49,226 bases of DNA. It comes from Candidatus Thermoplasmatota archaeon (GTDB taxonomy: Archaea; Thermoplasmatota; E2; DHVEG-1). Where the stretch lies: the NCBI GenBank assembly GCA_038884455.1, contig JAWABU010000008.1, positions 1 to 49,226 on the forward strand, given 5' to 3'. The notes under the pieces are model-generated. The model worked only from the letters and a program-made list of their open reading frames with translations, was not told the DNA's origin and did not search any database. Made by a program: the position numbers and the translations under genes. Below are positions 1 through 49,226 of this stretch, in pieces (position 1 is the first letter of the stretch; the number at the start of each line of letters is the position of its first letter).

Positions 1-76
1 ATCGGCGGTGAAATTGCGGTTCACATGGTTCGCAACTGTTGGATTAATCCTTTTCTTTGCGCGTCCCATCCAATGA
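1..76 (+). CDS. Possible 3' end of a membrane-protein gene (partial)
   Basis: Frame 2 is open from the window edge to a TGA at 74-76. It reads as 24 residues ending in a hydrophobic segment followed by ARPIQ, like the last membrane helix of an integral membrane protein. Frame 1 is also open to a TGA at 85-87, so the assignment rests only on the hydrophobic character. No family can be named from so short a piece. Confidence 0.25.
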   Translation, partial: SAVKLRFTWFATVGLILFFARPIQ

Positions 77-135
77 AAAAATGAATGTTTCTTCCTTAAT
101 TATCTATTTCGGGATGAAGCCCTGAACGGAGAAAA

Positions 136-146
136 GTATTTAAAAA
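136..146 (+). promoter_or_regulatory. TATA box of the C25 peptidase gene
   Basis: The sequence gaaaagtatttaaaaag (131-147) looks like an archaeal BRE plus TATA element. Its centre lies about 33 bases before the ATG at 175, so the 5' leader would be very short. The GGGG at 167-170 is the only Shine-Dalgarno-like match. Confidence 0.5.
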
Positions 147-174
147 GAGAAAAGAAAGTATATTATGGGGAAAT

Positions 175-2421
175 ATGAACATCTTTCATCAAAAGAGAGG
201 ATGGATACCTGCTATCATCTTCATAAGTATCATTTCTGCAACTGGGGTGCCTTTCATCCAAGCACAACCATCAACAATGAATCAAACGACGATCAACCTT
301 TCATATATCTTTGAACAACCCATCATCCATCAAACCATGATGAATAATGACATCTTAACACAGGTTATTTTTCCAGATACCATCACCGCGGGAAACCCTG
401 GAGAACCAGATCTTCCTGTATATCCTATTCGCATCGTAGTACCCTATCAATCCCAGGTACAACAGATTACAGTTACACCACGACAGCACCAAGAACTTGG
501 AATCTATGATATTCCTCCGGTACCACAACCAATGCCAATGCTTTCCCCTGGAGAAAAAACCGATACCTTGTATGCTCAAAAAAACCATCAAATCTATGCA
601 ACAAATGCAGTGTTCCCTGGAATCTTCTATCAGTATGTCGGAGAATATATGTTATGTGGATACCGCATCCTTTTTCTCAATCTATATCCGGTTCAGTATA
701 ATCCAGTCACTAAACAGACGATGTTTTATCAAACCATGGACGTAACCATAGCAACAACATCATCACCGCTCTCCACCCCTATCCTCTATCGAGATGGAAA
801 AGACATCGATCGAATACAAAACACTATCGACAATCCATCAACACTTGCAACCTATCCAAAAATCTCAGCAGAAACCAGTGACGAGTATGATCTTTTAATC
901 CTCACAACTGATGAATTTAAAGATGCATTCATCCCTCTCCAAGAAGTACACAACAACCATGGAACACGAACTATCATCAAAACACTCACCGATGTTGGGG
1001 GAACATCACCCGAGATGATCCGAGAATATATAACGTCTTGCTATACCCAATATCACATCTCCTATGTGCTTATCGGAGGAGACCATGACATCATACCGAT
1101 AAAAAAACTCTGGGCACAAGTCAACAATGGTGCTACCACTGACCATCTCCCCTCAGACATATACTACGCCTGCCTTGACGGACAATTTAATTTTGATGGC
1201 GATGACAAATGGGGTGAGCCAACTGATGGTGATAACGGCAGAGATATCGACCTTCTTGCTGAAGTCTATGTTGGACGTGCAAGCGTTGGAACCATCACTG
1301 AAGCTCAAAACTTTGTTACAAAAACAATTACCTATATGAATGACGATCAAAACAACCCGGATTTAAGAAAAATCGCTCTCCTCGGAGAACAACTCGACAG
1401 TTCTACCTACGGTGACACAGCTATGGAAAACCTCGCCACTTCTGCAATACCAAAGGATCTCTACATTCTTCAGAAACTCTATGACCAAGATCATATCTGG
1501 AGCAAAGAAGAATTACTCGAATTCATTAACAGCAACGTCCACATGATCAACCATCTTGGACATTCATACATCTATAACAATCTTAAATTATCTACTACCG
1601 ACGTTGACAGTTTAACGAACGAACAACTCTTTTTTGTCTACACTCAAGGATGCTATCCCGGAGCTCTTGATCTAGGCGACTGCATAGCAGAACACTTCAC
1701 CGTCAAAACACAACATGCTGCAGTTGCTGGAGTTTGGAACTCACGCTACGGCTGGTACACACCAGGACAAGTCATCAATGGCCCATCACATAAATACCAC
1801 CAGTCATTTGTCAAAGGTCTGCTTCAACAGAATAAAACAGCCTTTGGGGAAGCAAACCACTACTCAAAGGAATACCTTGTAAATTATATCAACCATAATG
1901 CGATGCGATGGTGTTACTACGAAACGAATCTATTTGGAGACCCGGCAGTACGTTTTCATATCCCTGCAAAAGTTCAAGCAGATCTTGAAGCAACTGGAAG
2001 CATCACCTGGACTAACGTGAAACCAAATCAACTAGTAACTAACAGTTTTACCCTCAGAAACAGTGGTGATCTAGGAACACAACTTTCTTGGAGAATTAGC
2101 GAATATCCAAGTTGGGGAACCTGGACATTCTCCCCCTCCAATGGACAAGGACTCAAACCAGAAGACGGAGAGCAAACAATCCGAGTTTCAGTTATCGCGC
2201 CAAACGAAAAAAACAAAGCATTCACCGGGGCGTTAAAAGTTATCAACACACAAAATACCAGTGATTACTCAATAATTACTATAACACTTTCAACACCACT
2301 CACAGTATCATCAACCAATCCCCTCATCCAACGGATCATCAATCGCCTCATTTACCGATTCCCACTCATCGAGCAGGTTCTTGGCAGAATACCTGCTCTA
2401 CAGCCATATCTCAACAAATAA
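175..2421 (+). CDS. Secreted C25-family (gingipain-like) cysteine peptidase
   Basis: Predicted extracellular endopeptidase of 748 residues. Residues 1-30 form a signal peptide (basic start, hydrophobic core, break at FIQAQ). Residues about 35-220 look like the C25 propeptide region, with FPGIFYQYVGEYMLCGYRI. The catalytic domain spans about 235-600: the expected dyad is His463 in INHLGHSYIYN and Cys493 in VYTQGCYPGALD, spaced as in gingipains. Residues about 610-705 form an Ig-like beta domain. The last 40 residues hold no membrane helix but an amphipathic tail with RLIYRFPLIEQVLGRIPALQ. C25 and C11 peptidases are known from sediment Thermoplasmatota and support growth on detrital protein. 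The gene stands alone and converges on glyS. Family assignment is firm; substrate and exact cleavage site are unknown. Confidence 0.85.
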   Translation: MNIFHQKRGWIPAIIFISIISATGVPFIQAQPSTMNQTTINLSYIFEQPIIHQTMMNNDILTQVIFPDTITAGNPGEPDLPVYPIRIVVPYQSQVQQITVTPRQHQELGIYDIPPVPQPMPMLSPGEKTDTLYAQKNHQIYATNAVFPGIFYQYVGEYMLCGYRILFLNLYPVQYNPVTKQTMFYQTMDVTIATTSSPLSTPILYRDGKDIDRIQNTIDNPSTLATYPKISAETSDEYDLLILTTDEFKDAFIPLQEVHNNHGTRTIIKTLTDVGGTSPEMIREYITSCYTQYHISYVLIGGDHDIIPIKKLWAQVNNGATTDHLPSDIYYACLDGQFNFDGDDKWGEPTDGDNGRDIDLLAEVYVGRASVGTITEAQNFVTKTITYMNDDQNNPDLRKIALLGEQLDSSTYGDTAMENLATSAIPKDLYILQKLYDQDHIWSKEELLEFINSNVHMINHLGHSYIYNNLKLSTTDVDSLTNEQLFFVYTQGCYPGALDLGDCIAEHFTVKTQHAAVAGVWNSRYGWYTPGQVINGPSHKYHQSFVKGLLQQNKTAFGEANHYSKEYLVNYINHNAMRWCYYETNLFGDPAVRFHIPAKVQADLEATGSITWTNVKPNQLVTNSFTLRNSGDLGTQLSWRISEYPSWGTWTFSPSNGQGLKPEDGEQTIRVSVIAPNEKNKAFTGALKVINTQNTSDYSIITITLSTPLTVSSTNPLIQRIINRLIYRFPLIEQVLGRIPALQPYLNK

Positions 2422-2437
2422 AAAATATCTAATTTTT

Positions 2438-4096
2438 TCACTGAGAACAACCAATTTTACTATTCAGAAACGCAACAAGGTTCTCAATCGCCACCCGTTC
2501 TTGTTTTGTCGTATCACGATCACGGACAGTCACCGTATTATGAGAAAGACTCTCATGATCGATCGTCACACATAACGGCGTACCTATTTCATCCATCCGA
2601 GCATATCGACGGCCGATCGTCCCAGCTTCATCATAAAACGTGCTGATGCCCTGCTGTCGTAATGAACATTCAACTTGCTGTGCAAGCATAACCAGCGTCT
2701 CATCCGTCGTCAACGGAAAAACACCAACCTTAATCGGAGCGATATGAGGCCGCAACTGCAAAATCCGATAGTCCTCATCGTTTTTTGTAACTTCACGATA
2801 GCTATGCTCAAGAACAAAATACACAATACGATCAATACCATACGACGGTTCAATAACATGCGGAATAAACTTTTCACCAACAACACGCTCTTGAACCTCA
2901 ACAACATCAAAACAATGATCAGGGATATCGATCTTTTTTCCATCAAGAACAATCTGAACTTTTTTTGAAGTCTCAACATCCAAAGCTTCTAAAGCTTGTT
3001 TCACCGCAGCTGCTTTATCCTTAAATAGAGGACCAAGAACATTCATTTTTGGAACAATTTTTTTCACCAGGCGTTCTTGCGGTTGATCAAACTTGCGTAC
3101 TGCATACATATCAACCGATGACGCGACAATATGCGCATTCAAATCATATGCAGATCGATCTGCGATACCAACACATTCAACCCATCCAAAACGCTCACTA
3201 AAAAGCTCTGCATCCCAACACTCAGTTGCATAATGCGCAAGCTCATCAGCAGCATGTTTCCGAAACCGAAAACGGTTGATATCAACACCAACATCTACGA
3301 GAAACTCCTGCGTCAGATACATATAATATGCCAAGGATTGATTATGAATGATCTTTTTTTGAACAGCATCCTGCAATGAAAGCATATATTCTTTTTCATT
3401 ATCAAAAAGTTTAATTTTTTTCTCTTTCACCAAGTCAAACCTCGGATGTTTTTTGCAGAGCGGATCAAAAAATATCTCCGCTTCAGCCATTGAAAACTCC
3501 CGCTGCCGTAAGGTTCCTTGCCGAGGGGAAATCTCATTTCGATACCCCCGACCAACCTGCACAACACCAAACGGTAGTTTTTCACGATGATACCGATACA
3601 GCAGATGAAAATTCGTAAAAATACCTTGCGCAGTCTCAGGCCGCAAAAAGGCTTTTCTACTATCACCAACACCAATCGACGTTGAAAACATCAAATTAAC
3701 TGGATGAGGATCTGTAAGTTTTTTCTTACATCCCGGGCAGATAAGCATATTTTTTTTCACAGCATCCTCAACGCGACAACCATCCTGGAGGATATCAGCA
3801 ACTTTATACGATCGTTTACACGTCGGACAATCAACAGTTAAATCAGTAAATTCGTCAACATGACCAGATGCTTGTAAAACTTCAAATAAGGTAATCGTTG
3901 GCGTACTAATCTCAACACAACCATCAACGAAAAGATAGTATTTTCGCCAGAGATTTTCAATATTATTTTTTAACTGAGAACCAAGTGGACCATAATCATA
4001 AAAACCTGCAACGCCACCATAAATTTCAAAGGAGGGATATATGTACCCCCTCCGTTTTGCAAGCGTCAGAATCTTATCATATATATCTTGCGGCAT
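2438..4096 (-). CDS. glyS: Glycine--tRNA ligase
   Basis: Class II aminoacyl-tRNA synthetase of the homodimeric archaeal/eukaryotic type; charges tRNA-Gly in the cytoplasm. The 552 residues start with RRGYIYPSFEIYGGVAGFYDYGP, the usual N-terminus. Motif 2 region is visible as FRPETAQGIFTNF and the RNEISPRQGTLRQREF block, motif 3 as PSYGIDRIVYFVLEHSY, and an anticodon-binding domain follows with RYARMDEIGTPLCVTID. A zinc-ribbon-like insert, CPTCKRS...CPGCKKK, sits at about 89-128. Length is normal. The ATG at 4096 is preceded by GAGGAGA, with a long 12-13-base spacer. A CBS-domain gene lies 43 bases upstream on the same strand, so the two may be co-transcribed. Confidence 0.97.
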   Translation of the reverse strand: MPQDIYDKILTLAKRRGYIYPSFEIYGGVAGFYDYGPLGSQLKNNIENLWRKYYLFVDGCVEISTPTITLFEVLQASGHVDEFTDLTVDCPTCKRSYKVADILQDGCRVEDAVKKNMLICPGCKKKLTDPHPVNLMFSTSIGVGDSRKAFLRPETAQGIFTNFHLLYRYHREKLPFGVVQVGRGYRNEISPRQGTLRQREFSMAEAEIFFDPLCKKHPRFDLVKEKKIKLFDNEKEYMLSLQDAVQKKIIHNQSLAYYMYLTQEFLVDVGVDINRFRFRKHAADELAHYATECWDAELFSERFGWVECVGIADRSAYDLNAHIVASSVDMYAVRKFDQPQERLVKKIVPKMNVLGPLFKDKAAAVKQALEALDVETSKKVQIVLDGKKIDIPDHCFDVVEVQERVVGEKFIPHVIEPSYGIDRIVYFVLEHSYREVTKNDEDYRILQLRPHIAPIKVGVFPLTTDETLVMLAQQVECSLRQQGISTFYDEAGTIGRRYARMDEIGTPLCVTIDHESLSHNTVTVRDRDTTKQERVAIENLVAFLNSKIGCSQ

Positions 4097-4139
4097 TTTC
4101 GGGGATACTCTCCTCTACAGAATTGATTTTAGCAAAGCT

Positions 4140-4997
4140 TTATTTCTTTTTACATGCTTTAAACATACACGCCATTAAATCAATATCAGTAACCATCCCA
4201 AGTAAACGATTCTCAGAACTCACCACCGGCACATGGCTGATATTGTTCTTATACATCTTTCGAGCAATCTCTGAGATCGGATCGTTTTTATACGCCTTGA
4301 TAACATTTTTCACCATAACTTCCTTCACGGGAACTGGCGGCAAATCAACTTGTGTTGTCGAATAATGTAATCGAATTGTATCGCGGATGCCTTCCCAAGT
4401 CCATTCATCTTCATCACCACCCATCCCCATATTCGTCTGCGAAACACTTTCTTTGATATGGCTTAGTTTGAATAAATCACCTTCACTGACAATACCAGCA
4501 AGCTCCCGATCATCATTCAGAATCGGCAATGCAGTTTCATTTGTAATATTAATAATCTCCATAATAATCGTTATTGGAGTCTCCTGGTACACAGGAACAA
4601 GATTCTTGGTGAAATAATGATCAACAATGTCATCATATTCATTTGGTAAGGCTCTTAAAATATCCATTGGACTGATAATTCCAACAAGATTTTTTCGTTT
4701 ATCTACTACAGGAAGGCCATGAATCTTCTTGTCTAAAAATATACGGGCTGCATCTTGCAATTCTTGATCTTTATTAATCGTGATGGGATCGGTTGACATG
4801 ATCAACGCAAGCTGCTCCTCATCCGGATTTCGAAAAATATCATTTCGTGTTACAACCCCTACAACTTTTTTTGTATCCTTTTTCAACACGGGCATCCCTG
4901 AAACATTATGTTTGGCAAGTATCTTCAAAGCATCTTTTATAGTTCCAGGAACATATCCAACAATTAATTCCTTTGACATCGCATCTTCGATTTTCAT
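4140..4997 (-). CDS. Four-CBS-domain protein
   Basis: A 285-residue cytoplasmic protein made almost entirely of four CBS domains (about 1-55, 65-120, 125-185, 220-280). Each shows the usual pattern, for example VSGMPVLKKDTKKVVGVVTRNDI and ISHVPVVSSENRLLGMVTDIDL. CBS pairs (Bateman modules) bind adenosine nucleotides or S-adenosylmethionine and sense energy or cofactor state; the ligand here cannot be read from sequence. The ATG at 4997 is chosen over a TTG two codons upstream because GAGG lies six bases before it. Only two bases separate it from the upstream amidohydrolase stop, so the two genes form an operon, perhaps including glyS. Confidence 0.88.
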   Translation of the reverse strand: MKIEDAMSKELIVGYVPGTIKDALKILAKHNVSGMPVLKKDTKKVVGVVTRNDIFRNPDEEQLALIMSTDPITINKDQELQDAARIFLDKKIHGLPVVDKRKNLVGIISPMDILRALPNEYDDIVDHYFTKNLVPVYQETPITIIMEIINITNETALPILNDDRELAGIVSEGDLFKLSHIKESVSQTNMGMGGDEDEWTWEGIRDTIRLHYSTTQVDLPPVPVKEVMVKNVIKAYKNDPISEIARKMYKNNISHVPVVSSENRLLGMVTDIDLMACMFKACKKK

Positions 4998-4999
4998 AA

Positions 5000-6028
5000 T
5001 CAACCTCTCTTCTCTCGTAATACTCGATAGATTGGACGCATCGTGTCTCTATCTAAAATGATAAAGTTTCCGAGTGAATTGGGAGCATGAATATCATCCT
5101 CTAAATTTAAAGCTTTCCTTGGAGTATACGTCGCCATAGCAAGTAACTCATGTAACGAAAAATCTGTGTTTGTTTGGTATAGAAAACGAATTTCGTCAAG
5201 AACATCTGGGTTTGCTATCATCGCATTATCGGTTCCAAGCATCACCAACACTTTTGTTTTCTTAAGCAGCGACCAATCACGTTTTATTCCAAAAAAATCA
5301 TTTGATCTTGGACAAATCACAACAGGAATATTCTCCTGTTGGACCCTCACTAAATCAGATTCAGTAGCATGCGCCATATGCACTAAAAAGTGTGGATGAA
5401 GATCAAGGATCTGATCAATGTTTTCCCGTTGAACTTCACTTGCATGTAGTGCAAAAATTTTGTTTTTTCTGCGAACCAAACCTGCGATTTTTTGAACTTC
5501 TGCATATTCCCAATCAAGAATACCTGACAGGCCAATTCCATCTGAATTTTGTAAAAGTTTGATGAGCTCCTGTTCATCATAGACCATACGACGAGGGCGC
5601 GATAAAATCAACGAACAAACAGAAAAATCTGACATTGCTTTTTTTAACAAGGTAACTCCATGAAGACCCTGTTCACGAAAATCACAAAACAAAGTTGTAC
5701 CACAGGCATCCATCATAGCAATAGAAGATATCATACCCTGGAGTATCTCCTGATCAGAGGCGGCATGTAATAAACGATGTTTTAACCCTGTGGGTGGGCG
5801 AACAAGCTCTTGAACAGTTCGAGGTAGATCCATTTTCTTATCGCGAATAAACGCATCACCGATATGGGTATGCGCATTGATAAGCGTAGGAAGAATGATT
5901 TTATCCAGAGTTGGTTTCTTCGAATACAACTTTGAACTGAAATGAATATCAACATGGCGATCATCAAATGAAATACATCCTGATCTGAAACCCTCAAGAG
6001 TCAGAATTTCACCGGATATCTGCTGCAT
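5000..6028 (-). CDS. Amidohydrolase-superfamily metal-dependent hydrolase
   Basis: A 342-residue protein with the TIM-barrel metal-ligand pattern of the superfamily: His53 and His55 in LINAHTHIGDAF, a later His in IFALHASEV, another in LVHMAHATESDL, and the final Asp in VMLGTDNAMI. The N-terminal 45 residues form the small beta-sandwich typical of cytosine deaminase, guanine deaminase and SAH/MTA deaminase relatives. This points to deamination or hydrolysis of a purine, pyrimidine or related ring, but the substrate is not readable. The ATG at 6028 lies about 40 bases downstream of a minus-strand TATA element. It is first in an operon with the CBS protein, which might act as its nucleotide sensor (inference). 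Confidence 0.8.
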   Translation of the reverse strand: MQQISGEILTLEGFRSGCISFDDRHVDIHFSSKLYSKKPTLDKIILPTLINAHTHIGDAFIRDKKMDLPRTVQELVRPPTGLKHRLLHAASDQEILQGMISSIAMMDACGTTLFCDFREQGLHGVTLLKKAMSDFSVCSLILSRPRRMVYDEQELIKLLQNSDGIGLSGILDWEYAEVQKIAGLVRRKNKIFALHASEVQRENIDQILDLHPHFLVHMAHATESDLVRVQQENIPVVICPRSNDFFGIKRDWSLLKKTKVLVMLGTDNAMIANPDVLDEIRFLYQTNTDFSLHELLAMATYTPRKALNLEDDIHAPNSLGNFIILDRDTMRPIYRVLREKRG

Positions 6029-6065
6029 ATACCACGCCTATTGAAAGATGAAACGCACCATCTCT

Positions 6066-6075
6066 TCTTATATGC
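6066..6075 (-). promoter_or_regulatory. TATA box of the amidohydrolase-CBS operon
   Basis: On the minus strand the sequence reads gcatataagaag. It sits about 40 bases before the ATG at 6028, within the 189-base gap shared with the divergent isomerase gene. Confidence 0.4.
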
Positions 6076-6217
6076 TTGGAAGCTACCAAAAACAGAGAAA
6101 AAGTACTGAGAATATTATAGAAATATATTAAAACAGGGCATGTAATCTCGGTTAGTCCTGAGAATGAAGTGAGGTAAAATTCTTCATTTTCTAAAAAAAA
6201 GAATGTGAGTTGAAAGG

Positions 6218-7276
6218 ATGTTAGATGATCAAGCAATACTATCTACCATTGACAAAGCACATATGCTCGATAGTTTAATCCAATTCCCACATCAAATACA
6301 ACAAGCATTAGAACTAACACATGCTACACAACTACCAAGTTTTCTTAAAATCGATAATATCCTTATATCAGGTATGGGTGCTTCAGCGATCTCAGGTGAT
6401 ATCGCTCAAAGTTTGTTATACGATAAACTCGATGTACCGTTATATGTGAATCGAAGTTATGACCTCCCACGATGGGTGAACAAAGATACCCTTGCGCTCT
6501 TCCTTAGTTATTCGGGAAACACAGAAGAAACACTCAGTTCGTTTAAATTAGCATATCAAAAAAAAGCAAAAATTATCTGTATCACATCAGGAGGAAAATT
6601 GAAAGAATTCTGTGATACCTATACAATACCGTACATCCAAATACCCACAGGTTTTCAACCTCGAGCAGCAACAGCATTTTTACTTTTTCCCCTCCTAAAA
6701 ATACTGCAACAGAATAATCTTATTAAATACAACATCAACAACGATATTGAAGAAACAGTCACTGTTACAAAACAACTTGGAGAACAGAACCATAAAGAAA
6801 TACCGCTTGCTACGAACAGTGCAAAACAACTTGCAACTCAGATTCTTAACACAATCCCGCAAATATATGGATGGGAAATCTATGCTCCTATCGCAATTCG
6901 ATGGAGACATCAATTTAATGAAAATAGTAAAATCATTGCTCGCGCCGACATTATTCCTGAATGTAATCATAATGATATCGTAGGTTGGTCTGGCAACAGC
7001 GAAATGGCAAAACAATTTTCATGCATCATCTTTCGAGATAAAGATGAAGAATCAATTCAAATGACAAAAAGACTCGACTTTATGAAAGAATTATTCCAGG
7101 ACACTGTCGCAAACTATATCGATGTTAAACCAAAAGGCAAAAGTAGACTAGCAAAAATGATGTACCTTATGAATCTTGGAGATCTGACGAGTTGTTACCT
7201 AGCAATTCTCCGTAAGGTAGATCCAAGCCCAGTCGATATTATTTTAGAGTTAAAAAAACGACTTGCACAGAAATAA
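6218..7276 (+). CDS. Bifunctional phosphoglucose/phosphomannose isomerase
   Basis: A 352-residue cytoplasmic SIS-domain enzyme that interconverts glucose-6-P or mannose-6-P with fructose-6-P, linking glycolysis/gluconeogenesis to mannose-based glycan synthesis. Visible motifs are the sugar-binding GMGASAISGDIAQS, the SIS signature LFLSYSGNTEETLSS, CITSGGKL, and the catalytic-region PECNHNDIVGW, all characteristic of the crenarchaeal/Thermoplasma PGI/PMI family. Length matches the family. The ATG at 6218 is immediately preceded by AAGG, too close for a normal Shine-Dalgarno, with GTGAG a little further upstream. It is divergent from the amidohydrolase gene. Confidence 0.92.
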   Translation: MLDDQAILSTIDKAHMLDSLIQFPHQIQQALELTHATQLPSFLKIDNILISGMGASAISGDIAQSLLYDKLDVPLYVNRSYDLPRWVNKDTLALFLSYSGNTEETLSSFKLAYQKKAKIICITSGGKLKEFCDTYTIPYIQIPTGFQPRAATAFLLFPLLKILQQNNLIKYNINNDIEETVTVTKQLGEQNHKEIPLATNSAKQLATQILNTIPQIYGWEIYAPIAIRWRHQFNENSKIIARADIIPECNHNDIVGWSGNSEMAKQFSCIIFRDKDEESIQMTKRLDFMKELFQDTVANYIDVKPKGKSRLAKMMYLMNLGDLTSCYLAILRKVDPSPVDIILELKKRLAQK

Positions 7277-7351
7277 ATCCCCCCGCCCATTCATCCGTTC
7301 TCACTTTCACTTTTTCGTTGAAAGAATAGATATTTTGGCATTTTGTCACAC

Positions 7352-7365
7352 AATATTTAAATATT
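7352..7365 (+). promoter_or_regulatory. Palindromic TATA-like promoter element
   Basis: AATATTTAAATATT is a perfect 14-base palindrome inside an AT-rich stretch. It serves as the best TATA candidate for the gene at 7428 and could equally be a dimeric regulator site. It lies about 63 bases before the ATG, so a leader of roughly 35-40 bases is predicted. Confidence 0.4.
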
Positions 7366-7390
7366 ATTGTTTATAGAGTATAACATATAG

Positions 7391-7406
7391 GTGTGAGGAG
7401 ACACAC
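7391..7406 (+). promoter_or_regulatory. Small hairpin with a Shine-Dalgarno-like loop
   Basis: GTGTG (7391-7395) and CACAC (7402-7406) pair perfectly around the loop aggaga. This places an AGGAG ribosome-binding sequence in a hairpin loop 27 bases before the ATG at 7428. A six-codon reading frame at 7418-7438 overlaps the start of the main gene. Confidence 0.3.
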
Positions 7407-7427
7407 TCCATAAAAAAATGATGTCCT

Positions 7428-8609
7428 ATGCAGCATAAAACATACACCAACAATATCACGATCCATCAACTATTCATCATTATCTGTCTATTATTACTGA
7501 GTAGTTGTACCTTCACCAGTGCCGCTCAAAACACCCGCACCTTTCTAATAAATATCTACCATCATCAAAATGGTATAAAAATAACCGACGGCTACCTCTA
7601 CGAAAATGAATACTACGACCTCGAAGTTCTCGATGCACAAACAAAAACTATTCTCTACAACGTTATCGTAACTACCCCCTGGAATACCACTATCACAACA
7701 CAGGCTATACCAAATGTTTGCATCCGAGCACCAAATTACGAAATCTACCCGCAATTCATCATCACAATATCAAAAGAAAACTATCAATCACTCGAAACAA
7801 CAATCTTCGTTCTTAAAGGAACCTTAACAATAGTAACCACTCAAGAAAGCGTCAAAGAATACGAACAATTCCAAGTAACAATTCATGATCAAAATAATCA
7901 AAAAATTCAAGGAGCAACGGTAACTATCAACTCACCAAATGCTGCACCAGCAACCACAAACGCTCAAGGAAAAGCACTTCTTATAGCACCAGAAACAGAC
8001 ACAACGAAACAATTTTTAATCACAGCCTTTAAAGAAGGATATAAACCTGGTTCAAACCAGATACAAATCGAAGCAAGTTCGACCGCACTTCTTCCATTAG
8101 ACTCAGATAAAATCTACATCATCTGTGCGCTCATAATACTTTTTTGTGCGGTGATTTTTGTAAAGATACGACAACGAAGATCAACAACTGAACTATCCCA
8201 GACCCAAACAATAAATCAAAACTACGATCCACAGATCCATGCCCGCCAGCAAAAACTAAACAAAAATCATTCCTACAAACAACCACGAACACCAGATACA
8301 CAAAACCATGAAAAAATACACGTCCATGAAAAAGGAGCAAAAATCGAAGAGATACGAATCCAAAGTGCAGATCAGAAAAAAGAAACAAAAATAATAACTG
8401 CAGCGAATAACAAACCTGCAGAACAAGACAGAAAAAAAGACGCAAACGAATGGTTTACCGGAACAGAGTATATGCGATACAAACTCGATGAAATGACCGG
8501 AAAAATAGACACACAGACAACGGGAAAATGGTTTGAAGGTGTTGACAGCATCAAACTCAAAGTTGATGAAAAATTAAAACAAAATTACAAAAAGAAAGAG
8601 ATCAAGTGA
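7428..8609 (+). CDS. Membrane-anchored surface protein with lipobox, Ig-like domain and charged cytoplasmic tail
   Basis: I do not recognise a family for the whole protein (393 residues). An N-terminal signal carries a lipobox-like LLSSC with Cys27. Residues about 35-220 are beta-rich; about 130-215 look like a carboxypeptidase-regulatory/Ig-like fold (QGATVTINSPNAAPATTNAQGKA region). One clear transmembrane helix lies near 229-248 (IYIICALIILFCAVIFVKI), followed by about 145 very polar residues. The tail ends with two copies of a short motif, WFTGTEYMRYKLDE (W342) and WFEGVDSIKLKVDE (W368), 26 residues apart. The outside-to-inside arrangement suggests a surface sensor or anchor whose tail binds a cytoplasmic partner (inference). 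Its stop overlaps a possible small downstream gene. Confidence 0.7.
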   Translation: MQHKTYTNNITIHQLFIIICLLLLSSCTFTSAAQNTRTFLINIYHHQNGIKITDGYLYENEYYDLEVLDAQTKTILYNVIVTTPWNTTITTQAIPNVCIRAPNYEIYPQFIITISKENYQSLETTIFVLKGTLTIVTTQESVKEYEQFQVTIHDQNNQKIQGATVTINSPNAAPATTNAQGKALLIAPETDTTKQFLITAFKEGYKPGSNQIQIEASSTALLPLDSDKIYIICALIILFCAVIFVKIRQRRSTTELSQTQTINQNYDPQIHARQQKLNKNHSYKQPRTPDTQNHEKIHVHEKGAKIEEIRIQSADQKKETKIITAANNKPAEQDRKKDANEWFTGTEYMRYKLDEMTGKIDTQTTGKWFEGVDSIKLKVDEKLKQNYKKKEIK

Positions 8610-8710
8610 TCACCACCACACAGAAAGCAAAGCACCTCCTTATTCTTTTTATAATCCTTGCTGCTATCATCTTTGATTTTAATGACACCTACAGTAGTCG
8701 ATGTCTATGA
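8606..8710 (+). CDS. Possible 34-residue single-helix membrane peptide
   Basis: A GTG at 8606 overlaps the stop of the upstream gene (GTGA) and opens a frame of 34 codons ending with a TGA at 8708-8710, inside the start of the tRNA methyltransferase gene. The peptide has a short basic N-terminus (TTTQKAKH), one hydrophobic helix (LLILFIILAAIIFDF) and a polar end. Overlap at both ends suggests translational coupling, and it fills what would otherwise be a 91-base gap. There is no strong Shine-Dalgarno and no homologue can be judged at this length, so chance remains possible. Confidence 0.35.
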   Translation: MITTTQKAKHLLILFIILAAIIFDFNDTYSSRCL

Positions 8711-9717
8711 AACTACTCTGCGAACTATCAAAAGAACATAGCACCCTGCCTAAAGCAGAAATTAAAGCAGGTCTCGCCGCCGAAGAAATCCAAGTACAAA
8801 CCATTGAAGAACACAACAATCTCAGTATTTTTGATATTTCAACACCAGCAAAAAACCTCCAGCACCTATTCACAAGACTCGCACTAACATTTCATTTCTA
8901 CGACCTCTTGTTCTCATGCGAACCTGATTTAAATATACTCCAACAACAACTCAAACAAATAAAACAACTACCCCCCGGAACAATAGCTATAAGCAAAAAA
9001 AATCTTACAGCACAATACGATACAAAACCTATTCTCCACTACCTACAAACACACTTCACAAAAAACAGAACAGTGAATCTAACCAACCCAACTCATCACC
9101 TCAATCTTTTTTTTACGAATGAACAGATCTACGTCGGTAGATTGCTCCATACAAATAATCGAAAACAATACGAACAACGAAAAGTCCAATATAGACCATT
9201 CTTCTCACCAATTTCGCTTCACCCAAAATGGGCACGAACCCTTGTCAATCTTTCACAAATAAAAAGAAATCAAACGCTTCTTGATCCTTTTTGTGGAACC
9301 GGAGGAATACTCCTCGAAGCAGGATTGCTCGGAATAAACATCATTGGAAGCGACATTGAAGAAAAGATGATCATCGGATGCAAACAAAGTTTGAACCATT
9401 ATTCCATACAAAATTTCATGGTTTTTCAAGCTGACATCAGCGAACTACCGAAAAAACTCATTAAACCTGTTGATGCAGTTGTGACAGACTTCCCCTACGG
9501 ACGATCTACAACAACAAAAAAAGAAGACATTCAAGCATTATACCATCGCGCATACAGAACTATCGCTGAGATTTTGAAAAAAAACGGCAGAGCAGTCATC
9601 GGACTTTCCGATACAAAAACAATACCACAAGCACAACACGATTTAGAGTTGATCGAGATTCATGAATTCCGTGTTCATAAAAGCCTGACACGGTATTTCT
9701 GCGTATTCCAAAAATAA
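8701..9717 (+). CDS. trmG10: tRNA (guanine(10)-N2)-dimethyltransferase (Trm-G10 type)
   Basis: A 338-residue cytoplasmic enzyme predicted to methylate N2 of G10 in tRNA. The N-terminal half (about 40-155) has the THUMP-type layout that grips the tRNA end. The C-terminal half (about 165-338) is a Rossmann methyltransferase with the SAM-binding motif LLDPFCGTGGILLEA and the catalytic motif VTDFPYGRST, the D-x-PYG form used for guanine N2. Acidic motif GSDIEEKMI is also present. The ATG at 8701 has no clear Shine-Dalgarno; an in-frame ATG two codons on is an alternative. RNase Z follows 44 bases later, giving a small tRNA-maturation pair. Confidence 0.87.
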   Translation: MSMKLLCELSKEHSTLPKAEIKAGLAAEEIQVQTIEEHNNLSIFDISTPAKNLQHLFTRLALTFHFYDLLFSCEPDLNILQQQLKQIKQLPPGTIAISKKNLTAQYDTKPILHYLQTHFTKNRTVNLTNPTHHLNLFFTNEQIYVGRLLHTNNRKQYEQRKVQYRPFFSPISLHPKWARTLVNLSQIKRNQTLLDPFCGTGGILLEAGLLGINIIGSDIEEKMIIGCKQSLNHYSIQNFMVFQADISELPKKLIKPVDAVVTDFPYGRSTTTKKEDIQALYHRAYRTIAEILKKNGRAVIGLSDTKTIPQAQHDLELIEIHEFRVHKSLTRYFCVFQK

Positions 9718-9761
9718 CCATACTACTTTTTATATGGTTAGACACTATCAACACAGCATCT

Positions 9762-10682
9762 ATGACACAGCTTAAAATCGTCTTTCTCGGAACCGGGGGA
9801 AGCTGGCCGACAACCAAAAGAAACGTCACCTCAATAGCAGTAAAACGAGGTAGCGAAATCATCCTGTTTGACTGTGGTGAAGGAACCCAACGGCAATTCC
9901 AAAAATCAATGTTAAGCTACATGCAAATAACCAGCATCTTTATCAGTCATTTTCATGGGGATCATTTTCTTGGATTGCCAGGTCTTTTACAAACAATGCA
10001 ACTCAACGACCGAGAAAAACCAATACATATCTACGGACCCGCAGGCATACAAAAACTCACCGATCAACTCCTCTCACTGGGATACTTCAAACCAGCATAT
10101 TCAATTATCAGCCATGAAATCAAAAATCATGATACGATACATTTCGATGGATACGCAATTCACGCTCTCAAAGTTAATCATAACATCCCAGCATATGCCT
10201 ATTGTCTTGAAGAAGACAAACGGCCAGGAAAATTCAACAAAAAGAAAGCATTATCACTCGGAATTCCAGAAGGGCCTCTGTTTAACAAACTCCAAAAAGG
10301 TATGACGATCACCTTATCCAACGGTAAAAAAATAACACCGAATATGGTGCTAGGTCCTGCTCGAAAAGGACGAAAAATCGTCTATTCCGGTGACACAAAA
10401 CCATATGATGAATTAATCCCTTTTTCAAAAAATGCTGACGTCCTCATCCATGAAGCAACCTTCGACTCAAAACTTGCCAACATCGCTGATGAATACGGCC
10501 ACACAACATCAGTTCAAGCAGCAAAAATTGCAGTACAAGCACAAGTCGAAAAACTATTTCTCATCCATATCAGCCCTCGATACCTTGATACGAATATTCT
10601 CAAAGATGAAGCAAAAAAAATTTTCCAAAAAACATATATTCCCAACGATCTTGACGCTCTAGAAATTTTCCTGAAAAAATAA
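9762..10682 (+). CDS. rnz: Ribonuclease Z (tRNA 3'-processing endonuclease)
   Basis: A 306-residue zinc-dependent metallo-beta-lactamase-fold nuclease that removes the 3' trailer from precursor tRNA. It begins with the family signature IVFLGTGGSWPTTKRNV, and the metal site appears as SHFHGDHFLGLPGL. GLPGLLQTM, the Asp of YSGDTKP, and the late HEATF (residues about 230) complete the RNase Z set. Length is that of the short form (RNase ZS). It lies just after the tRNA G10 methyltransferase on the same strand. Confidence 0.95.
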   Translation: MTQLKIVFLGTGGSWPTTKRNVTSIAVKRGSEIILFDCGEGTQRQFQKSMLSYMQITSIFISHFHGDHFLGLPGLLQTMQLNDREKPIHIYGPAGIQKLTDQLLSLGYFKPAYSIISHEIKNHDTIHFDGYAIHALKVNHNIPAYAYCLEEDKRPGKFNKKKALSLGIPEGPLFNKLQKGMTITLSNGKKITPNMVLGPARKGRKIVYSGDTKPYDELIPFSKNADVLIHEATFDSKLANIADEYGHTTSVQAAKIAVQAQVEKLFLIHISPRYLDTNILKDEAKKIFQKTYIPNDLDALEIFLKK

Positions 10683-10763
10683 GGAATACAAAAAAGAGTG
10701 AAGAAATCATAATTGTATTAAATAGAACACACGATTCAGAGAAGAGTATACGGTGTGATTTTC

Positions 10764-11225
10764 ATGGGAAAAATACCGGAAAATAATCGACCATCATACG
10801 ATGAATATTTCATGGAAATGGCACATGTTGTTTCAAAAAGAAGCACCTGTTTACGACGAAAAGTCGGAGCACTTCTAGTCAAAGATAAACATATTCTCAG
10901 CACGGGATATAATGGCGCACCGAAAGGTTTACAACATTGTTCCGAGGTAGGATGTCTTCGAGAAAAAATGAACATTCCTTCAGGGGAGCGACATGAGCTC
11001 TGTCGAGGATTACATGCCGAACAAAACGCAATCATCCAAGCAGCAGTTTTTGGTATTTCTATAAAGGACGCAATATTATATTGCACCAATACCCCTTGTG
11101 TTGTCTGCATTAAAATGCTTATTAATGCGGGTGTAACAGAAATCATCTACGCAGGAGATTATCCTGATCAACTGGCAAAAGAAATCGCCTCAGAAAGTAA
11201 TCTTAAAATAAAAAGATTTAAATAA
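10764..11225 (+). CDS. Deoxycytidylate (dCMP) deaminase family protein
   Basis: A cytoplasmic zinc enzyme of 153 residues predicted to convert dCMP to dUMP for thymidylate synthesis. The catalytic zinc motif is [11 protein letters not shown] with the paired Cys motif [11 protein letters not shown]. An extra Cys/His set (QHCSEVGC) before it matches the second zinc site of dCMP deaminases. The N-terminus ([21 protein letters not shown]) is typical. The ATG at 10764 is preferred to an in-frame GTG at 10755 because GGTGTGA precedes it at reasonable distance. It has its own short upstream AT-rich region. Confidence 0.9.
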
Positions 11226-11293
11226 TTGATTTCTATATAAAAAAAAGCTTTATGAAAAAATTGGAAAAATATAAATACTTAAGAATTGATTTC
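11224..11293 (+). promoter_or_regulatory. Promoter with two direct repeats (possible operator) for the winged-helix regulator
   Basis: The ten-base sequence AATTGATTTC occurs exactly at 11224-11233 and 11284-11293, 60 bases apart. A TATA-like element, aaatataaat, lies between them at about 11268-11275, about 36-43 bases before the ATG at 11311. The second copy falls where transcription should start, a position suited to self-repression by the encoded regulator. Confidence 0.4.
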
Positions 11294-11310
11294 CTTACTG
11301 AGGAGAAAGT

Positions 11311-11703
11311 ATGAAACGGAAAAAGTCATTTGTGTTAGATGATAAAGACTATAAAGCAGTTCAACTCTTCACCGAGCTCGGGATGCCGAAAAATCTTGCT
11401 AAAACATTACTTTTTATCTCACAAGTCGATGAATGCAGATCAGCAGATGTCGAACAAGGCGCTGACCTCAGACAACCAGAAGTAAGCGTTGCCATGCAAG
11501 AACTCCGAAGACGAGGCTGGGCAAAAAAACGAGATGTGAAAAAGAAAGGAAAAGGGCGTCCAGTACATCTCTATAAATTAACCGCAGATCTTCCAACTAT
11601 ATTAAAAAGCTTTGAAAAAGAAAAAATGAAGGAAGTCGAAAGCATCAAAGAAGATCTTAACCAACTCCACTCACTGATCCAAAATATTGAAAAAAACCCA
11701 TAA
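11311..11703 (+). CDS. Winged-helix transcriptional regulator (TrmB/MarR-like)
   Basis: A 130-residue DNA-binding protein. Residues about 15-95 form a winged helix: AVQLFTELGMPKNLAKTLLFIS, then a recognition-helix region DLRQPEVSVAMQELRRRGW and a basic wing KKRDVKKKGKGRPVHLYKL. The last 35 residues form a charged amphipathic helix that may be the dimer interface. Similar predicted regulators are common in Thermoplasmatota, but the regulon is unknown. A strong GAGGAG lies seven bases before the ATG. The upstream region carries two identical ten-base repeats, suggesting autoregulation. Confidence 0.8.
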   Translation: MKRKKSFVLDDKDYKAVQLFTELGMPKNLAKTLLFISQVDECRSADVEQGADLRQPEVSVAMQELRRRGWAKKRDVKKKGKGRPVHLYKLTADLPTILKSFEKEKMKEVESIKEDLNQLHSLIQNIEKNP

Positions 11704-11743
11704 CAAAAACAATTCCAAAATACTAAGATACACCATTCCCATT

Positions 11744-11754
11744 CTTTTTTCTTT
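11744..11754 (+). terminator. Oligo-T terminator after the winged-helix gene
   Basis: A T-rich tract (tcttttttctttgttcttt) begins 41 bases after the stop codon, as expected for archaeal U-tract termination. It also precedes the next promoter (TATA about 11771-11779). Confidence 0.35.
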
Positions 11755-11804
11755 GTTCTTTATTTAACAAGTATATATTTCAAAAAATATTGGTGGATAA
11801 AAAC

Positions 11805-12893
11805 GTGGTTGGGAGAATACAACGCATTATTAACAATAGCCCTCCAAACATTCAGGCTATTCTCATTAAAAATGGAAACAATACTAATACCGATGAAAAC
11901 TTTTTCTACATCACCGGTCTACATCAAGGATTATTTGAAGGATCGTATGTAATTCTTCATTCAGACAGAACCATTGATCTCATCACATCTGAACTTGAAG
12001 CAGAAAGCGCAAAAAAAACAAAAGCACATATCCACATTGCAAAAAAAAAAGACGATACAGAACAACTTCTCAAACAGATTTGTTCACAGGATAAAATCAT
12101 TGGTTTAAATTATCAAAAGATATCCTATGCGGATTTTTGCATCCTTCAGAGACTATTCCCTGAAACACAGTTTCCTGACATTTCTGAACCTCTAAAAAAA
12201 ACACGCCTCATCAAAGATTACGATGAAATCGAAACCATTCATCATGCATGCAAGATTGCTGATGCAGTTATGGAACAAATACCAAGCTTTATCCATCCTG
12301 GTATCAGTGAAACTGAGCTTGCAGCTGAAATTGATTATCATCTCCAAAAAGCTGGCGCAGAAAAACCAGCATTTACAACAATATCCTCATTTGGACAAAA
12401 TACCGCTGAACCGCACTATTCCCACGGAGAAAAACGAGTACAACAAGGAGATTTTATCATCTGTGATTTTGGTGCACGTTACCATCAATACAACTCAGAT
12501 ATCACCCGCACCTTCGTCTTTGGAAAAGCAACAGAATACCAGAAAAAAATGTACAACACCGTTTTCTCTGCGCATCAGTTAGCACTTGAAATCATCAAAC
12601 CAGGAGTCCCAGCACACACGATTCATACCAACGTACTATCACATATCAATCAAACTGAATTTAATGATCGCTTTATTCATGCAACAGGACATAGCCTAGG
12701 TCTTGCAGTCCATGATGGACCTGGTTTTACCCAAGAGAACACAGAACTACTCCAGGAAAATATGATACTCACTATTGAACCTGGCATCTATCTCCCAAAC
12801 ACAGGAGGAGTTCGACTTGAAGATGACATCCTGATCACTCAAAAAGGCAGTGAACTCCTAACAAAAACTCCGCGAAAATTAATAGAGATCTAA
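11805..12893 (+). CDS. M24 family Xaa-Pro peptidase
   Basis: A cytoplasmic metallopeptidase of about 362 residues. The N-terminal creatinase-type domain spans about 1-125 and the pita-bread catalytic domain about 130-362. The five metal ligands are visible: Asp in IICDFGARYHQ, Asp in YNSDITRTF, His in IHATGHSLGLAVHDGP, Glu in MILTIEPGIYLP and Glu in GVRLEDDILIT. This is the aminopeptidase P/prolidase pattern, cutting Xaa-Pro bonds. GTG at 11805 is chosen because GGTGGA lies seven bases before it; GTG at 11793 and TTG at 11790 are alternatives that add 4-5 residues. It is probably monocistronic. Confidence 0.88.
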   Translation: MVGRIQRIINNSPPNIQAILIKNGNNTNTDENFFYITGLHQGLFEGSYVILHSDRTIDLITSELEAESAKKTKAHIHIAKKKDDTEQLLKQICSQDKIIGLNYQKISYADFCILQRLFPETQFPDISEPLKKTRLIKDYDEIETIHHACKIADAVMEQIPSFIHPGISETELAAEIDYHLQKAGAEKPAFTTISSFGQNTAEPHYSHGEKRVQQGDFIICDFGARYHQYNSDITRTFVFGKATEYQKKMYNTVFSAHQLALEIIKPGVPAHTIHTNVLSHINQTEFNDRFIHATGHSLGLAVHDGPGFTQENTELLQENMILTIEPGIYLPNTGGVRLEDDILITQKGSELLTKTPRKLIEI

Positions 12894-12900
12894 AAAAAAT

Positions 12901-13143
12901 TTAATTTTCATGATCACGTTTATAGGTCCAATTAATCTCCATATTAATTTTTTTATACAATTGCGCGCCTTTCTCAAGTGTTTTTTTTTCAGATAAGATT
13001 TCGATGGCATTATCTGCAAGTAGCCGCATCGCTTCACGAATATTTTTTTGATTTGATTTTAAGATGTTTAATCCTAGTGAAAAAAGTTCTTCAACAATCT
13101 GCTCTATATCTTCTCCCTCGATACAAATATTTATCTTAACCAT
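12901..13143 (-). CDS. Small hypothetical protein, archaellin neighbour
   Basis: I do not recognise this 80-residue protein. It starts with a short beta strand (MVKINICIEGEDIEQIVEEL), continues with predicted amphipathic helices to about residue 65, and ends in a polar tail. There is no signal peptide or membrane helix and no Cys pairs, so it is probably cytoplasmic. GAGGG lies nine bases before the ATG. It begins 24 bases after the archaellin stop on the same strand, so the two are likely co-transcribed. Confidence 0.6.
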   Translation of the reverse strand: MVKINICIEGEDIEQIVEELFSLGLNILKSNQKNIREAMRLLADNAIEILSEKKTLEKGAQLYKKINMEINWTYKRDHEN

Positions 13144-13167
13144 TGAAAAAACCCTCTCATCTCTTTT

Positions 13168-13848
13168 TTAACATAAATCAATAACAGAGTTGGTATATGC
13201 TCCTGGTGTGGTAAACGAAATTACTCCTGGAGATCCTTCCTCAGGGATAACTTTACCAAAGATATTCGTATTTGGCATAATGCCATTGAATAATTTTGAC
13301 ACGTTAATGGTAAGAATGATATGATCACCTATACTCATGGCTGGATTATTGGCAGTACATGACCCATCACCATCCTGAATAACAATAAGGCCAAAAGTAG
13401 TACCATTATTTATTGGATAAAACGACCGGGTAAACATCTGGCCATTGATATCAAGATTTTTGGTAAAAACACTTTTATTATATCGAAGAAGTCCTTTCAC
13501 TGATGAATTTGAGAGTTCAAGAACGACATCTGCAAGATTAATGGGTCGTGAACCAGCTCGAGCTCGGATATCAATAGCAAGTAATTGGATAATTCCTGAC
13601 TTATTATAACCTGCAACAGATTCAACTGAGATGCCAGTTGACGTTTCTGAGATAGTAGCCTGACCCGAAAACATTGCCTGATTCTCTAATTTCGAACTTG
13701 TTTGAATGAGAACAGAAGCAGCAATACCTGCCACAAGGATCATCGCAATGAACACAATCATCGCGCCGATACCAACATCGCCGATTGTATGATGTTTAAG
13801 AGGTAGTAATAAGGTTCTATTGGCAACATCCCATCTCATGTATCCCAT
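13168..13848 (-). CDS. Archaellin (archaeal flagellin)
   Basis: A 226-residue major filament protein of the archaellum, or a closely related type IV pilin-like subunit. After a basic leader comes the class III signal peptide and polymerisation helix GIGAMIVFIAMILVAGIAASVL, then QTSSKLENQA..GQATISETSTGI, the conserved start of the archaellin domain. Prepilin peptidase should cut just before IGAMIV. The C-terminal domain is beta-rich and ends in Cys. A TATA at 13873-13882 would place transcription start at about 13851, so the ATG at 13848 would be nearly leaderless. An in-frame ATG at 13839 has GAGG nine bases upstream and is an alternative. No fla accessory genes (flaF-J) occur in the window, which is unusual. 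Confidence 0.85.
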   Translation of the reverse strand: MGYMRWDVANRTLLLPLKHHTIGDVGIGAMIVFIAMILVAGIAASVLIQTSSKLENQAMFSGQATISETSTGISVESVAGYNKSGIIQLLAIDIRARAGSRPINLADVVLELSNSSVKGLLRYNKSVFTKNLDINGQMFTRSFYPINNGTTFGLIVIQDGDGSCTANNPAMSIGDHIILTINVSKLFNGIMPNTNIFGKVIPEEGSPGVISFTTPGAYTNSVIDLC

Positions 13849-13869
13849 CCTCAGTATGCATGTGAATAT

Positions 13870-13884
13870 GCATTTATATATACT
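13870..13884 (-). promoter_or_regulatory. TATA box of the archaellin gene
   Basis: On the minus strand the sequence aagtatatataaatg forms a strong archaeal TATA element centred about 27 bases before a predicted start near 13851. Confidence 0.55.
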
Positions 13885-13917
13885 TGAAATAGAATAATTG
13901 ATTTATTAGGTTTATCT

Positions 13918-13965
13918 GCAGGTGCACACGCAGGTAGATATGTAGGTAGATATGCAGTTGCCGAC
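13918..13965. repeat. Degenerate 12-bp tandem repeat upstream of archaellin
   Basis: Four 12-base units can be laid out: gcaggtgcacac, gcaggtagatat, gtaggtagatat, gcagttgccgac. Units 2 and 3 differ by one base. They lie 35-80 bases upstream of the archaellin TATA box, in the 192-base gap after the radical SAM gene, which otherwise holds only AT-rich sequence. Confidence 0.45.
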
Positions 13966-14040
13966 ACACATGGGTATCCAGAAATGTATGCATTTATCTT
14001 GAGAAAAATATTTTTTTCATGTAGATAGAAAAATATGTAC

Positions 14041-15324
14041 TCAGCGGAGTTTTTCATGCAGATAAAATGACCGTACACCCATATTGCGCCCAAGTTTTAA
14101 ACCAAAACGAAAGATACTCCCATGGGTATGTTGCATACTCCGTCGTATGATCTGTGGAAACGAATAATATTGGAGAGCGATCTTTTTAATTCCTGCTAAC
14201 AACTCCTGTTCTGATAAATTCACAAGTCGATAATTTACGTTTCCTTCAGTGTACTTGGACCAGTCACGACAGACAATCCGCCCCTCTTTATCATATCGAT
14301 CAAAAAGCCGTGTCCCGGGATATGGAGTGACAATACTAAAGGATACTTCATCAAGACCCCAAGTATAGATTGCTTGCAATGTTTGTTCAAAGGTTTCAAT
14401 CGTATCAAAATCAAAACCAAACATAAAAAAACCGGTCACCATCATCCCATGATCATGGATCTTAGTAATTGCTTTTGCATAATTTTCAACCTTATTCGTC
14501 CCCTTCCCTGCAGCATCAATATTCTGCTGAGAAATCGACTCAATCCCTACATACCAGTTGATAAAACCAGCATCAGCAGCAAGCTTTAAAAATTCATCAT
14601 CTCGACTAAGCACATTGATATTGCCAAATCCTTCAGCGTATTTATTCAACTGAGTCATTGCTTTGAATAATGATTTTGAATAAGAAGGATTGATCGTTAA
14701 CGACGCATCAGTAAAAAATATGAATTTTGTCTTCATTGATTGCATTTCGTTGATAAGATGATCAACCGGTCTGCCACGAAAACGAGGTCCTTCAACAATC
14801 TGCATCGCGCAAAACTCACAGCCTGTAGGACATCCGCGAGACGCTTGGATCGGTTCACTGAACGGATGATACGAACCAATATCATGTCGAGCAGGTGGAA
14901 TCTCTTCGGGTTCGACAAAACGAGGAGGACGATACCATGGCTGTAGCTGATTTTTTTCGATATCCTCAAGAACTTTCGGCCAGGTTAGCTCTGCTTCTCC
15001 TATCACCACTGCATCAGCATGCTGTTTTGCCTCTTCGGGTAACAACGATGCATGATACCCACCAAAAATAACCGTTGAACCTTGCTGTTTAAACAAAGCA
15101 GCAAGTTCATATCCTCGAGGTGCATTATAGGTCAATGTTGAAATACCAACAACATCAAACTGTTTTGACAACGAAATTTTTTCAAATCGCTCATCAACAA
15201 TCGTCACCTTATGAGCCCGTGGCGTAAGTGCAGCAAGCTGCTTCAAAGCCAAAGAAGGATAGGTAAAACGTGCAAAGAAGTTACGACGTGCACGAGGATG
15301 AGGCATCAAGAGTAAAATATTCAT
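14041..15324 (-). CDS. B12-binding-domain radical SAM protein (copy 1)
   Basis: A 427-residue protein. Residues 1-140 form a cobalamin-binding-like Rossmann domain (VVGISTLTYNAPRGYELA, VIFGGYHASLLPEEA, VVIGEAE). The radical SAM barrel follows, with the [4Fe-4S]-binding Cys165, Cys169 and Cys172 in RGCPTGCEFCAM and later FFTDASLTINPSYSK and GMMVTGFFMFGFDFDT. This layout matches BchE-like and GDGT ring synthase-like enzymes, which methylate, cyclise or join unactivated carbons. Substrate is unknown. The last 50 residues are basic. The start ATG at 15324 is clear. A paralogue of the same length lies at 17410-18717, with conserved blocks such as AALTP, EAKQHAD and DASLTINP. Confidence 0.85.
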   Translation of the reverse strand: MNILLLMPHPRARRNFFARFTYPSLALKQLAALTPRAHKVTIVDERFEKISLSKQFDVVGISTLTYNAPRGYELAALFKQQGSTVIFGGYHASLLPEEAKQHADAVVIGEAELTWPKVLEDIEKNQLQPWYRPPRFVEPEEIPPARHDIGSYHPFSEPIQASRGCPTGCEFCAMQIVEGPRFRGRPVDHLINEMQSMKTKFIFFTDASLTINPSYSKSLFKAMTQLNKYAEGFGNINVLSRDDEFLKLAADAGFINWYVGIESISQQNIDAAGKGTNKVENYAKAITKIHDHGMMVTGFFMFGFDFDTIETFEQTLQAIYTWGLDEVSFSIVTPYPGTRLFDRYDKEGRIVCRDWSKYTEGNVNYRLVNLSEQELLAGIKKIALQYYSFPQIIRRSMQHTHGSIFRFGLKLGRNMGVRSFYLHEKLR

Positions 15325-15436
15325 AGGACATCAACACGACAGCGATTTATTTTTGAAATCTTCAACGATTTCACTCGTCATCGCTATTTTACAAATCCTT
15401 ATAAATATTCCCGTGGGCAGAGTACGAAGAAGCACA

Positions 15437-15685
15437 TCAATGTTTCGTATCAATCTTCCGAAGAATCGATGCCTTACAACTCGGACACATACCTTGAGCG
15501 ATTTCACTCATCGTTTCAAGTTTTGTTCCACAGATATAACAAAAAAATGATTCATCCTTTGATAGATCAGATATCGATTTTTTACATTTATCACAAAGGG
15601 TATTTGCTATTTCATCAATCGTAATCAGTTGTTTTCCACAGTTTCTGCAAAAAAATTTCTCGTCTTCAACAGAATTACCAGGCAT
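15437..15685 (-). CDS. Small double zinc-ribbon protein
   Basis: An 82-residue cytoplasmic protein made of two copies of one zinc ribbon. Cys13/16/31/34 form the first site (FFCRNCGKQL ... LCDKCKK) and Cys49/52/67/70 the second (FFCYICGTKL ... MCPSCKA), an exact 36-residue period. Such ribbons bind nucleic acid or proteins; no catalytic residues are visible. The ATG at 15685 follows GAGGG by seven bases. It precedes the radical SAM gene by 112 bases on the same strand and may be co-transcribed with it. Confidence 0.7.
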   Translation of the reverse strand: MPGNSVEDEKFFCRNCGKQLITIDEIANTLCDKCKKSISDLSKDESFFCYICGTKLETMSEIAQGMCPSCKASILRKIDTKH

Positions 15686-15870
15686 GTTCCATCCCTCGTA
15701 TCATATTCATCAGAGATCTCTCAGGAGAATATCTGGAGAAATCATACCAATCGTATATGAATCCAATAAAAATAGGTATCACGTATTGTTTTTTTATATT
15801 TGTTGTTAGCAGTTAAGCATAAAAGAACACCAATCAAGATTCCGAAAAATTAACTACTTTCATCAGTACA

Positions 15871-15884
15871 TTTAAATATATAAT
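15871..15884 (+). promoter_or_regulatory. TATA box of the exported thioredoxin-fold gene
   Basis: The sequence tttaaatatataataa lies about 30 bases before the ATG at 15905, with no Shine-Dalgarno between them. This predicts a leaderless or nearly leaderless transcript. The rest of the 219-base divergent gap (15686-15904) shows nothing else clear. Confidence 0.5.
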
Positions 15885-15904
15885 AAAACAATATAAAATC
15901 TGCC

Positions 15905-17383
15905 ATGAAACTACCATTTCGAGCATTTGCTATTATCCTCATTATTATTCTTATCGCTGCCTCAACATACCTCTACTTGAAAAACGATGAGGCACCACCA
16001 TCAGAAGTTCAAGATACCCAAGCACCAAGAATCGAATTTATTACCGGTAACACTACAGGAACTGCAGGAAAAACCACCACGATTTCAGCACGTTTCTCTG
16101 ACAACAAAGCAGTAACCAGTGCAGTTATTTACTATAAACCTGCAAGTTCATCAACCTGGAATTCCATATCAATTCTTCAGGGAACAATCGATCTACTCAT
16201 TCCCGAGAACATACAAGAAAATATGTACTATTATCTCGTTATCGATGATGCAGCTGGAAATGGACCAATCGGTGCTCCCTCAACCGATGGAACTCGATAC
16301 TATCTCATCATAGTTACCCCTGAAAATCAAAACGTTCCCCATACCGTTTTCATCGAAGAAGCAACCGCTACAACCTGCCGCTATTGCCCTAGCGTCGGTG
16401 CAATCATCCATGATCTCTATGAATCAGGTAAATATCGTTTTTACTATGTCAGTCTTGTCGAAGATAAAAACACACCTGCATACAACCGTCTCCACACCGA
16501 ATATAATCTCTATGCAAACCCAACCGTATTTATAGATGGTGGATACAAAGTACTGCTCGGTTCAAACCATGAAAAAACAGTTTTTGAAGAGGCCATACAA
16601 AAAGCACAAAACCGTACTGTACCAAACCTTGAAATCACCATGAGTACAGAATATGATGCCACAACTACCATACTACATACTACCGTCGTCATCAAAAACA
16701 AAGAACAACAACCATACTCTGGCAGACTCCGAGTGTATCTAACTGAGATTGTCTCACGTTTCAACGACTACAATGGAAAACCGTACCACTATGCACTCCT
16801 AGATTTTCTCATCAACACCGATATTACGATTAACGCGCAGGGAAATTTTGAAATTTCAGAATCACGAAATATTTCTGATCTTGACCCCGACAATCTTATG
16901 CTCTACGCAGCAGTATTCAACGCCCAGAAACAGAATGCATATTCTGACCCCCCGAGCAATACAAAACAATTTGATGCTTTCTATGCTGATGCGGTCAACG
17001 CAACACGAGTAATCCAAGGAGGCAATCTCCCCCCTGAAGTGGGCATTAGTTTACCTGAACAAGGAAAAATCTATATTCGAGGAAAACCCCGATTAACATT
17101 TTTATATAAAAACCGATTGTTAAGAAATACAATTCTTATTGGAACACCAAAAATCAGTATCCATGCCGATGATGACTCAGCGATCAGCAAAGTAGAAATC
17201 TACCTGAACAACGAACTTGCTGGAACACTCACTGCAGAACCATATGAATGGTCACCAGAAAAAAAACTCGGTAAACAGCCATTCTTACTACCAAAAAGGT
17301 ATACGATTCTTGTCAAAGCATACGATGATACCAATAAAACATCAACTGCAAGTATTACCGTCATCGCTTGGCATGCATTTTAA
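15905..17383 (+). CDS. Exported protein with thioredoxin-like (CRYC) and Ig-like domains
   Basis: A 492-residue secreted or membrane-anchored protein. An N-terminal helix (AIILIIILIAASTYLYL) acts as signal or anchor. Residues 40-137 form an Ig-like domain (PRIEFITGNTTGTAGK ... YYYLVIDDAAGNG). Residues 145-250 have a thioredoxin-like fold with Cys158-x-x-Cys161 (ATTCRYCPSVG) and the matching YANPTVFIDGGYK, where cis-Pro is expected; this resembles Omp28-type domains. A beta-rich region follows (255-370), then a second Ig-like domain (about 405-490) ending in a common DDTNKTSTASITVIAWHAF-type strand. It may reduce, oxidise or hold exported proteins. It stands between the two radical SAM paralogues but is transcribed towards the second. 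Confidence 0.75.
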   Translation: MKLPFRAFAIILIIILIAASTYLYLKNDEAPPSEVQDTQAPRIEFITGNTTGTAGKTTTISARFSDNKAVTSAVIYYKPASSSTWNSISILQGTIDLLIPENIQENMYYYLVIDDAAGNGPIGAPSTDGTRYYLIIVTPENQNVPHTVFIEEATATTCRYCPSVGAIIHDLYESGKYRFYYVSLVEDKNTPAYNRLHTEYNLYANPTVFIDGGYKVLLGSNHEKTVFEEAIQKAQNRTVPNLEITMSTEYDATTTILHTTVVIKNKEQQPYSGRLRVYLTEIVSRFNDYNGKPYHYALLDFLINTDITINAQGNFEISESRNISDLDPDNLMLYAAVFNAQKQNAYSDPPSNTKQFDAFYADAVNATRVIQGGNLPPEVGISLPEQGKIYIRGKPRLTFLYKNRLLRNTILIGTPKISIHADDDSAISKVEIYLNNELAGTLTAEPYEWSPEKKLGKQPFLLPKRYTILVKAYDDTNKTSTASITVIAWHAF

Positions 17384-17409
17384 AACGGCAACGGCACGTT
17401 GAAGCTTTT

Positions 17410-18717
17410 TTATTGCCTTCTGATACGTCTGCTGTTCATCACCGCAAGTATATTTCGAGATACGACAAGTACAAAAGGATATATTCCCAACTGAAACGCA
17501 TGCATGAACCGACGAATCGTATTTTTGATTGAATAAAAATCAGCGTACATCAATTGAACACCCCGGATGAGGTCATCAGCAGACATATTTTTCGGTTGAA
17601 AAACCACATTTTTCAAGGTATACAGCGCCCAATCCTTTGTAAGAATTCTTCCTTCTCGTTCAAGCTCTGCAAACAATGGTGTGCCAGGAAATGGCGTCAG
17701 AATACAGAAATCAACAACATCAATTTTCAGCTGGTAAATCTTCTGAAGTGTTTCCTGAAAAATCTGTGGAGTATCGGTATCAAAACCAACCATAAAACAA
17801 CCAACAACAGCCATGTGATGCTTATGAATATTGGACACTGCTAAGCCGTACTCAGAAACCGTATTGGTTTTTTTCTTCATGACGTCCAGGGTTCTCTGAT
17901 CAACTGATTCAAAACCAACTAGCCATGAGATACAACCTGCTTCTTTCGAAAGACGAACCAGGTCCTCATCCTGAGCAAGAACATCAACATTTCCATTGCA
18001 AAAAAAATGCTTTCTGAGACCTTTCATCTGTCGAAAGAGTTCTTTGGTGTACCCTGGATTGATCGTTAACGACGCATCATAGAATATAAATGTCTTCTGA
18101 GGAAGTTTCTGAATTTCACGAACTACTTCCTCAACCGGTCGAAAATAAAGTTGTGAACTTCCAGGAATACTTGCCTCAGGGCAAAACCAACATTTGTAGG
18201 GGCAACCCCGTGTTGCCTGAACCGCACCGGTGAGCACAAAACCAGGTAATTGAACCTGAGTCGGTGGAATATACAACTCGCGATCAAAATACGTTCCGTA
18301 GTAGAATGGTTGTAATCGATGTTGTTCAGCATCACTGAGTAGCTCAAGCCATACCGTCTCAGCAGGGCCAATCAGAACACTATCAGCATGTTGCTTTGCT
18401 TCGTGAGGCATCAACGATGGATGCATACCGCTCAGAACAACAGGGATACCGATGCTTCGAAAACCATCTGCAAGTTCGTAAGCATGCGGTGCTGTTGAAG
18501 TAACAAAATCGATAAGGACCAGATCATAGTGTTGGTGAAAATCAACTTCATCATAGCGTTCATTGAGAACAGTAACCGTATGTTTCTTTGGTGTTAACGC
18601 TGCAAGTTGACGAGCAGATAGCGTTGGAAGAATTGAAAACATGGTCAAAAACCATATATCAAAAAAATGATACTTTTGTTTCCCCATCCAAACTGTTTCA
18701 ACAACAAGAATATTCAT
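17410..18717 (-). CDS. B12-binding-domain radical SAM protein (copy 2)
   Basis: A 435-residue paralogue of the protein at 14041-15324. The N-terminal cobalamin-binding-like domain (LVLIDFVTSTAPHAYELA, VVLSGMHPSLMPHEAKQHAD) is followed by a radical SAM barrel with Cys172, Cys176 and Cys179 (RGCPYKCWFCPE), IFYDASLTINPGYTK and MAVVGCFMVGFDTDT. The C-terminus is basic with a short hydrophobic stretch (YPFVLVVSRNILAVM) that could touch the membrane. Conserved differences from copy 1 around the Cys motif suggest a different but related substrate. Alone on its strand, it converges on the thioredoxin-fold gene 26 bases away. Function beyond family is unknown. Confidence 0.85.
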   Translation of the reverse strand: MNILVVETVWMGKQKYHFFDIWFLTMFSILPTLSARQLAALTPKKHTVTVLNERYDEVDFHQHYDLVLIDFVTSTAPHAYELADGFRSIGIPVVLSGMHPSLMPHEAKQHADSVLIGPAETVWLELLSDAEQHRLQPFYYGTYFDRELYIPPTQVQLPGFVLTGAVQATRGCPYKCWFCPEASIPGSSQLYFRPVEEVVREIQKLPQKTFIFYDASLTINPGYTKELFRQMKGLRKHFFCNGNVDVLAQDEDLVRLSKEAGCISWLVGFESVDQRTLDVMKKKTNTVSEYGLAVSNIHKHHMAVVGCFMVGFDTDTPQIFQETLQKIYQLKIDVVDFCILTPFPGTPLFAELEREGRILTKDWALYTLKNVVFQPKNMSADDLIRGVQLMYADFYSIKNTIRRFMHAFQLGIYPFVLVVSRNILAVMNSRRIRRQ

Positions 18718-18777
18718 ACAAAATCTACGAAAGCGGTTTTTACATTAAGAACATTTCGAATTCAAGAGAAAAAAGAA

Positions 18778-19107
18778 TTATCGTTTGCATGAACATTTTT
18801 TTGATGCAAGAATTTGATACTGTTTTTCTACCGGATCAAGCACCACTGTCTGGTCCTGCTCACCAGTTGCAAGACGGTGATCCAACGGACTTTTATGCTG
18901 ATATCCTCGACGCAACATTTCATTGACTAATACCTCATGGCGATGATACAACGCAGCAAGTTTTCCTTTCCAACGAAGTGTCTCAGGATGATGGGCATAG
19001 CCACGCTTGTTCTGGGTAAGAATTGACCAGAGTGCATGTAACTCTCGATGCTCACCAAGTAAATGACTCCGGCATAATTTTTCTGCAGGAATATCCCATA
19101 TTCTCAT
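18778..19107 (-). CDS. Pyrimidine-dimer DNA glycosylase (T4 endonuclease V) relative
   Basis: A 109-residue protein resembling the PF03013 family (T4 endonuclease V), which opens DNA at UV-induced pyrimidine dimers. GEHRELHALWS carries Glu22 in the place of the T4 catalytic Glu23, and ALYHRHEVLVNEMLRRGYQH matches the helix that ends in KRGF in T4. The T4 nucleophile, the amino group of Thr2, has no direct counterpart: this protein starts MRIWDIP. The ATG at 19107 is chosen over an upstream TTG because it gives the family's N-terminus. It is slightly shorter than T4 endonuclease V (138). Activity is therefore likely but not certain. Confidence 0.72.
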   Translation of the reverse strand: MRIWDIPAEKLCRSHLLGEHRELHALWSILTQNKRGYAHHPETLRWKGKLAALYHRHEVLVNEMLRRGYQHKSPLDHRLATGEQDQTVVLDPVEKQYQILASKKCSCKR

Positions 19108-19215
19108 AGATAACAACTAAACCATACACTCAGTGTACTGAAGGGTAGTAAAAAAGAGATACGTATTTAAGGAATTTTCGCAATCTCAACATCATAAAAA
19201 ACTATCGGAGTTCCT

Positions 19216-20598
19216 ATGTCTCGTTGGTATACCCCCTTGTTTCTTGGAAAAACACTGAAAAGCTACCTTTGTAATCTTGATAGACTCCAACGGTTCTCTG
19301 AAGAACAACTCCAAAAATACCAAGACAAATCTCTCCAGAAAATAACCAGGTTTGCATTCACTGTACCACTGTATCATGATCTATATCACCATGCTGGTGT
19401 CAAACTCCAGGATATCCGAGGAGTAGATGATCTTTCAAAACTCCCATTCATCGGGAAAGAAGAAATTCGTCAGTATTATCCAAATGGAATTATTCCAACA
19501 ACAAAAAACATCCGTGACCTTATCCAAATCTCAACCTCAGGAACCACCGGCAAATCTCTAGCACTTTTTGTTGATTACTTTGATATTATTCAAGGTTTAT
19601 TTGGGTATCTCCGAGTCCTCAGAGAACATGATATACACTGGCCCACAGATAAAATAACCATTATCGGTGATTTCGCAGCACACACCGCTGAAACTGGATA
19701 TGTGCAAAGGGGACTTCAAACCAAGATCATACCACGATTTCTGATGAAAAACATCCAATGGCTCAATACCAATGATCCACCAAAAAAACTTATCACAGAA
19801 ATTGATCGCTTCGACCCTGATTTCATTGGAGGATATGTTGGTATGCTTGGACATCTTGCACTTCTCAAAGAAGAAGGATACGGAAAACAGATTCAACCGC
19901 GTTGTATCATCTCAACTGGAGCAGTTCTCGATGAAACTTTAAAAAAATTCATCTCGACAACGTTTAACAGTCCAGTTTTTGAGGCATACGGTGCAACTGA
20001 ATCAGGACCAATCGCATATCAATGCCGCCATGGTACCTATCATGTGATGTCTGATCTCGTCTATCTCGAAGTACTCAAGAATAACACACAAGCAGTACCA
20101 AACACCCCTGGTCAGGTAGTGATAACAAAACTGTATGGATCTGGAACTCCGTTCATCAGGTATACCTCAATCAATGATATTGTTTCCCTCCGACTGCAAC
20201 CATGCTCCTGCGGTTTACCTGGCCCGATGCTTGAACGAATCTACGGACGAGATGACCTCTCACTGGTAACACCTGATAATAAACTTATGCTTCCTGCATC
20301 AATTTCTGAGATATTTAGCAAGATACTCTATGGATTGAAAACTCGAATTATCAAAGATGTCCAAATTATTCAACATACTCTTACATCGCTTGAAATAAAC
20401 GTTGTCCTTGATCCATCAATTCCACTAGAACATCTATCAATTAAGGATATCACCTCAAGTATACAACAAGGCTTCCGTGAGAAACTTGGCGTAACCGTAG
20501 ATATCCAGATCAATATTGTTGCTGAACTTGAACATGCAGGCCCTCGCATTATTTCAAAAGTCGACCGGAAAAAACGAGAAATCCAAGGATATGTCTAA
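19216..20598 (+). CDS. Adenylate-forming enzyme, CapK/phenylacetate-CoA ligase-like
   Basis: A 460-residue cytoplasmic ligase of the ANL superfamily, predicted to activate a carboxylic acid as acyl-AMP. The ATP-binding P-loop is STSGTTGKS (106-114), the second core motif EAYGATESGPIAYQCRHG (about 257-274), and the hinge and C-terminal domain contain LERIYGRDDLSL. CapK/PaaK relatives such as coenzyme F390 synthetase have the same length. The substrate is not readable. GGAG lies five bases before the ATG. Its place beside two radical SAM proteins suggests a shared lipid, cofactor or cell-wall pathway (inference). Confidence 0.85.
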   Translation: MSRWYTPLFLGKTLKSYLCNLDRLQRFSEEQLQKYQDKSLQKITRFAFTVPLYHDLYHHAGVKLQDIRGVDDLSKLPFIGKEEIRQYYPNGIIPTTKNIRDLIQISTSGTTGKSLALFVDYFDIIQGLFGYLRVLREHDIHWPTDKITIIGDFAAHTAETGYVQRGLQTKIIPRFLMKNIQWLNTNDPPKKLITEIDRFDPDFIGGYVGMLGHLALLKEEGYGKQIQPRCIISTGAVLDETLKKFISTTFNSPVFEAYGATESGPIAYQCRHGTYHVMSDLVYLEVLKNNTQAVPNTPGQVVITKLYGSGTPFIRYTSINDIVSLRLQPCSCGLPGPMLERIYGRDDLSLVTPDNKLMLPASISEIFSKILYGLKTRIIKDVQIIQHTLTSLEINVVLDPSIPLEHLSIKDITSSIQQGFREKLGVTVDIQINIVAELEHAGPRIISKVDRKKREIQGYV

Positions 20599-20645
20599 TT
20601 GTTGAAAAAAAAGTATGACAAAAGACATACGTATCTTTATCCATC

Positions 20646-20653
20646 TTTTTTTT
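20646..20653 (+). terminator. Oligo-T terminator after the adenylate-forming enzyme gene
   Basis: A run of eight T residues lies 47 bases after the stop codon and before the promoter of the next operon. Confidence 0.45.
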
Positions 20654-20735
20654 ATTCGAGCTACTCTGAAGGAGTACTGTTTCTCATACAGTACATTCTA
20701 CCACTAAATCTTCTCCTGGTGACAACAAAACGTAA

Positions 20736-20756
20736 TATTTATATATTATATAAATT
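20736..20756 (+). promoter_or_regulatory. Promoter region of the pilus-like operon
   Basis: The very AT-rich stretch atatttatatattatataaatt contains one or more TATA-like elements, 55-75 bases before the first gene of the four-gene operon. The 211-base gap (20599-20809) holds the terminator and this promoter only; an open frame through it has no coding character. Confidence 0.45.
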
Positions 20757-20809
20757 ATATTTATTTGTTATATCTTTACCTCAAAATGTGGAAAAAAGGA
20801 ATAACCACT

Positions 20810-21325
20810 ATGAAAAAAAGATATAATTCCCCGAAATTCTTTCTTACAGATACCACCGCAGTTTCAGAAGAATTTACTGCGTTACCTGCACTTGCTGTAG
20901 TCATGATCGGAATCACGCTCTTCATCCTCCTCGTCACCAACGTATATGCGGCCTACGAAACACGCATCGACAGTATCAAAAAATACCAAACTGCAGATTT
21001 TATCGCAAATAAACTTACCAATCAAAACTGTCCGTTCAGCCAGACAGCAGGAATCGTCCAGTTGACCGAATATACACAAATGAGCAGTAACCCTTTCTGG
21101 CAGAAAATCCAACAAGAATACCAAGCGGCAGGAATTGGTTTTATGCTGAGACTATCATGGACAGATACACAAGGACACCATAGCATTGATGTACCACCGT
21201 GTATCCCTTCCTTTGATCTCAACAAAGTTGGAAATCGTGTTGCTGTCAGCAGAGATGTAACTATCCAACTGAATCCAGTAACAGACTGCCCCGGAAAACT
21301 CACCATAATCACCTGGAGTGTGTAA
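20810..21325 (+). CDS. Pilin-like single-helix membrane protein (DUF7285-like)
   Basis: A 171-residue protein. A short cytoplasmic N-terminus (MKKRYNSPKFF) is followed by TAVSEEFTALPALAVVMIGITLFILLVTNVYAAYETR, a pilin-like helix with an acidic residue just before it. The remaining 110 residues are exported, contain three Cys (NQNCPF, VPPCIP, TDCPGK) and end in beta strands. The layout recalls haloarchaeal DUF7285-type proteins in pilus gene clusters (family recalled from memory, moderate certainty). ATG 20810 is chosen over TTG 20765 and ATG 20786 because AAGGA lies just before it. It is first of four tightly linked genes. Confidence 0.65.
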   Translation: MKKRYNSPKFFLTDTTAVSEEFTALPALAVVMIGITLFILLVTNVYAAYETRIDSIKKYQTADFIANKLTNQNCPFSQTAGIVQLTEYTQMSSNPFWQKIQQEYQAAGIGFMLRLSWTDTQGHHSIDVPPCIPSFDLNKVGNRVAVSRDVTIQLNPVTDCPGKLTIITWSV

Positions 21326-21332
21326 AAATATC

Positions 21333-22598
21333 ATGATTGTAAAAAGAAGTATACAGAGAAACACGCAGGCACTCTCTGTTATGTACGACGCAGTATTTTT
21401 CATTGTCCTCGTCAGCCTCAGTGGAGCAATACTTTTACCCGCTCTTCAAAGCAAAACCGCACTTCAAGCATCTGTCGAAAAAAAACGAGAAGAAATAGTC
21501 GACGAAACATTGCTCATGCTGATGACATCACGAGATGAATTCTTCTTACATACCTTTGCAGGATCACAACTTCAGGATATTTTAGGAGATTATAGTGGTA
21601 ACTGGCTGATCAATACCAGTATTCAAGCGTTACTTGGAAAACAACTATTGCATAAAACATATGCAGATTTATGCACAGAATCACTAATCTCACAGTTAAA
21701 TATATTCCACAACCGACTAAATATATTTACACAACAGTATGCTACTTTGCTAGATAAACGCATTTCGAATGTAGTTACCTATCATATTGGCTCGAAATAT
21801 GCATTCAATTTAAGTCTTGTTTGGCATCCTATCCAAGGAGTACCTTTCGGCGGAGAACTGTTCATCGGACAAGAACCACCTCAGACAAACATCTATGTTG
21901 CCACATCGTATATTACCCTACCTGAGACAAAACTGACTACATGGTTAGCACAAGCAGAACAATACCTCATGGAAATGATAAAAAATAATTCGGTATTACG
22001 AAACATTCAAACCTATCTCAGCAACTTCGATACTCTCAACCAAGCAATGGTACGGGAAAATCTGACAGAACTGATTAATACGACTTTCCAAGCTGTGCTG
22101 TTTGATGGTGTGAACGTTACTATTGGTTCACACAGATATGCTTTTCCAGGGGTGATCAATACAACCATTGATTATATTTTTGATAAAATTCAAACCTCAG
22201 TCAGCAACATTCTCAATAAATCACTTGGTAAGATAACCAGTCTGCTTAACACCATTGAGAACGGCATTGATATTACGAGATCACTGGATTCATATCTGAA
22301 GAATGCCATACTTCCACTGTTAACGCAACTCATCCCTGGTTTTGATGGAAGTACTATAACAAATCTTGATGAATTGTTTAGTGTGCTAAAAACGACGGTA
22401 ATTACAAAAACAAAAGAAGTTATAGATGGTGTTCTCACACCCTATATTACTATATTTGTGGACATGATTATGAATGTTCTAGGATCTACAATTGATTCGG
22501 TAGCTGAGCTTGGAGGAGAGGTTCTCGAGTTCTTCAATCAACGAGTCAACATCCTTCGAGCAGAGATACGATTAATGATTTGGGAGGCACGTTCATGA
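21333..22598 (+). CDS. Membrane-anchored pilus-cluster protein (DUF7284-like N-terminus)
   Basis: A 421-residue protein with a basic N-terminus, then TQALSVMYDAVFFIVLVSLSGAILLP, a pilin-like membrane helix. The exported part is mostly helical, with repeated heptad-like stretches at about 235-420 (for example NTIENGIDITRSLDSYLKNAILPLL) suggesting a coiled-coil rod. The N-terminal region resembles haloarchaeal DUF7284 proteins (memory-based). GTG at 21318 overlaps the previous stop; ATG 21333, seven bases after that stop, is preferred. Its end overlaps the ATG of the next gene in ATGATGA, a sign of coupled translation. Confidence 0.65.
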   Translation: MIVKRSIQRNTQALSVMYDAVFFIVLVSLSGAILLPALQSKTALQASVEKKREEIVDETLLMLMTSRDEFFLHTFAGSQLQDILGDYSGNWLINTSIQALLGKQLLHKTYADLCTESLISQLNIFHNRLNIFTQQYATLLDKRISNVVTYHIGSKYAFNLSLVWHPIQGVPFGGELFIGQEPPQTNIYVATSYITLPETKLTTWLAQAEQYLMEMIKNNSVLRNIQTYLSNFDTLNQAMVRENLTELINTTFQAVLFDGVNVTIGSHRYAFPGVINTTIDYIFDKIQTSVSNILNKSLGKITSLLNTIENGIDITRSLDSYLKNAILPLLTQLIPGFDGSTITNLDELFSVLKTTVITKTKEVIDGVLTPYITIFVDMIMNVLGSTIDSVAELGGEVLEFFNQRVNILRAEIRLMIWEARS

Positions 22599-25500
22599 TG
22601 AAAAGAAAAAATCTATTAAAAGATGATTGGGCGCGTATTCCATTTAGTATCATTGGAGTATTTTTACTCATCGGTAGTAGTATAACAACGGTGTATATCT
22701 CACAATTAGAAAATCAAAAATCAAAGGAAATCTCTACAACAATAGAGACGAACGATATAGATCCTATTGTCAAATATGTCGAAGCAGATCTTGCACGATG
22801 TTTGAACTATGCTGCTTGTAGCGCGTTGAATGAAATTGGTAAAAACCCGGTTGCTGTTCCTTTGAGTGGCACTGAATTGTATTTTGATGTGAACTACGAC
22901 AATACAATCGATGAAGTTGATGTAAATATAAATCGGATGCGTGTTGATACCTACTATCTATTGAGCAAACTGGTACATGAAAATTTCAAAAACGGGCGGT
23001 ATACCGCTGGTAAATATAACGTGACGGTCACCATGCCAACATCATGGCGAGAAGTAACTCTTGAAAAAAACATCATCAAATTAATGATGAGTCGCGTTCT
23101 CGATAACGGTTGTAAGAATGAATATCCAGTATATCCTGTTCTTCGAGTGAATATGTCGATTTCAGTGAATGATACGATACTTGGAAAAACGGTGTTTACT
23201 AAAAAATCGGTGATTATGACGGTTATTACAAACCGGTATCCACTCCTTGAAGAACTGACTCGTGAGTTTGATTCTCGGCTCAACGGTTCCTGGAGTTCAT
23301 TTGGCATTAATTCATTGATTTTTTTGATGCCAATGACCTGGATCCATGCATGGGCACAATATAAAACAAATAAACCGCTTAACATTGTAAGTACCACATG
23401 GCTTGAATTTGTGACAAATAGCGCCCTTCTCCTCGAGGAGGGATTTGTATTTAACAGCGTTGACCCAGTAGGTCTGGTATATACTGGATTTGGGTTTGGG
23501 CGTGCTGTAGCTGAAGACATCACCATGAATCCTGACTCGCTCGAAGATATCTCTGCTACGATCTTAAGTGAACAAGTACAAAATCCGATTGGAACAAATA
23601 ATTTCAAAAATAATTACGATGCCTTTGCTCGTAAATTTGGTGAAACACCTTTGACCAGTGATCAATTACAGTTTACTCCTGAGGTAAACATCAGTAAAGT
23701 CTGTAAAGAAGAAGCTGATTATATCCTTGGTGATCCTGATGGAAAAACCATCACAACCGTACTGAATGCATACTCAGCAGAGGTGTACACTAGGGTCACT
23801 CGAACAACCTATCAGCACAATCAGCGTTCAATAAACAACTCCGTTAATGCTGCGTATACTGACGACAGCTCTGAACGAGAGCGAGACGGCGAAGCACGTG
23901 CTCAAGCTGAAGCGATGGGACCGCCATGTCCTGCGTGTGGGAACTGGTCATTTGCTGGAGTCAGTTTTCAACGGATGTACACATCTCGGATCACACAAGA
24001 GTTTACAGATCTGCAAGTGAGTGAGGCGCGTTTTCAAAAAAATATTGAGTTTGATAATCGTAACGTTCCTGTCGTTCTCGGTGGCGAGTCCTGGAAGATA
24101 AAAAGAACCCAGACACAAACGTATTCTTGGACCTCGTGGTCATCCTGGACAGCAACCTGGCGTAGCGACAAAAGTTCGTGCAGCCCGTGCGCTACAACAA
24201 TAATATTACCGTCAGTAGGTCACACTATTTCAAAGGATTTCTTTGATAACCAATGGGTAAATATCACTTTTGAAAGTGACGTGTTCGCTGCGCTTTCAGA
24301 TGGATCAAAAAATGATATTCTCAACCCATTTACCGAAGCAAATTTTGATACATCTGTCGACCCAAATCTCAAAAAGGTGTATAAACGTGATCCAGTTCCT
24401 GGAAATTGGACGCTCCTTACTCGGTATACAACCGACAGCGGATGGCCATCTGATATGAGTTGGACCTCTGAACCTCGCAAGGAGACTCTCCGCATAAAGA
24501 GTGGTAGACTTCTTGGTGCCGACAAACGATATCCAAAAGCAATTAACCCTGAAAGATACCAATACCAGTATGTATTGTATCCAGAGTGGTTATACAGTAA
24601 AATCAGTGCGGTTATCATCGATTGGATGAACCGTATTCCTCAGCAGATTAAAACAACTAAAACCGTTGACCAAAATACCTCCCCTGATGTCCTAGAACAA
24701 ACGATATCCTCTACGCTGTTCTCACTCTGGAATTCAAAGAGAAGTAGCTGGAATGCCGAACTTGCTTCAACATATAAAACAGGATCAAAGTATACAAGCA
24801 CTGCTGCGAAAGTGATGTACTACCTCCTAATGCGGTATCTCGACCGAATCGAGGCAAAAGTTTCTGGGATGAGCCTCCAAAATACAATAGAAAACAGTAT
24901 CAACGAGGCATTCACCCAAGCTGGAATCAACGATTGTTCATATAGCCAACTGAAGGATGCCGCAGCCAGTGCAAAATCGTTGACTGAGTTGTTACTCCCG
25001 CGTTTTCCGTTGGCGTTTGTCATGAATCTAACCGCTCCCTACATCCCATCAAATCCCTACAGTAGCTGGACTGAACCATTCCAATGTGCAGTTGTTCACG
25101 AGCCGTCGTTTCTTAGCAAACCAAACTATGAGAAGTATTACACCCCCTCAGGTGAACATGGGAACGAACAGAAATGTAAACTACGGTACCAGAACATTAA
25201 TCTGTTTAGCCCTGGCGCTGGAATCAACGATCTGATCGATAAAGGATTTGATGCAGTAAATACTATGGTCTGCAGTGCACTCGACACTGGTTTTACAAAG
25301 CTTGATGAAATCGCAGCTGCAGCAAACACAACAGTTAAAAATCAGGTTCAACAGGCTTTAGACAACATCACGAACGAGATCCATCGGCAGCTTCTTGCAA
25401 ATCTGAGCAATAAGATCACCCAATCATTGGAGAAAAGTGCAACGATGATGCATTTAAATATAAGCATTCAGCGTCTCAATATACCATCGATTGTTTCAAC

Positions 25501-26155
25501 TGTCCTTGGACAGAGTAAAGATAACGGAAACCCAAGATATGCTCATGATTTGAACATATCACAACATGCGATTAATATCAGCAGTAGAATCCAACAGCAG
25601 ATAGGTAATCAATATAGCTATCTATCAACTGAAATAAAAAATGAAATCATGAGTGTTATTGATAAGCAGGTGCTGAGCGTGTATACAAAAGTTGTATCTG
25701 ATACTATCAATAACTCCAAAGAAAAATTAAAACAAGAATTTGGCGTGCTGAGTAGTAAACTCCAGAAATGGGCAAACAACCAACTATCCAAATTAATAAG
25801 TTCGTTTATCCCGGCAGGGCTTCCTTTGTTACTGCCTATCGGTTGGATCATGACGCTCAACGTATGGTATATCGACGTGAGCGGACAGATACCGTTCTTC
25901 CAGGTGAGCGACAGCTATGATGAAACCATGGCACATCCCTTCTGGGGACATACAGCACAGGAGTACACCCGGAGGTATATGCCGGTTTTTATTGATCTTA
26001 ATGGTGATGGACAACCTGAATATCTCATTGGACATAATCGACCGATTGATTTTGAATATAAAACTGCGACCTGTGCAATTGTACCCGGTAAAAACAAGGT
26101 TACCGGCATGGGTGATCGCATTGGAGGATGGGATGAAACATCATCATATCCATAA
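22595..26155 (+). CDS. Giant membrane-anchored surface protein (DUF7286-like)
   Basis: A 1186-residue protein. MMKRKNLLKDDWARIPFSIIGVFLLIGSSITTVYISQLE gives a basic start, an RIPF motif and one membrane helix; this closely recalls the N-terminus of haloarchaeal DUF7286 proteins found in pilus clusters (memory-based). The remaining 1100 residues are predicted outside. They include a Cys-paired segment (CPACGNW at about 445 and CSPC at about 528), Trp/Ser-rich strands, helical stretches at about 740-900 and 920-1080, and a Ca-binding-like loop DLNGDGQPEYLIGH near 1131, as in FG-GAP repeats. GGGAGG lies seven bases before ATG 22595. It is probably the main structural or adhesive component of the operon; the precise role is unknown. 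Confidence 0.7.
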   Translation: MMKRKNLLKDDWARIPFSIIGVFLLIGSSITTVYISQLENQKSKEISTTIETNDIDPIVKYVEADLARCLNYAACSALNEIGKNPVAVPLSGTELYFDVNYDNTIDEVDVNINRMRVDTYYLLSKLVHENFKNGRYTAGKYNVTVTMPTSWREVTLEKNIIKLMMSRVLDNGCKNEYPVYPVLRVNMSISVNDTILGKTVFTKKSVIMTVITNRYPLLEELTREFDSRLNGSWSSFGINSLIFLMPMTWIHAWAQYKTNKPLNIVSTTWLEFVTNSALLLEEGFVFNSVDPVGLVYTGFGFGRAVAEDITMNPDSLEDISATILSEQVQNPIGTNNFKNNYDAFARKFGETPLTSDQLQFTPEVNISKVCKEEADYILGDPDGKTITTVLNAYSAEVYTRVTRTTYQHNQRSINNSVNAAYTDDSSERERDGEARAQAEAMGPPCPACGNWSFAGVSFQRMYTSRITQEFTDLQVSEARFQKNIEFDNRNVPVVLGGESWKIKRTQTQTYSWTSWSSWTATWRSDKSSCSPCATTIILPSVGHTISKDFFDNQWVNITFESDVFAALSDGSKNDILNPFTEANFDTSVDPNLKKVYKRDPVPGNWTLLTRYTTDSGWPSDMSWTSEPRKETLRIKSGRLLGADKRYPKAINPERYQYQYVLYPEWLYSKISAVIIDWMNRIPQQIKTTKTVDQNTSPDVLEQTISSTLFSLWNSKRSSWNAELASTYKTGSKYTSTAAKVMYYLLMRYLDRIEAKVSGMSLQNTIENSINEAFTQAGINDCSYSQLKDAAASAKSLTELLLPRFPLAFVMNLTAPYIPSNPYSSWTEPFQCAVVHEPSFLSKPNYEKYYTPSGEHGNEQKCKLRYQNINLFSPGAGINDLIDKGFDAVNTMVCSALDTGFTKLDEIAAAANTTVKNQVQQALDNITNEIHRQLLANLSNKITQSLEKSATMMHLNISIQRLNIPSIVSTVLGQSKDNGNPRYAHDLNISQHAINISSRIQQQIGNQYSYLSTEIKNEIMSVIDKQVLSVYTKVVSDTINNSKEKLKQEFGVLSSKLQKWANNQLSKLISSFIPAGLPLLLPIGWIMTLNVWYIDVSGQIPFFQVSDSYDETMAHPFWGHTAQEYTRRYMPVFIDLNGDGQPEYLIGHNRPIDFEYKTATCAIVPGKNKVTGMGDRIGGWDETSSYP

Positions 26156-26189
26156 AAATCAACAACCACTCTAAGTACCAGGAGAGTCT

Positions 26190-26945
26190 ATGAACAATCA
26201 GAAGAAAAACCTCCTGCTCATGTGCATGATAAGCATAGTGCTCGTGAGTTCGGTATCTACCACAACAGCGTATAGAGATGAACGAATATCAGTTTATTTT
26301 TATTTCACATGGATGAATGATGATGGAACATGGCATGAATGGCATAACGTCAGCAAAGAGGGCTATATCGAGGACCAAATCCTTCAAATTGGACAGCCGA
26401 TCAAATGTAAGATCATCGTGACACCGCATGTTCGATGTATTTTTACAATAGAATTATCAGAAATCGGGACTCCACATGCCTATGATTTATTAGAAGGTAC
26501 CTATGATGCAGCGAAACCAGGAACAGGATTTATGGTTTTTGAAAATCAGGAGCAAATAGACGACCAAAAACAAGTATTTAAAGACTATAACATCCCGCTC
26601 TATCACCAACCACAATATCTGCTCATCAATGAACCGCTCGAGTATACCTGGGTTTTACGGCCGAATGCTAACTGGTCATGTGAAGGTTGTAGCGGTGCAC
26701 CACTCAACTGTGACTTTGTTGCCCAAAATTTCAAAAAAGGTGAAAACGTTATCATTGGTGTGTCCTTTGCTGTTCCCATTATCAGGGGATACTGGACTGG
26801 CCCAACGTACCACCCAAGCAATGCAGCAAATACCAAAAACAATCCCCAAGAAAGTACGAGCACGCCAGGATTTGATCTGTTCATACTCATTATCTCACTT
26901 GTTACTTTTCTAATCATCCTACGACAGACATGCCGAAACCGATAA
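26190..26945 (+). CDS. Secreted protein with PGF-CTERM-like sorting signal
   Basis: A 251-residue surface protein. Signal peptide: residues 1-27 (LLLMCMISIVLVSSVSTTTAY). The mature part is beta-rich with RISVYFYFTWMND, QILQIGQPIKCKIIVTPHVRC and a Cys-containing loop WSCEGCSGAPLNCD. The C-terminus is a tripartite PGF-CTERM-like tail: STPGFDLF, a hydrophobic helix (ILIISLVTFLIIL) and basic RQTCRNR. Such tails are recognised by archaeosortase A, which swaps them for a lipid. The mature part may be related to sarcinarray-family MAST proteins (uncertain). AGGAGA lies four bases before the ATG. It follows the giant protein by 34 bases, so it is the last gene of the operon. Confidence 0.75.
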   Translation: MNNQKKNLLLMCMISIVLVSSVSTTTAYRDERISVYFYFTWMNDDGTWHEWHNVSKEGYIEDQILQIGQPIKCKIIVTPHVRCIFTIELSEIGTPHAYDLLEGTYDAAKPGTGFMVFENQEQIDDQKQVFKDYNIPLYHQPQYLLINEPLEYTWVLRPNANWSCEGCSGAPLNCDFVAQNFKKGENVIIGVSFAVPIIRGYWTGPTYHPSNAANTKNNPQESTSTPGFDLFILIISLVTFLIILRQTCRNR

Positions 26946-27250
26946 AAACAGGTGTTTCTCAGCACCTGCATAGCAGCTCTCATCACCATCTCTATATCTC
27001 TGAATCGATAGAGTACCAAATTCGTAAGGTGACAATTTCTAATTGTATTTCTTGAAAAGTTACGTTTCAACAAAAACAGACGCCAAGGAAAAAATGTACC
27101 GTTCCGAAATGCACATCTGAAAAAGTGTACTGTTCAACAGATATACGCTATGACTGATGATCCTGAAAAAATCAACGTTCCAACACCGAAAACTATATAA
27201 TCCATACAAACCTAATAGTATTAACAAGTGTTAAATGAGGGATTAAAACT
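26946..27250. promoter_or_regulatory. Intergenic region with paired repeats and promoter
   Basis: This 305-base gap holds no credible long frame. It contains two near-identical elements, TGTACCGTTC (27095-27104) and TGTACTGTTC (27126-27135), 31 bases apart, each preceded by an A-rich stretch. A TATA box follows at 27194-27200 (ctatataa) and a Shine-Dalgarno at 27237-27242 for the small gene at 27251. The 31-base spacing is three helical turns, as for a pair of regulator sites on one face of DNA. The first 120 bases show nothing clear. Confidence 0.45.
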
Positions 27251-27415
27251 ATGAAAGTGGTTCTCTGTAATGATGGAGTATGTATTCCTCCAAAATGCCC
27301 GGTTGTTGACATTCGCGACGACCGTGTCATCATTGGTGAAAAAAACAATGTTTGTACCTTAACCAAAGAGCAATTTAACATTCTGAAACAAAAGATCAAA
27401 AACGGCGAAATATAA
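27251..27415 (+). CDS. 54-residue Cys-containing hypothetical protein
   Basis: I do not recognise this small protein. It has an ATG, a TAA stop, a good GAGGGA eight bases upstream and a TATA box about 53 bases upstream, so it has every sign of a real gene. Four Cys residues occur at positions 6, 11, 16 and 35. The predicted order is beta strands (KVVLC, CPVVDIRDDRVIIGE) followed by a helix (KEQFNILKQKIK). It may be a small metal- or DNA-binding protein. It converges on the redox operon, 34 bases from its end. Confidence 0.65.
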   Translation: MKVVLCNDGVCIPPKCPVVDIRDDRVIIGEKNNVCTLTKEQFNILKQKIKNGEI

Positions 27416-27449
27416 CACAAACCTGATTTCGCCCACCTCACTTCTTTTT

Positions 27450-28079
27450 TTAATGATGAAAGCCAACCCTGTTTTGATGATACAGCTCAACAGCATCACG
27501 CACAACATCTGATAATAACATACGTCGTTCCTCATTGGTCCCTTTTCCCAACGTCCCATACAACGTAGCAAAAAAGGGTTTAACATCACCATGATCATAC
27601 CCAAGGGTAACAACAGTAAACATGGGAATACCTTGTACATCTTGAGTGTCATAAATACGCTGAGATGCTCGTAACCGCTCGGTTGTATGATGAATATTAA
27701 TATAGATAAAGGTAATATTCGTATCAAAAAGTCGGACTGTTGTTGAAAACATATCCTGCTTCCCGAACTCAACTGAAAACAACTCTTTGATTACCGGATA
27801 CATAATATCACAGCCAAGACAGGAATCACCACTGTAATGAAGAAAAACTACCCCCTGAGAAAGATTCTGAACAACGAAATCAGGATGCGACATACTATCA
27901 ACCGTGTTAAAACTAAAATTAACTGTGGTTTTTGGTTGCAATTTCAAACAACTCAAACAGAGTACCTGTACAATACCCTCATATACTTCAGAATACACCG
28001 GAGTTGCAAACAGCATCCCTACAAACAATGCTGAAACAACAACCAGTGCAGTTATTTGAACAACCAGTATTTTTTTCAT
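27450..28079 (-). CDS. Exported thioredoxin-fold protein with two CxxC motifs
   Basis: A 209-residue protein. A signal or anchor helix occupies residues 1-30 (ILVVQITALVVVSALFVGML). Two CxxC pairs follow: Cys41-Cys44 (VLCLSCLKL), soon after the membrane, and Cys87-Cys90 (YSGDSCLGCDIMYPV) at the position of the thioredoxin active site. GIPMFTVVTLGYDHG supplies the cis-Pro region (VQGIPMF). It should face the outside of the cell and exchange electrons with exported thiols. It begins three bases after the polyferredoxin gene stop and is the last gene of the six-gene redox operon. Confidence 0.78.
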   Translation of the reverse strand: MKKILVVQITALVVVSALFVGMLFATPVYSEVYEGIVQVLCLSCLKLQPKTTVNFSFNTVDSMSHPDFVVQNLSQGVVFLHYSGDSCLGCDIMYPVIKELFSVEFGKQDMFSTTVRLFDTNITFIYINIHHTTERLRASQRIYDTQDVQGIPMFTVVTLGYDHGDVKPFFATLYGTLGKGTNEERRMLLSDVVRDAVELYHQNRVGFHH

Positions 28080-28082
28080 GAT

Positions 28083-28895
28083 CTACATCCTCTCAAAGGT
28101 GATGAGTTTTTTCGGACAAGTACTCACGCATTTTCCACAGAGAATACATTCAGGATCGCGGTGCATCGTTGGCACGTCAATACCCATCGGACACTGCAAT
28201 GAACACATATGACAATGAACACAATCTTCTTTATGAACTTCAACATGGAGAAAACTTATTTTATTAAACACTGCAAAAAAAGCTCCAAGTGGACAGAAAT
28301 AGCGACACCAACCCCGCTCAACCACAAAAATCAAGATGATAAACAAAATAAAAATAACCAAGGCAACAGGGAAGAAAAAATTTGGGACAAACTTTCCAGG
28401 ATACAAAATAAGAACAGGGACTGTTCCCGTCAGAAAACCAACCGGACAAATATCAGTAAAAATAAAACCAAGGAGATAGGAGGTAGCGAAAACAAGGCCA
28501 ATAAGAACACCATATTTTGTATACCGGAGATACTGTTCACATCGATGTTTACCGATGGTTTGAATCAGCCTAAATTTTTTTAACTTCCGTGCGAAACGTC
28601 CAGTACCACGTTGCAACAAACCAATCGGACATGCCCAACCACACACTGCTCGGCCAGTGGTTATACCAAAAAATCCAAGAATGAGAAAAGGATACAAAAA
28701 CAACCGCCATGCAAAACTACCTTTATCAACACTTTGCTCAAATGCACGAAGCGGACATGCTGCTGATGCAGCAGGACAAGCATGACAGTAAAAAAAAGGA
28801 AAACAAAAACCGGTTTTAACACCAAGTGCACCAAGATTCGCTGAAAAAAACAAAAAAATTTGAGTAATCAACCGTTGGAATTGTAATCGCATCAT
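28083..28895 (-). CDS. NapH/MauN-like membrane polyferredoxin
   Basis: A 270-residue integral membrane iron-sulfur protein with four to five helices. It has two CxxxCP motifs (CGWACPIG at 85-92, CRYFCPLG at 197-204), the hallmark of NapH/NosR/CcoG-like proteins, and additional Cys near the N-terminus (CHACP, ACP). Two [4Fe-4S] ferredoxin sites follow at the cytoplasmic C-terminus: Cys225/228/231/235 and Cys250/253/256/260. The family moves electrons between cytoplasm and the outer side of the membrane, and the CxxxCP pairs may be redox-active thiols. The ATG overlaps the upstream stop (ATGA). Lying between exported thioredoxin-fold genes, it is the likely transmembrane electron carrier of the operon. 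Confidence 0.85.
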   Translation of the reverse strand: MMRLQFQRLITQIFLFFSANLGALGVKTGFCFPFFYCHACPAASAACPLRAFEQSVDKGSFAWRLFLYPFLILGFFGITTGRAVCGWACPIGLLQRGTGRFARKLKKFRLIQTIGKHRCEQYLRYTKYGVLIGLVFATSYLLGFIFTDICPVGFLTGTVPVLILYPGKFVPNFFFPVALVIFILFIILIFVVERGWCRYFCPLGAFFAVFNKISFLHVEVHKEDCVHCHMCSLQCPMGIDVPTMHRDPECILCGKCVSTCPKKLITFERM

Positions 28896-29407
28896 TTTCT
28901 CTTTGTATACAAGAAAGTTATCAGCACAACAAGACTAACTGCTCCCACGTATAGCAGTAGTTCAAAAGCTGGTGTTTTATTATCTGTTGGAGTATTGCCA
29001 TCCGATTTTGGCACTAGATCACGATTGATGTCAGAGGTCTTTTGCCAACCTTGTTCACTATGAACAATAGCTGCATAAGTAATATAGGTTGCATCCCCAT
29101 GTGTTAACGACACCGTTGCTCGATATGTCCCAGGAGCAACCTCAGTCATAGATGTATTCTGTGGCGTGTAACAAACACCAGTATTTTTATTACATTCCTG
29201 GACAAAAAGATAGACGCCGTGTATTTGTTCTCCAGTTACATCAACGGTAAAGGTTACTGATGATTGAACGGCTGGTGCTTCTGGACTGACCTGTATTTCA
29301 CCAATCGTCGGTGGCGCTGCAGAAACCACACTCGAAAGTATCGCGATCATCGCAATAATCACGCCAGACAATACTGCTTTTTTTTCAAACTGGATATTCA
29401 TACTCAT
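28892..29407 (-). CDS. Secreted Ig-like protein with CTERM-like anchor
   Basis: A 171-residue protein. Signal peptide: residues 1-30. Residues 32-120 form one Ig-like beta domain (VSPEAPAVQSSVTFTVDVTG ... APGTYRATVSLTHGDAT) with two Cys (QECNKNTGVCY). A Thr/Asn-rich spacer leads to KTPAFELLLYVGAVSLVVLITFLYTKRK, which has the layout of a PGF-CTERM tail but with PAF instead of PGF. It could be an archaeosortase variant substrate or a plain membrane anchor. AAGGAG lies five bases before the ATG. It sits third from last in the redox operon; it may hold the exported thiol proteins near the membrane (inference). Confidence 0.7.
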   Translation of the reverse strand: MSMNIQFEKKAVLSGVIIAMIAILSSVVSAAPPTIGEIQVSPEAPAVQSSVTFTVDVTGEQIHGVYLFVQECNKNTGVCYTPQNTSMTEVAPGTYRATVSLTHGDATYITYAAIVHSEQGWQKTSDINRDLVPKSDGNTPTDNKTPAFELLLYVGAVSLVVLITFLYTKRK

Positions 29408-29432
29408 TCATTCTCCTTTTGAAACCTTAGGA

Positions 29433-29966
29433 TTATTTTAGTTTTTCATCAATTTTTGAAGCAAGCGTTGCGTAGGATTCATAACCAACGTGTGAATAAT
29501 AAATGTTTCCTTTTTGATCCAAAAGATACAAACTTGGAACACCCTGCGGGGCGTAGAGTGTTCGAATCGCCCCCTGTGAATCATCAACACCAAATATCCA
29601 ATCAAGGACAATCCCATACTGTTCAAACGTATCAAGCATGTTGTTGATCATATCAACGGTCTCTTGATTCATCCAGACATCAATTGATACAATCACCACA
29701 GAATTTTTTGAATAATTCTCAGAAATCTTTTTCAGTTCAAGCATCTGATACCAACAGGGCTGACAATTTACCGCCATTAAATCAAGAACAACGATTTTTC
29801 CAGCAAAATCGGCCAACGAACGAGTACGACCATCAAGAGTAGTAAAAACAATATTTTCAGCATACTCAGTGGTTTTATCAGAATTGATACAACCACTAAG
29901 CATCCCAAGAATACTGACAGACATCACTAGAAAAAAAGATATCAAACGAGTGCTGCTCCGTATCAT
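29433..29966 (-). CDS. TlpA-like thioredoxin-fold lipoprotein
   Basis: A 177-residue exported thiol-disulfide protein. A signal peptide ends in a lipobox, MLSGC with Cys26, predicting a lipid anchor. The fold begins at TTLDGRTRSLADFAGKIVVLDLMAVNCQPCWYQM, with the active-site Cys68-x-x-Cys71 (NCQPC). The cis-Pro loop is QGVPSLYLLDQKG. This is the TlpA/ResA/AhpC-TSA pattern, used to reduce disulfides outside the cell. It follows the thioredoxin gene by 16 bases. Confidence 0.87.
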   Translation of the reverse strand: MIRSSTRLISFFLVMSVSILGMLSGCINSDKTTEYAENIVFTTLDGRTRSLADFAGKIVVLDLMAVNCQPCWYQMLELKKISENYSKNSVVIVSIDVWMNQETVDMINNMLDTFEQYGIVLDWIFGVDDSQGAIRTLYAPQGVPSLYLLDQKGNIYYSHVGYESYATLASKIDEKLK

Positions 29967-29982
29967 TGTCCATCCAAAACCA

Positions 29983-30432
29983 TCAGAGTTTCTGGGTTAA
30001 CCGATGTTTCAATTGATCCTTAGGCAGCGCACCAACAATACGATCAACCAACGAACCATTTTTAAAAACTAACAACGTCGGAATACTCATAATTTGATGC
30101 TGAGCTGACACCAACGGATTTTCATCAACATTAAGTTTACCAAAAACAATTTTTCCCTGCATCTCCTTAGCAAGCTCTTCAATAACCGGTCCAATCATAC
30201 GACATGGACCGCACCAGGGTGCCCAACAGTCAACCACAATCGATGGGTATTTTTTTACTGTTGCATCAAAATCACCATCAGTGATGTGCAACGGTGTATT
30301 TGGCCATTTTTGTTCCATTTTTTTTCCTCCATAAAGATATTGCTTTCTGATCTGTTCATATTTTTTCTTTCTGAGTTCCTCTAACTCATCCATAAGATGT
30401 TGAGATGGACATTGTACTATATAAGTGTTCAT
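29983..30432 (-). CDS. trxA: Thioredoxin with N-terminal extension
   Basis: A cytoplasmic thiol-disulfide oxidoreductase. The thioredoxin domain is typical, with active site [15 protein letters not shown], the cis-Pro loop [13 protein letters not shown] and the end [13 protein letters not shown]. Up to 38 extra residues precede it, including a charged helix [18 protein letters not shown]. Two starts compete. The ATG at 30432 overlaps the upstream stop (ATGA) and yields 149 residues. An internal ATG at 30318 has a perfect GGAGG seven to eight bases before it and yields a standard 111-residue thioredoxin. The extension reads as protein, so I keep the long form. It probably reduces cytoplasmic partners or feeds the operon's membrane step. 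Confidence 0.9.
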
Positions 30433-30689
30433 CCTTGAGTGTCTTGAATCCACTTCCGAATCCGCAGATAGCCAAGATGCTTTTTTCCATCAACCCATAG
30501 AATCGGGGCGGTGATTTGAAGATCATCAAAAACATGATATTCTTTTGCCAGGGCAACATCTGATTCAGTCCACGATGAGAAGTCATGGGGAAAGGTTATC
30601 ACCTCAACATCGGTTCTGTTTACCAAGAGTTCTTTTGTCTGACTGCATTTTGCACATTGTTCAAGGCAAAATAATATTTTTTTTTCCAT
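30429..30689 (-). CDS. Glutaredoxin-like protein
   Basis: An 86-residue small thiol oxidoreductase of the cytoplasm. It begins MEKKILFCLEQCAKCSQTKELL: a beta strand, Cys8, and the active site Cys12-x-x-Cys15. The TAPILWVDGKKHLGYLRI segment holds the cis-Pro (TAP) of the glutaredoxin fold. The start at 30689 gives the normal fold; an in-frame ATG at 30731 adds 14 residues that do not look like part of the domain. It is the first gene of the redox operon and overlaps the thioredoxin gene by four bases. Confidence 0.75.
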   Translation of the reverse strand: MEKKILFCLEQCAKCSQTKELLVNRTDVEVITFPHDFSSWTESDVALAKEYHVFDDLQITAPILWVDGKKHLGYLRIRKWIQDTQG

Positions 30690-30799
30690 ACAGATAACCC
30701 GCGAGAAACAGTTCGAGCTGTATACAACCATGATTCTTTTTTTGCTATTTGAACGTTCTTATACCTTTGTTTAACAAAAAAATGTTGTTGGAAAACAAT

Positions 30800-30808
30800 G
30801 TATAAAAA
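30800..30808 (+). promoter_or_regulatory. TATA box of the HD phosphohydrolase gene
   Basis: The sequence tgtataaaaaaac lies about 48 bases before the ATG at 30853, predicting a leader of about 20-25 bases without a Shine-Dalgarno. Confidence 0.4.
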
Positions 30809-30852
30809 AACTATATGAACCATTGCCACATATTCTGTTCTCAGAAACAGAT

Positions 30853-32109
30853 ATGAATGACCAAGTAAAAATCGTCCGAGATCCTATCCATGGAAACATA
30901 AAAGTTGAAGATATCTTTAACGAACTCCTTGAAACTAGAGAATTACAACGATTGTATAATATCAAACAGCTCGGGTTTGCCCATCTTGTTTTTCCTGGGG
31001 CACATCACACACGCCTAGAACATTCACTTGGAACATATAATATCGCTGCACAAATCGTTGAAATCTTACAACTCACATATGAAGAAAAACAGTTAGTTAA
31101 ATGTGCAGCATTACTCCATGATATTGGCCATGGTCCGTTTTCCCATACTCTCGAATCGATTCTTATCGAAAAATTCAATGTTGATCATGTTGATCTTACA
31201 GAAAAACTCATACGAGGGGCGTACGACATCTTTAAAAAAGAAGAACAACAATTCATTGAAACAACCTCAGTGCATCAAATACTTACAAAATATACTATTG
31301 ACCTCGATGCGTTATGTTCTATCATCCGTGGAGTTTTTCTAAAAAAACCATACCTCAGCCAACTCTTGAACAGTACAATTGATGTCGATCAGCTCGATTA
31401 TCTCATGCGTGATGCATACTACACAGGAGTTGCGTACGGCATGATTGACGTTGATCGACTGCAACAGACTCTGCTCATTTTCAACGACAATCTAGCAGTA
31501 CAACGAAAAGGTGTCAATGCTGTAGAAAACATACTCATGGCACGAGGACTCATGTACTCCTCAGTCTATTTTCACAAAACTGTTAGAATCGCAGAAATCA
31601 TGCTATCGAAAGCAATCGAATTTCTCGAACATGTCGAACCATTCTCTTTTTTCAGAATGACCGACGGAGAAATCATCGAATGGCTCAAACAACAAGGTCG
31701 ATATCAACAAGAAATTGTAACTCGTTTAAAGTACCGGCATTTGTTCAAACAAGCATTTATGCTTCCCTCAACAGATCACAACCAACAACACACTGACCTT
31801 ATCAGAAACCTTGAAGACTCGCGAAAAAGACATGAAAAAGAACGAGAATTTGAACAAAAACTCGGCATTCCTCATGGTCACGTCATCATCGATATCCCCT
31901 TACCCGAACTGCAACGATCAGAACCACGTATTCAAAAAACAGATATCAGAATCGTCGATGATACCACAGTACATACGCTTGATGAGTTTACACCGATCGC
32001 GCAGGCGATACGTTCACGAATCGCTCCTGATTGGAAACTTATGATTGTAACTGATGAGCGATATCGAGAAAAAGTATCCGGTCATGCTGAAAAAATACTT
32101 TTCTCTTGA
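30853..32109 (+). CDS. HD-domain phosphohydrolase (dNTPase/SAMHD1-like)
   Basis: A 418-residue cytoplasmic metal-dependent phosphohydrolase. The start MNDQVKIVRDPIHGNIKV is the standard one for the family; the ATG at 30853 is preferred to an upstream TTG at 30823. Metal and catalytic residues show in HHTRLEHSLGTYNIA and CAALLHDIGHGPFSH, and the second Asp in STIDVDQLDYLMRDAYYTG. Relatives hydrolyse deoxynucleoside triphosphates or other nucleotides. The C-terminal 130 residues are helical and charged. It is divergent from the redox operon and followed by an inverted repeat. Confidence 0.88.
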   Translation: MNDQVKIVRDPIHGNIKVEDIFNELLETRELQRLYNIKQLGFAHLVFPGAHHTRLEHSLGTYNIAAQIVEILQLTYEEKQLVKCAALLHDIGHGPFSHTLESILIEKFNVDHVDLTEKLIRGAYDIFKKEEQQFIETTSVHQILTKYTIDLDALCSIIRGVFLKKPYLSQLLNSTIDVDQLDYLMRDAYYTGVAYGMIDVDRLQQTLLIFNDNLAVQRKGVNAVENILMARGLMYSSVYFHKTVRIAEIMLSKAIEFLEHVEPFSFFRMTDGEIIEWLKQQGRYQQEIVTRLKYRHLFKQAFMLPSTDHNQQHTDLIRNLEDSRKRHEKEREFEQKLGIPHGHVIIDIPLPELQRSEPRIQKTDIRIVDDTTVHTLDEFTPIAQAIRSRIAPDWKLMIVTDERYREKVSGHAEKILFS

Positions 32110-32120
32110 GAATAAAGGAG

Positions 32121-32181
32121 AGAATGGGGAAGATCGAAGGTGGTGAGGAGAGATTCAAAAAGTTCAAGTCTCCCCCATTCT
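32121..32181 (+). repeat. Inverted repeat (9-bp stem, 43-base loop) after the HD gene
   Basis: AGAATGGGG (32121-32129) is exactly complementary to CCCCATTCT (32173-32181). A smaller GGAGA/TCTCC pair is possible inside the loop. It starts 12 bases after the HD gene stop. It could be a transcript 3'-end structure or a small RNA; no tRNA fold fits. Confidence 0.45.
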
Positions 32182-32213
32182 ACCCTAATGCATAAGGAGA
32201 GACAGTATATAAA

Positions 32214-32220
32214 TTTTTTT
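32214..32220 (+). terminator. Oligo-T terminator after the HD gene
   Basis: A T7 run follows the inverted repeat by 33 bases, then a small hairpin (agaataaaaattct, 32223-32236). The rest of the 193-base convergent gap to 32302 is AT-rich with nothing else clear. Confidence 0.4.
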
Positions 32221-32302
32221 ATAGAATAAAAATTCTTTCTATATTTAAGTGTTTATAAATGTTATTATTTATATTCAAAGTTATGAAAATTGTAAAAATT
32301 TT

Positions 32303-33340
32303 TTATATCTGTTGAAGAAACTGAAGTATCTCTTCAATATCCGCATGATGTGGAGTTTTTGAAGAAATATAATACCCTGCATAGGCATTGGCGAAGAACA
32401 ACCGCTCTTGAGCAGAAAAACCATGCAACTCTGCAAAGATATCACCTGCATTCCATGCATCACCTGCCCCAGTTAATCTATAAATCGTAGGAACTGAAAG
32501 AACAGGTACACACGTAAAAGAATCACCATAGGAACATGAAAAATCTGCGGTGTGAATATCAAGACGCGCAGAAATATGTTGTTTGAACATCTTTGCAGCT
32601 CTGAGGATATCCTCTTGTTGGGCTTTTTTTAGTTTACTGAGATGCATAAATTCATTTTCATTTAAACCAAAAATATCGAGATTATGACTCGTCACAACAT
32701 GTTTCATCAAATGTGAAAGGTCCTGGAGTCTTGGCGAAGGATCACCGCAATCAAAAAATGTGGTAACACCTTCTTTCTTTGCATACGAAAAAACCTCTGA
32801 AGCAAGAGATGTACCATATGCATTTAGATTCCAATTGACAACACACACCATGGAACACTGTTTGATAAGTGCCAAATCATTTTCATCAAGAAGTGAAAAT
32901 GAAAAATCTGCGACAGATCCTGGATCACCAAGCATAACATTTGCTGCATCCTTTTGAAATTCTAATGCTGTAGTTAAGGCTATCTTTCCATCAGTTTTCA
33001 CATGTGATAAATCAACACCATGCTTCCCAAGAAAAAAGTCTAACAAATGATATCCTAAAGGATCGGTCCTACAAATCAAATATGAAGCAATTCCGAGACG
33101 CGCAAGTGCAAGTGCAGTGTTTGCTGCATTACCTCCCTGCGAAATACTTTGAGCAACACCAGGGATATTACCACCACCTTGCAATCTTTTTTGATCAGCC
33201 TGCGACACAAAATGTGCCCATGAGTCATAAACGACAAAATGATCAACAAAAAAATCTGGAAGTAACACCACAGCCCTATCTTGCTTCCGGGGAATCTGCT
33301 GTAACCGTTCGATAACCTGTTTTTTCAACACATCATCCAT
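32303..33340 (-). CDS. PfkB-family carbohydrate/nucleoside kinase
   Basis: A 345-residue ribokinase-like kinase that phosphorylates a sugar or nucleoside with ATP. The N-terminal signature GGNAANTALALARLGI is present, and the C-terminal anion-hole/catalytic motif TGAGDAWNAGDIFAEL supplies the catalytic Asp of GAGD. The start (VVLLPDFFVDHFV) differs slightly from ribokinase. The substrate cannot be told. It is transcribed divergently from the CDF transporter and convergently with the HD gene; the gap of 172 bases upstream holds both promoters. Confidence 0.87.
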   Translation of the reverse strand: MDDVLKKQVIERLQQIPRKQDRAVVLLPDFFVDHFVVYDSWAHFVSQADQKRLQGGGNIPGVAQSISQGGNAANTALALARLGIASYLICRTDPLGYHLLDFFLGKHGVDLSHVKTDGKIALTTALEFQKDAANVMLGDPGSVADFSFSLLDENDLALIKQCSMVCVVNWNLNAYGTSLASEVFSYAKKEGVTTFFDCGDPSPRLQDLSHLMKHVVTSHNLDIFGLNENEFMHLSKLKKAQQEDILRAAKMFKQHISARLDIHTADFSCSYGDSFTCVPVLSVPTIYRLTGAGDAWNAGDIFAELHGFSAQERLFFANAYAGYYISSKTPHHADIEEILQFLQQI

Positions 33341-33512
33341 ATCGAAACCTTCAAGTTAGTAGAGGATATTCAACAGTGTAATACGAAGAAACCTTTCAAG
33401 TTTTCCTTTTTCAAAAACCTGCCGAAATCACATTCATTAAACAGCAGGTACCAAACAAAATACCCTAAACATAAACCTTTTGTAGCTCTATCGTCTTACT
33501 TTCTTTACGTCG

Positions 33513-34454
33513 ATGGAAAAAAAAGTTTTTCTCAAACAACCTGAAAATATAGCCGCATTAACCACCTTGACTCTGATGGGACTTGGTGGAATTCAAATCT
33601 TTTTAGGAGAAAACGTCTCACAAAGTGTCGCATTAACCGCAAACGGCATCGACTGTATCGGAGATGCTTTTGTATCGGGTGTTGTGTGGATTGGATTACG
33701 CTATTTAAAAAAACCAGAAGATCACCGATTTCATTTTGGATATTACAAAATAGAAAATCTTGCGTCGATTATCGCTGCAGTAATCATGCTCATCCTTGCA
33801 GGATATATCTTTTATCAATCGTATCAACAACTCATGAACCCCCGACCAATCATGCTGCCATTTCTTGGTGCAAGTATTGCTTTTATCGCTGCGTTTATCG
33901 CATGGGGTTTTGGGATTTCAAAATATATCAATGGGAAGAAAACAAAGTATAGTTCAATCAAACTTGATGCTATTAACACGCTTAAAGATGGAACAACCTC
34001 CTTTCTTGCAGGTATTGCATTAATCTTTGGATCCTTTGGTATCACTCTTGCTGATGCTGTGATTGGTTTTATCATCGCGGGCATCATTGTTACCATAGGG
34101 TTTGCAGCAATCAAAGAATCAAGTTCGATGCTCGTTGATGCATGTGATGGAGATTGTGTTGCCTACGGTTTGCTCATTAAAAATCTTGCTGAACGTATTC
34201 CTGGTGTGCAAGCAGCTCGTTTAATTCGACTCCGTCGAACAGGACCTGTGATCCAAGGAGAACTTGAGATATCAGTATCTGGTGATATGCCTGTAAAAGA
34301 GCTGTATATCATTAAGCAAAAGATAGTACAGCTTACTCAGCAAAAAATACCTGAACTCCAACGACTTACTATCTCATCACTACCCGATCATCACAATAGA
34401 AACCATGAAACAATCCCCGAAGAATCAAATAAAAAAAGAGACATAGACACATAA
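33513..34454 (+). CDS. Cation diffusion facilitator (CDF) metal transporter
   Basis: A 313-residue inner-membrane transporter with six predicted helices, exporting Zn, Fe, Mn or similar divalent metals by proton exchange. The metal site pattern ALTANGIDCIGDAFVSG replaces the usual HxxxD by NxxxD in the second helix; HFGYYKIENLASI follows. The matching site in the fifth helix reads KLDAINTLKDG. The cytoplasmic domain (about 205-295) has the usual beta-alpha-beta fold (VQAARLIRLRRTGPVIQGELEISV). The N instead of H may alter metal choice. Confidence 0.88.
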   Translation: MEKKVFLKQPENIAALTTLTLMGLGGIQIFLGENVSQSVALTANGIDCIGDAFVSGVVWIGLRYLKKPEDHRFHFGYYKIENLASIIAAVIMLILAGYIFYQSYQQLMNPRPIMLPFLGASIAFIAAFIAWGFGISKYINGKKTKYSSIKLDAINTLKDGTTSFLAGIALIFGSFGITLADAVIGFIIAGIIVTIGFAAIKESSSMLVDACDGDCVAYGLLIKNLAERIPGVQAARLIRLRRTGPVIQGELEISVSGDMPVKELYIIKQKIVQLTQQKIPELQRLTISSLPDHHNRNHETIPEESNKKRDIDT

Positions 34455-34522
34455 AGAACCTGTTAAAGTACGCCATTATCTTTTTATGAACATCAGGGAT
34501 ACAACCCTACGGAGACAATCAT

Positions 34523-35818
34523 ATGACATACTATACTGAAGTTGAATATATCAGAAAGCAGGCGATGAAAAATAACCAATTCTACGCTGAATCACTCCCG
34601 ATGATTGCAAGTGAAAATATTCTATCACCATTATGCCGAGAGATGCTCATCACCGATTTTCATGGACGATACGCAGAAGGAACACCACACAACCGATATT
34701 ACCAAGGATGCAAATATTTTGATCTCGTTGAAGAAAAAGCAATAGAACTTGCACAAAAACTCTTCAACTGCTCCTATGCAGACGTTCGACCAACTGCAGG
34801 AACAACCGCAAATCTCGCAATCCTAAAAGCGCTGATAAAACCAGGAGAAACCGCAGTTGTTTTAGATCTTGCAAACGGCGCCCATATCTCCTTTGGGAAG
34901 TGGGGTGCTGCTGGTGTTCGAGGAATCAACCTCATCTCATATCCCTTTAATGACGAAATCATGAACATTGACGTCGACGGTGCAGTAAAACTCATCAAAC
35001 AGGTAAAACCAACACTCGCGTTGAACGGCCAATCAGTCTTCTTATTCCCAAGTCCAATAAAAGAACTCGCCGAAGCAGCACATGAGGTTGGAGCATACCT
35101 CATCTACGACGCAGCTCATGTCCTTGGACTAATTGCAGGAAAACAATTCCAAGATCCACTCAGAGAAGGCGCAGATGTGATGAGCGGAAGCACCCATAAA
35201 ACCTTACCTGGACCCCAAGGAGGTATGATCCTGTCTAATCATGCAGGTGACACTGAAGAGGATAAATCATTTCTCAGAAAACTCAGTTTTGGTGTTTTCC
35301 CAGGAATCACCTCATCGTATCACCTCCACCATGTCGCAGCAAAAGCAATAGCATTTGCAGAACATTTAGAGTACGGTGAAGCATATGCACGACAAACCAT
35401 AAAAAATGCACAAAGCCTTGCACAAGCACTCCATGAAGAAGGATTTAACGTATTCGGTGAAAAATTAGGATTCACAAAATCCCATCAAGTCCTTGTTTCA
35501 ATCGGGCCGAAAAAAGGAAAAGAAGCAGCGCAAAAACTCGAAGAAGCAGGCATTATCACAAACTTTAATACTATCCCTGGTGACACTGACCCGATGAACC
35601 CCTCAGGTCTCAGACTGGGCACACCTGAACTAACAAGAATCGGTATGAAAGAACAAGAAATGAAAGACATTGCAACCTTTTTTGCACGAATACTGCTTAA
35701 AAAAGAAGACCCGAAAAAGATCAAAGAAGCAGTAAAAACATTCCGCGCTGAGTATCAAGAAATCCACTACTGCTTCACAAAAGGATTCCGGGGTTATGAC
35801 TATCATAAGTTGATATAA
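34523..35818 (+). CDS. glyA: Serine hydroxymethyltransferase
   Basis: A 431-residue pyridoxal-phosphate enzyme that converts serine to glycine and passes a one-carbon unit to a tetrahydropterin carrier. The N-terminal SLPMIASENILSP, the PLP-binding Lys226 in GSTHKTLPGPQGG, and the RYYQGCKYFDLVEEKAIE block are all present. Length is normal for archaea. GGAG lies eight bases before the ATG. It heads a run of four genes with almost no spacing (adenylate-kinase-like, CDP-alcohol transferase, HflX). Confidence 0.95.
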   Translation: MTYYTEVEYIRKQAMKNNQFYAESLPMIASENILSPLCREMLITDFHGRYAEGTPHNRYYQGCKYFDLVEEKAIELAQKLFNCSYADVRPTAGTTANLAILKALIKPGETAVVLDLANGAHISFGKWGAAGVRGINLISYPFNDEIMNIDVDGAVKLIKQVKPTLALNGQSVFLFPSPIKELAEAAHEVGAYLIYDAAHVLGLIAGKQFQDPLREGADVMSGSTHKTLPGPQGGMILSNHAGDTEEDKSFLRKLSFGVFPGITSSYHLHHVAAKAIAFAEHLEYGEAYARQTIKNAQSLAQALHEEGFNVFGEKLGFTKSHQVLVSIGPKKGKEAAQKLEEAGIITNFNTIPGDTDPMNPSGLRLGTPELTRIGMKEQEMKDIATFFARILLKKEDPKKIKEAVKTFRAEYQEIHYCFTKGFRGYDYHKLI

Positions 35819-35819
35819 C

Positions 35820-36377
35820 ATGTTGGTTGCACTTAGTGGAACACCAGGAACTGGTAAAACAACGATAGCAACTCGTTTGCAGCACTCTGGATACCAGATA
35901 TATAATCTCAATGAGCTTGCATTTAAAAACAACTTTATCCTCGGTGTTGATACGAAACGCCAAGCAAAAATTCTCGACATCCCGAAACTAAACCGATATA
36001 TCAAGAACGTATTTTCTTCAAGAGAAAATATCATTATATTTGAAGGACTCGCAACCCATCTCTTGAAATGCATGCAGTATATTATTATCCTCCGATGTCA
36101 TCCACAGGAGCTTACCCGGCGGTTACAACAACGGCAGTGGAGCCGAGAAAAAATCAAAGAAAATGTTGAAGCAGAAACCCTTGACATTATCCTCTGTGAG
36201 GCAACTGAACTCCACCCAGAACAACATATTTTTGAAATCGATACGACAGCACAATCTGTTGAAGCATGCACCCAGGCAATCCTTGAAATTATCCACAACA
36301 ACTTCAAACCGATAGAAAAATATACCATAGGTACAATTGACTGGTCAGAAGAAATCCTCAACGACTATAAAATCTAA
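35820..36377 (+). CDS. Adenylate kinase 6/Fap7-like NTPase
   Basis: A 185-residue P-loop kinase. The Walker A is ALSGTPGTGKTTIATRL, and ILRCHPQELTRRLQQR is the lid-side region. The archaeal AK6/Fap7 group is involved in ribosome (small subunit) maturation and has adenylate kinase activity. The start ATG lies one base after the glyA stop, so it is translated from the same message. Confidence 0.88.
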   Translation: MLVALSGTPGTGKTTIATRLQHSGYQIYNLNELAFKNNFILGVDTKRQAKILDIPKLNRYIKNVFSSRENIIIFEGLATHLLKCMQYIIILRCHPQELTRRLQQRQWSREKIKENVEAETLDIILCEATELHPEQHIFEIDTTAQSVEACTQAILEIIHNNFKPIEKYTIGTIDWSEEILNDYKI

Positions 36378-36388
36378 GTGAGACGTAC

Positions 36389-37024
36389 ATGGTACTTGAC
36401 AAAAAAAGAGAAAATATTGATCCATTACTCACTAAAATCGCACACTATGGTACAGGTATCCCCCCTGACGTTTTCACCTGGCTTGCGCTTATCTGTGCAC
36501 TCATATCAGGTATTTTTTTCTATTTTTCAACACCAACCTCTGAACTTGACAACTACTTTCTTTTTATCGCAGCGTTTTTTGTTTTTCTCAATGGTTTTCT
36601 AGACGCGCTCGATGGAAAAGTCGCAAAACTAACTGGAAAAGCATCAGCTCGAGGAGATTTCCTTGACCATGCCCTCGACCGATATGCAGACGTCTTCATA
36701 GTTGGTGGACTTGCCCTCAGTGTCTGGTGCCGGCCAAGTGTTGGACTGCTGGCAATGATCGGAATGCTTCTCACCAGTTACATGGGAACCCAAGCACAGG
36801 CAATCGGTCATAAAAGAGACTATTCAGGACTCCTTGGACGAGCAGATCGACTTGCCCTCCTCATGATCTTCCCGATACTGCAACATATCATGCTTCGAAT
36901 CCCCGTGCAACTCCCATTCAACCTCACCGTACTTGAACTTATTCTCCTGTATTTTGCAGTCGTTGGAAATATTACCGCAGTACAACGTTTTTACAGCACC
37001 CTCCGATGGCTTCAGAGACCATGA
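36389..37024 (+). CDS. CDP-alcohol phosphatidyltransferase (archaetidylinositol-phosphate synthase type)
   Basis: A 211-residue integral membrane enzyme with about six helices. It joins a CDP-archaeol to an alcohol phosphate, most likely inositol phosphate, to make polar head groups of ether lipids. The family motif is FLDALDGKVAKLTGKASARGDFLDHALDR: DxxDG, then GxxxDxxxD, with AK in place of the usual AR. TGIPPDVFTWLALICAL gives the first helix. It follows the AK6 gene by 11 bases and its stop overlaps the start of hflX. Confidence 0.87.
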   Translation: MVLDKKRENIDPLLTKIAHYGTGIPPDVFTWLALICALISGIFFYFSTPTSELDNYFLFIAAFFVFLNGFLDALDGKVAKLTGKASARGDFLDHALDRYADVFIVGGLALSVWCRPSVGLLAMIGMLLTSYMGTQAQAIGHKRDYSGLLGRADRLALLMIFPILQHIMLRIPVQLPFNLTVLELILLYFAVVGNITAVQRFYSTLRWLQRP

Positions 37025-38343
37025 AACAAGAATCAAAAAACGCAATTATCATCTCTACAGCTGAAGACACTGCTGAGCTTTGTCAACTCGCACACACTCT
37101 TGGATACGACGTTGGTAAAATTTTTATCCAAAAAAGAGACACACCAGATACGAATTACTATATTGGATCTGGAAAAGTCCAAGAGGTACATGACTTTATA
37201 GAACATGCTGATCATCCGATTGATCTCATCATTGTCAATGGTGAACTCAAACCATCACAATGGTTTTCACTTGAAAAAAAATTCAAAAAAGAAGTTTACG
37301 ACAGGATCCGACTAATTCTTGCTATTTTTGAAAAACATGCAAACCGCCGCGAAGCAAAACTTCAGGTAAAACTCGCTCAACTTGAATATGAACGACCGTA
37401 CGTCCGCGAACTCATTCATCGAGCAAAAGCAGGAGAACATCCTGGGTATATGGGTGGTGGTGAATACCCGGTTGCTGATTACTATGAAATGATCAAAAAA
37501 CAAATGAAAAACATTCGAAACGAGCTTGAAAAAATCAGAACCACTCGCCAGCTCCATCGGCAGACACGATATACCAGCGGTTTTTACCTTGTCTCACTAG
37601 CAGGATATACCAATGCTGGCAAAAGCAGTCTTCTGAACGTTCTTGCACAAGAACATGTTTTTGTTGAAGATCAATTATTCTCAACCCTTTCAACTACAAC
37701 CAGGAAGATTCCTCAGAACATGAAATACAAAAACATTCCACTGCTCCTTACGGACACCGTTGGTTTTATTGAAAATCTTCCTGCCGTCATCATTGATGCG
37801 TTCCACTCAACCCTAGAAGAAATCCAACTTGCTGATGCAGTAATTCTCGTTGTCGATAGTAGCGAACCAAAAAGGAGTGTGGAAAGAAAACTAAACGTAT
37901 CCCTCCAAGAACTCCACGAGCTCGGTGTTACCGCACCGATTATTCTAGCGTTCAACAAAATCGACCTCATCACTGAAACTGAACTGAACGATCTGATTAA
38001 ACATCTTGAAGAACAACACTACTTAACACAGAAAAAATATGTTGCGATCTCAGTACAACAGCAACAAGGACTCACGACGCTACTTGACGTGCTCTACAGT
38101 GTTCTTCCCCACGATGTACTTTTAACCCTTGAACTCCCGAACACCAGCGAAACCCATTCATTTATATCTGAATTGTATACAAAAACCTTTGTTACTGATA
38201 TTCGATACAGTAAAACCGTAGTGATAACAGTAAGATGTAGTATGAAAATACAAGATAAAATCATTGCAGACTGCAACAAACTGAACGGAAAAATTCAAGA
38301 GCACAACTACGAACCCACCAGTAAAAGATACTCGAAACAGTAA
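37021..38343 (+). CDS. hflX: GTPase HflX
   Basis: A 440-residue GTPase associated with the large ribosomal subunit; relatives split stalled ribosomes. The N-terminal HflX domain (about 10-150) contains YYIGSGKVQEV, the coiled region VKLAQLEYERPYVREL and GGGEYPVADYYE. The G domain shows SLAGYTNAGKSSLLN (G1), LLLTDTVGFI (G3) and AFNKIDL (G4), and a small C-terminal domain follows. ATG 37021 overlaps the upstream stop as ATGA; an upstream ATG at 37006 adds five residues. It is the last gene of the glyA operon. Confidence 0.92.
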   Translation: MKQESKNAIIISTAEDTAELCQLAHTLGYDVGKIFIQKRDTPDTNYYIGSGKVQEVHDFIEHADHPIDLIIVNGELKPSQWFSLEKKFKKEVYDRIRLILAIFEKHANRREAKLQVKLAQLEYERPYVRELIHRAKAGEHPGYMGGGEYPVADYYEMIKKQMKNIRNELEKIRTTRQLHRQTRYTSGFYLVSLAGYTNAGKSSLLNVLAQEHVFVEDQLFSTLSTTTRKIPQNMKYKNIPLLLTDTVGFIENLPAVIIDAFHSTLEEIQLADAVILVVDSSEPKRSVERKLNVSLQELHELGVTAPIILAFNKIDLITETELNDLIKHLEEQHYLTQKKYVAISVQQQQGLTTLLDVLYSVLPHDVLLTLELPNTSETHSFISELYTKTFVTDIRYSKTVVITVRCSMKIQDKIIADCNKLNGKIQEHNYEPTSKRYSKQ

Positions 38344-38399
38344 TACCACCAAGAGCTAGCGTATAGATAAACAAAGATTTTCTGAAAAGTCTTTAATAA

Positions 38400-38410
38400 A
38401 CTTTATATTA
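38400..38410 (+). promoter_or_regulatory. TATA box of the RAM-domain operon
   Basis: The sequence aaactttatatta lies about 43 bases before the ATG at 38448. GAGGT lies nine bases before that ATG. Confidence 0.45.
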
Positions 38411-38447
38411 CATAAGGCTATAACGGGATGTTAGAGGTAGGAATATT

Positions 38448-38681
38448 ATGGCTATAGGTTTCGTACTAATAAGTGCAGCACCTGCACATGAACATGAGGT
38501 CTATAACAAACTATCAAAAGTACCACAAATCATTGAACTTCACCCGTTATTTGGGGAATATGATCTTATTGCCAAAATTGAAGCAGAAGACTTTGAAACC
38601 CTTGGAGAGATCGTTGTTAATAAAATCAGATCAATTCCTGGTGTCATCGATACAAAAACACTGACTGGGACGAAATTTTAA
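38448..38681 (+). CDS. Stand-alone RAM (Lrp/AsnC ligand-binding) domain protein
   Basis: A 77-residue cytoplasmic protein equal to the C-terminal ligand-binding domain of Lrp/AsnC regulators, with no DNA-binding part. It shows the alpha-beta sandwich pattern: GFVLISAAPAHEHEVYNKLSKVPQIIELHPLFGEYDLIAKIEAED, with the GxYDL turn. Such domains bind amino acids and assemble into octamers, and may form heteromers with full regulators. It is followed, 12 bases later, by a small membrane protein. Confidence 0.85.
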   Translation: MAIGFVLISAAPAHEHEVYNKLSKVPQIIELHPLFGEYDLIAKIEAEDFETLGEIVVNKIRSIPGVIDTKTLTGTKF

Positions 38682-38693
38682 GGGAGGTGAAAA

Positions 38694-39011
38694 ATGGAAG
38701 GATTAGTTCAATATTTTTTAGGCATGCTCATGCTTGTTTTCGCTGTCGCAAGTATCATCGCTGGTATCTTTACCGCATACTTTGGCTCTGGAAAAAGTCG
38801 GATCGTTGGAGCAATACTTATCCTCATAGGATTAGTCGTTGGTATTCTGTTTCTCTGGGGCGCAAACATTTTAACATTCCTGCTGGGAACACCAATTGAT
38901 TTAATCAACCTATCAGGAACCGTGCTCAACGGCATTGTTGCAGTTGTCGGTGCCGTCGTCGGAGCACTCATCGCTCTAGGAATATTCCTGCTAGCAATTA
39001 TGAAAGCCTAA
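38694..39011 (+). CDS. Small membrane protein with three helices
   Basis: I do not recognise a named family. The 105 residues form three hydrophobic helices (about 7-30, 38-62 and 76-103) joined by a basic turn (GSGKSR) and a short loop; there are no Cys or charged residues within the helices. A perfect GGGAGGTGA lies four bases before the ATG, the strongest ribosome site of the window. It is co-transcribed with the RAM-domain gene. Its last four bases overlap the end of the convergent pdxT gene. Confidence 0.75.
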   Translation: MEGLVQYFLGMLMLVFAVASIIAGIFTAYFGSGKSRIVGAILILIGLVVGILFLWGANILTFLLGTPIDLINLSGTVLNGIVAVVGAVVGALIALGIFLLAIMKA

Positions 39012-39622
39012 AGAATCATCTTGAAAAAATACTCATGAATCCTGAGATCAGTGGTAAGCTCAGGATGAAACGATAATGCCAGCAGATTATTCTGTCTGGC
39101 AGCAACTATTTTTTGATTTTTTGTATCAAGTGTTGCAAGTACCTGAATCCTCTTTCCCCATACTTCAGTAATCAAGGGTGCCCGAATAAAAACAGCTGGA
39201 AATGGTTTCTGAAATCCTAAAAATGTGATTTCTTGTTCAAAGGATTCCTTCTGCCTGCCAAATGCGTTCCGCTCAACACACATGTCCATTGCTTCTAAAA
39301 GATGAACCCCGGTATCGGAGTCAGTAATTTTCTTCGCAAGCAACACACACCCTGCACACGTCCCCATGATAGGCAACTGCTGAGATTCTAACCTTTGACG
39401 AAGCAGGATATACATACCAGAAGAATACAACATTTTTGAAATAGTGGTGCTCTCACCACCAGGAAGAATCAACGCATCAAGAAGATCGATATCTTTTTTT
39501 GAACGAACAGGAACAACCCTCCCCAGAGTCTCGTGGTTTTTGAACACCTGCTCCATCATAGCGATATGTTCATGTACCGCACCTTGAATACAGAGAACAC
39601 CAACGGTTCGTATTGTTACCAA
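39008..39622 (-). CDS. pdxT: Pyridoxal 5'-phosphate synthase glutaminase subunit PdxT
   Basis: A 204-residue class I glutaminase that releases ammonia from glutamine for PdxS, making vitamin B6. Motifs: [15 protein letters not shown], the nucleophile Cys in [12 protein letters not shown] and the His/Glu of ALSFHPELT. The only usual start in this frame is a TTG at 39622, inside the last codons of pdxS (overlap of seven bases), so it depends on coupled translation. Conserved [13 protein letters not shown] starts eight residues later, so the start cannot be much further down. Confidence 0.93.
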
Positions 39623-40617
39623 CCTCTTTCTTGAAGCATATGTTCCTTGGAGAGTTTTTCAATCTCAATTCCTGGCATCGCATCACCAAGATTTTTACTT
39701 ACCTCTGCAATAATCTGCGGATCGTCAAAGTGTGCAACTGCTTCGACAATCGCCCGGGCTCGAGCTTTCGGATTCGATGATTTAAAAATACCAGAACCAA
39801 CAAAGACACCATCACTCCCGAGCTGCATCATGATTGCAGCATCAGCAGGAGTTGCAACACCACCTGCAGCAAAATTTACAACCGGAAGGCGTTTCAATGA
39901 TTTGATCTCTTTCAGAATCTCAATGATTTCCTTATACATTGTTTTATAGGAATAATCAGAAAAGATGATCGTATCATCATGAACTGTTTGATTGGTCAAC
40001 GTTGTATACGACGTACGATAGCTCTGCAGACATTCCTCAGCGAGACGATGCAGTTCCTTCTGATCAACAGTATGTACATAGGTAATCATGCTTGAAACCA
40101 TGCGTTGATGACGTATAGCTTCAATAATATTTCCGGTTCCTGCTTCTCCTTTGGTTCGAATCATTGCTGCTCCTTCACAGATACGTCGAACCGCTTCTCC
40201 AAGGTTTCGACAACCACAGACAAAAGGAACCGTGAACTTTTTTTTATCCACATGATAAAAGGGATCAGCAGGGGTGAGTACCTCTGATTCATCAATCATA
40301 TCAACACCAAGTGCTTCGAGTGCTTGCGCTTCAACAAAATGACCGATACGAACCTTAGCCATAACAGGAATACTCACGGCATCCATAATTTCTTGAATTA
40401 TTTTTGGATCAGCCATTCGCGCAACACCACCATCAGCACGGATATCCGCAGGAACACGCTCGAGAGCCATAACTGCTACAGCTCCACTTTCCTCAGCAAT
40501 ACGAGCATGCTCAACACAAGTGACATCCATGATGACACCACCTTTTTGCATTTGTGCAAATCCGCGTTTCACCAATGTTGTTCCATGGCGTAGTTTAGTT
40601 ATATCAAGATTTTTCAT
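39616..40617 (-). CDS. pdxS: Pyridoxal 5'-phosphate synthase subunit PdxS
   Basis: A 333-residue TIM-barrel enzyme that forms PLP from ribose 5-phosphate, glyceraldehyde 3-phosphate and ammonia as a dodecamer with PdxT. It is near-perfect for the family: [42 protein letters not shown], catalytic Lys region [16 protein letters not shown], and [18 protein letters not shown] 50-residue insert-like segment (about 190-225) holds helices. ATG 40617 is chosen with GGGAG before it; the open frame extends 37 codons further upstream without protein-like character. Confidence 0.96.
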
Positions 40618-40648
40618 ACGCTCTAACTCCCAACAAACTACGGTTGAA

Positions 40649-40671
40649 AAGGGGATAATTAAGAACCCCTT
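40649..40671 (-). promoter_or_regulatory. Inverted repeat in the pdxS leader or promoter
   Basis: AAGGGG (40649-40654) and CCCCTT (40666-40671) pair exactly around 11 bases. The element lies 32 bases before the pdxS ATG and just downstream of a TATA-like sequence (atattaata, about 40671-40680 on the minus strand), so it overlaps the expected transcription start. It could be an operator or a leader hairpin. Confidence 0.4.
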
Positions 40672-40789
40672 ATTAATATGTGGTTCTACATAAATGTATT
40701 GTTTTATTCCACTGATGCAGTATATCAAAAATAAGGTTTAAAATTAGATAACTTAATCTGTCGAATGTATTCTTAAAACTCACCGTTGG

Positions 40790-42095
40790 TTAACAGGACG
40801 GCGGTGTGTAGGTTACAACTAGGATTGGTTTTGGACTTGCTGAACTGTATTCTTCAGAATAAATCTGTGATACAGCAGAGGTAACCTCACTGTCTGATTG
40901 AATCCCAATAGCAAACCAGTTTGATCCAAGCAGACTCTGCAGATCAGTACAAGCATTTGCTCCAAGATTAATCTGCTTATTTGTACCAACCACGGGGAAT
41001 CCATTTTCATCAGCATACACGGTTCCCTCAGCAGCCTCATTATATATTGCTTGGGCACCACTTGTCGACGGCCGAGTGCCAACCATTTCATGAATATGAC
41101 ATCATGAATATGACAATCTATATTATTACTAGCGCCATGATATCTAAAAACAACATTGTTAATAATCGAACTATCCGGAATAGAAGAGATCTCCCATTCA
41201 ACATATCCACGATATACGTCGAAAGAAACGCCAATATAAATTAATTCACTAGCACTATATTTGATTGTTCTATCTCTTAACACATCATACCTTATATATC
41301 CATCTTCAGTTGGATTATTCAATGTCGCGGTACACGTTCCATCACCATTATCCACATGACCAGCACCACATTCATAACACGGACCACCCCCACCACCATC
41401 ACCACCATATGAACTTGCTTCAAAATAAATAAAAATAGCACCCGTATGCACACCACAACTATCCGGAGACTGTGGAAGACTAATTGAAATCTGCACCCAG
41501 ACGAAATCTGTTGTACCATTCACCGCCTGGCCAGCATACTTCGTAAAACGAACACCCTCATTCGTCCAACCAGTTACTCCTTTTGACCGTTTATATCACC
41601 AGCATTCTGATTCCCTGCACCTAACACCCACACAACCGACCCGATTCCTGATTTTCCCACACCCTGATTCCATAAAAAAACAGAATCACTATCATCATCT
41701 ACAAGCTTTGTTCGATTCGTATGCAGCCATATCTGCAGATAATCAGCACCGGTACTGCTCGACACATTCATATGCGTGATAGAGACGGGAAATGGCTCTT
41801 CATTGACAATCGCAAACGCAGCAGTATATGTTTTGTTATACCCTGCGCTAAAATTACCACCAAAATGCAGTTTCAGTGCAGCGTTGGTCCCATTGCTTCC
41901 TGCAAGACGCAATACCGTAATATTATCAGTTGAGTTATCACATGCTACAAAACGAATATCAGCATTACTTGGATGTCCAATACTATATTCATACCCAACC
42001 TGAGATGTTGCATACTGCGTCGCCATAACCGTACTCAAAATAACAAGTGCTATACCAAGAACTAACAAACGTTTCTGTAACCTCATCGAGCGCAT
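40790..42095 (-). pseudogene. Frameshifted secreted surface protein (DNRLRE-type repeat-like)
   Basis: Three overlapping frames belong to one broken gene of about 430 residues. Part 1 (42095-41574) has a signal peptide (RLLVLGIALVILSTVMATQYA) and a beta-rich domain. Part 2 (to about 41115) continues in another frame from SKGVTGWTNEGVRF, includes a Gly-rich stretch and the Cys motif CYECGAGHVDNGDGTC, then NNIDCHIH. Part 3 (from about 41087 to 40790) continues with MVGTRPSTSGAQAIYN and ends in VVTYTPPSC. The second break is explained by a 14-bp tandem duplication; the first needs a single base. The ATG is at 42095 (an upstream TTG exists). It is probably a cell-surface protein, now inactive or variably expressed, unless the breaks are errors. 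Confidence 0.8.
41088..41115. repeat. Exact 14-bp tandem duplication
   Basis: TCATGAATATGACA occurs twice with no spacer (41088-41101 and 41102-41115). Removing one copy makes the minus-strand frame run straight from NNIDCHIH into EMVGTRPSTSG. Confidence 0.9.
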
Positions 42096-42195
42096 CCACT
42101 CTAGTCCCAACTCTATAAAGAGTCAACGGAAAAGAGAATATAAATATTACTAAAAAATATGTCTTTTGAAAGGAAAAAAGAAGGGAAAGATTTTT

Positions 42196-42573
42196 TTATG
42201 CATTGGTGCCACGGATTTTCCGACGATCAACTTTTACACCAGAAGGTGAAACAATCATCAGGTTGTTCCCAATACCTGCGATGTCACCACCGATGTCATC
42301 GGTAATCCTCTTCAACTCGTTGGTGACTCTTTTCAGAATTACTTCTTCATCAGCGATTGCAGAAAAGTCAAGAATCAAAACGTTTCCACCGTAGACATAA
42401 TCCGAAAGTACTTTTAAGTCATCGTATTGACGGATCTCACCTAAGGCAACCTTCATTTTTACTGAACCCATCGAATCGCCGGTTGAGTCGACATATTTTT
42501 CTAAATCAACATATCCTTCTGTTAAATCTGACTTTTTGTCGCCAAAAATTTTCTTTGCTAATCCCATACTCAC
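42196..42573 (-). CDS. sepF: Cell-division protein SepF (archaeal type)
   Basis: A 125-residue protein that ties FtsZ to the membrane in archaea. The N-terminal amphipathic helix (MGLAKKIFGDKK) is the membrane anchor, followed by a linker and the SepF core (KMKVALGEIRQYDDLKVLSDYVYGGNVLILDFSAI ... GDIAGIGNNLMIVSPSGVKV). Length is normal. GTG at 42573 has GGAG six bases upstream; ATG 42567 is the alternative. It is divergent from the esterase gene. Confidence 0.9.
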   Translation of the reverse strand: MSMGLAKKIFGDKKSDLTEGYVDLEKYVDSTGDSMGSVKMKVALGEIRQYDDLKVLSDYVYGGNVLILDFSAIADEEVILKRVTNELKRITDDIGGDIAGIGNNLMIVSPSGVKVDRRKIRGTNA

Positions 42574-42638
42574 ACGCTTCTCCGTAATTTTTAACTACAC
42601 ATCTTAAATATATTTCTCTTTATAAACATTTGTCTTTG

Positions 42639-42649
42639 ATTATATAAAG
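42639..42649 (+). promoter_or_regulatory. TATA box of the YqiA-like esterase gene
   Basis: The sequence gattatataaagg lies about 43 bases before the ATG at 42686, with GGAG eight bases before that ATG. Confidence 0.5.
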
Positions 42650-42685
42650 GAACAACACCATTTCAAAAAAAACGGAGCGTACACG

Positions 42686-43237
42686 ATGTTATACTACATT
42701 CATGGTTACCAATCAAGCACATCCAGCACCAAGGCAGTTTTGTTTGCCCAAACACTTAAGGTGTATGCAATCAAATACCGCGAAGGCAACCCTGAAGATC
42801 TGGTTATTTCCGCATGTTTAAGACGGATAGCACAGACAATACAATCTGATCCTCAGCCGGTTCTCATTGGCTCATCCTTTGGTGGTTTTCTTGCAGCTGC
42901 AACAGCACTTATTCATCCGGTTCAACAGCTTATTTTACTCAATCCTGCAATCATCCCCCCTACAACATCACCTGATTCGATACCAGCTATGCCAAAGAGG
43001 ATTCTGAACGAAATGATCGAGCCACGATTATTTCAGCAGAAAGTACCAACAAAGATTGATATATTGATCGGTACTCAGGACACGGTTGTTCCCAATCACT
43101 GGTCATTGGAATTTGCAAAAATCCAAGAAGCAACTGTCCATTTTTTTCATGATGATCATAATTTTACGCGGTATCAAGTTCAACTTCCTGAAATAATTAA
43201 AAAAATTATCAACCGTGAAACAAAGAGGTTATCCTGA
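42686..43237 (+). CDS. YqiA/UPF0227-like alpha/beta-hydrolase (esterase)
   Basis: A 183-residue small alpha/beta-hydrolase. Motifs: oxyanion region YYIHGYQSSTSSTKA, nucleophile LIGSSFGGFLAA (Ser in GSSFGG), Asp in LIGTQDTVVP, and His in HDDHNFTRY. This is the complete catalytic triad of YqiA/YcfP-type esterases; the natural ester is unknown. It converges on the PUA gene with a nine-base overlap. Confidence 0.82.
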   Translation: MLYYIHGYQSSTSSTKAVLFAQTLKVYAIKYREGNPEDLVISACLRRIAQTIQSDPQPVLIGSSFGGFLAAATALIHPVQQLILLNPAIIPPTTSPDSIPAMPKRILNEMIEPRLFQQKVPTKIDILIGTQDTVVPNHWSLEFAKIQEATVHFFHDDHNFTRYQVQLPEIIKKIINRETKRLS

Positions 43238-43729
43238 TGCTGACAGTTTCCAGAGATCATCACCAACATAATGAATGTTTTTAACTGCCTTACCGGTTGT
43301 ACGTAATTTCATGGCTTCACCAGACATCAATGCGATACCCACGGCAAGTGGTTTGTGATGTTGTTCATCACATACCCAGACATACTCTCCTTCCTGAATT
43401 GTACTATCAACATCAACGATACCTGGTACCATGATATCAGCGCCTTTCACAATAAAACCAACTGCACCCATATCAACTACAACCCATGCGACTTCAGGCT
43501 GATATTTCATTAGACCACGTACTGTAAAAAAAATCCTAGTATCGACCATAAAAAAATCGATTGAGTTGTCCACTAAAAAAACTTGATACCGATCAAGAAA
43601 ACCTGTTTCGACAACAGCTTTTTTTCCTGTTTTTAGACCCGGAAATCGAGACTTCAGACTTGAAAACAATTTCTGAACATCACGATGATTTAACTGATGT
43701 CGATTCTTCAGAGAAACTGTCATACTCAT
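43229..43729 (-). CDS. PUA-domain RNA-binding protein
   Basis: A 166-residue cytoplasmic protein of the MCT-1/Tma20-like archaeal group. An N-terminal pre-PUA domain (about 1-75, KNRHQLNHRDVQKLFSSLKSRF) is followed by a PUA domain (about 77-160: AWVVVDMGAVGFIVKGADIMVPGIVDVD ... GVAL/GIALMSGEAM). Eukaryotic relatives act in translation initiation and ribosome recycling. The start ATG at 43729 has a second ATG two codons later as alternative. It is divergent from the Sm-like gene, so both share a 77-base promoter gap. Confidence 0.85.
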   Translation of the reverse strand: MSMTVSLKNRHQLNHRDVQKLFSSLKSRFPGLKTGKKAVVETGFLDRYQVFLVDNSIDFFMVDTRIFFTVRGLMKYQPEVAWVVVDMGAVGFIVKGADIMVPGIVDVDSTIQEGEYVWVCDEQHHKPLAVGIALMSGEAMKLRTTGKAVKNIHYVGDDLWKLSASG

Positions 43730-43774
43730 CTACCATCATGTATTCTTTTCAAATAATCTATATCATCCAAACTC

Positions 43775-43782
43775 TTATAAAG
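43775..43782 (+). promoter_or_regulatory. TATA box of the Sm-like/L37e operon
   Basis: ttataaag is centred about 28 bases before the ATG at 43807, predicting a leaderless or very short-leader transcript. Confidence 0.5.
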
Positions 43783-43806
43783 CATAGCTCTATTTGGGCT
43801 GTCCAT

Positions 43807-44034
43807 ATGACACAACCTATGGAGAAACCATTAAAATTACTACACGCAAGTTTAAACGGCAGGGTTATTGTTGAACTTCGCAATGGTATCGAATATCAAG
43901 GAATACTTGACGGGTATGATGTTCCCCATATGAACCTTGTTTTAAAAAATGCTGATGAAATCATTGCAGATCAGAAAAGAAAACATGACAAGATCATCGT
44001 TCGCGGTGACAATATTATTTATATATCTCCATAG
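43807..44034 (+). CDS. Sm-like RNA-binding protein (SmAP/LSm)
   Basis: A 75-residue Sm-fold protein that forms a heptamer ring binding U-rich RNA. Sm1 is visible as LNGRVIVELRNGIEYQGILDGYDVPHMNLVLKNAD and Sm2 as KIIVRGDNIIYISP. ATG 43807 is chosen by family length and by the TATA position; ATG 43819 is an alternative. It is followed 19 bases later by ribosomal protein L37e, an order well known in archaea. Confidence 0.92.
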   Translation: MTQPMEKPLKLLHASLNGRVIVELRNGIEYQGILDGYDVPHMNLVLKNADEIIADQKRKHDKIIVRGDNIIYISP

Positions 44035-44053
44035 AATACTGAGGTAGATTGCT

Positions 44054-44218
44054 ATGACGAAAGGAACAACATCAAGTGCTGGCGGAAAAACCAACCATGT
44101 TGCCTGCCGACGCTGTGGGAAACATTCATTTCATGTGCAGAAGCGCAGGTGTGCATCCTGTGGTTTTGGTGAAACCAGTAAACTACGACACTACAATTGG
44201 GCACGATTAAAAAAATAA
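44054..44218 (+). CDS. rpl37e: 50S ribosomal protein L37e
   Basis: A 54-residue zinc-binding ribosomal protein. It starts MTKGTTSSAGGKTNHVACRR and has zinc ligands Cys18, Cys21, Cys33 and Cys36 (CRRC ... CASC), then GFGETSKLRHYNW, near-universal for L37e. GAGGT lies eight bases before the ATG. It is the second gene of the Sm-like operon. Confidence 0.97.
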   Translation: MTKGTTSSAGGKTNHVACRRCGKHSFHVQKRRCASCGFGETSKLRHYNWARLKK

Positions 44219-44731
44219 TTCCCTTAACTCCTCATCGTTTTTTTATCAAATCTGCATTTTTTCACGTCTACCCTTTTTGCTAACGTTTGAATAGTATCTT
44301 CAAAAGATGGAGCAGATCTTTTCAGAACATTGTACAAGTTGTCTGATTTTCCTGTTCCAGTACAAATTCACGCTGATAGCGGTTTGATTGTTGAAGAGCT
44401 TCAGCATGTCAACCGAATGTTCTATAATTCTGTGACTGTTCAGTAGTGACCACAGAAGATACTAATTGACTTGTACACTACGTATGAGTAAGGGTACAGC
44501 ATCTGGTTTTTGTATCTGATGGGATGTTTGTTGTTCGCTCGTCATAGTTTTTCCTTCCCTAAAAAATAATGTTGGAAACATGACAAAGCAAGCAACGACT
44601 AGCAGGATCGAATTGACATGGATACTAGTATTAAAAAAATTTCATCAAAGTAAAAAGGCGCGTTCAGGAAGAAGCTACTCTAATAGAATATCATATATAG
44701 TGAATACTATTGAATTGTAAGGGGTTTTTTT
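44219..44731. other. Long non-coding gap with possible gene remnant
   Basis: This 513-base gap has no full-length gene on either strand. The left end holds oligo-T tracts (see terminator). From 44291 to 44446 (plus strand) one frame reads like real protein, including DLFRTLYKLSDFPVPVQIH and SGLIVEELQHVNRMFYNS, but has no start codon and is bounded by stops; it may be a fragment of a decayed gene. The remaining part (44450-44700) shows nothing recognisable. Confidence 0.35.
44238..44278 (+). terminator. Triple oligo-T terminator after L37e
   Basis: Three T runs (T7 at 44238, T6 at 44257, T5 at 44274) follow the L37e stop within 60 bases, as expected for archaeal multi-tract termination. Confidence 0.55.
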
Positions 44732-44878
44732 ATGGAGGAAATAATTGATCTTGATCTTTGGGAGGAACGGAAACGACAAATTGAGCAGCAGCGAGAAGAA
44801 AAAATACGCAGAATGAAACAAAGTCAAGAAGAAGTAGAACGGCAAAAATTGTTTTGGTCTCACTGGGGATTCGAATAA
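44732..44878 (+). CDS. 48-residue charged helical protein
   Basis: I do not recognise this small protein. It has an ATG with AAGGGG seven bases upstream and a TAA stop. The sequence MEEIIDLDLWEERKRQIEQQ begins a long amphipathic, highly charged helix, ending in LFWSHWGFE. It may be a coiled-coil or RNA-binding peptide. Its last 19 bases overlap the end of the convergent DUF72 gene. Confidence 0.5.
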   Translation: MEEIIDLDLWEERKRQIEQQREEKIRRMKQSQEEVERQKLFWSHWGFE

Positions 44879-45549
44879 TCTACCAACTGTTGTAGCCGCT
44901 GTGCATTCTTCAACATATGATCATTATTGAAAAAGATATACACTGCATCAGGATGACTTTGAAAAATCCGTTCTTTAATTTCATAAAGTTCGTGATCTGA
45001 GTAATCATGCTGATACCAGTCAGTTTTTCCATGGATTCGCTCATAAATTACTGATTCACTCATGATCCTTGTGGGAAGTTCAGGACTATCGATACTAACT
45101 ACAAGAACACCCTGTTTTTTACCCCACGCTATCATCTCTTGAGTAAACAATGATTCATGGCGGAACTCAACAGCGATCTTCTCAGAGCCATGTTCTTTAA
45201 TAAAAGCTTCTATAGCACTGATATCAACAAAAGAAGGCGGCAACTGGAACAGATAATAATCAATGCTATCCTCAAGCGGTGTAAACAATTTTCTAAAACG
45301 AGTAAAACCTGCAAAAGATGTTTTGTTGAGTTTTTGAAAATGGGTAATCGAACGATGGACTTTGACAACCCAGGCGAGATGCTTTGCTTTTTTAGCCCAT
45401 GCCTGAATCATAGTTGGATACGGAAATCGGTAAAAACTCATGTTCAACTCAACTGCATTAAAACCAGAATTCTGCAGATACCAATCCAATGAATTCCCCA
45501 GATTCCAATCATACGACCAACCAGAGGTTCCAAGAAAAATTGTTGTCAT
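44860..45549 (-). CDS. DUF72 (YecE-like) family protein
   Basis: A 229-residue TIM-barrel-like protein of unknown biochemical role. The family hallmarks are IFLGTSGWSYDWNLG at the N-terminus, FNAVELNMSFYRFPYPTMIQAWAKKA, IAVEFRHESLF and YIFFNNDHMLKNAQRLQQL. Length is typical. It stands alone; the 288 bases upstream (45550-45837) hold no gene, only AT-rich sequence and the next promoter. Confidence 0.9.
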   Translation of the reverse strand: MTTIFLGTSGWSYDWNLGNSLDWYLQNSGFNAVELNMSFYRFPYPTMIQAWAKKAKHLAWVVKVHRSITHFQKLNKTSFAGFTRFRKLFTPLEDSIDYYLFQLPPSFVDISAIEAFIKEHGSEKIAVEFRHESLFTQEMIAWGKKQGVLVVSIDSPELPTRIMSESVIYERIHGKTDWYQHDYSDHELYEIKERIFQSHPDAVYIFFNNDHMLKNAQRLQQLVDYSNPQ

Positions 45550-45768
45550 CAGTATCCGAAAACAAGTTGTTCTTCATAGTTTTTTTGAATCTTTTCATAG
45601 TTTCTCCGTGATGTTTGTTTATATGAACTCAGCAGCAGTAGATATTCTATGAGCATATTTTTTGGGGCAGCGTCAAAAAATCATAGAAAAATATGTTCCT
45701 GAGAAACAACAAAATCTATGTTGAAACATATTCATCAGAGTACTCAGTGAATTTCTTTTTTTCTGAAA

Positions 45769-45777
45769 GGTATATAA
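45769..45777 (+). promoter_or_regulatory. TATA box of the coiled-coil gene
   Basis: gaaaggtatataagcc contains a BRE-like and TATA element about 65 bases before the ATG at 45838. Confidence 0.5.
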
Positions 45778-45837
45778 GCCACTTCTTTATATGCAGAATT
45801 GAAAAAAGAAAACATATTCCTTTGCGAGGATGATACT

Positions 45838-46122
45838 ATGGGTTTCCTTCAAAGACTTGATAAGAGCATAAGCAAACTTGAAAAGCGAATAGAGCGAGAA
45901 CAGATGAGAATTACCCAGTTGGAGATGAGGTTTGAGCAAAAAAAGATAACTAAAGCAGATCTCACCATTAAAAAACGACATCATGAAGAACGCATCAAAG
46001 CCTTTCAATCACGAATACAAACACTTAAAGGTATGACGGTGAAAGAAAAACAACATCAAGAAGAGAAAGCAGAAAAAAAACAAAAAAAACTCGAAGAAAA
46101 AAAGAAGCTAGCAGAAGAATAA
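45838..46122 (+). CDS. Small coiled-coil protein
   Basis: A 94-residue protein that is almost wholly a charged helix: LDKSISKLEKRIEREQMRI and LEMRFEQKKITKADL with heptad spacing, then a Lys/Glu-rich tail. It has no membrane segment, so it probably acts in the cytoplasm as a scaffold or nucleic-acid-associated protein. ATG 45838 is chosen because GAGG lies eight bases upstream; the open frame continues to a TTG at 45799. I do not recognise a family. Confidence 0.7.
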   Translation: MGFLQRLDKSISKLEKRIEREQMRITQLEMRFEQKKITKADLTIKKRHHEERIKAFQSRIQTLKGMTVKEKQHQEEKAEKKQKKLEEKKKLAEE

Positions 46123-46132
46123 AAAATGGATG

Positions 46133-46408
46133 TTATCTTTTAATTGTAAATTCAGTAAAGACTTCTTTTGATGAGGTATGCGTAACGTCAACACGGGTTA
46201 CCTGTGCATCTGGTGGACCTTGATAACACCATGCAATCATTTCTTCAACCTTGGTTTTATCTCCAGAAAAAACAGCTTCAACACAACCGTCCTCGGTATT
46301 TCTCACCCAGCCGGTCACACCGAGTTGGTCTGCTTTTTGTTTTGTACTCGCTCGAAACCAAACACCTTGGACCTTTCCCGAGATCATCACATGTGCTTGT
46401 GCCATCAT
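46133..46408 (-). CDS. acyP: Acylphosphatase
   Basis: A 91-residue enzyme that hydrolyses acyl phosphates. The signature GKVQGVWFRASTKQKAD contains the catalytic Arg, and GWVRNTEDGCVEAVFSG supplies the catalytic Asn. AGGAGG lies six bases before ATG 46408, which fixes the start; an ATG one codon further is also possible. It follows asnS by 17 bases on the same strand. Confidence 0.94.
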   Translation of the reverse strand: MMAQAHVMISGKVQGVWFRASTKQKADQLGVTGWVRNTEDGCVEAVFSGDKTKVEEMIAWCYQGPPDAQVTRVDVTHTSSKEVFTEFTIKR

Positions 46409-46425
46409 CGTTTTCCTCCTGAAAA

Positions 46426-47736
46426 TCAAGGTTTAAAACGCAGTAACGTCCGCGGGAATGGAATAGTATCCTTGATGTTATCAACGCCACAGATCCATGC
46501 AACCACTCGTTCAACACCAACACCGTACCCTGCATGAACGACGGAGCCATAACGTCGGAGATCAAAATACCATTGATAATTATCGATTTTTTCGCCCATT
46601 GCTTCTAATCGTTTCGTCATATCCTCAATGTCAAGACTTCGCTGAGACCCGCCAATAATTTCACCATATCCTTCGGGAGCAATCATATCAAAACAGAGTG
46701 CCGTATCAGGGTTTTTTTCATCCCGTGGTTTATAAAATGCCATGATCGAAATTGGATAATGCGTCACCACCACCGGTGTGGTGAAATGTTTCATAAGTGC
46801 ATCTTCTTCAAGTGTTCGAAGATCTTTACCCCATTCAACCTCCATATGCTCCCTTTCTTTTAAGATGTGTAATGCCTCAGTATACGTGATAGTAGGAAAC
46901 TCTGCGTGTGCAATGGCTTCAAGTTTTCGAATATCTTGACCAAGAAATTCTAAATCTTTTTGATTCTTCTGGATAACCTGAGTGATGATGTAACGGATCT
47001 CCTCTTTTGCAAGGTTAATAACGTCATAGAGATCCATCCATGCTGCTTCCATTTCAGCCATCCAGAACTCAGAGAGGTGACGGGAGGTTTTTGATTTCTC
47101 TGCTCGGAAGGTAGGCCCCATGTTGTAGATTTTTTCTAAAGCAAAAATACCTGCTTCTGCATAGAGTTGCCATGATTGTGAAAGGTATGTTTTATCATTA
47201 TAGTATTTCACTTCAAAAAGAGTTGACCCACCTTCACATTGATTTGGTTGGAGGATTGGTGCATCGAATTCATAAAAACCTCGTTCACGGAAAAATTGAT
47301 GGATTGCACCGACCACCGTTGATCGAATTTTTAAAATTGAGGTCAGTTTTCGAGAGCGTATCCATAGATGTCGCTGGTCAAGTAAAAACTCAGGGCTTTG
47401 ATCTTTGTTAATTGGAAAAGGTTCTGCAAAGTGTATTACTTTTATATTAGTTACGTGTAATTCAAAACCTCCTGGTGCGCGGGCATCCTCTTTTACGATG
47501 CCGGTGAGTTCAACTGAAGATTCAATGAGTGCTCTTTCAGCGTCTGCAAACTCATTATCCGGAAGATTTCCTTTTTTTATGGTCGTTTGCAGAACACCGG
47601 TAACATCCCGGAGGGTTATAAAAACGATATTGCCGCTACTCCGAGTTCGATAAATCCATCCTCTAAGATGAACGGTCTCGTTGGTCTTTTTTCCTTGGAG
47701 TATCTCTTCAATAGGAATCCATGTTTTTATTGTCAT
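46426..47736 (-). CDS. asnS: Asparagine--tRNA ligase
   Basis: A 436-residue class IIb synthetase that charges tRNA-Asn. The N-terminal OB fold (VHLRGWIYRTRSSGNIVFITLRD) is followed by catalytic motif 1 and 2 regions (FYEFDAPILQPNQCEGGSTLFEV; GPTFRAEKSKTSRHLSEFWMAEME) and motif 3 in HAGYGVGVERVVAWICGVDNIKDTIPFPR. The final motif and the QCEGGSTLF block favour asparaginyl over aspartyl synthetase. It is co-directional with acyP downstream. Confidence 0.93.
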   Translation of the reverse strand: MTIKTWIPIEEILQGKKTNETVHLRGWIYRTRSSGNIVFITLRDVTGVLQTTIKKGNLPDNEFADAERALIESSVELTGIVKEDARAPGGFELHVTNIKVIHFAEPFPINKDQSPEFLLDQRHLWIRSRKLTSILKIRSTVVGAIHQFFRERGFYEFDAPILQPNQCEGGSTLFEVKYYNDKTYLSQSWQLYAEAGIFALEKIYNMGPTFRAEKSKTSRHLSEFWMAEMEAAWMDLYDVINLAKEEIRYIITQVIQKNQKDLEFLGQDIRKLEAIAHAEFPTITYTEALHILKEREHMEVEWGKDLRTLEEDALMKHFTTPVVVTHYPISIMAFYKPRDEKNPDTALCFDMIAPEGYGEIIGGSQRSLDIEDMTKRLEAMGEKIDNYQWYFDLRRYGSVVHAGYGVGVERVVAWICGVDNIKDTIPFPRTLLRFKP

Positions 47737-47863
47737 AGAACCTAGTCAGAATACAGGAATCTGTTCTTAATCTTTATGAGTTACGGTTTTGAAAATCAAA
47801 AAACCACTGGAACAGCAAAAGAGAGAAAAATGCATTTTTTTTCAGATAGCAGTCTGTTAAGCA

Positions 47864-49070
47864 TTAGTGTGAAAAAATATTTTTGGTTCTGAGGAGCAGA
47901 TATCGTCGGACAAGCTTCCATTTTAAAGCATTTATGCTCTTGTTTCCTGTAGCAATATCAAAAAGTAGCTCGCTCATCTTTGCATCTTGACTTACATATT
48001 TTATAACATTTTCAGACTGGGTCCCCCAACGTTTCGACAGGCGTACTAATAAATCGATATCCTTCCCAAAACGTTGTTTCCAACGACGTTGATATTCAGA
48101 TAAAAAACGTTCAGAAAATGTATGTTGCTTGACTGCTTGGGCAATAACTTCAGCAGCAAGTTTTCCTGAAATCATCGCATAATCAATACCTTCGCCAGTT
48201 AACGGGTTAATTAAACCAGCTGCATCGCCACATAACAGTACTCGATGTGCATAGGTTTTTTTGCGTGGTTGCGAAGGAAGTGCAGCACCCTTAATATCGC
48301 CAGGGTCAAGATCTGCAGGGATGATATTTTGTTCTTGCAATAGGTGAAAAAACTGCAGATACACGTTTTTCAAATTGATTTTATTATTTTGAGTTTGCCG
48401 AGATGCATTAGTAACACCAATACCAAGATTTATATGATTTTTTTTCGGGAACACCCATCCATATCCTGCAATACCTCCAACTTTTAAAAAAAGATGCCCG
48501 CGACGTTGAGGAGTACACAGTTGGTCAATTACGTGTGATCCGAGTTCATATTCGTTTACCATCGACAAACCAAATCGATATGAATCAGAATGTAAACCAG
48601 TTTTTTGAGCGACTATACTCCATACTCCATCAGCACCAATGACAACCTGACTTTGGATCGTTGTCTCATCTGAAAGAATGATCGAAACATGGTCAGGAGA
48701 CATTTGAACATCAGTAACCTTTTTTCCTTCGAAAACTGTTGCACCACTTTGTTGAGCAAGACGAAGCAGACCATAGTCAAATGTTGAACGAAGAACAGTT
48801 GCGAGAAAAGGACGTTCTTTCTCAACAGAAACGTGATATCGAAGTGATGCTGAATAAACACTCCCGCCATACGAGTAAGAATCAATCAACCCCCTGTTCT
48901 TGTATATACGGAAATTCTTCAAGAACCTTTATCGTTAATCCACCGCCACAGGGTTTATCACGGGGAAACCTTCTTTTATCAATAATAAGTACAGAAATTC
49001 CGTTTTCCGCGAGAAATTTCGCAGCTGTTGAGCCAGCAGGACCAGCACCAACAATAACCACGTCATACAT
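47864..49070 (-). pseudogene. Geranylgeranyl reductase family protein, frameshifted
   Basis: This flavoprotein family saturates the isoprenoid chains of archaeal membrane lipids. The N-terminal part (49070-48882) has the FAD motif VVIVGAGPAGSTAAKFLAE and RDKPCGGGL; the rest (to 47864) has VVIGADGVWSIVA, GYGWVFPKKNHINLGIG and LLCGDAAGLINPLTGEGIDYA. The two lie in different frames. They join cleanly if one base is removed from the C5 run at 48890-48894, giving QEQGLIDSYSYGG. Full length (about 401 residues) is then normal. It could be a real inactivation, a phase switch or a sequencing/assembly error. ATG 49070 is the start; an IS-like end lies just upstream. Confidence 0.85.
48890..48894. repeat. 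C5 homopolymer at the reductase frameshift
   Basis: A run of five C on the plus strand (five G in the coding strand). One base fewer restores the reading frame of the reductase. Confidence 0.8.
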
Positions 49071-49111
49071 AGATATCAATAGGGTCGATAATCTGGGTAG
49101 AGATTAATATT

Positions 49112-49226
49112 AGACCTCTTGCGAAATAGCAATTTTTAACCCCTAGCATATATCTTCTACATCGGATGGGATGTAGAGATGCTGACCTATGAAAAATTAT
49201 CAAGAAAGCCCGGGATGTTCCACACA
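49112..49226 (+). mobile_element. Probable left end of an IS5-like insertion sequence (partial)
   Basis: From 49112 the sequence AGACCTCTTGCGAAATAGC resembles the terminal inverted repeats of many IS5-group elements (GAGACCTTTGCAAAA-type; from memory). An ATG at 49179 opens a frame to the window edge reading MLTYEKLSRKPGMFHT, similar to the first residues of IS5-type transposases (YEKLSRKPRxF). The rest of the element is outside the window. The last 147 bases hold nothing else clear. Confidence 0.5.

Follow-up and report, generated by a model that had tools for sequence, protein, structure and literature searches.

Operon layout and genomic setting

The window, by which we mean the whole stretch of DNA analysed, covers 49,226 nucleotides of contig C8 in a Candidatus Thermoplasmatota genome sampled as 1.70 Mb on 61 contigs at 98% completeness. 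Reading its open reading frames, four tightly packed co-directional genes are found between positions 20810 and 26945:

20810..21325, + strand: gene 1, DUF7285-like pilin-like subunit, family F4, 171 aa (profile-profile comparison, AF2 model)
21318..22598, + strand: gene 2, DUF7284 pilin-like subunit, family F1, 426 aa (Pfam, profile-profile comparison)
22595..26155, + strand: gene 3, DUF7286 giant subunit, family F0, 1186 aa (Pfam, profile-profile comparison, AF2 model)
26190..26945, + strand: gene 4, secreted protein with a PGF-CTERM-like C-terminus, family F5, 251 aa (C-terminal motif)

Genes 1 and 2 overlap by 8 nt, genes 2 and 3 by 4 nt, and a gap of 34 nt separates gene 3 from gene 4. 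Given these overlaps and this gap, the four genes very likely form one transcript, and since their order is kept in many relatives the arrangement is not due to chance. The four-gene run proposed in the initial annotation is thus upheld by the reading frames, their tight overlaps and the conserved order. The N-termini of genes 1-3 each consist of a short charged stretch and a single long hydrophobic segment. An AMP-ligase-like gene lies upstream of the operon, and downstream a convergent redox gene run (27450-30731, - strand) encodes a polyferredoxin-type membrane protein, an AhpC/TSA-like protein and thioredoxins. The window also holds a lone archaellin gene (13168-13848, - strand; Pfam Arch_flagellin, 2.1e-29) and a 748 aa protein of peptidase family C25 with a propeptide (175-2421, + strand). 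On contig C14 (L042), paralogues of this archaellin cluster around a tandem pair of T2SSE ATPases resembling duplicated archaellum motors.

The DUF7285-like and DUF7284 subunits

Family alignments from relatives were compared with families drawn from haloarchaeal loci by profile-profile alignment (hhalign), wrong pairings in the resulting matrix scoring below 3%. The initial annotation placed haloarchaeal DUF7285, DUF7284 and DUF7286 proteins beside type IV pilus ATPase and platform genes, and our search of haloarchaeal loci shows that they do sit there. The suggested kinship of the window proteins with this group is recovered by Pfam for genes 2 and 3, but for gene 1 it is seen in the profile-profile comparison and not in Pfam.

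Indeed, single-sequence scans of gene 1 gave no credible Pfam match and nothing useful in NCBIfam; these scans being uninformative, a profile comparison was needed, and by that method alone gene 1 matches haloarchaeal DUF7285 at 92.8% (E 4e-7). Its N-terminal segment reads FLTDTTA/VSEEFTALPAL..., and Glu20 is invariant across 22 sequences. The AF2 model (pLDDT 82) displays a 55-residue N-terminal helix (residues 16-70) carrying a four-strand beta head; as predicted, this architecture is that of a pilin, while a fold search with the model gave no PDB match. Gene 2 matches Pfam DUF7284 at 3.4e-6 with 27.6 bits (cut-off 27) and haloarchaeal DUF7284 at 96.8% in the profile-profile comparison. Its N-terminal segment reads IQRNTQA/LSVMYDAVFFIVL..., and a PDB sequence search gave no credible relative.

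The giant DUF7286 protein

Gene 3 matches Pfam DUF7286 at 1.5e-50 with 173 bits (cut-off 27), and its family matches the haloarchaeal DUF7286 family at 99.9% (E 3.6e-37) in the profile-profile comparison. The nearest named relatives found with this protein are Thermoplasmata and Candidatus Thermoplasmatota metagenome-assembled genomes. An unrelated S-layer protein was rejected as its identity, since the DUF7286 match spans most of the protein and the neighbouring genes match too; hits such as CsgF and PRANC were likewise discarded, their Pfam scores being under the respective cut-offs. The genome of Candidatus Methanoperedens sp. BLZ2 alone contains, on separate contigs, at least four copies of the DUF7286 gene (L118, L119, L120, L159/L163).

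The AF2 model of gene 3, of moderate quality over its full length (mean pLDDT 67.5, pTM 0.50), shows a pilin-like 39-residue N-terminal helix (residues 11-49) followed by a large ectodomain. A fold search of the PDB with this model found nothing at E <= 0.001, a PDB sequence search gave no credible relative, and the Pfam scan found no known adhesin domain. The Cys-paired and Ca-loop features on which a tip or adhesin role had been suggested fare differently. The pairs C445/C448 and C529/C532 are present but not conserved, C445 being a Cys in 1 of 42 aligned sequences and C448 in 2 of 44; judged from these alignments, they are private to this protein. Of Ca-type loops there is only one, DLNGDG at residues 1134-1139; the alignment places such a loop at the matching position in L117, the closest relative, and in numerous haloarchaeal homologues. 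The protein further carries 18 N-x-S/T sequons and, at about residues 896-1062, a coiled-coil stretch of ~165 residues that is helical in the model. This stretch is found in the window protein, in L117 and in nearly all haloarchaeal homologues, and is absent from the DUF7286 proteins of other Thermoplasmata and of Methanoperedens; it was either ancestral and then lost, or gained twice independently.

Gene 4, prepilin signals and processing enzymes

Gene 4 begins with a signal-like segment and ends with TPGFDL, a hydrophobic segment and RQTCRNR. The same kind of ending, TPGFDL followed by hydrophobic and basic residues, was seen by eye in its relatives. With the Pfam PGF-CTERM model the window protein was not among the matches listed and a relative scored under the cut-off; the NCBIfam matches to sarcinarray (1.3e-6) and MAST are weak and likewise under cut-off. 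The genome encodes an archaeosortase A (ArtA, 5.3e-38).

Class III-like N-termini were sought by a simple rule, namely a charged stretch, Gly/Ala and ~20 hydrophobic residues. By this rule they occur in 17 of 19 members of the gene-2 family and 8 of 16 of the gene-1 family, and in the pilin-like families pF2 (21/25), pF3 (24/28) and pF7 (13/15), compared with 50 of the 483 remaining genes in these loci. The gene-3 family does not follow the rule, having an Arg after the Gly/Ala, with [GA]-R-[IV]-P-F at the putative cleavage position; an Arg at +1 being atypical of prepilins, the processing of gene 3 is uncertain. One prepilin peptidase is present in the genome, and in relatives a prepilin-peptidase-like gene adjoins the HerA gene described below.

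A probable motor on contig C17

The operon had been described as being without its ATPase. This holds for the window, which has no ATPase or platform gene, but not for the genome: the search for PilB/PilC-like genes elsewhere, which the same annotation had called for, found both on contig C17, and across relatives their presence follows that of the operon. Searching the genome with PF00437 returned seven T2SSE ATPases over cut-off, none of them on C8. The relevant genes on C17 (locus L043) are the following:

4234-7694: pilin-like or coiled-coil genes (module 2)
7833-9827: PilC17, platform-like protein
9837-12062: PilB17, T2SSE ATPase (PF00437 match)
12153-14053: HerA-family ATPase and pilin-like gene, divergent from PilB17
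12153-13460: HerA17, the HerA-family ATPase of this pair, 435 aa, divergent from PilB-PilC

PilB17 matches haloarchaeal PilB with a profile E of 2.7e-90, and PilC17 matches haloarchaeal PilC at 1.9e-60 in the profile-profile comparison but ordinary TadC families only weakly (72%). Neither PilC17 nor haloarchaeal PilC matches Pfam T2SSF. In a tree of 555 positions, the PilB17 orthologues group with the haloarchaeal DUF7286-linked PilB, apart from the genome's six other ATPases, with a support of 0.999. Furthermore, cysteines at the N-terminus are common to the PilB17 orthologues and their haloarchaeal homologues: of 16 orthologues, 15 keep C25, C28 and C40 and 13 keep C101/C104/C144/C147, whereas C25, C28 and C101-C147 are absent from the six other ATPases. 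A separate locus on contig C11 (L039, 710-13858) is likewise pilus-like: its tandem ATPases measure 951 and 607 aa, and beside two TadC-like genes it encodes two giants that resemble pilins (1368 and 838 aa).

A PilB17 orthologue is present in 21 of 23 DUF7286-positive genomes and in 1 of 22 DUF7286-negative ones (Fisher p = 1.5e-9, without correction for kinship). Orthologues were counted at 52-80% identity, except in G058, where only an end-of-contig fragment was found (48%). The two DUF7286-positive genomes in which PilB17 was not detected are G013 and G053, the latter being also without another T2SSE gene present in its relatives. The lone DUF7286-negative genome with PilB17, G029, carries module 2 as well. 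DUF7286-negative genomes do carry other T2SSE ATPases.

A proposed single machine in three modules

Across lineages the genes fall into three modules: module 1 comprises PilC-PilB with the divergent HerA and pilin-like genes, module 2 a set of pilin-like and coiled-coil genes, four or five in number, and module 3 the window operon, itself without an ATPase or platform gene. Their layout differs between lineages. In the present genome C17 carries modules 1 and 2 side by side and module 3 is on C8; in two other families of the class a single operon of roughly ten genes (L052-L060) unites modules 2 and 3 with the extra pilin-like gene; in the relative L121 modules 1 and 3 share a contig, 3 kb apart; in Candidatus Methanoperedens loci the end of module 2 is joined to module 3; and in haloarchaea PilB, PilC, DUF7283, DUF7285, DUF7284 and DUF7286 form a single locus. 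Within module 2, pF6 is coiled-coil-like, its profile match to DUF7310 reaching only 24%. DUF7283 found no counterpart among the local families, pF7 included, in the profile-profile comparison.

A contig break was considered as the cause of the split between operon and C17 genes and rejected. Since the operon lies ~20 kb from both contig ends and has the same AMP-ligase-like gene nearby in this genome and in G002, its separation looks real in this assembly.

A HerA-family ATPase was found where it was not expected. HerA17 has the Walker A motif GKRGYGKS and no predicted membrane segment, and all PilB17 loci examined, L095-L108 and L121 among them, have a HerA-family gene running divergently from PilB-PilC. 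The genomes with HerA17 are precisely the 21, including G029, in which the PilB17 match is long; a separate HerA-like gene, at 24-29% identity, is present in 43 of 45 genomes. The haloarchaeal loci, as far as their flanks were fetched, yielded no HerA-family ATPase, and the match of HerA17 to CedD is weak (6.9e-7) and inside the ATPase core. Appearing exactly where full-length PilB17 does, HerA17 is an unexpected and testable partner. HerA17 might be a dedicated second ATPase in a machine that joins filament assembly to nucleic acid translocation, as a DNA uptake or exchange pilus with Ups/Ced-like logic and different parts, which we consider improbable.

Interpretation and alternatives

Family relations, gene-order linkage and co-occurrence are direct observations, as is the presence of an ATPase, a platform homologue, a prepilin peptidase and an archaeosortase. 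The linkage of the modules in varied pairs, the grouping of PilB17 with the haloarchaeal ATPases and its co-occurrence with DUF7286 together indicate that the C17 and window halves belong together. We therefore propose, with a probability of about 0.8, that the window operon encodes the surface module of an archaeal type IV pilus belonging to the haloarchaeal DUF7286-cluster kind, dispersed in this genome; the prepilin peptidase and archaeosortase A encoded in the genome and the pilin-like architecture of gene 1 support such a pilus. Against it count the two DUF7286-positive genomes in which PilB17 was not detected, the co-occurrence figure being uncorrected for kinship, the weak TadC match of PilC17, the negative PDB fold searches with genes 1 and 3 and the Arg at the putative cleavage site of gene 3. 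The way in which its subunits are processed, assembled into a filament and placed is inferred as follows. The prepilin peptidase would trim the pilin-like N-termini, and PilB17, acting on PilC17, would drive the subunits outward from the membrane in trans. A base or minor-pilin complex may be built from the small subunits; the DUF7286 protein would be anchored there through its N-terminal helix, bearing its large domain outward. Gene 4 would be exported and then fixed to the cell surface beside the pilus by archaeosortase A.

Which motor serves the operon could be answered otherwise. A surface complex that truly has no ATPase and needs no motor would agree with the gene content of the window, yet it is most improbable given that in relatives the operon co-occurs with PilB17 and is linked to it by gene order, and we rejected it because PilB17 is present elsewhere in the genome and tracks DUF7286. 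The operon could also be an interchangeable pilin set served by the C11 tandem ATPase pair and its two TadC genes. Makarova et al. (PMC4858521) have argued that archaeal ATPase/TadC modules are able to exchange pilin sets; moreover, module 2 sits 8-9 kb from a C11-type tandem pair in G002 and G035, and module 3 adjoins C11-type giant pilin-like genes in G002 (L051). However, T2SSE ATPases other than PilB17 occur in DUF7286-negative genomes whereas PilB17 tracks DUF7286, and the ATPase inside the haloarchaeal DUF7286 cluster belongs to the PilB17 clade and not to the C11 clade, so that service by C11 has a low probability.

With PilB17 as the motor, the product might instead be a secretion machine or a membrane-spanning pseudopilin complex, resembling type II secretion, in which gene 4 would serve as client or cover protein. 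None of the three modules has a major pilin gene, all subunits being minor-pilin- or pseudopilin-like, and two proteins with large outward parts would suit a fixed complex. Nevertheless, archaeal pili usually have their major pilins encoded by stand-alone genes (PMC4858521), hence their absence from the modules says little, and we regard this reading as unlikely. As for the DUF7286 protein, we tentatively consider, at somewhat less than even odds, that it is both filament tip and adhesin, PilY1-like in role. The pilin-like helix on a very large ectodomain in the AF2 model, the position of the Ca-type loop common to many haloarchaeal homologues and the sequons point to such a role; against it stand the searches, which returned neither an adhesin or propeller fold in the PDB nor an adhesin domain in Pfam, the lack of conservation of the Cys pairs and the moderate model. 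An adhesin role is possible, though no domain speaks for it.

Under the preferred reading, that of a dispersed DUF7286-cluster pilus, names without functions (DUF7283-7286, DUF7310 and DUF7311) come to be linked; no mention of DUF7286 was found in the literature searched. As gene order, co-occurrence and phylogeny tie these families to one ATPase, they are testable as one machine in culturable haloarchaea. The number of loci over which this machine is spread, one, two or three, depends on the lineage, which also advises caution in calling an archaeal pilus motorless from a single contig.

Comparison with known systems

The closest known arrangement is the haloarchaeal cluster DUF7310-DUF7311-PilB-PilC-DUF7283-DUF7285-DUF7284-DUF7286, as in Haloarcula sebkhae (L185) and Halobacteriales QS_4_62_28 (L169). 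Both systems have a homologous ATPase and platform, a DUF7311-like pilin-like gene, DUF7285, DUF7284 and DUF7286, the last three in identical order. Unlike the haloarchaeal cluster, the present system is split over two contigs, has no detected counterpart of DUF7283, and possesses in addition the PGF-CTERM-like gene 4, the pilin-like families pF2 and pF7 and the HerA-family ATPase, the last not seen in the haloarchaeal flanks fetched.

In the classification of Makarova et al., the pilus is probably of subclade 4F, in which the ATPase bears a variable Cys-rich domain at its N-terminus, a coiled-coil protein is its partner inside the cell and an S-layer-like protein is frequent, with major pilins mostly encoded elsewhere and arCOG02981 as a dedicated major pilin (PMC4858521). 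The conserved N-terminal cysteines of PilB17 resemble this description, and the coiled-coil-like pF6 and the putatively surface-anchored gene 4 may do so, the likeness being one of described features only. A HerA-family partner is not mentioned there for this system, unlike here.

Type IV pili and HerA-clade ATPases also meet in the Ups/Ced systems of Sulfolobales, where pilus-linked DNA exchange involves CedB and CedD (PMC11868833). The likeness lies in a type IV pilus alongside a HerA-family ATPase, but HerA17 differs in having no predicted membrane segment and in its weak CedD match within the ATPase core. In Thermoplasmatales, the CdiP pilus of Cuniculiplasma divulgatum has two ATPases and a split platform, and the available part of its description (PMC12448462) does not mention the DUF728x set; its pilin genes lie ~500 kb from the ATPase/platform operon, a precedent for pilins encoded at a distance from the motor. 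Taken together, this kind of archaeal type IV pilus is already known, though unstudied, and what is new is the lineage and the dispersed layout, with the HerA-family ATPase as an unexpected partner.
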